Shown in pieces: positions 1-38,640 of a DNA stretch of 38,640 nt. Position numbers and translations under genes: made by a program. Every line of letters starts with the position of its first letter. Position 1 is the stretch's first letter. Under the pieces are notes generated by a model that was given only the letters and a program-made list of their open reading frames with translations, did not search any database and was not told the origin of the DNA. Origin of the DNA: Pseudomonadota bacterium (GTDB taxonomy: Bacteria; Desulfobacterota; Desulfobacteria; Desulfobacterales; RPRI01); contig JAHITX010000138.1 in assembly GCA_018817425.1 (NCBI GenBank), forward strand, positions 1 to 38,640, written 5' to 3'.

Positions 1-435
1 TCATCCGACGACATTGTCCCGGGAGATACGGTAACCTTCGCCCAGACAGCCAACTTCACGGACAAAAACGTTGGGACAGACAAAACCATCAACATTGCAG
101 ACATCACATTAGGCGGATCCGACGGCAGCAACTATGCCCTGACCGAAACCACTGACACCGCTGCGGCAGACATCACAGCCAGGGCCGTTACCGCCGCCTA
201 TGCCGGTACGAACAAGGTCTATGACGCCACAACAACGGCAATAGTTACAGGTTCATCCGACGACATTGTCCCGGGAGATACGGTAACCTTCGCCCAGACA
301 GCCGACTTCACGGACAAAAACGTTGGGACAGGCAAAACGATCAACATTGCAGACATCACATTAGGCGGATCCGACGGCAGCAACTATGCCCTGACCGAAA
401 CCACCGACACCGCTACGGCAGACATCACAAAGGCG
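1..435 (+). repeat. 252-bp tandem repeat inside the YDG-repeat gene
   Basis: The sequence starting at base 1 recurs at base 253. The first about 180 bases of the two copies differ at only about five positions. The period is 252 bp, or 84 codons, so the frame is preserved. Such near identity at the DNA level suggests recent duplication or gene conversion between units. The array probably continues upstream of the window. Confidence 0.85.
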
Positions 436-636
436 GCCATTTTCTCAACCGCCAACAACGATAACAAGACCGCTGCATTAAATAGCACCTTTGGCATATT
501 GAACGCTACACAACAGAGTCAGGGAGATATTAGAAAGAGATACAATTTATGGTTATTGGACATAGGCACAGGCAGCAACTCCCTGGCAAATTTCATGAAC
601 ACCATCCTGGTGGCACCCCAAGCAGAGTTGGAATGA
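1..636 (+). CDS. 3' end of a YDG-repeat surface/adhesin-like protein (5' partial)
   Basis: The reading frame is open from the first base to a TGA at 634-636, so the start lies outside the window. It encodes two copies of an 84-residue unit with the hallmarks of YDG domains: VYDATTTA, PGDTVTF, DKNVGT, GSNYALT and ADIT. YDG domains are beta-sandwich repeats found in very large secreted or cell-surface proteins of Gram-negative bacteria. After the last repeat, about 70 residues do not look like YDG, and no autotransporter or sorting domain is visible. The stretch is clearly more GC-rich than the neighbouring genes. The coding sequence runs directly into a broken HD-GYP fragment in another frame, so the natural C-terminus may be lost and the last residues may be a fusion artefact. 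The repeat assignment is firm; the cellular role is inferred. Confidence 0.7.
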   Translation, partial: SSDDIVPGDTVTFAQTANFTDKNVGTDKTINIADITLGGSDGSNYALTETTDTAAADITARAVTAAYAGTNKVYDATTTAIVTGSSDDIVPGDTVTFAQTADFTDKNVGTGKTINIADITLGGSDGSNYALTETTDTATADITKAAIFSTANNDNKTAALNSTFGILNATQQSQGDIRKRYNLWLLDIGTGSNSLANFMNTILVAPQAELE

Positions 637-671
637 ATGTTCCAATATGTTTTGTTCCCCGAAGAGCAGTT

Positions 672-890
672 TATCCAAGCGGGCTTAAAGGAAACAATAT
701 ACTGCTTGATGCACGAATTCTTGCTGTGGCGGATGTTGTAGAGGCTATTTCATCCCACCGTCCTTACCGCCCTGCTTTGGGAATTGATAAGGCCCTGGAG
801 GAAATTTCAGAAAATAAAGGCATCCTCTATGATCCGGCAGCTGTTGATGCCTGTCTGAAACTTTTTAATGAGAATGGCTATATTATATAA
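672..890 (+). pseudogene. C-terminal remnant of an HD-GYP phosphohydrolase
   Basis: In frame 3, from about base 672, the translation reads YPSGLKG, then LLDARILAVADVVEA, SHRPYRPALG, ALEEIS and YDPAAVDACL. This is the characteristic last third of an HD-GYP domain (cyclic-di-GMP phosphodiesterase type). The N-terminal HD catalytic residues and the HDxxGYP motif before it are missing. The codons upstream in this frame (from 549) do not resemble the family and overlap the tail of the YDG-repeat gene. No ribosome binding site precedes it. It is read as a decayed fragment left by a deletion or rearrangement rather than a functional gene. Confidence 0.65.
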
Positions 891-904
891 GAGTTTGGAT
901 AACA

Positions 905-932
905 AAAGGCCGCCCTAAAAAGAGCGGCCTTT
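905..932. terminator. Bidirectional rho-independent terminator
   Basis: AAAGGCCGC at 905-913 pairs with GCGGCCTTT at 924-932 across a 10-base loop. A/T-rich flanks supply T-runs on both strands. It sits between the plus-strand HD-GYP remnant and the 3' end of the minus-strand thiolase, so it serves convergent transcription. Confidence 0.8.
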
Positions 933-965
933 ATTATTTATAAAAATACTATTTACAATATATGA

Positions 966-2144
966 CTAATCACATAACTCAAACAAAGCCGCAGCTCCCA
1001 TACCGCCGCCGACGCACATTGATTCTACTCCATATTTAACGCCTTTTTCCCTCATGTTTGACAAAAGAGTCGCGGTCAGCTTGGCACCGGTAGCTCCAAG
1101 AGGATGACCAAGAGCAATTGCACCGCCATGGATGTTTACTTTAGCCATGTCAATTCCTAGTTCCTGAATGCAGTACAGGGCCTGTGAAGCAAATGCTTCG
1201 TTTATTTCAAACAACCCTATTTCTTTTAAATCAACTCCTGCAATTTTTAATAGTTTTGGAATTGCATATTTTGGCCCTACGCCCATCTCATCGGCACGAC
1301 AGCCGACCGTGGTATAGCATTTTACTTTTGCGAGTGGCTTTATACCTAATTCTTTTACTTTATCTTCACTCATTATAATTGCGGCTCCGGCTGCATCGGT
1401 TGTCTGTGAAGAGTTTCCGGCAGTAACAGTACCGCCCACAGAAAAAACAGCCCTTAATTTGCCCAGACCTTCTACAGTTGTTTGAGGCCGGATTCCATCA
1501 TCATAATCGATTATAAAAGTCTCTTTTATAAAAGTTCCGTCCTTTTGCATAACATATTTTATTGCAGGTGTTGGCACTATCTCTTTAAAAAGCTTCTTGT
1601 TTAATGCTTCTGTAGCCTTCATATGGGAATTAAACGCAAATTCATCCTGGGCCTGGCGGGAAATATTATAACGGGTTGCCACTGTTTCTGCTGTATTTCC
1701 CATATTGCCCCAAAGAGCGGCATGTGTTTTTGCATATTCCGGGTGCGGTCTTGGAAGATTTCCTGCCATAGGAACCATGGTCATAGATTCCACACCGCCT
1801 GCAATAACGATTTCAGACCATCCTGCCCTTACCCTTAAGGTGGCGCCAGCTATGGCCTCAAGCCCTGAAGAGCATAAACGGTTAATTGTAAATCCTGATG
1901 TTTCATCGGGGAAGCCGGCTATCTGTGCGCCAACACGACCGATATTAAGCCCTTGTTCGGCTTCAGGAAAAGCACAACCAATCGCAAAATCCTCAACATC
2001 TTTCTTTTCAATATTGGGTGTTCTTTCAACAGCTGCACTAACAATAAAAGACAGGAGATCTTCCGGTCTTGTATCCTTAAAAGTCCCTCTTGCGCTTTTG
2101 CAGCCTGGGGTTCTTACTGCTGTTACTATATATGCATCTCTCAT
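966..2144 (-). CDS. fadA: Acetyl-CoA acyltransferase (thiolase), FadA type
   Basis: The product of 392 residues is a full-length thiolase that splits 3-ketoacyl-CoA with CoA to acetyl-CoA and a shortened acyl-CoA. The nucleophilic Cys91 lies in NRLCSSG. The NEAFA motif, His347 in the GHPLG motif and Cys377 in CVGGGMG complete the active site. The start is supported by GGGAGG about eight bases upstream. It lies 35 bp downstream of the FadN-like gene on the same strand, so the two probably form a two-gene beta-oxidation operon as in fadNA arrangements. Nothing in the sequence shows chain-length preference. It is separate from, and transcribed away from, the large aromatic-type cluster. Confidence 0.93.
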   Translation of the reverse strand: MRDAYIVTAVRTPGCKSARGTFKDTRPEDLLSFIVSAAVERTPNIEKKDVEDFAIGCAFPEAEQGLNIGRVGAQIAGFPDETSGFTINRLCSSGLEAIAGATLRVRAGWSEIVIAGGVESMTMVPMAGNLPRPHPEYAKTHAALWGNMGNTAETVATRYNISRQAQDEFAFNSHMKATEALNKKLFKEIVPTPAIKYVMQKDGTFIKETFIIDYDDGIRPQTTVEGLGKLRAVFSVGGTVTAGNSSQTTDAAGAAIIMSEDKVKELGIKPLAKVKCYTTVGCRADEMGVGPKYAIPKLLKIAGVDLKEIGLFEINEAFASQALYCIQELGIDMAKVNIHGGAIALGHPLGATGAKLTATLLSNMREKGVKYGVESMCVGGGMGAAALFELCD

Positions 2145-2179
2145 TTAGTTTTCCTCCCTGAGATTAAGATATTCAATTA

Positions 2180-4573
2180 TTAGTTTCTAAGAGGCTTGCC
2201 TGTCGACAACATATGATCGATTCTTGCCACTGTTTTTTCTTCATGCAGAAAATCAATAAAGGCCTGTCTTTCAAGCTTTAAAATTATTTCTTCATCAATT
2301 TGGCTGTTTGATCTTACATCTCCGCCGCTTATTACAATACCGATTCTTTTTGCCAGAAAGGCATCATACTCGCTGACATATTTTCCATTGAACATGTTTA
2401 ACATTTCAACATTAACCATGCCCTGGGCTGCATCACCGAATACTAAGAGCTTTCTTTTAACAGGAGGAGCATAACCTTCATCAAGCATCTTTAAAACTTC
2501 TTTTTTCGCTTCGCCGATAAGATAATCACGGTTAAATACTATCCTGTCATTTGGCCCGAGAAATCCTATAGATCTTGCATCAGCAGCAGAACTTGAAACC
2601 TTTGCTGATGAAATCGCCATAAAAGCAGGAATAAAATATTTAGCCAGATCGATTCCTCTTATACTTGCTTCGGGAATTGTTGATACAAATTTTTTCCAGA
2701 GATTCAAACATCCGCCACCGGAAGGAATTAATCCGACTCCTATTTCAACAAGCCCCATATAAAGCTCGGAATGGACAACCATCCTGTCTGCTCCAAGGCA
2801 TACTTCGCAACCACCGCCAAGAGTTAAACCATATGGCGCTGCAACTACAGGAAAAGAAGAATATCTTTCTCTCTGGACCGCCTGCTGAATCCTTTCCAGC
2901 ATAGCATCAATTTCATCAAATTTCTTTTCCTTGGTCAGTGCTCCAACCGGAACCAGATCGGCTCCTGCCGAAAATACTCCGGATTGATTGCCGATAACAA
3001 GACCTGCACCATTCTGATCTACATAATCAAGAGATTCATTGATGAAATCTATAACCTCGTTATTTAATGCATTCATCTTGGTATGAAATTCACAGCAGAA
3101 AACGCCATCACCCAGATCTACAATAGATGCTGATTTGCTGTCTTTTACAATCTTGTTATTTGCTTTAAGCCCTGCAAGAGAAATAATATTGCTGCTTACA
3201 ACATATTCAACATAAGCTTTGGTGTTAAAATCATAATAGGATATTTTGCCGTTTTCGGTTTTATAAAATGATGTTATTCCTGATGCCAGCATGTTTTTCA
3301 CATTTTCAGGAACTTTCAAGCCATCTTTTTCCATCATTTCAACTGATTTTTGAACACCAATGGCATCCCATGTTTCAAAGGGACCCATTTCATAATTGTA
3401 GCCCCATTTCATTGAGTTATCTATTTCAATTATAGTATCCGATATTTCCGGAATTCTTGTTGCTGCATATATCAGTCCGTTTGCAATTACTTTCCATACA
3501 TACTTTGCACCCTTATCATCAGCATAAACAATTGCTTTTAATTTATCGGAAAGTGTTCTTGCTTTTTTTGCTTCTCCAAGGCAGGCAAAATCAGGTTTTC
3601 CAAATTCTTCATATTCTAATGTTGCGGGGTTTATCACCTTTTTAAGTTTCTTTTTGTCAGGCGTTTTTTCAGTCTTATAAAAACCCGCCTTAGTTTTATT
3701 TCCAAGGAGCTTTTTATCAATCATTTTATTAATGAAATCAGGAATAACAAAGGTATCCCTTTCTTCATCATTTACAACAAGCTCATAGGTGTTTTTTGAA
3801 ACATGCCCCACCGTATCAAGGCCTATCATATCGGAAGTCTTGAATATCGCTGTAGACGGTCTGCCTATGGCAGGCCCAAGGAGAGCATCCACCTCATGAA
3901 TCTTAAGACCTTCTTCCATCATAAGCTGCATGGATTTGATCATAGTCTGGACACCTATTCTGTTTCCAATAAAATTCGGGGTATCCTTTGCTATTACAAT
4001 TCCTTTACCAAGGATTTTTTCCCCGAAATCAGACATGAAGCTAAGCACTTCCGGAAGTGTTTCAGCCCCCGGTATAATTTCCAGAAGCTTCATATATCTT
4101 ACCGGATTGAAAAAATGTATCCCCATAAAATGTTTTTTAAAATCATCGCTGAGTCCTTCCGACATTGATTTTAAAGGAATACCGGAAGTATTTGAGGAAA
4201 CAATGGAGCCTTGTTTTCTGACTTTTTCAATTTTTGTGAAAAGATCGCGTTTAATTTTAAGATTTTCAAGAACTACTTCAACGATCCAATCACATGATGC
4301 AAGCTTGTCAAAATCGTCCTCAAGATTTCCTATTGAGATCAGATCGGCATCTTTTTTATGCATAAGTTGTGGTGGTCTTGATTTTATAATGGAATCCAAA
4401 CCGGCCTTTACTATTTTATTTCTTTCCTTAGGGTCTTTTTTCTGCTCATCTGTCAAATCGAACGGAACAATATCCAGCAACAGTGTCTTGATACCTGCAC
4501 TGGCGATAAGTGCTGCTATTCCTCCACCCATAACACCGGAGCCGATAACAGCGGCAGTTCTTATTTTTCTCAT
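2180..4573 (-). CDS. fadN: FadN-like 3-hydroxyacyl-CoA dehydrogenase / enoyl-CoA hydratase fusion
   Basis: This bifunctional beta-oxidation enzyme has 797 residues. The N-terminal NAD-binding dehydrogenase begins with GSGVMGGGIA and carries the catalytic HFFNP motif and the NFIGNR motif, with both active-site Asn residues present. The C-terminal crotonase domain (about residues 490-700) has GGGCEV and VEIGVGLIP, which keep both hydratase Glu residues. The order dehydrogenase then hydratase is that of FadN, not FadB/FadJ. I chose the ATG at 4573 because AGGAGG lies just upstream; the longer frame, starting 15 codons earlier, has no ribosome binding site. It sits 35 bp ahead of fadA. A candidate promoter lies near 4773-4801. 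The dehydrogenase serves as an internal reference for the unusual paralogue at 24845. Confidence 0.93.
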   Translation of the reverse strand: MRKIRTAAVIGSGVMGGGIAALIASAGIKTLLLDIVPFDLTDEQKKDPKERNKIVKAGLDSIIKSRPPQLMHKKDADLISIGNLEDDFDKLASCDWIVEVVLENLKIKRDLFTKIEKVRKQGSIVSSNTSGIPLKSMSEGLSDDFKKHFMGIHFFNPVRYMKLLEIIPGAETLPEVLSFMSDFGEKILGKGIVIAKDTPNFIGNRIGVQTMIKSMQLMMEEGLKIHEVDALLGPAIGRPSTAIFKTSDMIGLDTVGHVSKNTYELVVNDEERDTFVIPDFINKMIDKKLLGNKTKAGFYKTEKTPDKKKLKKVINPATLEYEEFGKPDFACLGEAKKARTLSDKLKAIVYADDKGAKYVWKVIANGLIYAATRIPEISDTIIEIDNSMKWGYNYEMGPFETWDAIGVQKSVEMMEKDGLKVPENVKNMLASGITSFYKTENGKISYYDFNTKAYVEYVVSSNIISLAGLKANNKIVKDSKSASIVDLGDGVFCCEFHTKMNALNNEVIDFINESLDYVDQNGAGLVIGNQSGVFSAGADLVPVGALTKEKKFDEIDAMLERIQQAVQRERYSSFPVVAAPYGLTLGGGCEVCLGADRMVVHSELYMGLVEIGVGLIPSGGGCLNLWKKFVSTIPEASIRGIDLAKYFIPAFMAISSAKVSSSAADARSIGFLGPNDRIVFNRDYLIGEAKKEVLKMLDEGYAPPVKRKLLVFGDAAQGMVNVEMLNMFNGKYVSEYDAFLAKRIGIVISGGDVRSNSQIDEEIILKLERQAFIDFLHEEKTVARIDHMLSTGKPLRN

Positions 4574-4772
4574 AATTACCTCCTGAAATAATGTTGATGA
4601 AACCGTAAAAAACCTCACATCGTCATACCGGTAAAAGCCGCCATCCGAAGCATATTAATTTAACCGGATGCCCCCGGCTCACAACATGCCGGAACACGCT
4701 TCTCAAGTCCGACATGACAAAACAGGATTTTATTGACTTTTTACGGCATTATAATTGTTATAGTGCCCGATT

Positions 4773-4801
4773 ATTTAACAGACGATTAATCTTTATGTCA
4801 A
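4773..4801 (-). promoter_or_regulatory. Candidate sigma-70 promoter of fadNA
   Basis: On the minus strand a perfect TTGACA (4801-4796) is followed after 17 bases by TTAAAT (4778-4773), a 4/6 match to the -10 box. It lies about 200 bp upstream of the FadN start and points toward it. The rest of 4574-5165 is AT-rich and shows no convincing gene. Confidence 0.35.
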
Positions 4802-5165
4802 GTTCATAAAAAAACTATATTTTCCCTTTAAATCCCATTAAATTACTATGAATTTGTGGAATTAACCGAATGTTTAAGATTTCCGGAAGCTTTAATGTTT
4901 CAACTTACAAATCAGGAATTTATAAACTTGGATTCATATTTTAATCAATCAGTAATCATATAAATTAATTTGAAAATCTATATAATCTTTTGAACAGATA
5001 TTTTGCAATAATATTTGGATTTCCTGCGAAAGAGATGGTGATTTTATAAACGCTCTAATGTTCTACCCTGGTTGGGGGCCGTCTGCTTAGAATCCAATAA
5101 CTCTCTTTTTTGACGGCAGCTTCGGGCCCATCAGTTGCTTGATCAGTTCTGTCGCAACAATAATT

Positions 5166-6374
5166 TTATTCCTGAGAAAGCGATCCCATGAAAAGTTGTT
5201 TTGCAAGCGTATCAAATTGTTTCAGGTTGTCTCCTTCAAGCTCTTGCACCACCTTTTCCAAAAACTCGGGTATGTTTATTTGCTGAGGACATTTTTCCAG
5301 GCATTCATCGCACTGCACGCATTGGGAAGCATAACCCGGGTTTCCGGTAGCAATACCGCAATTTCTCACAGCATATAAAAATGGGGCTTCATCCGCATTT
5401 CCAAACATATGTAAGTCATTATAGGTTTCAAAACATATGGGAATCGAAACATCGGAAGGGCAGGGCAGACAATAACCGCATCCGGTACAGTTGATTTTCA
5501 TGATGTCCACATAAGTGTGGGCTGCTTTATCAATAAGGTTCAATTCATCTTTTGTAAGAAAGTTTGGCAGCGCTGTATCAGCAATTGCGAGATTTTCTTC
5601 TATGTGAGATTCTTCGTTCATTCCTGAAAGTACTACCGTAACTTCCGGATGGTTCCACACCCAGCGAAGCGCCCATTCCACAGGAGTTCTTTGCTGTTTT
5701 GCCTTTTGCCATATGGCGGCTATTTCGGGAGGCGGGACAGGCCTGCCCAGGTTTCCTCCCCGCAAAGGTTCCATAATGATGACTCCCAGATCTTTTGCCG
5801 CTGCATACATAAGCCCCTGCTTTCCTGCCTGATTATTTTCATCAAGGTAGTTATACTGAATCTGGCAGAATTCCCAGGGGTGGGCATCCACAATCCGTTT
5901 GAAATCATCCAGTATTCCATGAAATGAGAATCCGGCGTTTACAATCCGTCCATCCTTTTTTGCCTTGTCCAAAAAATCTAAAACATTTAACGCATTGAGT
6001 GAATCCCAGAGATATCCGTTCAGACCATGAAGCAGGTAATAGTCAATCCGGTTGGTATTCAGCTTTTTGAGCTGGGCATCAAGATACAGGTCCATATCCT
6101 GCCTTGATTTGATGAGCCATGATGGAAGTTTTGTGGCAAGTTTTACTTTATCCCGGTAACCGCCTGAAAGAGCTCGTCCTAAAAAAGGTTCGCTTTCTCC
6201 CCCATGATATGGCCAGGCCGTGTCAACATAATTTACTCCTGAATCAATAGCATGACGTATCTGGTTTATAGCACGTTCTTCATCTATCTTTCCGTTTTTT
6301 TGAGGAAGGCGCATTGCCCCGAATCCCAATATTGAAAGTTTGTCGCCGTTCTTTTTTACGGTTCTGTAAAGCAT
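5166..6374 (-). CDS. Aldo/keto reductase with C-terminal 2[4Fe-4S] ferredoxin domain
   Basis: The product has 402 residues. Residues about 1-290 form an aldo/keto reductase barrel with the usual tetrad signatures: DTAWPYH (Asp, Tyr), ATKLP (Lys) and LLHGL (His). The C-terminal part contains two clusters of cysteines, CTGCGYCLPCP and CVQCDECLEKCP, typical of bacterial ferredoxin domains. This architecture is common in anaerobes and probably couples carbonyl reduction or oxidation to a low-potential carrier; the substrate is unknown. A GTG lies two codons upstream, but AAAGGAA abuts it, so the ATG at 6374 is better spaced. It is a cytoplasmic protein with no signal peptide. The next gene upstream, on the same strand, is 29 bp away. 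Confidence 0.88.
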   Translation of the reverse strand: MLYRTVKKNGDKLSILGFGAMRLPQKNGKIDEERAINQIRHAIDSGVNYVDTAWPYHGGESEPFLGRALSGGYRDKVKLATKLPSWLIKSRQDMDLYLDAQLKKLNTNRIDYYLLHGLNGYLWDSLNALNVLDFLDKAKKDGRIVNAGFSFHGILDDFKRIVDAHPWEFCQIQYNYLDENNQAGKQGLMYAAAKDLGVIIMEPLRGGNLGRPVPPPEIAAIWQKAKQQRTPVEWALRWVWNHPEVTVVLSGMNEESHIEENLAIADTALPNFLTKDELNLIDKAAHTYVDIMKINCTGCGYCLPCPSDVSIPICFETYNDLHMFGNADEAPFLYAVRNCGIATGNPGYASQCVQCDECLEKCPQQINIPEFLEKVVQELEGDNLKQFDTLAKQLFMGSLSQE

Positions 6375-6403
6375 TTTCACTTCCTTTCGTGTACTCTATT
6401 TTA

Positions 6404-7165
6404 CTAAAATTTTGCATTAATAATCGGCATAAACCGCATATAGCCTTTTTCTATATGATTTAGAATACCAACCTGTATTCCTCTCATGTTGATGCATTCG
6501 TTATAAAGTCCAACTTGAATACCCGTGACATTGTCTGAATAGTTGAAGGTTCCAATCTGAATGCCGGTTATGCTGCTGTTTTTGCCATTATTAAAATTAT
6601 AGAGTCCACCTATCTGGATTCCTTTAACTGTGGAGGCAACATTGCCAACCAGACCAATTTGAATACCTGTAGCATCGTTGGTAACGCCGTTTCCTAAACC
6701 GCCTATTTGTATTCCGTAAAGATGATCGGTAGTATTACCAAGACATGCTATCTGTATACCTATCCCCATAAAGTCACCGGGATCTCCAGCGGCATTATTC
6801 ATTATTCCGGCAATCTGTATGCCAGTAAAATTATGGGAACTGTTAACGCCCAGTCCGAGATCAATTCCGGACACATCGGCATTCCTGCCATAGACCAAAT
6901 TTAGGCGTAATCCAACTATATCCTTGTCCTCATTAAATAGTTGCAGTGGATTAAAAACGGAAAACTGAAAAGGCGACCATCCGTTTTTTATAGCTTTTGG
7001 TGCCTCTGACGGACTTTGCCTGGTTTCCGCGCTTGCACTAAATGCAGACATAAATACTATTGCCACTATCAGTAAGGCTAAACGCTTTATCTTAATCTTC
7101 CAACATCCTGAGAAGAAGCTATGAGGAAAGTTAGGGTACAGGTATTGATATATTGACATAATCAT
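6404..7165 (-). CDS. Exported GIQIG-repeat protein (LA_2272-like surface repeat family)
   Basis: The product has 253 residues. After a long positively charged start comes a hydrophobic segment (about residues 28-45) ending in SASAE, consistent with a signal peptide. From about residue 110 to the C-terminus the protein is built of eight or so short units beginning with GIQI or GIQV and containing a conserved Asn about six residues later, spaced 14-21 residues apart. This pattern resembles the LA_2272 family of surface repeat proteins and suggests a solenoid or outer-membrane-associated beta fold. The start at 7165 has AAGGA upstream. No function is known. It sits between an antiporter gene and an aldo/keto reductase gene, neither of which explains it. 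Confidence 0.7.
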   Translation of the reverse strand: MIMSIYQYLYPNFPHSFFSGCWKIKIKRLALLIVAIVFMSAFSASAETRQSPSEAPKAIKNGWSPFQFSVFNPLQLFNEDKDIVGLRLNLVYGRNADVSGIDLGLGVNSSHNFTGIQIAGIMNNAAGDPGDFMGIGIQIACLGNTTDHLYGIQIGGLGNGVTNDATGIQIGLVGNVASTVKGIQIGGLYNFNNGKNSSITGIQIGTFNYSDNVTGIQVGLYNECINMRGIQVGILNHIEKGYMRFMPIINAKF

Positions 7166-7287
7166 TATTTTCCTTTGGTAGCATACGTCTTATTAAGAAC
7201 TCAAGAACTTAAAATGTGCCCACCCTTGCTCGTTCCGTTAAAAACCATTATTTCCATGGTAACCTTTCTTGTTTTTATATTGGCTCT

Positions 7288-9807
7288 TTATTCCTGTCTT
7301 TTTCTTTTTGACTGCAAGATAATAGCGCGCAGAGACTTTTCATCTTTTGCCCTTAACCATTTATTCGCAAAATATGGATCCTGAACAATTTGAGCAATAG
7401 CAGAAAGAGCACGAAGATGAAAATTGCGCTCGTCTTTGGTTCCAACCAGCGCAAATACAGCATATACCATGGGGTTTGATTCTGAAAAATGAATTCCTTC
7501 TTTGCAACGGGCAAGAAGGATGTCGAATTTATGTTCTCCTTCCAAAATAATATGCGGTATGGCTATACCCGGACTTATTGCTGTACTGCTTTCTTTTTCT
7601 CTTTCGGAAATCAAATTGAAAAGAAGATCAGCTTTAATGTCAAGTTCACCAGCCATTTCTTTTGCCATCAACTTAAACAGTTCATCTATGTCTATAGTAT
7701 GAGGAATATCGATTACTTTGCACTTTTCAATAAATCTGTCGAAGCGGTCTTTTGGAATAACAGTTTCTTCGCGAATGATTTCTTTTACTTCCGCTTCAAG
7801 AAAGTTAGACGAAAGTTCTTTTGGAGTAACAGTTTCTATAAGATGCAAAAGAGCATATTCTCTGTTTGTATCGAAACGTAAAGATATTTCCTTAAGACTT
7901 TTTGACAAACCGACAATGGTTACCAAATCACCAATTTCAAGCCTGGTGTATCCATGCGATACCAGCAACTGACCACGACGGCGGACGGATATAATAAGTG
8001 TATCTGCCGGAAGCCTTAAATCACGAAGCGCAATGCCGTGTAAGCTTGGATTCCGAAGCTCAAGCTCAACAGAATCCTGGTTTTCTTCCATTCCGAGTAA
8101 AAGTGATACGGCCATAGGCGAGCGGACAAAATGATCCAGAAGGCTTACAATTGCTGTCGAAGGGTCAACAATTAAAACCCCCAGAGCATGGAATCGTTTA
8201 AAATTGGCCCGATTATTTAAACGTACTACCAAATTTCTTGTTCCGAAATGCTCATAAGCAAGTTCGCAAATCTTATAATTTTCTTCGTCAGATAGCATTA
8301 CAATAATGGCTTCAGCTTGTTCTGCTTTCAATTGCTCCAGCATTTGTATATTTATTTCCGTTATTGATAAAATTTCAATATCGGAATTGTTGGCATCATT
8401 ATAACCATTACTATTACTGCCTGAGTCATCCAATGTTGCTATTTGAACCTGCCAGCCATGAGATCGTAAAGATCCGGCAAGAGCAAGCGATTGCCCTTCA
8501 AGTCCAAATATTATTGCACTTAAGATACCGTCAAACTCCGGAGTATCTGCACGCGGATGTGCTTCTCCAGCTTCTCTGAGAGCCCATTTAAACATGGGTG
8601 GGCCGATTAACTGGTTTAATACTATAACTGCGATAATTATTGTAGCAAATGGAGTTCCCCATTCCGGAAATTCTACAACTGCTTGTTTCGCAAGACCCAA
8701 GCCGAGTCCGGCCTGGGTTATAAAAGACATCCAGCCGATACGATTTGCTTTTATAGGGATTTTTGCAAGAACTCCGTACCCAAAAGTTCCGAAAATTGTG
8801 GCAACCAGACGAACAGCGAATAAAACAAGCGCAATCTGCCAGGTATTTGCCAAAACATCCAGTGATAGTGAAGCACCGGTTAATGTAAAAAAGGCTATGT
8901 AAACCGGAGGGCCTGCATCATGAAGAATTTTTGAGAACTCCAATCGGTGTTTACTGTAGTTGGTTGCTATGAAGCTAGCTATCATGCAAATAAGCAAAGG
9001 TTCCAGAAGTATTTCAAAAGCGAATCTGGTATGAGTAAATTCGCGGATTATATTGGATAATACGAAAACACTGTATCCTGACAGTATAATACTCCCGGTT
9101 TTTATAATGCTTTGCATCCGCCTGGACAAAATGTACTGAATAAGTTTTCCGACAAAATACCCCAGCAAAAGTGATACTGACATTTCAACCAAAAATATTA
9201 CTATAAAGCTTAAATCAAAGCTTAAGCCAGTTAAAAGAGAATTAGCTATTGAAGAATTTATGGCGTATAGAGTTATTACCGCTACATCCAAAATCATTGT
9301 AACGCCAAGAACAGTTTGCGTAAAAGGTCCTTTGGCACGAAGTTCATTAACAATAGCAATGGCCGAAGATGGAGAGCGAGTAACCAGAATAGCTCCCGCC
9401 AGTATGGAAACAGCCAGACGGCCGTCCACCGGCATTTCACGCATAAAAGGTATAAAATCGGATAAAAAGAAAATAGTTAAAGTGCAGAATGAAAAAGTGA
9501 AAACCAAAAGGCCAAGAGTCACTAATGTAATGATTTTAAAACGACTTTTAAGTTCTTCCAGATACAGTTCGTTGCCGGCTGCAAAAGCTATAAATCCTAA
9601 GGATATTTCGTCAACAAAACGTAATTTTTCCGTAGTTTCTATTGAAATGAGCCCTAACATGTAAGGTCCGGCAACAATTCCGGTAAAAAGAAACCCTGTA
9701 ATTAAGGGCAGCTCAGCCTTAGCAAAAAAATGTCCTATTTGCTTTGAAGCAAGAGAAATAATTGTAAAACCTGCTAAAAATATTAGTATTTCAATAAAAT
9801 ATTCCAT
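7288..9807 (-). CDS. CPA2/KefB-type cation:proton antiporter fused to RCK and PTS EIIA domains
   Basis: The product has 839 residues. Residues about 1-410 are a membrane domain with roughly a dozen hydrophobic helices of the Na+/H+ exchanger fold. About 420-560 is a degenerate TrkA-N/Rossmann regulatory domain. About 575-640 (LRLPADTLIISVRRRG, GDLVTIVG) is a TrkA-C/RCK_C ligand-binding domain. About 680-835 is a PTS EIIA type-2 domain with the phosphorylatable His in AIPHI. The likely role is K+ or Na+ efflux gated by nucleotides or small ligands, with regulation through the EIIA-like His. The ATG at 9807 has AGGG upstream. The combination of RCK and EIIA on one antiporter is uncommon but known in scattered bacteria. 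No other PTS gene is in the window. Confidence 0.88.
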   Translation of the reverse strand: MEYFIEILIFLAGFTIISLASKQIGHFFAKAELPLITGFLFTGIVAGPYMLGLISIETTEKLRFVDEISLGFIAFAAGNELYLEELKSRFKIITLVTLGLLVFTFSFCTLTIFFLSDFIPFMREMPVDGRLAVSILAGAILVTRSPSSAIAIVNELRAKGPFTQTVLGVTMILDVAVITLYAINSSIANSLLTGLSFDLSFIVIFLVEMSVSLLLGYFVGKLIQYILSRRMQSIIKTGSIILSGYSVFVLSNIIREFTHTRFAFEILLEPLLICMIASFIATNYSKHRLEFSKILHDAGPPVYIAFFTLTGASLSLDVLANTWQIALVLFAVRLVATIFGTFGYGVLAKIPIKANRIGWMSFITQAGLGLGLAKQAVVEFPEWGTPFATIIIAVIVLNQLIGPPMFKWALREAGEAHPRADTPEFDGILSAIIFGLEGQSLALAGSLRSHGWQVQIATLDDSGSNSNGYNDANNSDIEILSITEINIQMLEQLKAEQAEAIIVMLSDEENYKICELAYEHFGTRNLVVRLNNRANFKRFHALGVLIVDPSTAIVSLLDHFVRSPMAVSLLLGMEENQDSVELELRNPSLHGIALRDLRLPADTLIISVRRRGQLLVSHGYTRLEIGDLVTIVGLSKSLKEISLRFDTNREYALLHLIETVTPKELSSNFLEAEVKEIIREETVIPKDRFDRFIEKCKVIDIPHTIDIDELFKLMAKEMAGELDIKADLLFNLISEREKESSTAISPGIAIPHIILEGEHKFDILLARCKEGIHFSESNPMVYAVFALVGTKDERNFHLRALSAIAQIVQDPYFANKWLRAKDEKSLRAIILQSKRKRQE

Positions 9808-10079
9808 TGAGCCCTAATTTTTAACAAGATACTTTTTGTGTCCAAAAAGATATATTACGGACACATTATGTGATTTTAAAATACTTTTAGGAAAGTTACG
9901 GTGTGAAAAAAACTGTTTGCAATATAGCATAGATAGAACAAAACGGTCAAATTATTATGAGCAAGAATATATTGAATATTAACTATAACAGAAAATTATT
10001 GTTCTTGATTATTTTCAATATCTTGTTAAATTATATGCTGTTTGTTTTAGGAATCGTATTACGAAATAGCCAAAATGGT

Positions 10080-10222
10080 GAGTCAGTTTCAAAACGCCCC
10101 ATTTTGGCCGATCTTATGCGTTGGGCTCAAATTTTAATTCTCGAAATACTAAGTGTGTTCCTGTGGTTGAAATTTTCGCCCGCCTTGAGCTTGACCAAAC
10201 TAAAACGTTTTGAAATTGGCTC
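10080..10222. repeat. MITE-like element with imperfect terminal inverted repeats
   Basis: A 17-base arm at 10080-10096 matches the reverse complement of 10206-10222 at 15 of 17 positions. The similarity continues inward, giving about 21 of 28 matches if the arms are extended. The 143-bp interval has no supported gene. An open frame of 91 codons (9957-10232) crosses it without a ribosome binding site. A second inverted repeat (GCCAAAATGG at 10069-10078, CCATTTTGGC at 10099-10108) overlaps the left arm. It ends 14 bases before the phosphatase start. Only one copy is present in this window, so mobility is inferred from structure only. Confidence 0.45.
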
Positions 10223-10236
10223 TGGTGAATAGCGTT

Positions 10237-10701
10237 ATGAAGATTCTGTTTGTTTGTACAGCAAATATTTGCCGCAGTTTTATGGCGGAAAATATTTTTA
10301 ATAAATTAGCTGCTGAAAATGGACTCATTAATATTTCAGTTGTATCGGCAGCAATTCTTGATATGAAAGGGGCGCCTGCAGACCAGAAGGCCATCGAAAT
10401 ACTTAAGGAAAATGGTATTGATGTTTCAGATCACAAATCAACTCTTCTGACTGAAAATATTGTATCAGAATCGGATAAGATACTTGTTATGACTCACCAA
10501 CATAAAGAAACTATAGCAGAAAAATATCCGGATGCAAAAGATAAGATTTTTCTGCTAAAATCTTTTTCCATAAGCTGCTCAGAACAAGATGACAATCATT
10601 TTTATGACATCAAAGATCCCTATAAACTATCAGATTTTCATTATAGGGATTGTTTTGCAGAAATCTATATATCCATTGAAGGCTTGATGAAATACATATA
10701 G
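10237..10701 (+). CDS. Low-molecular-weight protein-tyrosine/arginine phosphatase family protein
   Basis: The product has 154 residues, the usual size of the family. The N-terminal phosphate-binding loop CTANICRS (C-x5-R-S) gives the nucleophilic Cys and the Arg. The general-acid region DIKDPY near residue 125 provides the Asp-Pro pair. Such enzymes dephosphorylate protein tyrosine or arginine residues, or act on capsule-synthesis kinases. I chose the ATG at 10237; an upstream TTG in frame would run into the inverted-repeat element. The ribosome binding site is weak (GGTG), so expression may be low. It is a single gene with no functionally related neighbour; the TetR regulator follows after about 200 bp. 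Confidence 0.85.
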   Translation: MKILFVCTANICRSFMAENIFNKLAAENGLINISVVSAAILDMKGAPADQKAIEILKENGIDVSDHKSTLLTENIVSESDKILVMTHQHKETIAEKYPDAKDKIFLLKSFSISCSEQDDNHFYDIKDPYKLSDFHYRDCFAEIYISIEGLMKYI

Positions 10702-10737
10702 CTTATTAACTTATTGATATAATAGTTTATACATTGC

Positions 10738-10753
10738 ACCACTTTTAAGTGGT
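10738..10753 (+). terminator. Hairpin downstream of the phosphatase gene
   Basis: ACCACTT and AAGTGGT pair across TT at 10738-10753, 37 bases after the phosphatase stop. A T-rich tract follows only about 22 bases later, so this is a weak terminator candidate or a simple palindrome. Confidence 0.3.
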
Positions 10754-10791
10754 AAGGTAGCTTTCCAGAAGTAAATTTTTTAATTTTTTTC

Positions 10792-10820
10792 TTGACAACT
10801 ACCGGAGAGAAGATTATTGT
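10792..10820 (+). promoter_or_regulatory. Sigma-70 promoter of the TetR-family regulator gene
   Basis: TTGACA (10792-10797, perfect -35) and TATTGT (10815-10820, 4/6 -10) are separated by exactly 17 bases. The predicted start is near 10827, leaving a leader of about 80 nucleotides before the ATG at 10906. This is the best promoter visible upstream of the large cluster. Confidence 0.55.
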
Positions 10821-10829
10821 TTTCCTTAC

Positions 10830-10847
10830 TAAGCGGTCGTTCGCTAA
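10830..10847 (+). promoter_or_regulatory. Candidate TetR-family operator
   Basis: An 18-base imperfect palindrome, T-A-AGCG-..-CG-..-CGCT-A, with 12 of 18 positions symmetric, begins just after the -10 box and covers the predicted transcription start. Position and form suit autorepression by the regulator encoded immediately downstream. No second copy of this palindrome was seen before the hydratase gene at 11601. Confidence 0.45.
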
Positions 10848-10905
10848 ATTCATTAAATATTTCCGGCGTCTGGCTGATAGTTGTCGCAAGGGAGAGCATG
10901 TTCAG

Positions 10906-11499
10906 ATGGGAAAATCCGATCTTGAAGCTAAAATATTAGATACGGCAACGGAACTTTTTGCTGAACATGGCTATGTCAAAGCATCAGTTCGTGACATCGC
11001 CAAACTTGTAAAAGGCAGCAATTCTTGTTTGTATGTTTATTTCAAGAATAAAGATGAAATACTTTTTAGAATTATAACCGATGTAGGATCAGAGCTTTTA
11101 GATGAACTTAATAAGGTTATAGGCAAACATGAAGATCCTGTTGAATGTTTGCGTAATATGATAGTCACCCAGATATTGTTTTCAATCAATGCTGCCAAAA
11201 AAATGAAAATTTACCTTGAAGAACAATATCAGTTGCCGCCTTCCTTGAAAGAAAAAGCTCTTGATCAGCACAGGCAGTTGTATGACCTTTATTATAAAAA
11301 GATTTGCGAGCTTGAGGATAAAGGGCTTCTGTACCAGAAAATTGATAAGGTTGTAATGACGTTTGGGGTATTTTCAAATATAAATTGGGTATATAGGTGG
11401 TTAAATCCTGTGGGGCGACTTCCGGTGGAAGAGGTTGCCAGGCAAATGGCAGATATGCTTTTGCGGTCTGTTTTGAAAAATCAGCCATCAGATATATAA
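10906..11499 (+). CDS. TetR/AcrR-family transcriptional regulator
   Basis: The product has 197 residues. The N-terminal HTH (about 5-52) reads ILDTATELFAEHGY, then SVRDIAKLV and LYVYFKNKDEILF, the standard TetR signature; the remainder is a helical ligand-binding domain. The start at 10906 has GGGAGAG about nine bases upstream; the longer open frame lacks support and would place the promoter inside the gene. It is the first gene of the plus-strand cluster and lies 101 bp ahead of the first enzyme gene. It probably represses itself, and perhaps the cluster, until a CoA-ester intermediate binds; TetR regulators of aromatic and fatty-acid catabolism often sense CoA thioesters. The ligand is not visible from the sequence. 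Confidence 0.88.
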   Translation: MGKSDLEAKILDTATELFAEHGYVKASVRDIAKLVKGSNSCLYVYFKNKDEILFRIITDVGSELLDELNKVIGKHEDPVECLRNMIVTQILFSINAAKKMKIYLEEQYQLPPSLKEKALDQHRQLYDLYYKKICELEDKGLLYQKIDKVVMTFGVFSNINWVYRWLNPVGRLPVEEVARQMADMLLRSVLKNQPSDI

Positions 11500-11600
11500 G
11501 GTAAAAGTAATTTAAAGAATTTTGATTATGAGCCAGATTTTAGAAATTATGCACCATGGTATATTTTTTGGTGCGGATGCTAATTGGGGAGGGATGCAGT

Positions 11601-12383
11601 ATGAACTATGAAAATATCATTTACGAGGTAAAGGACAGTGTCGGGTTTCTAACCGTCAATCGTCCTGACAAGCTTAATGCTCTCAATGCAAAGGTTATTG
11701 ATGAAATTATTCACGTTCTTGCTGAGGTTAAGAAAAGTGAAGAAGTAAAAGCTCTGGTTGTAACCGGCTCCGGCTCCAAAGCGTTTGTTGCCGGTGCTGA
11801 CATTCCTGAGATTCAGGCGGTTGGATTAAAAGATGGCATGGATTTTTCGCGAAGAGGCCAGGAAATGACCCGGAATATTGAAGAGCTTGGCAAGCCAAGT
11901 ATTGCAGCTGTTAATGGATTGGCGCTTGGTGGGGGTTGTGAATTGGCGCTTGGCTGCACATTCAGGATTTTATCAGAAAACGCTAAACTGGGTTTACCTG
12001 AACTTGCTTTAGGTGCTATGCCGGGGTATGGAGGGACGCAGCGTATGAGCAGAATGATTGGTAAATCCCGCGCACTTTGGATGATGCTTACAGGGGATAT
12101 GCTTGATGCCCAGGAAGCCTTGAGAATAGGGGTTGCTAATAAGGTTGTAAAGCCCGAAGAATTGATGGATGTTGCTACTGAGACTGCAAAAAAGATTGCT
12201 AAAAAACCATCGTTGGCCGTTAAGATGGCTATAATGTCCGTAAATCATGGATGTGAAATGGATTTGGAATCGGGCTTGTTTCTGGAATCTGCTCTGGCTA
12301 ATGTTCTATTGGGATCACAGGATAAAACTGAAGGCATAGCGGCGTTTATGGAAAAAAGAAAACCCATCTTTACAGGTAAATAA
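11601..12383 (+). CDS. Enoyl-CoA hydratase (crotonase family)
   Basis: The product has 260 residues. Both catalytic glutamates are present, in GGGCELAL and in the PELALG..PGYGGTQR region, along with the oxyanion-hole FVAGADI motif. It should add water to a conjugated acyl-CoA double bond. I chose the ATG at 11601 because GGGGAGGG lies eight to ten bases upstream; the frame is open further, but without a ribosome binding site. It lies 41 bp before the reductase genes. In the bzd and thn-type pathways the reductase product is a cyclic dienoyl- or enoyl-CoA that is hydrated next, so this enzyme is a good candidate for that first hydration. It is shorter than, and unlike, the 376-residue ring-opening hydrolase BzdY. 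Confidence 0.88.
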   Translation: MNYENIIYEVKDSVGFLTVNRPDKLNALNAKVIDEIIHVLAEVKKSEEVKALVVTGSGSKAFVAGADIPEIQAVGLKDGMDFSRRGQEMTRNIEELGKPSIAAVNGLALGGGCELALGCTFRILSENAKLGLPELALGAMPGYGGTQRMSRMIGKSRALWMMLTGDMLDAQEALRIGVANKVVKPEELMDVATETAKKIAKKPSLAVKMAIMSVNHGCEMDLESGLFLESALANVLLGSQDKTEGIAAFMEKRKPIFTGK

Positions 12384-12424
12384 TAATTTTTGTAATAGTA
12401 AATTGATAGAAGGAGGAGCATAGA

Positions 12425-13555
12425 ATGTTTAGTCAATTTAAGGATTGGTATGAAAAACGGCATGATTATGCCAAGGATTGGAAGAATAGAACCGGCGGCA
12501 AGGTTATGGCTTATATGTGTACCTATGTGCCGGAAGAAATTTTGTACGCCGCCGATATATTGCCGGTCAGGGTTTTTGGCAGCCACGAGGCTTCGGATCT
12601 CACTGAGCAGCATATTTTTGGAATGTATTGTCCTTTCTGCCGTGATTGTGTGGCCCAGGTAATGGAAGGCAAGTATGATTATGCTAATGGAGTAATGATC
12701 GCACAGGCCTGTTTGCATATGAGGCAGGTTTATTCTAGTTGGGAGATACATAAACCGACTGAGTTCATGTATTATATGCCCTTCCCTATAGCCATAGAAA
12801 GTCCGCATGCAAAGCCACATCTTGTTGGAGAATATAAAGTATTTATAGAAGCGGTAGAAAAGTGGACTGGAAAGAAGATTACAGATCAAGACCTGGACCG
12901 TGGAATTGAAATTTTAAATAAAAATAGACAATTAATGCGTGAAGTATATAAACTTCGTAATCTGGATAACCCACCGTTGACCGGTGTTGAGTGTATGCAC
13001 ATGACAACTTCCAGCCAGATGGTGGATAAAAGAGAACATAACAAGGCGTTGGAAAAGCTTTTGAAAGAGTTACCTTCGCGGAAAATGGATCGCGAAGCCG
13101 GCATCCGCCTGATGATTGTAGGAAGTGAAAGTGATGATATTGAATTCATGGAGATGGTGGAATCTCTAAATAGTACCTTTGTTGCTGATGACCATTGTAC
13201 TGCCAGTCGGGCTTTCTGGAATAGTGTTGTGCCACAGGAAGACAGATTGCTTGCAATTGCCACCCGGTATCTTGAACGCCCGCCCTGTCCTACCAAGGAT
13301 ACTACCAAAGACTTTGTACGGTTTAAGCATGTTATGGAAATGGCCAAGGAGGCTAATGTTGAAGGTGCTGTTATTATTCAGCAAAAATTCTGCGATCCCC
13401 ATGAAATCGATATTCCTCTGCTAAGACAACGATTCGAAGATAACGGGATTCGTACCTACTTCCTGGAATTGGATGTTACCGTTCCTATAGGGCAATTCAA
13501 GATTAGGATAGAGGCTTTCTTGGAAATGTTAAGAGCGGACGAGCTTCCTTACTAA
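12425..13555 (+). CDS. bzdN: Class I benzoyl-CoA reductase-like subunit, BzdN/BcrC type
   Basis: The product has 376 residues and belongs to the HgdB/BcrC/BcrB superfamily. It is one of the two subunits of the ring-reducing half of ATP-dependent arylcarboxyl-CoA reductases, where paired [4Fe-4S] clusters bind and reduce the aromatic CoA ester. Conserved cysteines include Cys32 in YMCTYVPEE, the trio Cys69/72/75 in YCPFCRDC and Cys96 in QACLH. An AAGGAGGAG ribosome binding site precedes the ATG. Gene order (N, O, P, Q, ferredoxin) and subunit sizes match the Azoarcus-type bzdNOPQM set rather than Thauera bcrCBAD, whose ATPase subunits are longer. The aromatic substrate cannot be read from the sequence; the downstream genes argue against plain benzoyl-CoA. 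Confidence 0.88.
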   Translation: MFSQFKDWYEKRHDYAKDWKNRTGGKVMAYMCTYVPEEILYAADILPVRVFGSHEASDLTEQHIFGMYCPFCRDCVAQVMEGKYDYANGVMIAQACLHMRQVYSSWEIHKPTEFMYYMPFPIAIESPHAKPHLVGEYKVFIEAVEKWTGKKITDQDLDRGIEILNKNRQLMREVYKLRNLDNPPLTGVECMHMTTSSQMVDKREHNKALEKLLKELPSRKMDREAGIRLMIVGSESDDIEFMEMVESLNSTFVADDHCTASRAFWNSVVPQEDRLLAIATRYLERPPCPTKDTTKDFVRFKHVMEMAKEANVEGAVIIQQKFCDPHEIDIPLLRQRFEDNGIRTYFLELDVTVPIGQFKIRIEAFLEMLRADELPY

Positions 13556-13611
13556 CTGTATAGGGAAACCGGTTAATTCTTTAGAAATTAATAATTAAGG
13601 AGGATATACAA

Positions 13612-14922
13612 ATGTCTGATATAAAGAGGTATAAAACAGAGCCTCTAAAATGTTGGGGTAAGGCCAAGGAATTAAGGGCTAAATATTACAGAGATTATCA
13701 AGAGGCCAGATCAAAAGGAGGAATTTGCTGGAGCGGCGGAGCAGAAGCTATTGATGTAATACCTTATGCTTTTGGGGATGATGTTCATGCCTTGACAGCA
13801 GAGCCCTATGCAGCCGCTATTGCTTTTGATCCTGAGTTTGCCCACAAATGTGAGTCTGCGCTGGAGTCAAAAGGGTGGGCGCGCGATATGTGCGCTTATT
13901 TGCGTAATTATTGGGGATCCGTATTAATTGACGAATATGCTTTCGGAGGTCCTTTCCCAAAACCTGATTTTAATCTTCAATCCGGGTTTTGCTGTACGCA
14001 TGCCAAATGGTTCCAGGTGTTAAGTCTGTGGGAAGATGTTCCCTATTTTAATATTGATATTGCAACAATTCCTTTCTGGAAAGAAGAATATCCGCACAGG
14101 TTGAAGTATATTGTTGATCAGATGCAAGAAAGCATTGAATTTATCGAAAAAGTTACCGGCAGAAAATGTGATGACGAGCGCTTGATTGAAGGTGTTTATA
14201 ATGATTCGCGGACAACCTCACTCTGGGCTAAAATCACTGAGCTTAATCAGAATACTCCGGCACCGTTAGATGAAAAATCCATGTACTCTCTTTATGTATT
14301 TACTACTCTGGATCGTGCCAGAGGAGAATTTGTGGAGTTTTACGAAGAACTTTATGCCGAAACAAAAGATCGCGTTGAAAGAGGAATCGCTGCTCTGGCT
14401 ACCGAGCGTTTCCGGCTTATGAGTGACAGCCAGCCGCCATGGGCGTTTTTAAGGGTATGGAGATATTTGGAGCAGTTCGGAGTAGTATCTACCGGATCTA
14501 TATATACTATCGGTTTGGAAGGAGTTTGGGATATTGCAGACGACTGGAGTTTAACTCCCAGGGAAGATTTAAAGTCAAGGGGTGTTGTACTTAAAACCAG
14601 AGAAGATGCTTTAACAGCAATGGCCGATTGGCATATGAGACGACCCATTTATGCCATGTTCTATAATGCCGACTGGAAGAGCCAATTGATGAAACAATAT
14701 GCAAAACAGTGGAACTGTGATGCCGCTATGCTACATCTAAATCGTGGATGTGAAGGTACATCTTTGGGGATTATGGAAAATCGTGCGGCATTAATTAAAG
14801 AAGGACTTCCGGTATTGACATATGAAGGCAATATGGGAGATGACCGCGATTTTGATGAAGGCAGAACGATAGCAAGAATTGATACTTTTATGGAAGGTCT
14901 GGGCTTGAACAAACTGACCTAG
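13612..14922 (+). CDS. bzdO: Class I benzoyl-CoA reductase-like subunit, BzdO/BcrB type
   Basis: The product has 436 residues and is the larger partner of the ring-reducing half. Conserved features include Cys39 in GICWSGG, the CCTHAKW motif near residue 128, NRGCEGTSLG near residue 384 and the terminal EGNMGDDRDF segment, all typical of BcrB/BzdO. With the preceding subunit it would hold the double-cubane-like or paired [4Fe-4S] centre that passes electrons to the ring. TAAGGAGG lies ten bases before the ATG. It is spaced 56 bp from bzdN and 25 bp from bzdP, so co-transcription and assembly are expected. Length agrees with the family. Confidence 0.9.
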   Translation: MSDIKRYKTEPLKCWGKAKELRAKYYRDYQEARSKGGICWSGGAEAIDVIPYAFGDDVHALTAEPYAAAIAFDPEFAHKCESALESKGWARDMCAYLRNYWGSVLIDEYAFGGPFPKPDFNLQSGFCCTHAKWFQVLSLWEDVPYFNIDIATIPFWKEEYPHRLKYIVDQMQESIEFIEKVTGRKCDDERLIEGVYNDSRTTSLWAKITELNQNTPAPLDEKSMYSLYVFTTLDRARGEFVEFYEELYAETKDRVERGIAALATERFRLMSDSQPPWAFLRVWRYLEQFGVVSTGSIYTIGLEGVWDIADDWSLTPREDLKSRGVVLKTREDALTAMADWHMRRPIYAMFYNADWKSQLMKQYAKQWNCDAAMLHLNRGCEGTSLGIMENRAALIKEGLPVLTYEGNMGDDRDFDEGRTIARIDTFMEGLGLNKLT

Positions 14923-14947
14923 ACTGTATTTTTTATAAGGAGGTTTT

Positions 14948-15730
14948 ATGATAACAGCAATAACAGCGGGGATAGATCTTGGAGCAAAGACTGTTAAAGT
15001 GGTGATTCTCAAGGGCAAGGATGTTATCGGCAGAGGAATAGCCAATACGGGTTTAGACCAGAAAGAGTCGGCCGAGAAAGCATTTAAAGCCGCTCTTAAA
15101 GAAGCAAATATAGATCAGAAGGATATTGACAGAGTTACATCTACAGGTGGGGGCCGGATGGAGGCGCCATATGCAAACAGCCAGGTTACCGAGGTAGGAG
15201 CTGATGCCAAGGGAGCTGTTTTTTTAAATCCCGCAGTTCGTACGGTAATAGATGTAGGAGGAGAAGAGGGTCGTGGTATTAAGGTTTCTGAGGCAGGCAG
15301 GGCTATGGATTTTGCCATTAATGAAAAATGTGCAGCCGGAGCCGGAGCTTTTACCGAAGCAATGGCAAGGGCTTTGGAACGTCCTTTAAAAGAATTCGCC
15401 GAGCTTGCTCTTAAATCTACAAAAAGTATACCCATGAATGCCCAGTGTGCGGTGTTTGCAGAATCCGAAGTAGTTTCTCTTATCCATGCAAAAACCCCTC
15501 ATGAAGATATTTCAAGGGCAGTCCATGATTCCATTTCCGACCGGATTATCTCAATGGTCAGAAGAGTAGGTATAGAGAAGGAGGTCATGCTGATCGGTGG
15601 AGTGGCATATAATGTAGGGTTTATAAATTCCCTTAATTTAGGCTTGAAACTGGAAGTAATAGTTCCTGAGTATCCTGAATATGTAGGAGCACTGGGAGCC
15701 GCACTGGTAGCCGCTGAAAAACAAGAATAG
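14948..15730 (+). CDS. bzdP: ATP-driven electron activase subunit, BzdP type
   Basis: The product has 260 residues and the ASKHA fold of BcrA/BcrD/HgdC activators. Phosphate-binding loops are GIDLGAKTVK at the N-terminus and IDVGGEEGRG in the middle. Cys at about 128 (NEKCAAGAGAF) and about 166 (NAQCAVF) should each donate a ligand pair to the [4Fe-4S] cluster shared between the two activator subunits. The GGVAYN motif near the C-terminus completes the nucleotide site. ATP hydrolysis here drives electrons from ferredoxin to the ring-reducing subunits. The short length is characteristic of bzd-type reductases. AAGGAGG precedes the ATG, and the next gene starts 17 bp after the stop. Confidence 0.88.
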   Translation: MITAITAGIDLGAKTVKVVILKGKDVIGRGIANTGLDQKESAEKAFKAALKEANIDQKDIDRVTSTGGGRMEAPYANSQVTEVGADAKGAVFLNPAVRTVIDVGGEEGRGIKVSEAGRAMDFAINEKCAAGAGAFTEAMARALERPLKEFAELALKSTKSIPMNAQCAVFAESEVVSLIHAKTPHEDISRAVHDSISDRIISMVRRVGIEKEVMLIGGVAYNVGFINSLNLGLKLEVIVPEYPEYVGALGAALVAAEKQE

Positions 15731-15747
15731 ATGGAGGTTTAACGATC

Positions 15748-16635
15748 ATGGCTGAAGAAGAAAAAAAAGAATATTGGAGATGGCTGGAGTCAACTTGGGT
15801 CAGCCCGGATATAGATTGGAAAAAAGGGAAAGTTATTAGTGCCGGTGTGGACGTTGGTTCGGTAAGTACCCAGGCGGTAATTATGGTAGACGGCGTATTG
15901 TATGCTTACGCTAATATGAGAACAGGATCGGATAGCCCGAACAGTGCCCAAAATGCTTTTAACAAGGCATTGGAAGGAACTGATATGACAGAAGCGGACA
16001 TTCATTATTGCGTGGGTACAGGTTATGGCCGTGTTAATGTTCCAATGGCAAAAAAAGCAATTACAGAAATAGCTTGTCATGCTCGTGGAGCAAACTTTAT
16101 GTATGGCCCAACCGTTCGTACCGTTCTTGATATGGGCGGACAGGATTGTAAGGCGATCAGAATTGATGAAAAAGGAAAAGTTGAATCCTTTTTAATGAAT
16201 GATAAATGTGCTGCCGGAACCGGAAGAGGTATGGAAGTATTCTCCGATCTGTTGACTATTTCTATTAACGATGTTGGTAAAATGTCTCTGGAAGTTGAAG
16301 AAGAGCCTGAACCTGTAAGCAGTACCTGTGTTATTTTTGCAAAAACCGAGGCAACCGGCCTGCTCAGAGCCGGATGGCCCAAAAATAAAGTTTTGGCTGC
16401 ATATTGTCGTGCAATGGCCGGCAGGGTTAATGAACTGCTGCAACGTAACGGTGTGGAAAAGGATTTTGCAATTACCGGAGGAATAGCCAAAAACATAGGT
16501 GTTGTTTCAAGAATAGAAACACTTTTAGGATTAAAAGCACTTCCTCCAAAATATGATACTCAGCTTGCCGGAGCTGCCGGAGCGGCTTTATTCGGAAAAG
16601 GCTTGTATGAGAAAGAACTTAAGTCCAAAGGTTAA
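15748..16635 (+). CDS. bzdQ: ATP-driven electron activase subunit, BzdQ type
   Basis: The product has 295 residues, the second ASKHA activator. A charged N-terminal extension of about 30 residues precedes the first phosphate loop, GVDVGSVSTQ. The second loop is LDMGGQDCKAI. Cluster cysteines are in NDKCAAGTG (about residue 153) and STCVIFAKTEA (about 194). GGIAKN marks the C-terminal nucleotide motif. With BzdP it should form a heterodimer bridging one [4Fe-4S] cluster and hydrolysing two ATP per electron pair step, as established for class I reductases. GGAGG lies upstream of the ATG; nine bases separate it from the ferredoxin gene. Confidence 0.88.
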   Translation: MAEEEKKEYWRWLESTWVSPDIDWKKGKVISAGVDVGSVSTQAVIMVDGVLYAYANMRTGSDSPNSAQNAFNKALEGTDMTEADIHYCVGTGYGRVNVPMAKKAITEIACHARGANFMYGPTVRTVLDMGGQDCKAIRIDEKGKVESFLMNDKCAAGTGRGMEVFSDLLTISINDVGKMSLEVEEEPEPVSSTCVIFAKTEATGLLRAGWPKNKVLAAYCRAMAGRVNELLQRNGVEKDFAITGGIAKNIGVVSRIETLLGLKALPPKYDTQLAGAAGAALFGKGLYEKELKSKG

Positions 16636-16644
16636 GGAGAAGCT

Positions 16645-16971
16645 ATGCTTGCCAATTATGGATATAAAGATGGCTCGGGAGATTATTTTATAACTATTGA
16701 TACTGATAAGTGCAATGGTTGTGAAAAATGTGTCCAGGCTTGTCCTCAGTCTGTTTTTGAGATGGGCGAGGATGACAGCGATCCTATGCGCGAAGATCTG
16801 GTTGCAAGGGTAAGTGGAGAACAGCGTAAGAAACTTAAATATGCCTGTGCTCAATGTAAAACATATATAACTAATCTTTCCGGAGAGAAAAACGAAGATA
16901 CGGTAAAAGAGATAGCGAAATTACCCTGCGTTAGTTGTTGTGAAGTCGGAGCTATCGATCATTCCTGGTAG
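16645..16971 (+). CDS. bzdM: Ferredoxin-like protein, probable electron donor to the reductase (BzdM position)
   Basis: The product has 108 residues. Residues about 22-35 contain a standard CxxCxxCxxxCP motif (CNGCEKCVQACP). The second cysteine set is irregular: CAQC near residue 71 and CVSCCEVGAIDHSW near the C-terminus, separated by a 30-residue insert, so the second cluster geometry may differ from ordinary 2[4Fe-4S] ferredoxins. AAGGAGA overlaps the bzdQ stop. In Azoarcus the gene after bzdQ is the ferredoxin bzdM, the likely donor to the activator. It should carry low-potential electrons from the Nuo-like module encoded after the next intergenic region. Confidence 0.8.
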   Translation: MLANYGYKDGSGDYFITIDTDKCNGCEKCVQACPQSVFEMGEDDSDPMREDLVARVSGEQRKKLKYACAQCKTYITNLSGEKNEDTVKEIAKLPCVSCCEVGAIDHSW

Positions 16972-17017
16972 ATGGATGTAGTTTTAATATTGTTGTATCA
17001 TAACGGCCTGTTCAAAA

Positions 17018-17062
17018 GAGTCCCTTCGCAAGGGAAGGTACGCCTTATTTTCGAAGGGACTC
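17018..17062 (+). other. Nested inverted repeat in the leader before the electron-transfer genes
   Basis: GAGTCCCTTCG (17018-17028) pairs perfectly with CGAAGGGACTC (17052-17062). Its CCCTT can instead pair with the adjacent AAGGG (17030-17034), and a small AAGG/CCTT hairpin lies in the loop. Mutually exclusive pairings are possible in RNA. It has no T-run, so it is not a simple terminator. Confidence 0.5.
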
Positions 17063-17137
17063 AAATATATCATCGGATTTTATTTGATTTGAAAAAAGAG
17101 TATTAGTCTGTCAACAGGTCCAAATGGCGAGTAGTAC

Positions 17138-17172
17138 CCGGCCTGTGTTTATACTCTTAAGAGATAGGCCGG
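17138..17172 (+). terminator. Hairpin with nested palindrome, possible attenuator
   Basis: CCGGCCT (17138-17144) pairs with AGGCCGG (17166-17172). Inside the loop CTCTTAAGAG (17154-17163) is itself a perfect palindrome. A T-rich tract containing TTTTT follows about 14 bases later, 38 bases before the next start codon. It may partly terminate transcription between the ferredoxin gene and the electron-transfer module. Confidence 0.4.
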
Positions 17173-17209
17173 ACATTTAAATAGTTTTTGTTTATTTTGG
17201 AGGCAGGAT

Positions 17210-18745
17210 ATGGCCGAGATTAGTCTGATAATTGACGATAAGGAAGTAAAAACTGAGGCAGGAAAGACTGTATTGCAGGCCGCTTTGGAAGCAGATATTT
17301 ATATTCCGACTCTTTGTTCACATCCGGACTTACCTAATTTTACAAGTGTAAAACCGAGTGAATTTATTTATCAGGGTGAAAATAAGATTGTCTCAGATGA
17401 AGTTTCCGAATATGAAGGCGGTTGCATGTTATGTATGGTTCAAATTGAGGGAAACGACAACTTATCTTTTGCATGCCGTACCGAAGCAACAGAAGGAATG
17501 ACAATAAAGACCGGCAGCCCTGAGATTCAGGCTGCGAGAGAAGAAAATCTGGCGGTTATTTTAGCCGACCATCCCCATGCTTGTCTCACATGTGCCCAGA
17601 GAGAAGGCTGTACTCGGGAGCCATGTTCCAGCAATGTTGATGTTAAAGAACGCTGTTGTCCCAGACTGGGAAATTGTGAGTTGCAGAAAGTTGCAAACTT
17701 TATTGGTATTGCTGAAGATACACCAAGGTTTATCCATAAAAATCTTCCTATTCTGAAAGAAGATCCGTTATATAACAGAGATTTTAATCTTTGTATCGGA
17801 TGCTTGCGGTGTGTTAGGGCATGCAATTTGCTTCGTGGATGTGAAGTATTGGGTTATGCCGTAAATAGCGGAAAGGTTGCTGTAGGAACGAAAAAAGCGC
17901 CTTATCTGGCGGATGCCGATTGTAGTTTCTGCGGAGCTTGCATAGAAGTTTGTCCCACTGGAGCACTTACGGATAAAATAAAAATTTCGGAAGCCAATCG
18001 TGAAAAATCTTTCGTTCCCTGCAAACATACATGTCCTGCCGGGATAGATGTGCCACGATATATTCGGTTGATATCAGAAGGAAAATATGACGAAGCTGTA
18101 GCGGTAGTCAGGGAAAAAGTGCCCTTTCCTGGAGTATTGGGGTATGTTTGTTACCATCCTTGTGAAACTGTATGTAGACGCGGGGATGTGAACCAGGCTG
18201 TTTCCATTTGCGCTCTGAAAGGATTTGCAGCCATAAATGACGAGAAATCTTGGAAAGATAAAATAAAGATTGCTTCGCCCACCGGCAAGAAAGTAGCTAT
18301 TATAGGCTCCGGTCCTGCAGGTTTGACTGCTGCCTATTATCTTGCAAAGCTTGGGCATCAGATAACCGTTTTTGAAGGTTTGTCTGAAGCCGGCGGTATG
18401 ATGCGGGTTGGTATGTCCGGCAAAACTCTTCCGGCGGATATTCTTGACGAGGAGATAAAAACAATAAGTGATCTTGGAGTTAACATAAAGACAAACAGCA
18501 AGATAGAATCAATTGATGAGCTTTTTGAACAGGGATTTGATGCAATATTTGTTGCTACCGGTGCACCTCATAAAAAGTTTAATAAAGTACTTTTACAGCA
18601 TCCTGATATCTTAAAAGGTTTACAGGAAGGTGAAGGATACTTTATTACTGCTGATAATGAATCTCTTGCAACAGATAAAAAAGGAATATTTGCAGGTGGT
18701 GACATAGTACGTGGACCTGCCTTGGTTAAAAAGCGACGTGCTTAA
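17210..18745 (+). CDS. NuoG/GltD-like Fe-S flavoprotein with internal and C-terminal deletions
   Basis: The product has 511 residues. Order of parts: a [2Fe-2S] domain (Cys36, 72, 75, 89), a His/Cys-rich cluster region (about 120-140), 2[4Fe-4S] (CIGCLRCVRAC, CSFCGACIEVCP), a GltD-type N-terminal Fe-S domain (CKHTCPAG, CYHPCETVC) and an FAD Rossmann fold (GSGPAGLTAAYYLA near 366). The NAD(P)H-binding segment with GGGNxAxD that normally follows is absent: the chain passes from ATGAPHKK straight to the late motif GIFAGGDIVRGPALV and stops at KKRRA. The expected closing helix (AIxxGRKAA) is missing, but an equivalent helix and tail occur in the protein encoded at 21042. It likely carries electrons between the NuoEF-like subunits and ferredoxin. 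FAD binding is uncertain without the tail. Confidence 0.82.
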   Translation: MAEISLIIDDKEVKTEAGKTVLQAALEADIYIPTLCSHPDLPNFTSVKPSEFIYQGENKIVSDEVSEYEGGCMLCMVQIEGNDNLSFACRTEATEGMTIKTGSPEIQAAREENLAVILADHPHACLTCAQREGCTREPCSSNVDVKERCCPRLGNCELQKVANFIGIAEDTPRFIHKNLPILKEDPLYNRDFNLCIGCLRCVRACNLLRGCEVLGYAVNSGKVAVGTKKAPYLADADCSFCGACIEVCPTGALTDKIKISEANREKSFVPCKHTCPAGIDVPRYIRLISEGKYDEAVAVVREKVPFPGVLGYVCYHPCETVCRRGDVNQAVSICALKGFAAINDEKSWKDKIKIASPTGKKVAIIGSGPAGLTAAYYLAKLGHQITVFEGLSEAGGMMRVGMSGKTLPADILDEEIKTISDLGVNIKTNSKIESIDELFEQGFDAIFVATGAPHKKFNKVLLQHPDILKGLQEGEGYFITADNESLATDKKGIFAGGDIVRGPALVKKRRA

Positions 18746-18789
18746 TCATCATTACAATATAATAAAAGAGGTAAAAGCAAGGGCTTAAA

Positions 18790-19251
18790 ATGAATGCGAT
18801 AAATATGGAAAAAGCAAACCAAATTATCGATCAAAGAAATGAGGATAAAGGCTCTCTGATTCAGATATTGCTGGATATTCAGCAAAATTATCACTGGATT
18901 CCACCAGAAGTAGCGGCATTAATCAGTGAGCGTATTGATATACCCTTAAGTCAGGTTTACAGGGTTGCAAGTTTTTATAAATCACTAAGCTTAAAGCCCC
19001 GGGGAAAACACTTTGCCAAGGTTTGTATGGGAACAGCCTGCTATGTTCGCGGAGGAAAAGAAGTTATGGAAAAAGCAGGTGAACTTCTGGGTGTAGAGGA
19101 AGGCGGAACAACTGCTGACATGAAATTTACGCTGGAAAAAGTAAGCTGTATAGGCTGTTGTTCCTTAGGGCCCATGATAACGATAGACAATGAATACTTC
19201 GGCAAAGTTGTGCCGGATAATGTGGCCGAGATACTTGAGAATTACGAGTGA
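18790..19251 (+). CDS. NuoE/HndA-like [2Fe-2S] subunit
   Basis: The product has 153 residues, the usual length for the 24-kDa NuoE family. The thioredoxin-like [2Fe-2S] ligands are in CMGTACYVRGG and CIGCCSLGP. It pairs with the NuoF-like subunit encoded next; only ten bases separate the two genes. NuoE/F pairs oxidise NADH and occur in complex I, HndABCD hydrogenases, NAD-linked formate dehydrogenases and the BamGH part of class II benzoyl-CoA reductases. Here no hydrogenase or formate dehydrogenase subunit is encoded nearby. An alternative ATG lies five codons in. A weak AAGGG precedes the chosen start. Confidence 0.88.
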   Translation: MNAINMEKANQIIDQRNEDKGSLIQILLDIQQNYHWIPPEVAALISERIDIPLSQVYRVASFYKSLSLKPRGKHFAKVCMGTACYVRGGKEVMEKAGELLGVEEGGTTADMKFTLEKVSCIGCCSLGPMITIDNEYFGKVVPDNVAEILENYE

Positions 19252-19261
19252 GGTGATAATT

Positions 19262-20971
19262 GTGACAAGACTAAACTCCGTTAGCGACCTGGAAAAATTA
19301 CGAAAAGATATTTTGTCAAAAAAAGACCCTAAAAAACCGTGTTTAGCGCTTTGCGTAGGTACGGGTTGTATTCCACTGGGTGCTAAGAAGGTTTTGGCGG
19401 CATTTCAGGAAGAAATTAAAAAGCAGGGAGTAGAGGACAAAATTGAGTTAAAAGAAACCGGTTGTCCCGGCTTTTGCGAGAAAGGACCGATTGTCAGTAT
19501 TTATCCCGAAGGGATTTGCTACTGTGGTGTGAAGGTAGAAGATGTTGCCGATGTTATATCGCAAACCATAGCAGGAAAGACAATTGACAGCCTGCTCTAC
19601 ACTGATCCTACGACCGGGGAAAAGGTTGTCCATGAAAAGGATATTCCTTTTTATAAACACCAGATGCGTCTTCTACTAGGAAATAATTCCAAACTTGATC
19701 CACGCAGTATTAACGATAGTATTGCGCTGGGAGCTTATGGCGCGCTTTGTAAAGTTCTTTCACAAATGAGTCAGGATCAGGTTATTTCCGAGGTGGAAAA
19801 ATCACAAATAAGAGGAAGAGGCGGTGGCGGATTTCCTACAGGCCTGAAATGGAAGATAGCTAAAAATTCTCCCGGAAAGAAGAAATACGTTATTGTAAAC
19901 TGTGATGAGGGTGATCCCGGAGCTTATATGGATAGATCGCTCATGGAAGGAAACCCACACTCAGTTCTTGAAGGGCTCATTATCGGGGCTTACGCAATGG
20001 GAGCAACTGAAGGTGTTATCTATGTGCGTGAAGAATATCCCCTTGCTGTTGAAAATACCGAAATTGCAATCAGTCAGGCTGAAGGATACGGACTTCTTGG
20101 TAAAAATATCCTTGGTTCGGGATTTGATTTTAAAGTAACTGTCAGCAGGGGCGGAGGAGCGTTTGTTTGTGGTGAAGAAACCGCTCTGATCGCATCTTTA
20201 GAAGGAAAACCGGGCGAACCCAGACAGAGGCCGCCTTTTCCGGCAACAAGCGGGCTATGGGGAATGCCGACGAATATAAATAATGTCGAAACCTGGGCCA
20301 ATATACCAATCATAATTAATAAAGGCGGAGAATGGTTTAGTTCCATCGGAACCGAACGCAGCAAAGGCACAAAAATATTTTCTCTTGTGGGGAAAGTAAA
20401 TAACACCGGTTTGGTTGAAGTGCCTATGGGGATTTCCTTAAGAGATATTATCTATAAGATCGGTGGAGGAATCTCAAGCGGCAAAAAATTTAAAGCCGTA
20501 CAAACCGGCGGTCCTTCCGGGGGTTGCATACCGGAAGAATTTCTTGATACTCCGGTCGATTATGATGAGCTTGCAAAATTGGGTTCCATCATGGGCTCAG
20601 GCGGTATGATAGTTATGGATGAAACCACCTGTATGGTTGATCTTGCCAGATATTTTCTTGGGTTTCTTGCCGATGAATCTTGTGGTAAATGTCTTTCATG
20701 CAGGGAAGGAATCCGGCAGATGCAGGCAATCCTGACCGATATTATGGAAGGCAGAGGGCAAAAAGGTGATATTGAACTTCTTGAACGTCTGGCGGTGACT
20801 ATAAAAAAAGCATCTTTATGTGCTTTGGGTCAAACCGCACCTAATTCAGTATTGACCACCCTCCGCTATTTTAGAAATGAATATGAAGAACATATCGAAC
20901 ATAATAAATGTTCCGCCCGGGGTAAACGCAAAGCGCAAGCTTCGGTATTAACACAGGTGAATGTGCGATAA
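19262..20971 (+). CDS. NuoF/HndC-like NADH-binding flavoprotein, C-terminally truncated
   Basis: The product has 569 residues. Residues about 15-110 form a second thioredoxin-like [2Fe-2S] domain (CVGTGCIPLG, CPGFCEKGP). The NuoF core has the FMN/NADH loop RGRGGGGFPTG, DEGDPGAYMDR and CGEETAL, and the [4Fe-4S] ligands in ESCGKCLSCREG and CALGQTAP. HndC-type homologues normally end with CPAGxC and a 2[4Fe-4S] ferredoxin domain. Here the chain ends as KCSARGKRKAQA with no further clusters. The GTG at 19262 with GAGGTG upstream is the likely start; longer frames overlap nuoE without support. It should oxidise NADH and feed the two flanking Fe-S proteins, possibly as a flavin-bifurcating unit. 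Confidence 0.87.
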   Translation: MTRLNSVSDLEKLRKDILSKKDPKKPCLALCVGTGCIPLGAKKVLAAFQEEIKKQGVEDKIELKETGCPGFCEKGPIVSIYPEGICYCGVKVEDVADVISQTIAGKTIDSLLYTDPTTGEKVVHEKDIPFYKHQMRLLLGNNSKLDPRSINDSIALGAYGALCKVLSQMSQDQVISEVEKSQIRGRGGGGFPTGLKWKIAKNSPGKKKYVIVNCDEGDPGAYMDRSLMEGNPHSVLEGLIIGAYAMGATEGVIYVREEYPLAVENTEIAISQAEGYGLLGKNILGSGFDFKVTVSRGGGAFVCGEETALIASLEGKPGEPRQRPPFPATSGLWGMPTNINNVETWANIPIIINKGGEWFSSIGTERSKGTKIFSLVGKVNNTGLVEVPMGISLRDIIYKIGGGISSGKKFKAVQTGGPSGGCIPEEFLDTPVDYDELAKLGSIMGSGGMIVMDETTCMVDLARYFLGFLADESCGKCLSCREGIRQMQAILTDIMEGRGQKGDIELLERLAVTIKKASLCALGQTAPNSVLTTLRYFRNEYEEHIEHNKCSARGKRKAQASVLTQVNVR

Positions 20972-21041
20972 GCTGTTTACAAGTTGTTTGACCGGATATA
21001 AGTTTGTTTAAAGTTTGACCTGGAATAAGGGGAGTAATCAA

Positions 21042-22163
21042 ATGGCCCAAGTTTATAATCTAACCATTAATGATCAGCAGGTTAAAGCCGAAGAAGGCAC
21101 GACTATTCTGGATGCAGCCCGCAGTATAGGTATAGATATACCGACTCTTTGTTCTCATCCTTTACTGAAACCTTTGGGCGCCTGTCGTTTGTGCATAGTT
21201 GAGATTAAAGATGGCAATCGGTCTTTAGTAGGTACTTCCTGTACCTTTTTAGTTGCCGAAGGATTAGAAGTTAAGACGGATACACCTGAAATTCATGAAG
21301 CGCGAAAAGTTCTTATTGAACTGCTTTTGGCCCGTGCTCCTAAAGCAAAGATCATACAGCGTCTTGCCAAAGAATACGGTGTTGAAAATACCCGGTTGAA
21401 AACCGAGGATACCGGCGAACTTTGTATTCTTTGCGGCCTGTGCGCCAGAATATGCGATGAGGTTGTCGGAGCTAGCGCCATCAATTTTATCAACCGTGGT
21501 GTTAACAGAGAGATTGCTTTTAATCCTGAAGTGTCTTCGGAATCATGTGTTGGCTGTGGTGTCTGCACCACAATTTGCCCTACTCAATGTCTTGAAATTG
21601 AAAAGCCTTATGGTGTAATTTCTGCAATTGAGATGGGTAGAAAAGCTGCAATATCCATAGACAGCTATCTGGGTGGTAATGGAATTATCGATGAAGAGTT
21701 GGCGGAATTAAAAAAGCCTGAACCTTTTATAGGAAAGGTTCCTGATTTTTCAAATCGTTTAAGAACTATAGAAAGCTGTTCACTGGATGCAGCCACAAAA
21801 GAGAATGCGCTTTTTGAAGCAAAACGCTGTATGCAATGTGATTTAAGACTTCAAATCAGCTGTATAAAATCGCCTCCCGAACATTATCTTGAATTTAATG
21901 CCGAAAATGTCGGCAAAGTACCTGAAATTTCTGGTGTCTTTCAGCTTTTAGATAATGATAAAAAAGTAACCATGATTAAAGGCGCAATGAATATTAAAGA
22001 AGCGCTTGATGAGGCAATCGAAGGAAATAATGATGCCGCATGGTTTGAATGGGAAGCGGATGAAATGTTTACAAAGAGGGAAAGCGAGCTCATTCAGCAA
22101 TATATGCAAAAATACGGTGAAATGCCCGGAGGCGGCATGGACGAGCTTGATGACCTTTTTTAG
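21042..22163 (+). CDS. NuoG-like Fe-S protein fused to an orphan GltD-type tail
   Basis: The product has 373 residues. The N-terminal [2Fe-2S] domain (Cys37, 48, 51, 67) is followed by 2[4Fe-4S] (CILCGLCARICD, CVGCGVCTTICP). At about residue 190 the chain jumps to ISAIEMGRKAAISIDSYLGG, which is the closing helix of GltD-like FAD domains. It then continues through the long C-terminal tail of that family (EAKRCMQCDLRLQ, YTKRES-like KRESELIQQY, ending in DELDDLF). The whole FAD/NAD(P)H core is absent. The N-terminal half resembles that of the protein encoded at 17210, so the two look like paralogues with complementary losses. The ATG at 21042 has AAGGGGAG upstream. It probably forms one complex with the NuoE/F-like subunits. 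Confidence 0.82.
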   Translation: MAQVYNLTINDQQVKAEEGTTILDAARSIGIDIPTLCSHPLLKPLGACRLCIVEIKDGNRSLVGTSCTFLVAEGLEVKTDTPEIHEARKVLIELLLARAPKAKIIQRLAKEYGVENTRLKTEDTGELCILCGLCARICDEVVGASAINFINRGVNREIAFNPEVSSESCVGCGVCTTICPTQCLEIEKPYGVISAIEMGRKAAISIDSYLGGNGIIDEELAELKKPEPFIGKVPDFSNRLRTIESCSLDAATKENALFEAKRCMQCDLRLQISCIKSPPEHYLEFNAENVGKVPEISGVFQLLDNDKKVTMIKGAMNIKEALDEAIEGNNDAAWFEWEADEMFTKRESELIQQYMQKYGEMPGGGMDELDDLF

Positions 22164-22222
22164 AAACTAAAGGGTATACTATATAATATCAAGTTGATTT
22201 AGTATGTTAATATTATGATGCA

Positions 22223-22249
22223 GCGTGTCAAGCTAATTTCTTGACACGC
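22223..22249 (+). other. 10-bp inverted repeat overlapping a candidate promoter
   Basis: GCGTGTCAAG (22223-22232) and CTTGACACGC (22240-22249) are perfect reverse complements with a seven-base spacer. An A-run, not a T-run, follows on the plus strand, so it is not a normal terminator. It could be an operator. Confidence 0.45.
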
Positions 22250-22269
22250 AAAAAAATATAATCCATATT
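22241..22269 (+). promoter_or_regulatory. Candidate promoter before the MaoC-like genes
   Basis: TTGACA (22241-22246) is followed after 17 bases by CATATT (22264-22269, 4/6). The -35 box lies inside the right arm of the inverted repeat at 22223-22249, so a repressor bound there would block it. The first start codon downstream is at 22338. Confidence 0.35.
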
Positions 22270-22337
22270 CAAATATTATTTGCTGTTTAAGTTCCTTAAG
22301 AAAGAAATAATAATATCGAGCTGTTGTGAGGAGCAAA

Positions 22338-22775
22338 ATGAAGGAAATCTTATACGATGATCTGATTAAAGGGATGCAATTACCTGATATGACTTATGCT
22401 TTAACAGATGATGTTATAGATAAGTATCTGGAAGCGATTGATGATCTCAACCCACTTTATATCGATGAAGACTACGCAAAAAAAACCCCATTTAACGGAC
22501 GGATCGTTCCACCCATTTCCATGGCGATTTACAGTACTGTAAGCAGTGTTATTAAGCCTTTAAATGTAAAAACACCGCCCGGATTGATACATGCAAGGCA
22601 AAAATTTGAATTTACAGGATTAGTCAGGCCTGGAGATGAACTGTTAATTAAAACCATTGTAGAAGACAAATATGAAAAAAAGGGACGAAAATACGTTGTC
22701 TTTAAATCAGAAGTATTTAACAAGGATGGTCAAAAGATTGGTGCAAGCTGGTTAAGTCCCATATGGCCCAAATGA
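22338..22775 (+). CDS. MaoC-like hot-dog protein lacking the catalytic histidine
   Basis: The product has 145 residues and a single hot-dog domain of the MaoC dehydratase type. The normal hydratase motif D-x-N-P-x-H is here D36-L-N38-P-L-Y41: the catalytic His is replaced by Tyr, while the rest of the motif and the following AKKTPF segment match the next gene. GTGAGGAGC lies upstream of the ATG at 22338. It shares this segment with the 144-residue protein encoded at 22912, which keeps the His, so the two may form a heteromeric hydratase with one active and one structural subunit. In such clusters MaoC proteins hydrate (R)-type enoyl-CoA intermediates. Its own activity is doubtful. Confidence 0.8.
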   Translation: MKEILYDDLIKGMQLPDMTYALTDDVIDKYLEAIDDLNPLYIDEDYAKKTPFNGRIVPPISMAIYSTVSSVIKPLNVKTPPGLIHARQKFEFTGLVRPGDELLIKTIVEDKYEKKGRKYVVFKSEVFNKDGQKIGASWLSPIWPK

Positions 22776-22800
22776 TTTAAATATTGAAGAAATAGCCCAC

Positions 22801-22897
22801 GCGGCATATGAAATGCCGCCCTACGAAAGATGGTAGGGGCGGGTTTTAAACCCGCCCGGAATAATGCCGTAAGTAGGGCGGGGTTTTACACCCCGCC
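22801..22897. repeat. GC-rich palindromic intergenic repeat (REP-like)
   Basis: Three adjacent hairpins fill the gap: GCGGCAT/ATGCCGC (22801-22819), GGGCGGGTTT/AAACCCGCCC (22837-22857) and GGCGGGGT/ACCCCGCC (22877-22897). A related, more degenerate copy lies at 34289-34351, including the shared core CCCTRCGAAAGAT. Such elements are dispersed between genes and may affect mRNA stability. Confidence 0.65.
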
Positions 22898-22911
22898 GAA
22901 AGAGAGAATGT

Positions 22912-23346
22912 ATGAGCGGTTATAAAACTTTTGAAGAATTAAATATCGGGGAAGAACTGACCCCGGTAATAAAAAAAATGACGCAGGAAAAGATCAACAG
23001 ATACGTTAGTATTGCGGAAGATTACAATCCTATTCATACTGATGAGGAATTTGCAAAAAAAACTCCGTTTAAGGGAATAATTGCTCCCGGGTATCAGACT
23101 ATGGCTTATATTTCCGAATTAATGAGCCGGGATTTTGGCAATGCCTGGTATACAAACGGGACAATGGATATCAGGATGGTAAAGGTTGTAAGACCCGGTG
23201 ATTTATTGACTGCCAGAGCTAAAGTAGTAGATAAGAAAGAAGAAGAAGGAAAAAACATTGCGGTTTTTGAAGTTCGTTTGACAAATCAGAACAATGAAGA
23301 TGTAATCATTGGAAATGCTGAGGCAACGTTTCCTGAAAATAATTAA
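22912..23346 (+). CDS. MaoC-like enoyl-CoA hydratase
   Basis: The product has 144 residues and a hot-dog fold. The hydratase dyad Asp37/His42 is intact in EDYNPIHTD, followed by AKKTPFKG and the IAPGYQT loop (most relatives have IAHG). It should hydrate an enoyl-CoA, giving the opposite stereochemistry to crotonase-type hydratases. It follows the His-less paralogue encoded at 22338 across a palindromic repeat. AAGAGAG precedes the ATG. A heteromeric pair with that paralogue is plausible. The presence of both hydratase folds in one cluster suggests that more than one double bond or stereocentre has to be processed. Confidence 0.85.
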   Translation: MSGYKTFEELNIGEELTPVIKKMTQEKINRYVSIAEDYNPIHTDEEFAKKTPFKGIIAPGYQTMAYISELMSRDFGNAWYTNGTMDIRMVKVVRPGDLLTARAKVVDKKEEEGKNIAVFEVRLTNQNNEDVIIGNAEATFPENN

Positions 23347-23464
23347 TGAATTAAAGCTACTTTCAGATTACTAAAGTATTTAACATATTGGTTTTACAAG
23401 ATCGAAGCGAGATAATTAAGGTCAATAATTTTAGTTTTAAGTTTAACAAAAAGGAGAAATAAAT

Positions 23465-24793
23465 ATGGCAGAAATGTTGGATTATAAGGATGTAGTATTG
23501 ATAGACGGAGCGAGAACCCCTATTGGAAAGTTCGGAGGATCTCTTAAAGATCTAATGGTATGGCAGATTGGCGCCATGGCAATCAAGGGTGTTCTGGAAA
23601 GAACCGGAATAGATCCGGAGCAAATTGATGAGGTAATAATGTCTCATACCAGACAGGATGGAACAGGAACCAATCCTGCCCGTAACATGATGCTTTTTGC
23701 AGGCCTGCCTAAAAAGATTCCGGCTCATACGGTAAATATGGTTTGTGCCGCCGGCTTGAAGGCTGTGCATCTGGCTGTTCAGTCAATTCGTACGGGTGAA
23801 ACCGACGTGGCGATTGTGGGCGGATCGGAAAGCATGAGCAATATTCCTCATATGTTAAGAGGTGCCCGCTGGCGTCCTCTTGGAAGATTGAATAATATTT
23901 CAATCGATGACGCCTTTTTATATCTTTCAGATAACTACAGCAAGCTGACTCCGGGACTTACCGCCGAAAGGTGCAGTGAAAGACACGGTCTTACCAAAGA
24001 GGAAAATGATCAGATAGGTTATGAGAGCCATGTTAAAGCGACCAAAGCATGGGCAGCTGGTGCTTTCGATGATGAAGTGTTTCCGGTAGATATTCCGGCT
24101 GAGCCAGTTAGGGGAGGGCATAAACCTTTCACCTTATATTCAGATGAGTGCTATAGAAAAGATGCTACTATCGAAAGTATGCGAAAACTTGGTACGCCCT
24201 TTAAAAAAGACGGAACAATAACTGCTGGAAGTTCATCGGGTATCACCGACGGAGCTGGTGCTTCATTGATTATGTCCCGTAAGAAGGCCGAGGAATTGGG
24301 TCTTAAACCTATAGCTTCTTTTGTTGATTTTCTCTTTTGTGGATTAGAGCCCGCTGATTTTCCGGATGGGCCCGGTCTTTCAATTCCAATGATACTTGAG
24401 AGGAATAAATTGACCTTAGATGATATGAAGTATGTTGAAATTAATGAAGCTTTCGGAGCTGTTTGCCTTGCTGCTGAGAAAATGATGGGCTGGAAAGATC
24501 GTGAAAAAATGAATCCTCATGGCGGCTGTATTGCTCTTGGACATCCTACAGGCTATAGCGGAGCCCGCCTTACTCTGCATCTTGCCCATACCTTAAATAA
24601 GGGTGAATATGGTTTAGCCTGCCTTTGTGGCGGTGGCGGCATGTCCGGCAATATGATTTTAAAGAGTGAAAGAGATCCTGATCAGACATACAAAAAGATT
24701 ATTGTCGGTCTTGATGAGAAAACAGGAATGGCTATTGCGAGAGAGCCTTCTGTGGAAGATATGGAAAAAATGAAAAAGCATGAAATCATCTGA
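23465..24793 (+). CDS. Thiolase (acetyl-CoA acyltransferase-like), long form
   Basis: The product has 442 residues, about 45 longer than usual, mainly from an insert before the central GTITAGSSS motif and a C-terminal extension rich in charged residues. The catalytic Cys lies in NMVCAAGLKA, and NEAFG, GHPTG and CLCGGGG complete the active site. It should carry out thiolytic cleavage of a 3-oxoacyl-CoA. AAAAAGGAG precedes the ATG. It lies before an unusual 3-hydroxyacyl-CoA dehydrogenase gene, so the two may act consecutively on a cyclic or ring-opened intermediate. It differs clearly from the thiolases at 966 and 35188, so three thiolases in the window probably have separate substrates. Confidence 0.9.
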   Translation: MAEMLDYKDVVLIDGARTPIGKFGGSLKDLMVWQIGAMAIKGVLERTGIDPEQIDEVIMSHTRQDGTGTNPARNMMLFAGLPKKIPAHTVNMVCAAGLKAVHLAVQSIRTGETDVAIVGGSESMSNIPHMLRGARWRPLGRLNNISIDDAFLYLSDNYSKLTPGLTAERCSERHGLTKEENDQIGYESHVKATKAWAAGAFDDEVFPVDIPAEPVRGGHKPFTLYSDECYRKDATIESMRKLGTPFKKDGTITAGSSSGITDGAGASLIMSRKKAEELGLKPIASFVDFLFCGLEPADFPDGPGLSIPMILERNKLTLDDMKYVEINEAFGAVCLAAEKMMGWKDREKMNPHGGCIALGHPTGYSGARLTLHLAHTLNKGEYGLACLCGGGGMSGNMILKSERDPDQTYKKIIVGLDEKTGMAIAREPSVEDMEKMKKHEII

Positions 24794-24844
24794 TATAAAT
24801 ATTATACAGGTTGATATAAAAAATATACCAAGGAGGTTTAAAAT

Positions 24845-25699
24845 ATGGCTATAAAAAAAGTTGCAGTAATCGGCATGGGACTTATGGGCGCCGGAATTGC
24901 TCAGGTTTATGCAGAGGGTGGATGTGATGTATATGTTACCGATATTTCCGAAGAGTATATTAAAAAGGGAATGGCCAGCATCGATAAATTCCTTTCCAAA
25001 TCTGTTGCTAAAGGCAAGATGGAAGAAGCAAGAAAAGCTGAAATATTAGCAAAGATAAAGCCTATTAAAGATATTAGCGAGGCAAAAGACATTGATCTTG
25101 CGCAGGAAGCCGTTCCTGAAGATATGGAGCTTAAAAAGAAAATTCACAAGCAGCTTGATGAAGTTCTTCCCCCGAATGTTATTCTTGCAATCTGTACTTC
25201 GGCTCTTTGCGTCAGCGAAATTGCCGGAGCTACAAAAAGACAGGATAAGGTTATCGGAACCCATTTTCACAGTCCTGCGCAGGTTATGAAGATGGTTGAA
25301 GTTATTCGCGGATTGAATACTTCTGATGAGACAGTAAAAGATATAAACGAAATATTGGTAAAATGCGGTAAGAACGCCATTAATGTAATGGACTCACCCG
25401 GATTTATTACCAGCCGTGTATGGTGTCCTTTTGGAATGGCTGCTATCCAGACACTTACGGAAGGAATTGCTTCCAAAGAAGATATTGATGCAGCTCTTCA
25501 GGAAGGATTCCATCATCCAATGGGTCCGCTTAAACTTATGGACATTATCGGATTGGACGTAATGCTGCATGCAGCATTAGATCTGGAGAAGAATTTTGGT
25601 CCTGCCTACTCACCTCCTCCTCTTTTAAAGAGAATGGTTGCAGCAGGCCAGCTTGGTATGAAAACAGGTAAGGGATTTTACGATTATCCAAAGAAGTAA
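24845..25699 (+). CDS. 3-hydroxyacyl-CoA dehydrogenase family protein with altered active site
   Basis: The product has 284 residues, the size of PaaH/Hbd enzymes. The NAD-binding loop is [10 protein letters not shown]. The catalytic His140 and Glu152 and the helper Ser119 are present at the spacing of the human enzyme (His158, Glu170, Ser137). The two conserved active-site Asn (human 161 and 208) are both Ser: Ser143 in HFHSP, normally HFFNP, and Ser190 in GFITSR, normally GFIVNR. AAGGAGG precedes the ATG, and a strong hairpin follows the gene. It probably still oxidises or reduces a hydroxyacyl-CoA, but geometry or substrate may differ from straight-chain enzymes. The FadN-type dehydrogenase in this window keeps both Asn. 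Confidence 0.88.
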
Positions 25700-25731
25700 T
25701 TAATATATTTTAAATATTGGGGTATTTATTC

Positions 25732-25767
25732 CCCGCCGCTTGCAGGTGTGAATTTGCAAGCGGCGGG
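25732..25767 (+). terminator. Strong hairpin terminator inside the cluster
   Basis: CCCGCCGCTTGCA (25732-25744) pairs perfectly with TGCAAGCGGCGGG (25755-25767), followed by TCTATTCTG and six T residues. It should end transcription after the dehydrogenase gene, so the genes from 25888 onward probably have their own promoter. Confidence 0.65.
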
Positions 25768-25839
25768 TCTATTCTGTTTTTTCTGATCGTATCCCTTTTG
25801 CAAGTCGGGATACAACAGATTAATGATGCTTTTAAAAGT

Positions 25840-25871
25840 TTTATTTAGTTCGTCTTAGCATGCTAAATAAA
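25840..25871 (+). promoter_or_regulatory. Nested palindromes before the crotonase gene, possible operator
   Basis: TTTATTTAG (25840-25848) and CTAAATAAA (25863-25871) form a 9-bp inverted repeat. The 12-bp palindrome TTAGCATGCTAA (25855-25866) overlaps its right arm. They lie 17 bases before the ATG at 25888 and just after a terminator, where a promoter and its control site would be expected. Confidence 0.4.
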
Positions 25872-25887
25872 TGGGATGTAGAATAAA

Positions 25888-26667
25888 ATGGCTTATAATA
25901 ATATATTGTATGAGATTGAAGATGGTGTTGCAAAACTGACATTAAATATACCTGAAAAGATGAATCGCTTAAGCAACGAAACCATGAAAGAAGTAGTTGC
26001 CGCTTTAGATGAAGCAAAAGCCGATGATTCGGTAAGAGTTGTCGTTATTGGGGCTGCCGGCGATCAGGCTTTTTGTGCCGGAGCTAATCTTGCTGATTTT
26101 CAAGGTCTTTCACCTGTTGAAAGCCGTAAGGTTTTTTCCGCTTTTGCGGATCTTTCCAGAATTTTTATTAATCTTGGGAAACCATCAATTTCTGCGGTAA
26201 ATGGACTGGCTCTTGCGGGTGGTTTTGGGTTGGCACTTTATCCGGATATCACAATTGCTTCTGAAAATGCAAAATTCGGTCTTCCTGAAATTAATGTCGG
26301 AGTTTGGTCTTGCATGGTTTCCGCTTCGCTGCCAAAGCTTGTTGGAAGAAAAAAAGCTCTGGAATTGCTTATGACCGGCGATATGATTGATGCCAAAGAA
26401 GCTGAAAGAATCGGTCTTGTTAATAAAGTTGTTCCGCACGATAAACTGGAAGAAACCGTTATGGCTCTTGCTAAAAAAATCAGCAAAAAGAGCCCGGTAG
26501 TAATGAGCTTAGGACGTGATTCATACTACACAATGCTTGATATGGAATATGACAAGGCCGTTAGCTACCTTTTGGAAATTCTGGCAATAATTGTAAGTAC
26601 CGAAGACTGTCAGGAGGGTGTAACGGCTTTTACTGAAAAAAGAAAACCGGTCTGGAAGGGAAAATAA
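25888..26667 (+). CDS. Crotonase-family protein lacking one catalytic glutamate
   Basis: The product has 259 residues with the full crotonase fold. The first hydratase Glu, normally in GGGCEL, is Gly114 here (LALAGGFGLAL); the second, Glu134 in LPEINVG, is kept. The oxyanion-hole motif FCAGANL is present. With a single acid residue, simple hydration is unlikely; crotonases with this pattern include isomerases, decarboxylases and hydrolases. In this cluster a C-C hydrolase or isomerase acting on a cyclic CoA ester would be useful, since BzdY is missing, but this is inference. The next crotonase gene starts seven bases after its stop, so the two are co-expressed. Confidence 0.85.
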   Translation: MAYNNILYEIEDGVAKLTLNIPEKMNRLSNETMKEVVAALDEAKADDSVRVVVIGAAGDQAFCAGANLADFQGLSPVESRKVFSAFADLSRIFINLGKPSISAVNGLALAGGFGLALYPDITIASENAKFGLPEINVGVWSCMVSASLPKLVGRKKALELLMTGDMIDAKEAERIGLVNKVVPHDKLEETVMALAKKISKKSPVVMSLGRDSYYTMLDMEYDKAVSYLLEILAIIVSTEDCQEGVTAFTEKRKPVWKGK

Positions 26668-26674
26668 AAATAAT

Positions 26675-27472
26675 ATGGCGGAAAAATCGGCAAAAAATGA
26701 AGAGGTAGTACTTCTTTCAATACGCGAGCATGTCGCTGTTGTTACGTTAAACCGTCCTGAAGCGATGAACAGCTTAAACAGCGCTGTCTTTTCCGGTTTG
26801 AAAAAGATAATTGATGACATGGAAAAAGACGATGAAATTCGCGCAATTATTATAACCGGTGCAGGTGATAAAGCTTTTTGTGCCGGAATTGATCTTCGTG
26901 AACGAAAGGGAATGAGCAGCAAAGAGGTTAATTCCTTAAGAAGAGATATAATCTTTCCATGTTTTAAAAGCCTGGAAGATATGAAAAAACCTTTGATCGG
27001 AGCAATAAACGGTCTTTCTCTCGGCGGTGGCGCCGAAATAGCTTTGATGTGCGATATAAGAATCGCCTCGAAAAATGCCCGCTTCGGCCAGACCGAGGTG
27101 AAATGGGCTATTATTCCGGCTGCAGGCGCCTGTCAGCGGTTGCCGGCACTCATAGGCTTGGGAAGAGCAAAAGAATTGCTTCTTACAGGAAGAATTATAG
27201 ATGCAGCAGAAGGTGAAAAAATAGGATTGTTCAATCATATTACAAGTCAGGATGACTTGATGCAAAAGTCATATGAGATAGCTGATATGATAGGTGAAAA
27301 TGGTCCTGTTGCTGTAAGACAGATTAAAAAAGCGGTTGATCTTGGCGCTAAAAATGTGCTTGCCCTTGCTTTTGACAGTGAAGCTTCTGAAGCATGTTAT
27401 CATACCCAGGATCGCCTTGAAGGAATAGCGGCTTTTAATGAAAAGAGAAAGCCTAAATATAGCGGAATATAA
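26675..27472 (+). CDS. Enoyl-CoA hydratase (crotonase family)
   Basis: The product has 265 residues. Both catalytic Glu are present: GGGAEIAL and QTEVKWAIIP. The oxyanion motif is FCAGIDL. The P-A-A-G-A-C-Q-R segment replaces the usual PGxGGTQR, a modest divergence in the substrate loop. It starts seven bases after the preceding crotonase gene with only a weak GGGA far upstream, so it may rely on translational coupling. The pair of one complete and one Glu-lacking crotonase suggests consecutive or hetero-oligomeric action. The reaction is probably water addition to a cyclic or branched enoyl-CoA. Substrate unknown. Confidence 0.87.
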   Translation: MAEKSAKNEEVVLLSIREHVAVVTLNRPEAMNSLNSAVFSGLKKIIDDMEKDDEIRAIIITGAGDKAFCAGIDLRERKGMSSKEVNSLRRDIIFPCFKSLEDMKKPLIGAINGLSLGGGAEIALMCDIRIASKNARFGQTEVKWAIIPAAGACQRLPALIGLGRAKELLLTGRIIDAAEGEKIGLFNHITSQDDLMQKSYEIADMIGENGPVAVRQIKKAVDLGAKNVLALAFDSEASEACYHTQDRLEGIAAFNEKRKPKYSGI

Positions 27473-27518
27473 CCTTTGTTATAACACAATATGTTAGCAA
27501 CACAAGGAGGACAAGTTT

Positions 27519-28448
27519 ATGGAAGATATTAAAGCAATAGATATAATGAATTACCCCATCCAGGTTAAAAGTATTGTTGATTATGATTTCAACAAATACG
27601 AAGAATGGGCGATGATGGCGAAAACAACATTCAAACCTTTTTTCCCGTTGGGACGTTTTCCTAATACGCCGGAAGAGTTGGAACAGCATAAGCACCTTTA
27701 TGGTACATCATTTTATCCTTTTGAGACTGTAGATAAATTTATTGCTGCAATGGATAAGGACGGATACGACAGAGTTTGTATCGCAGCGGTTAAGATGTGG
27801 TCTTTCAGAAAAAGTTTCAGCCTGATTTTTGATTTTACTATTGACCAGGTTAATGAGATGGTCAAGCAGGGTAAGGGCCGGATAATAGGAGTTGCCGGAT
27901 ACAATCCTTTCAGAATAGATGAAAGTCTGACAGATATTGAAAAATCGGTTAAAGAATATGGTTTTAAATTTGTTTATGCACATCCGATTACTTTCGGTTT
28001 ACCATTTAATGACAAGAAAATGTATCCCCTTTATGGTCTGTGCAGCTCACTTAAGATTCCTGTTTCCATGCAGGTTGGGCACAGCGCTGAACCTCTTCCA
28101 AGCTGGGTGGGAAGTCCCATGACAGTTGATGAGGTTGTGATGGATTTTCCTGATCTTAAAATAAATCTTTCCCATACCGGTTTCCCATGGATTAATGAAT
28201 GGATTGATCTGGTCTGGAAGCATCCCAATGTTTATGGTGATATCGCAGCTTATATGCCTAAAAATCTTGATCCTGAGATAATCAAGTTTATGACAAGCGG
28301 AAGAGGGAACAGCAAGGTTATGTGGGGCAGCAATGGTATAGGCTTAACGCATGGCAAGCACCAACTTATGGAAATGGACATGAAGGACAAATATAAGGAA
28401 AATATCCTTCGCAATAATGCCTTAAGGTTTATGGGATTGGATAGCTAA
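27519..28448 (+). CDS. Amidohydrolase_2 (COG2159)-like protein with degenerate metal site
   Basis: The product has 309 residues and the TIM-barrel pattern of ACMSD-type amidohydrolases. His188 in QVGHSAEP and His219 in LSHTGFPW correspond to the usual metal/catalytic histidines. The N-terminal HxH pair is absent: the chain reads DIMNYPI at residues 8-14. The late Asp of the GxDxP motif is Asn272 in MWGSNG. With three of the usual metal-site residues lost, standard Zn-dependent hydrolysis or decarboxylation is doubtful. AAGGAGG precedes the ATG, so it is well translated. The gene lies between hydratase and acyl-CoA dehydrogenase genes, which suggests a role on a ring or carboxyl intermediate. 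The family call is firm; function is open. Confidence 0.78.
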   Translation: MEDIKAIDIMNYPIQVKSIVDYDFNKYEEWAMMAKTTFKPFFPLGRFPNTPEELEQHKHLYGTSFYPFETVDKFIAAMDKDGYDRVCIAAVKMWSFRKSFSLIFDFTIDQVNEMVKQGKGRIIGVAGYNPFRIDESLTDIEKSVKEYGFKFVYAHPITFGLPFNDKKMYPLYGLCSSLKIPVSMQVGHSAEPLPSWVGSPMTVDEVVMDFPDLKINLSHTGFPWINEWIDLVWKHPNVYGDIAAYMPKNLDPEIIKFMTSGRGNSKVMWGSNGIGLTHGKHQLMEMDMKDKYKENILRNNALRFMGLDS

Positions 28449-28468
28449 TTTAAAGAAGAGGTTAAAAT

Positions 28469-29614
28469 ATGGATTTTCAATTAGATTCTGAACTTGTTCA
28501 GATTCAAGATACTGTAAGAAAATTTTGCGAAAAAGAAGTAACTCCGCATGCTGAAGAATGGGAAAAAAATGAATTTTTCCCTCGTGAAACAATTAGAAAG
28601 ATGGGTGGGCTTGGTTTTTTTGCTTCACCGTTTCCGGAACAATATGGTGGCACTGAGCTTGGTTTTCTGGCCAATATCATTGTTGCCGAAGAACTTGGAA
28701 GAGCATCGCTGGGCCTTGCCTGTTGCCTTAATATGCAAAGCGGAACCTGTCCGATGACTCTTTTATTAAACGGCAATGAAGAACAAAAGGAGAAGTTTCT
28801 TCCTGGAATAATAAGCGGCGAGCTTTTAGGTTGTTTTGCAGTCACAGAACCGAATGCTGCAACCGATGTGGCTGGTATAGAAACAAAAGCCATCAAAGAC
28901 GGGGATCATTATATTTTAAATGGTTCAAAAATGTGGATTACACATTCTTCGGTATTTGATGTCGGGATTTGTTTTGCAAAAACTGATCCTACTCAAAGGC
29001 ATAAAGGATTGTCTGCTTTTATTATTGAAAAAGGTATGGAAGGTATGACCGGGATGGCTGAAAAGGATAAGCTTGGTGTTCGCTCTTCCGATACCGGTCA
29101 GATAGTATTTGAAGATGTTAGAGTGCCCAAAGAAAATCTGATTGGCGAAGAAGGGCAGGGTTTTAAAATTGCGGAAAGCGCCTTAACATACGGAAGAGCA
29201 AATATTGCCGGCAGATCTCTTGGAATCGGTCAGGCAGCAGTGGATGCCGCTTTAAAATATGCAAATGAGAGAGAGCAGTTCGGAAAGAAAATCGGTTTTT
29301 TCCAGATGAACAAGCAGATTATTGCAGATATGGTTGCAGAAATTGATGCTTCAAGATTGCTTGTGTATCGTGCAGCCTGGTTGCAGGATCAAAAAAGGCC
29401 AAGTTCAAATGAGAGCACAATTGCAAAATTTTATGCATCTGAAGCAGCAGTTAGAGCGGTTATCGGAGCAGCCAAGATTCATGGAGCTTACACTTATTCT
29501 TCCGAATATCCGGTAGCAAGACTGTACCGTGATGTTATGCTGATGACGGCCGGTGAAGGAACATCGAATATTCAAAGATTAATAATCGCCAACAATGCGT
29601 TAGGCTGGAAGTAA
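28469..29614 (+). CDS. Acyl-CoA dehydrogenase
   Basis: The product has 381 residues, a standard FAD-dependent acyl-CoA dehydrogenase that forms an alpha-beta double bond and passes electrons to electron-transferring flavoprotein. The flavin/substrate motif CFAVTEPNAATD, the KMWITHS loop and the catalytic Glu363 in GEGTSNIQR are present. AGAGG lies upstream of the ATG. It starts 20 bp after the amidohydrolase-like gene and ends nine bases before the CoA-transferase-like gene. No ETF genes are in the window. It differs from the second acyl-CoA dehydrogenase at 32956, so two distinct oxidation steps are likely, for example on ring-bearing and ring-opened acids. Confidence 0.92.
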   Translation: MDFQLDSELVQIQDTVRKFCEKEVTPHAEEWEKNEFFPRETIRKMGGLGFFASPFPEQYGGTELGFLANIIVAEELGRASLGLACCLNMQSGTCPMTLLLNGNEEQKEKFLPGIISGELLGCFAVTEPNAATDVAGIETKAIKDGDHYILNGSKMWITHSSVFDVGICFAKTDPTQRHKGLSAFIIEKGMEGMTGMAEKDKLGVRSSDTGQIVFEDVRVPKENLIGEEGQGFKIAESALTYGRANIAGRSLGIGQAAVDAALKYANEREQFGKKIGFFQMNKQIIADMVAEIDASRLLVYRAAWLQDQKRPSSNESTIAKFYASEAAVRAVIGAAKIHGAYTYSSEYPVARLYRDVMLMTAGEGTSNIQRLIIANNALGWK

Positions 29615-29623
29615 GCGGTTTAT

Positions 29624-30916
29624 ATGAAATATGGGAATCAACCTAAAACAGGTAAAATAAGTATTTCAGATGCTATAGGCATGATCAAGAGCGGCCAGCG
29701 GGTTTCGTTGAGCCCTGTATGTGCTGAGCCGCTCAATTTAGTTAAAGAACTGATTAATCAGAAGGATAGGCTTGAAAATGTTACCCTGTATACCATGATG
29801 CCTATGGGGGACTGTGAATATTCAGGTCCTGATATGTTAAAGCACTTTAATGTAAAAGTGTTTTCTGTCGGTCCCAAATTGATGAAGGCTTTAAATCAAG
29901 GTTATGCCGAATATATTCCCTGCCATCTTTCACAGATACCGTTTTTTTTCAGGGAACGTCTTGTAGAATCTGATATAGCACTTGTTCAGATGTCGACTCC
30001 GGACAATCATGGATATTGCAGCCTTGGAGTTAGTGTAAGCTACATCAGGCCGGTGATAGATAATGCAAAAATTGTTATAGCCGAAATAAATGACCAGATG
30101 CCCAGAACTCTGGGTGATTCTATGGTGCATATTTCCCAGGTGGATTATATTGTAGAAACTTCACATCCGATACCGACCATTCCTGTTCCGAAGATAGGAG
30201 CAGTTGAAACAAAGATAGCCCAAATAACGGCGGAACTTGTTCCGGACGGGGCGGCAGTCCAGGTTGGGATCGGGAACATAGCGGATGCAATACTTCAGGA
30301 ACTGACCTTAAAAAAGAATCTGACCATACATACAGGGACTTTTTCGGACGGTGCTGTGGCATTGGCAAAATCGGGTGCTCTTGACGGCATGAAAGGACAG
30401 CCTGAAAGCGGTAGAATGACTACTACCGAGTTAATAGGCACCACGGAATTATATAACTTTTGTCATAACAATCCTCTGGTTTCTCTTCGTCCCATAGATT
30501 TTACGCATAATATTAATGTGCTGAGTCAGATCAATAATTTGATAAGTGTGACCGCAGGTATTGAGATAGATCTGTCAGGCCAGGTTAATGCGGAAATGCG
30601 TGGCAAAACTCTTGTAAACGGTGTTGGCGGTCAGCTGGATTTTGTCCGGGGTGCAGGAGCCTCTTTTGGGGGAAAGTCAATTGTTGTTTTTCCATCTACT
30701 GCAAAAAAAGGAGAAATATCCCGGATTGTGCCGAAACTTGGTGAGGGAGTTACTGCAACTGTAGGCAGGGCGGATATAGATTATGTAATTACTGAATTTG
30801 GTGTTGCGCATCTTAGAGGTAAAACTCTTTCGGAAAGAGCAAGGGAATTAATTGCTGTCGCCCATCCGGATTTTCGACAAGAACTAAAAAGCGCTTTCAA
30901 TAAGATAAACAATTAG
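29624..30916 (+). CDS. CoA-transferase/acetyl-CoA hydrolase family protein with altered nucleophile motif
   Basis: The product has 430 residues, the size of 4-hydroxybutyrate and butyryl-CoA:acetate CoA-transferases. Family marks are VQVGIGNIADA, IEIDLSGQV, FVRGA and TEFGVAHLRG. In those enzymes the glutamate that forms the glutamyl-CoA thioester lies in H-[ST]-E-M-x-S-D-G. Here the segment reads HTGTFSDG, with Gly238 where the Glu should be. If the alignment holds, ordinary CoA transfer is impossible and the protein may be a hydrolase, a lyase or a non-catalytic binder. No clear ribosome binding site precedes the ATG, nine bases after the acyl-CoA dehydrogenase stop, so translation is probably coupled. 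Confidence 0.82.
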   Translation: MKYGNQPKTGKISISDAIGMIKSGQRVSLSPVCAEPLNLVKELINQKDRLENVTLYTMMPMGDCEYSGPDMLKHFNVKVFSVGPKLMKALNQGYAEYIPCHLSQIPFFFRERLVESDIALVQMSTPDNHGYCSLGVSVSYIRPVIDNAKIVIAEINDQMPRTLGDSMVHISQVDYIVETSHPIPTIPVPKIGAVETKIAQITAELVPDGAAVQVGIGNIADAILQELTLKKNLTIHTGTFSDGAVALAKSGALDGMKGQPESGRMTTTELIGTTELYNFCHNNPLVSLRPIDFTHNINVLSQINNLISVTAGIEIDLSGQVNAEMRGKTLVNGVGGQLDFVRGAGASFGGKSIVVFPSTAKKGEISRIVPKLGEGVTATVGRADIDYVITEFGVAHLRGKTLSERARELIAVAHPDFRQELKSAFNKINN

Positions 30917-30929
30917 GAGGATAATGGAT

Positions 30930-32294
30930 ATGAAAAAAGTAGTTATTGGTTCCGGTTCAGCCTTTTGGGGAGATATTTTTGAACCGGCCCTGGAAATGGC
31001 GCAAAGCGGCGAAGTCCAATATATGGGCTTTGATCACCTTGCGGAATTGACCATGGCGATATTAAATCGCATGAAAGCAAAAAACCCGGAAGCCGGTTAT
31101 GTTCCGGATATTATTCCCTGGACTAAAAGACTTCTTCCGGTTACTCAAAAAAACGGCATTAAAATGATAACCAATGCCGGAGGCGCTAATCCAGTGCAAG
31201 CGGCTTTGGAAGTGGCAAAGGTTGTCAAGGAGTTAAATCTTGCTCCGATGAAGTTAGGCGTTGTTTCCGGAGATGACATCCTGCCTTATATAAATGATAT
31301 TCGAGCACAGGGCTGGAAGTTTAAGAATCTGGATACGGGCGAAGAAGACATTGATTCTATCCAGGACAGACTTGGCGCTGCCAATGCTTATATTGGCGCT
31401 GATCATATTATAAAAGAACTGAAAAACGGCGCAGATATGATAATTTGCGGCAGAGTTTCGGATAATGCCCTGTATGTTGGTCCTATTATGCATGAATTCG
31501 GCTGGGATTTCTCGGATCAGTATATAGATCGTATTGCTGCTGCTGTTACAGTAGGCCATATCATAGAATGTTCTGCCTGTGTAAGTGGCGGTATGTCAAA
31601 CATGTGGAAAGTGTCGGAAAGACCTTGGGATATTGGTTTTCCGATAGCCGAATTTTATGAAAACGGTGATGCTCTTATTACAAAAACCAGTGGATCAGGT
31701 GGTATTGTGAATTCATGGACAGTCAAAGAACATTTGCTTTATGAAATCATTGATCCGGCAAATTACCTGATGCCGGACGGCATCGGTGACTTTACTGCTC
31801 TGAAATTGCATGATGAAGCAAGAAACCGTGTAATGGTTACAGAGATGAAAGGCAAGAAACGTCCTGATACTTTGAAAGTTTGTATAGGATTCAAAGACGG
31901 TTTTATTGGTGAAGGACTGATCTATTTTCCGTCACCCGATGCTCTTGCAAAAGCCCAGTGGGCTGAAAAATGGCTGAGAGAGAGATTTAAAAAACTTGGC
32001 ATAAACTTCAGAGAACTTCGTATTGATTACATGGGTGTTAATATGCTCCATGGCGAAGCTGCTGAGGTAGAAGACAGGGATTATAATGAAATAGGCCTTA
32101 GAATAGCAGGCCGTACACATACCTATAAAGAAGCAGAAGCCGTACGCAGGGAAGCAACACATTTATGGACAATGGGACCTGTTGGCTCCAGTTTTGGTGT
32201 TCCTATGAATGTCAGACCGGTTATTGCGCTTTGGCCGTCACTTGTTCCGAGGGATGCCGTTAAGATCGAAAGTCAGTTAATGGAGGTGAGCTAA
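30930..32294 (+). CDS. AtuA family (DUF1446-type) protein
   Basis: The product has 454 residues from the ATG at 30930; an ATG two codons earlier lies only three bases after AGGAGG and is less likely. The N-terminal GSGSAFWGD and NAGGANP motifs, ICGRVSDNALYVGP and SGGSGGIVNS-like TSGSGGIVNS identify the acyclic terpene utilisation AtuA family. AtuA belongs to the citronellol/geraniol pathway of Pseudomonas, but no enzymatic reaction is established for it. The small AtuA-like protein is encoded two bases downstream, so the pair is tightly coupled. In this cluster it sits between CoA-transferase-like and acyl-CoA dehydrogenase genes, so action on an acyl-CoA or a hydroxy acid is plausible. Function unproven. 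Confidence 0.85.
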   Translation: MKKVVIGSGSAFWGDIFEPALEMAQSGEVQYMGFDHLAELTMAILNRMKAKNPEAGYVPDIIPWTKRLLPVTQKNGIKMITNAGGANPVQAALEVAKVVKELNLAPMKLGVVSGDDILPYINDIRAQGWKFKNLDTGEEDIDSIQDRLGAANAYIGADHIIKELKNGADMIICGRVSDNALYVGPIMHEFGWDFSDQYIDRIAAAVTVGHIIECSACVSGGMSNMWKVSERPWDIGFPIAEFYENGDALITKTSGSGGIVNSWTVKEHLLYEIIDPANYLMPDGIGDFTALKLHDEARNRVMVTEMKGKKRPDTLKVCIGFKDGFIGEGLIYFPSPDALAKAQWAEKWLRERFKKLGINFRELRIDYMGVNMLHGEAAEVEDRDYNEIGLRIAGRTHTYKEAEAVRREATHLWTMGPVGSSFGVPMNVRPVIALWPSLVPRDAVKIESQLMEVS

Positions 32295-32296
32295 TT

Positions 32297-32674
32297 ATGA
32301 AAAAAGTAAAGCTTACGGAATTGGCTTTTGCCAGATCCGGAGATAAAGGGGATGTCAGCAATATTGGATTGATGGCAAAGTCAAAGAATATTTATGAATT
32401 TTTATTGACGGTAATAACACCTGAAAGACTTAAGGAATATTTTGGCGGTATGGTTAAAGGTCCGGCTGAGATATATCCTGTGCCTCATCTCGACAGCTTA
32501 GAGATCATTTTACGCCAGGCGCTTGGCGGTGGTGCAACCTGCTCCTTAAGATTTGACCAGACAGGCAAATCAATGGGTCCTGTTTTGTTGGGAATGCAGA
32601 TTCTTGTCAGCGAGGAATTGCTGGAAGAAGCAAGAGCTGTAGATGAAAGCATTATAAAGCAATATGCTGTTTGA
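32297..32674 (+). CDS. AtuA-like ferredoxin-fold small subunit
   Basis: The product has 125 residues and corresponds to the C-terminal domain that follows AtuA in many genomes, either fused or as a separate gene. Typical marks are LAFARSGDKGD near the N-terminus and a central Gly/Pro-rich stretch. Despite the fold name it has no cysteine cluster motif, so it does not carry Fe-S centres. GGAGGTGAG overlaps the end of the AtuA gene and the two-base gap implies translational coupling and a stoichiometric complex. Nothing else in the cluster resembles it. The reaction of the pair is unknown. Confidence 0.85.
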   Translation: MKKVKLTELAFARSGDKGDVSNIGLMAKSKNIYEFLLTVITPERLKEYFGGMVKGPAEIYPVPHLDSLEIILRQALGGGATCSLRFDQTGKSMGPVLLGMQILVSEELLEEARAVDESIIKQYAV

Positions 32675-32685
32675 TAGTATAAAGA

Positions 32686-32814
32686 GAGACCTTTGGATAA
32701 TGTCCGGTTTCGCCGCATTTTAAGGATCATTATAATTTCAACAGCACGAATACCGCGTGTTTTTAAAAGAGTAATCAGGCGAAATATAAAAAGAGGGTGT
32801 GATCCAAAGGTCTC
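32686..32814. repeat. 129-bp segment bounded by 13-bp perfect inverted repeats
   Basis: GAGACCTTTGGAT (32686-32698) is the exact reverse complement of 32802-32814. Inside, TTTCGCC (32708-32714) and GGCGAAA (32778-32784) form a second nested pair. A 75-codon open frame here has no ribosome binding site or family resemblance. The segment lies between the AtuA-like gene and an acyl-CoA dehydrogenase gene. It could be a small non-autonomous element or a long RNA hairpin. Confidence 0.55.
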
Positions 32815-32955
32815 AAAGAGTAATATCTTACAGCAGAGTTCATGTAAAAAATTATTCGAGAATGAAATAATATTAGACTTACGGGTGCACGAGGGAGCAA
32901 AGGCGCTCTGTATAGAATAATTGACAATTTATGATAGTGGTTTAGGAGGATAATA

Positions 32956-34107
32956 ATGGATTTTGAGCTTTCTGAAGAACAGAAGATGTTCAGAGACCAG
33001 ATTCGTAATTTTGCAGAGACTGAAATTGCTCCTTTGGTAGATGAAGCCGAAGAGAAAGAGGTTACACCTCTGCAACTTTTTCCAATGATGGGAAAACTCG
33101 GCTATCTTGGTATTACCTATTCGGAAAAATATGGTGGAGCAGAGGTCGATAAGATTACGGAGTGTATTCTGATTGAGGAGTTAAACAAGGTATGCGCCGG
33201 TATAGCCGGAGTGGTCAGTACCACCCATTCGGGTCTTGGCACAAGAGCAATAAATGATTACGGAACGGAAGAACAAAAGCAGAGATTTCTTGTGCCTGCT
33301 ATCAAAGGTGAGAAAATAGCCGCTTTTGCATTAACTGAGGCCGATGCCGGTTCAGATGCTATTGCCCTTCGGACAAGAGCAGTAAAAGACGGCGATGATT
33401 ATATTATTAACGGCAGCAAGATGTTTATCTCAAACGGCACCTTTTGTGATTTTGTGCCTGTTGCCTGTTATACTACCGATCCCAAAGAAGTAAAAAAGAG
33501 AGGGCAAGGAATAAGCCTTATTGTTGTTGAAAAAGGCATGCCGGGCTTTTCTGCGACAAAGTTAAAAAAGTCGGGAAATCGCTCTCATGAAACAGCCCAG
33601 CTATATTTTGAAGATGTAAGAGTGCCGAAAGAAAATCTGATAGGCGAAGAGGGTAAGGGCTTGGCTCAGATACTGACAACCCTCAAGTCAGGAAGAATTT
33701 CTTATGGTGCAAGAGCAACGGGTATGGCTCAGGCTGCATATGATCTTGCATTCAAATATGCCCATGAGAGAGAGCAGTTCGGCAAACAGATTGCAAAATT
33801 CCAGATCAACACTGTAAAGCTTGTTGATATGGCCATGCATATAGATATCATGCGGATGATGACCTACCGGGCGGCCTGGATGTACTCAGAGGGAATGAAT
33901 TGTATGAAAGAGGCTTGCATGCTGAAGATTTATGCAACTGAGAAAGTACAAGAGCTGATGCTTTTAGCTCTCGATCTGCACGGCGGTTATGGTTATATGC
34001 GCGAATATGCGATTGAACGTCTGTGGCGCGATGCCAAGATGTTGAATCTTACTGAAGGAACCACGCCTATAAACTATATGGCTGCGGCAAGAGAACTTGG
34101 TATATAA
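32956..34107 (+). CDS. Acyl-CoA dehydrogenase
   Basis: The product has 383 residues. Flavin and substrate motifs are AFALTEADAGSDA and KMFISNG; the catalytic Glu367 lies in LTEGTTPIN. The DLHGGYGYMREY segment before it is typical of short/branched-chain and glutaryl- or cyclic-acyl dehydrogenases. A strong TTAGGAGG precedes the ATG. It stands between two inverted-repeat segments, so it may be transcribed with the upstream genes or from its own promoter. Probably it oxidises a CoA ester of a cyclohexane-type or dicarboxylic acid using ETF. The exact substrate cannot be told from the sequence. Confidence 0.92.
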   Translation: MDFELSEEQKMFRDQIRNFAETEIAPLVDEAEEKEVTPLQLFPMMGKLGYLGITYSEKYGGAEVDKITECILIEELNKVCAGIAGVVSTTHSGLGTRAINDYGTEEQKQRFLVPAIKGEKIAAFALTEADAGSDAIALRTRAVKDGDDYIINGSKMFISNGTFCDFVPVACYTTDPKEVKKRGQGISLIVVEKGMPGFSATKLKKSGNRSHETAQLYFEDVRVPKENLIGEEGKGLAQILTTLKSGRISYGARATGMAQAAYDLAFKYAHEREQFGKQIAKFQINTVKLVDMAMHIDIMRMMTYRAAWMYSEGMNCMKEACMLKIYATEKVQELMLLALDLHGGYGYMREYAIERLWRDAKMLNLTEGTTPINYMAAARELGI

Positions 34108-34131
34108 GCCGTTTATTAAAAAGCTAAGTTA

Positions 34132-34273
34132 GACGGCAAAGTAAAAAGTTTCGGGCAACTGGTTGTCGGTTATTGGTTAACATGTAGCAGTGAAAAGTGA
34201 TTTGAAAAACGAATCATAAACAAAGAAACTGTGAATCACAAATTAGCCAGATGGGATTTTTTACTTTGCCGTC
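34132..34273. repeat. 142-bp segment bounded by 16-bp perfect inverted repeats
   Basis: GACGGCAAAGTAAAAA (34132-34147) is the exact reverse complement of 34258-34273. A weaker pair GTGATT/AATCAC lies inside. No gene is present. No clear target-site duplication flanks it. The structure is MITE-like and similar in size to the segments at 10080 and 32686, though the arms differ in sequence. Confidence 0.6.
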
Positions 34274-34288
34274 AATAGAATCGGCTGA

Positions 34289-34351
34289 GGTGGCGGCAAA
34301 TAAAATGCCACCCTGCGAAAGATAATAGTAGGGCTGGGTTTTATACCCCGT
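34289..34351. repeat. Degenerate second copy of the GC-rich palindromic repeat
   Basis: GGTGGC/GCCACC (34289-34312) is followed by a CCCTGCGAAAGAT core and a GGGCTGGGTTTTATACCCCG palindrome with mismatches. Order and spacing match the first two hairpins of the repeat at 22801-22897, so the two are copies of one dispersed element. Confidence 0.55.
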
Positions 34352-34392
34352 CATATCCTACAGTTTGATTGCATAAGCTAAGAGAGGATAAA

Positions 34393-35172
34393 ATGGAGTC
34401 ACAACTGGTTCACTATAAAATTGAAAACAAGGTGGCCATTGTCAGCCTTGATAACCCCCCTATGAATGCTTTGGATGTTCCGACCAAAGAATGTATCAGA
34501 GATGTATTTACCGAACTCGATGCCAAAAGAAATGAAATTCGTGTAGTCATATTACAGGGCGCTAACAAGGCTTTTGCGGCAGGAGCTGATATAAAAGCTT
34601 TTTTGGATCTTCAACCCGATACGGCAAAACGACGCCTTATGAGAAGCCACAGTATGTATTCAGTTGTTGAAAACTGTGAATGGCCTGTAATTGCAGCTAT
34701 ACACGGGTATTGTCTGGGCGGTGGGCTTGAGCTTGCTCTTTGCTGTGATATACGTTATGCAGATGAAACCGCTCAGTTTGGATTCCCGGAAGTTGGTTTG
34801 TCGATTTTTCCGGGTAATGGTGGAACAAGACGGGCATTATATGCTACCAACCTTGGTAGAATGAAAGAGCTTGTTTACACTGGGGAGATGATTAAAGCGG
34901 AAGAAGCATTACGGATAGGTTTGATAGAAAAGGTTGTCCCGGCCGGAACAGCTCTTGAAAAAGCTAAAGAGCTGGCCGCAAAAATAATGAAAAAAGGACC
35001 TCTTGGTGTTGCGGCGGCAAAAAAAGTATTAAACCGTACACGGGATCTTACTTTAGAGCAAGGTCTGGAACTGGAATCCGATGTTTGGGCAAGTCTTGCA
35101 GCAACAGAAGATATGAAAGAAGGGGCACGGGCCTTTGTCGAAAAAAGAAAACCTGAATATAAATGTAAATAA
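34393..35172 (+). CDS. Enoyl-CoA hydratase (crotonase family)
   Basis: The product has 259 residues. Both catalytic Glu are present (GGGLELAL, FPEVGLSIFPGNGGTRR) with the oxyanion motif FAAGADI. The ATG at 34393 has AGAGGAT directly upstream; the longer TTG-started frame lacks such a site. The thiolase gene starts 15 bases after its stop, so hydration and thiolysis are coupled at the end of the cluster, probably for the last ring-opened or straight-chain steps. It is the fourth crotonase of the cluster and looks the most like ordinary short-chain hydratases. Confidence 0.9.
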   Translation: MESQLVHYKIENKVAIVSLDNPPMNALDVPTKECIRDVFTELDAKRNEIRVVILQGANKAFAAGADIKAFLDLQPDTAKRRLMRSHSMYSVVENCEWPVIAAIHGYCLGGGLELALCCDIRYADETAQFGFPEVGLSIFPGNGGTRRALYATNLGRMKELVYTGEMIKAEEALRIGLIEKVVPAGTALEKAKELAAKIMKKGPLGVAAAKKVLNRTRDLTLEQGLELESDVWASLAATEDMKEGARAFVEKRKPEYKCK

Positions 35173-35187
35173 GAGGAGTAAAGCCTT

Positions 35188-36375
35188 ATGGCAAAAGAGC
35201 TAAGAGACGTAGTAGTAGTTGACGCAGTTAGAACGGCCTTTGGCAAGTCGGGAGAAAAAGGTATTTTCTGGAAGACGAGAGCTGATGATCTGGTTGTTCC
35301 CCTGCTAAAAGCTTTACTAGAAAGAAACCCCGGTGTTACTCCGGCTATGATTGAAGACAGCATCTGGGGCATAACCAATCAGATGAAAGAGCAAGGCGGT
35401 ACTCTTGGCCGTGTTGCAACCATGCTCGCTGATCTGGGCCAGGAAATTCCAGGATGTTCAATAGACAGGATGTGCGCCGGAGGCCTTACGGCAATAGGTT
35501 TTGGATTAACTTATATTGCAGCAGGTATGGCTGATTGTCTTATAGCAGGCGGTGTAGAGCATATGGGGCATCTACCCATGGGCTTTATGCGTGATCCTCA
35601 TCCAAGATCATTGGAAGTAATGGGCGGACCTACATCTTTAAATATGGGACAGACGGCAGAAAATATTCACGAACGCTTTCCGGAATTCACAAAAGAAATG
35701 GCGGACAGATATGCTGTGGACTGCCAGCGAAAAGCGGACGAGGCAATTAAAGCCGGCAAGATGAAGGACATGATAATTCCTATAGATGTTGAACTGGAAG
35801 ACGGGACAAAAATGGTAGCTGATAAGGATCAGCCGCCAAGAGCAGGCGCCACTATGGAAGGCATGGCAAGTCTTAAAACACCTTTTAAGGAAAACGGAAA
35901 TGTTACGGCAGGCAATGCATCCGGATTAAATGACGGAGCAGCGGCATCTTTGCTTATGAGTGAAGAGAAAGCAAAAGCAATGGGTCTTAAGCCTAAAATG
36001 CGCTGGGTTGCAACTGCAGTTGCTGCCGTAGATCCAACAATAATGGGCACAGCGCCTGTTCCTGCAACTATTAAAGTTCTTGAAAAGGCCGGACTGACGA
36101 TTGATGACATGGATATAATAGAAATGAACGAGGCATTTGCCGTTCAGGCCCTTTATTTTCTAGACCGTTTTAAAATGAAATGGGATGATCCGAGAGTCAA
36201 TAAATGGGGTGGAGCAATCGCTTACGGCCATCCATTGGCATCATCAGGCCCTCGTCTTATTGCTTTTCTTTCCGGATTATTCAAGGAAAATCCGGGTGCT
36301 AAATATGGCTTGGCTACCATGTGCGTAGGACGCGGACAGGGCTATTCGGTTATATTTGAGAATTTACAGAGATAG
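35188..36375 (+). CDS. Acetyl-CoA acyltransferase (thiolase)
   Basis: The product has 395 residues, a FadA-type thiolase. The nucleophilic Cys lies in DRMCAGGLTA; NEAFA, AYGHPLASSG and CVGRGQG complete the active site. It should cleave a 3-oxoacyl-CoA, probably the last step of the pathway encoded by the cluster. AGAGGAG precedes the ATG, 15 bases after the hydratase stop. It is the final gene before a strong terminator at 36415, which marks the end of the transcription unit. It is distinct from the 442-residue thiolase encoded at 23465. Confidence 0.92.
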   Translation: MAKELRDVVVVDAVRTAFGKSGEKGIFWKTRADDLVVPLLKALLERNPGVTPAMIEDSIWGITNQMKEQGGTLGRVATMLADLGQEIPGCSIDRMCAGGLTAIGFGLTYIAAGMADCLIAGGVEHMGHLPMGFMRDPHPRSLEVMGGPTSLNMGQTAENIHERFPEFTKEMADRYAVDCQRKADEAIKAGKMKDMIIPIDVELEDGTKMVADKDQPPRAGATMEGMASLKTPFKENGNVTAGNASGLNDGAAASLLMSEEKAKAMGLKPKMRWVATAVAAVDPTIMGTAPVPATIKVLEKAGLTIDDMDIIEMNEAFAVQALYFLDRFKMKWDDPRVNKWGGAIAYGHPLASSGPRLIAFLSGLFKENPGAKYGLATMCVGRGQGYSVIFENLQR

Positions 36376-36414
36376 ACGCAAAAATTGTTATAGCGTTTAA
36401 ATAAGAAAAGAACC

Positions 36415-36456
36415 CCTGTTTGCCAAAATAAATATGGCAAACAGGAGTTTTTTTTT
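36415..36456 (+). terminator. Rho-independent terminator ending the cluster
   Basis: CCTGTTTGCCA (36415-36425) pairs perfectly with TGGCAAACAGG (36435-36445), followed by AG and nine T residues. It lies 39 bases after the thiolase stop. Confidence 0.9.
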
Positions 36457-36470
36457 GGGACAAACAAATA

Positions 36471-36602
36471 TCATTTTTTTTCTATGAGCAAGATATCAAT
36501 ATATGTAAGCACAATTTCATCATTATGATTTTTAAGGCTTATTCTTTCTTTTACGATTTCGTGGTCGTATTTATTTTCTGAATCCCGTTTGTCAATGCAT
36601 TG
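36471..36602 (-). pseudogene. C-terminal remnant of a MaoC-like acyl dehydratase
   Basis: On the minus strand about 43 codons, ending at TGA (36473-36471), read CIDKRDSENK, then VKERISLKN, DEIVLTY and DILLIEKK. The SLKN-x-x-DEIV strand pattern is typical of the end of MaoC/hot-dog dehydratases. A stop codon bounds it upstream and there is no start or ribosome binding site, so it is a decayed fragment. It accounts for about half of the 296-bp gap between the cluster terminator and the next gene. The family call rests on a short stretch. Confidence 0.4.
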
Positions 36603-36671
36603 TTATTCACTATTCCATAGAATTATACAAATATGCTAAGCTCATTAAATTAAGGTTTAACAGGTAAAAAC

Positions 36672-38405
36672 ATGTTCAGAATACGAAAAATATCAAATCC
36701 ATATCTGGATGTTAACATGAAGGCTATGGAAAAAGTTAAAAGCATTATCAGGGAACAGTTTTCCGGAATAAAGGAAGAAAAAATCAATGAGGTACATGAA
36801 CAGCTCATAAATCCTCTGAAATATAAATACCAGACAACCCTGATAATTGCAGATGATTTAAATGAAAGCATTCGCGGATTTGCACTCCTGTTATATATGC
36901 CTGATCTGAAATTTTGTTTTCTTGATTTTCTAGCCGTACCTCAAGGTAAGGTTTCATCAGGAGTTGGAGGAGCACTATATGAAAGAATAAGGGAGGAAGC
37001 CGGATCAATAGGATCCATAGGAATTTTTTTTGAATGTCTGCCGGATGACCCAAAATTATACAAAGACCAGCAATACATACCGCAAAACAAAAAACGCCTT
37101 GCTTTTTATGAACGTTATGGCGCAATGCCTATTGCGAACACACTTTATGAAACGGTTGTAAATCCCGAAGATGACGGCCCTCCATACCTTGTATATGACG
37201 GGTTGGGGCTTAAAAAAGACATACCGAAAGATATCGCAAAAAAAGTTGTAAGAGCGATACTTGAGCGCAAATACGGCGATTATTGCAATGAAGAGTACGT
37301 TCGTAAGGTGCTTGAAAGCATAAAGGATGATCCTGTTAAACTTCGCCCCCCGAAATACCACAGGAAGGAAGATCCTTTAGCGGTAAAAGCCATTACACCC
37401 GAAAGAGACAAAATATTTCTGGTTATAAACGATAATCACAGCATACACCATATAAGAGAAAGAGGTTACGTAGAATCTCCTGTAAGAATAGCAAGTATTA
37501 AAAAAGAACTGGATAAAACCGGATACTTCAGATTAGGAAAAGCTCGGGAATTTCCTGAAAAATATATACTTGATGTGCATGATATAGGATATGTGAACTA
37601 TTTTAAAAAAGTATGTAAAAATCTGTTGCCTGGAAAATCTGTATATCCATATGTTTTTCCAATCAGAAACAGTGCGAGACCGCCCAAGGAGTTATCTGTA
37701 AGAGCCGGCTATTATTGCATAGATACCTTTACTCCTCTTAACCGCAATGCCTTCTTTGCCGCGCGCTGGGGAGTCAATAGCACATTAACTGCCGCAAACG
37801 AAATGCTTAATGGATGTAAACGCGCCTATGTACTGACCAGGCCCCCCGGACATCATGCCGAAAGATTTGTATTCGGCGGGTTTTGTTATTTTAATAATTG
37901 TGCCATTGCAGCAAACTATTTAAGCAAGTTTGGAAAGATCGCAATTATAGATATTGATTATCATCATGGAAATGGGCAGCAACAGATATTTTATTCTAAA
38001 GCCAACGTAATGACCATTTCAATTCACGGCCACCCATCCTTTGCCTATCCTTATTTTTCGGGATTCAAGGAAGAAAAAGGAGAAGAAGAAGGCCTTGGTT
38101 TCAATATTAATTTCCCTCTTGCCGAAACCATATCATATCAAGAATATAAAGAAGTATTGATAAAGGCTTTAAAGTCAGTAAGCTCATACAAACCGGATTA
38201 TTTTATCGTATCACTTGGCCTTGATACGGCAAAAGGCGACCCAACTGGTACATGGAGCTTTACGTTTAAAGATTTTGAACAAACCGGACATCTGATAGGT
38301 GCCATGAAACTACCCACTTTAATTATTCAGGAGGGAGGCTATAAGAATCAGGCATTGGGTTCAAATGCCAGAGCTTTTTTTAATGGGTTTTTTAAAGCAT
38401 CATAG
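36672..38405 (+). CDS. GNAT acetyltransferase - histone deacetylase-family fusion
   Basis: The product has 577 residues. Residues about 1-200 form a GNAT-like domain (RGFALLLY, VPQGKVSSGVGG, then KKRLAFYERYGA), a plausible acetyl-CoA-binding fold. From about 250 to the end is a class II-type histone deacetylase/acetylpolyamine amidohydrolase domain. RPPGHHA (about 391) gives the His pair, DIDYHHGNG (about 427) the Zn-binding Asp and His, SLGLDTAKGDP the second Asp, and QEGGY the distal Gly/Tyr loop. One polypeptide could thus both add and remove acetyl groups from lysine or polyamines, or sense acetyl-CoA. The ATG at 36672 has CAGG eight bases upstream. It is a single gene with its own terminator. 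Confidence 0.85.
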   Translation: MFRIRKISNPYLDVNMKAMEKVKSIIREQFSGIKEEKINEVHEQLINPLKYKYQTTLIIADDLNESIRGFALLLYMPDLKFCFLDFLAVPQGKVSSGVGGALYERIREEAGSIGSIGIFFECLPDDPKLYKDQQYIPQNKKRLAFYERYGAMPIANTLYETVVNPEDDGPPYLVYDGLGLKKDIPKDIAKKVVRAILERKYGDYCNEEYVRKVLESIKDDPVKLRPPKYHRKEDPLAVKAITPERDKIFLVINDNHSIHHIRERGYVESPVRIASIKKELDKTGYFRLGKAREFPEKYILDVHDIGYVNYFKKVCKNLLPGKSVYPYVFPIRNSARPPKELSVRAGYYCIDTFTPLNRNAFFAARWGVNSTLTAANEMLNGCKRAYVLTRPPGHHAERFVFGGFCYFNNCAIAANYLSKFGKIAIIDIDYHHGNGQQQIFYSKANVMTISIHGHPSFAYPYFSGFKEEKGEEEGLGFNINFPLAETISYQEYKEVLIKALKSVSSYKPDYFIVSLGLDTAKGDPTGTWSFTFKDFEQTGHLIGAMKLPTLIIQEGGYKNQALGSNARAFFNGFFKAS

Positions 38406-38427
38406 TTTATTATGAAAGCAGTACCTT

Positions 38428-38464
38428 TTCCATTGCCACAGACGGCAATGGAATTTCTTTTATT
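38428..38464 (+). terminator. Rho-independent terminator after the deacetylase gene
   Basis: TTCCATTGCC (38428-38437) pairs with GGCAATGGAA (38444-38453), followed by a T-rich tract. It lies 23 bases after the stop codon. Confidence 0.8.
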
Positions 38465-38556
38465 TTAACAGGAATATCAATTCAAATAATCTTTTTAACC
38501 AGGGTAACCGCATTTGGAATTCACATGATCTCCACGTAGATAAATCAACATCAATT

Positions 38557-38574
38557 CCCCCTTAACAAAGGGGG
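38557..38574. repeat. CCCCCTT/AAGGGGG palindromic intergenic repeat
   Basis: CCCCCTT and AAGGGGG pair across four bases, followed by another run of five G. Such sequences recur between genes in many bacterial genomes. The rest of 38465-38640 shows no gene. Confidence 0.4.
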
Positions 38575-38640
38575 CAAGGGGGTTGTTTAGTTCGCAGACT
38601 CCAATGCCCATAGTCGTTTCATATCATACAGTATCCTACA

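Follow-up and report, generated by a model that had tools for sequence, protein, structure and literature searches.

A candidate metal-free ring hydrolase in the thn operon: ThnN and its amidohydrolase-family relatives

The window, by which we mean the whole stretch of 38,640 nucleotides analysed here, holds what gene order and protein family identify as a complete thn operon for anaerobic naphthalene degradation, and the ORF at 27519-28448 is, by its position between thnM and thnO, thnN. Alignments indicate that its product lacks four of the five metal ligands of the amidohydrolase superfamily, and we consider the chances slightly better than even that ThnN is a metal-free C-C (retro-Claisen) hydrolase of the 1,3-diketone ring in 1,3-dioxodecahydro-2-naphthoyl-CoA, a cyclic 3-oxoacyl-CoA. 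A broader and more tentative proposal, which we would put somewhat below even, is that a clade of metal-free amidohydrolase-family C-C hydrolases replaces the crotonase-type BadI and Oah for alicyclic 3-oxoacyl-CoA rings, with ThnN as its naphthalene branch. If true, the superfamily would gain a class of metal-free C-C bond hydrolases, to our knowledge the first, and alicyclic ring opening would have a second solution beside BadI.

The thn operon and the thnN gene

The thn operon is known from the anaerobic naphthalene degraders N47 and NaphS2, with the published gene order R A B C D E F G H I J K L M N O P Q S T U V (PMC12016498, Table 1). In the window, 21 of these 22 genes are matched one for one, and thnG is replaced by four ORFs. 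The whole operon lies on the forward strand, and its genes were assigned by family and order except where stated. It starts with a TetR-type regulator (thnR, 10792-11499) and an enoyl-CoA hydratase family protein (thnA, 11556-12383), followed by two HGD-D subunits of a class I aryl-CoA reductase (thnB and thnC, 12425-14922; by position, the tetrahydro-2-naphthoyl-CoA reductase), two BcrAD/BadFG ATPase subunits (thnD and thnE, 14948-16635) and a ferredoxin (thnF, 16645-16971). The four ORFs at the place of the single N47 thnG are of NADH/ferredoxin oxidoreductase type (17210-22163). Next are a pair of MaoC-type hydratases (thnH and thnI, 22326-23346), a thiolase (thnJ, 23465-24793), a 3-hydroxyacyl-CoA dehydrogenase (thnK, 24845-25699), a crotonase-family protein without the first hydratase glutamate (GGFG; thnL, 25888-26667) and an enoyl-CoA hydratase family protein (thnM, 26675-27472). 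Beyond thnN lie an acyl-CoA dehydrogenase (thnO, 28469-29614), a CoA-transferase (thnP, 29624-30916), AtuA and an AtuA ferredoxin-like domain (thnQ and thnS, 30924-32674; the ring-II lyase according to PMC12016498), a further acyl-CoA dehydrogenase (thnT, 32956-34107), an enoyl-CoA hydratase family protein (thnU, 34369-35172) and a thiolase (thnV, 35188-36375). The first-pass annotation had pointed to subfamilies beside bzd-type genes for comparison; the pathway of this operon is 2-naphthoyl-CoA degradation, not bzd-type benzoate degradation.

The four ORFs in place of thnG resemble NADH dehydrogenase subunits and ferredoxin-linked flavoproteins, and perhaps represent a different electron supply for the ATP-dependent reductase; at the same place, locus L010 has a single open frame of 845 residues. 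Both L010 and L006 show the same order as the window, as far as their stretches reach, and L008 does so with one additional SDR separating O from P, at the place of thnW in NaphS2. The order in L007 is N-O-extra-P-Q-S-two extra-T; its S and T are separated by two additional genes, for an amine-oxidase-like flavoprotein and a thiolase-like protein, which are unlike NaphS2 X and Y, and no thn gene was recognised upstream of its thnN. Elsewhere in the window, a histone-deacetylase-domain protein of 577 residues (36672-38405) lies downstream of thnV on the same strand, and a thiolase and a FadB-like protein of about 811 residues (966-4618, minus strand) form a separate upstream beta-oxidation pair. 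The source genome gave 13 Oxidored_FMN matches at E 1e-50 or better and one UbiD-family match. As a multi-UbiD naphthalene carboxylase like that of N47 is thus not evident in this genome, the natural substrate may be naphthoate or methylnaphthalene.

The enzyme that opens the first naphthalene ring in anaerobic bacteria is still to be assigned (PMC12016498, 2025). ThnL, a putative ring-cleaving hydrolase in earlier literature (PMC10570749), opens 2-oxocyclohexanecarboxyl-CoA but not 1,3-dioxodecahydro-2-naphthoyl-CoA (unpublished results in PMC12016498, Heker et al. 2025). Because ThnL failed on the 1,3-dioxo substrate and ThnN was the sole hydrolase candidate left out of the assays, ThnN became the leading candidate for ring I (PMC12016498). 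The ThnN proteins of N47 (N47_E41360) and NaphS2 (NPH_5899), which we liken to that of the window by gene order and description, occupy the same operon place and are described as members of the amidohydrolase superfamily; NPH_5899 is upregulated on naphthalene and is also listed as upregulated on benzoate (PMC2988823). For these proteins PMC12016498 assumes the metal-activated water of the superfamily, which the residues of the window ThnN would not allow in its usual form. The words histidine and zinc are absent from the main text of that paper, and we saw there no remark on a missing site. Thus the ThnN protein and its candidacy are already in print, whereas in the open-licence literature searched (listings and passages) we found no statement that ThnN lacks its metal site, nor any on the spread of this loss over a clade or on clusters with a ThnN relative in the place of BadI. 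Another crotonase as the ring-I enzyme of the source genome was rejected: the Oah and BadI models each gave eight matches in this genome, all under the curated cut-offs, and the best match to both models is ThnL itself.

The thnN gene, called as an ORF and assigned by Pfam and alignments, encodes 309 residues on the forward strand. A ribosome binding site, AAGGAGG, can be read directly at 27504-27510, with a spacing of 8 bases to the ATG. The only Pfam match of the protein is Amidohydro_2 (PF04909, COG2159; E 4.2e-22, 79.7 bits against a curated cut-off of 26.4), and none of the NCBIfam models matched it. The dN/dS ratio of thnN is 0.020 against L010 and 0.027 against L006, its close orthologues (five orthologues were compared, dS being saturated in the other three), which indicates purifying selection and rules out a decaying pseudogene. 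Because of these ratios we regard thnN as a real, maintained gene, and the first-pass description of a well-formed amidohydrolase-family gene with a strong ribosome binding site is borne out. An AlphaFold2 model built from six close orthologue sequences has a mean pLDDT of 42 and a pTM of 0.36, too low to be of use. No ThnN relative was found in the viral contigs scanned.

Loss of metal ligands in ThnN and across its clade

The reference set of five ligands, which we take from ACMSD, LigW and similar enzymes, consists of the two histidines of the beta-1 HxH motif, the beta-5 and beta-6 histidines and the beta-8 aspartate. In ThnN the HxH motif is absent, Met10 and Tyr12 standing at its histidine positions (DIMNYPI, residues 8-14), and GxD is replaced by GSN (residues 270-272), as the first-pass annotation had read from the translation. 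Asn272 aligns with the invariant beta-8 aspartate both in a 44-row alignment and in a profile-profile alignment with six metal-complete relatives (E 4.5e-67), a column that varies among PDB LigW chains (Asn in 4qs5, Asp in 4inf). The beta-5 histidine, invariant across the metal-complete set, corresponds to Gln185 in the same two alignments, and the IHP histidine of LigW falls on the Gln185 column in a PDB profile alignment. His188, taken by the first-pass annotation as a surviving ligand together with His219, lies three residues further on. It was rejected as the retained beta-5 ligand, as both types of alignment place the ligand at Gln185 and a relative with all five ligands (L121) has histidine at both the 185 and the 188 columns (VLIHTGHTG). 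His219 does align with the invariant beta-6 histidine in the profile-profile alignment. Because the beta-5 column is Gln185 and not His188, the ligands lost number four, not three: both histidines of HxH, the beta-5 histidine and the beta-8 aspartate. As aligned, the loss reported in the first-pass annotation is real and larger than stated, with His219 alone kept, and with four of five ligands gone, ring opening by ThnN would probably be metal-free.

The best solved relative of ThnN is BB4693 (PDB 3irs/3k4w; profile E 4.8e-48), annotated as uncharacterised. Like ThnN, it is devoid of HxH (DFRLRP) and keeps the beta-6 histidine; its residues at the Gln185 and Asn272 columns are Met and Ala, respectively, and, unlike ThnN, it has no QVGHS motif. 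No characterised protein combining the residues of ThnN with Zn-dependent hydrolysis was met in the five PDB alignments checked residue by residue, of 39 sequences, and we know of no activity for any member of the ThnN-type clade.

The ligand loss extends well beyond the window. Gln185 is present in 36 of the 44 non-redundant aligned rows (window included), and HxH in none of the 35 Gln185 rows whose beta-1 motif is readable (the remaining one, L042, has an uncertain start). Both HxH histidines are kept in only three of the 44 rows, L003, L004 and L005, all from the source genome. Conservation was tabulated at 48 positions over 40 Gln185 rows, and His219, Gly187, Pro223, Trp224, Glu227 and Lys266 are among the invariant ones. 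Histidine occurs at position 12 in four of these 40 rows and at position 10 in none, and the residue at position 272 is most often Asn (27 rows), otherwise Asp (nine), His (three) or Thr (one). These counts bear on the highly improbable alternative that ThnN is a metalloenzyme using other residues, such as His188, His219, Glu191 or Cys175. Conservation of His219 (40/40), Cys175 (39/40), His188 (35/40) and Glu191 (27/40) agrees with such a site, but His188 is replaced by Gln in the other five rows and Glu191 is replaced in 13. Among the 48 positions, the only possible ligands that are invariant or nearly so are Asp8 (one gap), Cys175, His219 and Glu227; of these, Asp8 lies outside the five ligands in the metal-complete set and is invariant there too.

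A tree was built without the four trait columns from 52 of the 74 aligned rows. Left out were eleven distant controls (L122, L124, L126, L128, L132, L133, L134, L135, L137, L138 and L140, of which L134 has residues neither of metal type nor of Gln185 type), five near-duplicates (L060, L061, L154, L156 and L158), L151 (start unreadable) and five repeated reference rows. Rows without HxH form a clade of 42 (support 92/91), within which a nested clade of 37 also lacks the beta-5 histidine (support 99/95), and the beta-8 aspartate is replaced in parts of the latter. The loss thus looks stepwise on this tree: HxH, then the beta-5 histidine, then the beta-8 aspartate. The exact Gln185 set was rejected as a clade, since constraining its 34 rows to group lowers the log-likelihood by 33.7 units (p-AU 0.005); the Ser row L088 nests among Gln185 rows, and the Asn rows L160 and L136 fall inside the same 37-row clade. 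Because the Gln185 set is not a clade, we make the claim for the wider group without HxH and beta-5 histidine, and by this tree ligand loss is a trait of a clade, not special to the ThnN of the window. A quick tree made earlier had placed the distant row L005 within the group, at the end of a long branch. The branch adjoining the no-HxH clade holds the metal-complete Amidohydro_2 proteins L121, L123, L125 and L127, which share a WPW beta-6 region with it and, unlike ThnN, retain all five ligands.

ThnN-type proteins were found in deltaproteobacterial lineages, in haloarchaea and, with a variant site, in Paracoccus. Matches to ThnN at E 1e-25 or better occur in at least 42 of 395 genomes drawn from the phylum (a lower bound, with at most five candidates scored per genome), and matches at 1e-35 in eight of 389 genomes drawn from the class. 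The family is dispersed without being common, and few genomes have a close ThnN orthologue. Among the 20 genomes searched for Amidohydro_2, G424 shows an unusual expansion, with 44 matches at E 1e-20 or better.

Gene neighbourhoods of ThnN relatives

Seven kinds of core gene were counted within 5 kb: acyl-CoA dehydrogenase, crotonase, MaoC, hydroxyacyl-CoA dehydrogenase, thiolase, class I aryl-CoA reductase and CoA-transferase. At least one kind is found at 27 of 35 Gln185 loci versus five of 18 metal-type relatives from the same set of genomes (Fisher p 0.0009), and two or more kinds at 18 of 35 versus three of 18 (p 0.019); because the rows were chosen for their resemblance to ThnN and many come from short contigs, these figures describe an association, not a random sample. 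At eight of the 35 Gln185 loci the 5-kb neighbourhood is devoid of core genes, which counts against the hydrolase reading, although part of these misses reflects truncation on short contigs. Metal-type rows, defined by the beta-5 histidine plus at least one HxH histidine, number 19 (14 with all five ligands, three H-x-Q, one E-x-H and one Y-x-H), namely 18 of the 20 control regions and L143, fetched with the test set and added by its residues. Loci at least 90% identical to another were dropped (L060, L061, L154 and L156 for Gln185, L130 for the metal type), and L157 (same stretch as L008), L090 (no annotation) and L169 were left out. Two groups were counted apart: L160, L088, L134 and L136, with other residues (core gene in two of four), and five loci without HxH but with the beta-5 histidine (core gene in one of five).

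Class I aryl-CoA reductase genes share a stretch with ThnN relatives in L057, L075, L009 and L070. Metal loss is not needed for such company, as the metal-complete L123 (G013:C253, match 5027-5857; HxH, His, His, Asp) has four class I aryl-CoA-reductase-like genes, a MaoC and an acyl-CoA dehydrogenase within 5 kb. By its residues and neighbours, L123 is a natural metal-bearing counterpart to ThnN. In L064, a gene whose best model is the pimeloyl-CoA dehydrogenase small subunit adjoins the ThnN relative.

Other neighbourhoods are more varied. L058-L060 carry ThnN relatives of about 50% identity beside a fusion of old yellow enzyme and pyridine-nucleotide oxidoreductase of about 660 residues (Pfam-scanned in L058), and are possibly type III aryl-CoA reductase clusters; L058 also carries a FadL/TodX-type outer membrane protein and a MaoC-type protein. 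L061 and L062 have a glycyl-radical enzyme and a crotonase on one side of the ThnN relative, a radical-SAM protein on the other, and acyl-CoA dehydrogenases around them (Pfam-scanned in L062, by layout in L061). The source genome itself has a second metal-less paralogue (L071, contig C120), 51% identical across 239 residues. Its neighbours, which include acetone-carboxylase-like subunits, are hydantoinase A and B genes, of which the B gene contains an acetone-carboxylase gamma domain, and a protein whose C-terminal domain is of AMP-ligase type.

Two plasmid clusters resemble cyclohexanecarboxylate gene sets. A ligase, a dehydrogenase, a hydratase and an SDR provide the steps of cyclohexanecarboxylate beta-oxidation, in which BadI, like Oah, hydrolyses a cyclic 3-oxoacyl-CoA, the same kind of step as proposed for ThnN. 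The first cluster lies on a haloarchaeal plasmid of Natrinema DC36 (L087), and its ThnN relative, WP_226043065.1, has 39% identity (Met, Arg, Gln185, His219, Asn272). Its neighbours are an acyl-CoA ligase, one crotonase with both hydratase glutamates, and an SDR and an acyl-CoA dehydrogenase, for which the best NCBIfam models are BadH (1.4e-89) and cyclohexanecarboxyl-CoA dehydrogenase (7.5e-81), respectively. Similarly, a Paracoccus plasmid (L088) carries an SDR with BadH as best model (1.4e-70), an acyl-CoA dehydrogenase with cyclohexane-1-carbonyl-CoA dehydrogenase as second-best model, a CoA-transferase, one two-glutamate crotonase and an amidohydrolase that has Ser in place of Gln at position 185. 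In both clusters the matches to BadH and to the dehydrogenase models fall short of the curated equivalog cut-offs. Neither BadI nor another ring hydrolase was seen within these two clusters, and the gene content suggests that a ThnN relative stands where BadI would be. A third such cluster (L159) is less clean, as it has an extra crotonase without the hydratase glutamates, which could be its ring hydrolase.

These clusters also bear on the strongest rival, which we nevertheless think unlikely: that ThnN is a metal-free hydratase of hexahydro-2-naphthoyl-CoA or beta-oxooctahydro-2-naphthoyl-CoA. Amidohydrolase-superfamily hydratases exist, with 4-oxalomesaconate hydratase among the PDB profile matches, and clusters with a reductase could equally need a hydratase. 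Two pathway steps await an enzyme; six other candidates were tested, none of which hydrates hexahydro-2-naphthoyl-CoA, ThnN was left out, and a second hydratase awaits identification (PMC12016498). But the thn operon has several hydratases, two of which were possibly misfolded when tested (PMC12016498), and L087 and L088 already hold a two-glutamate hydratase beside the ThnN relative, with no other ring hydrolase seen there.

Proposed ring opening and its alternatives

For ThnN as ring-I hydrolase, we propose that the cyclic 1,3-diketone would bind in the former metal pocket, with Gln185, His219 and Asn272 at old ligand positions and His188 nearby. Gln185 and Asn272 may form hydrogen bonds to the enolised carbonyls in place of metal-ligand contacts, and the invariant His219 would be the likeliest general base or acid and activate a water. 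The water would attack a ring carbonyl, and the C-C bond would break to yield the ring-opened 3-oxoacyl-CoA. A metal need not be chemically required, because the substrate, a 1,3-dicarbonyl thioester, is doubly activated in itself. The crotonase-fold hydrolases BadI and Oah, unrelated in sequence to ThnN, which matches only Amidohydro_2, carry out such ring cleavage without metal. The changed chemistry in a ring-opening pathway suggested by the first-pass annotation stands as to context (thn operon, ring-I hydrolase candidate, metal loss), with the activity itself a prediction from sequence. This sequence advises against expecting or adding a catalytic metal for ThnN and names the residues to test, and the haloarchaeal and Paracoccus plasmid proteins offer simpler models with likely easier substrates.

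Loss of catalytic residues is typical of pseudoenzymes, and thnN sits between thnM and thnO; ThnN could thus be a non-catalytic scaffold, substrate channel or regulatory partner of ThnL, ThnM or ThnO. We consider this improbable: the old pocket is constrained (His219 in 40/40 and His188 in 35/40 Gln185 rows), dN/dS is 0.02-0.03, and relatives are found with quite different partner genes. The reading to which we give the least credence is action on another bond, by thioester hydrolysis, on a lactone side product or by decarboxylation. LigI is a metal-independent lactonase of the superfamily, and the solved relatives of ThnN include the decarboxylases LigW and ACMSD, but the pathway as given in the passages of PMC12016498 on the ring-I stage has neither a lactone nor a decarboxylation step.

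Geobacter metallireducens provides a further comparison with the hydrolase proposed here. Its BamU (Gmet_2147), for which PMC12016498 states 43% similarity to ThnN, is listed as Amidohydrolase, with a value of 10.4, among expression changes during benzoate metabolism (PMC1924859). As Oah2 appears in the same table with a value of 27.2 (PMC1924859), Geobacter also has a crotonase-type ring hydrolase.
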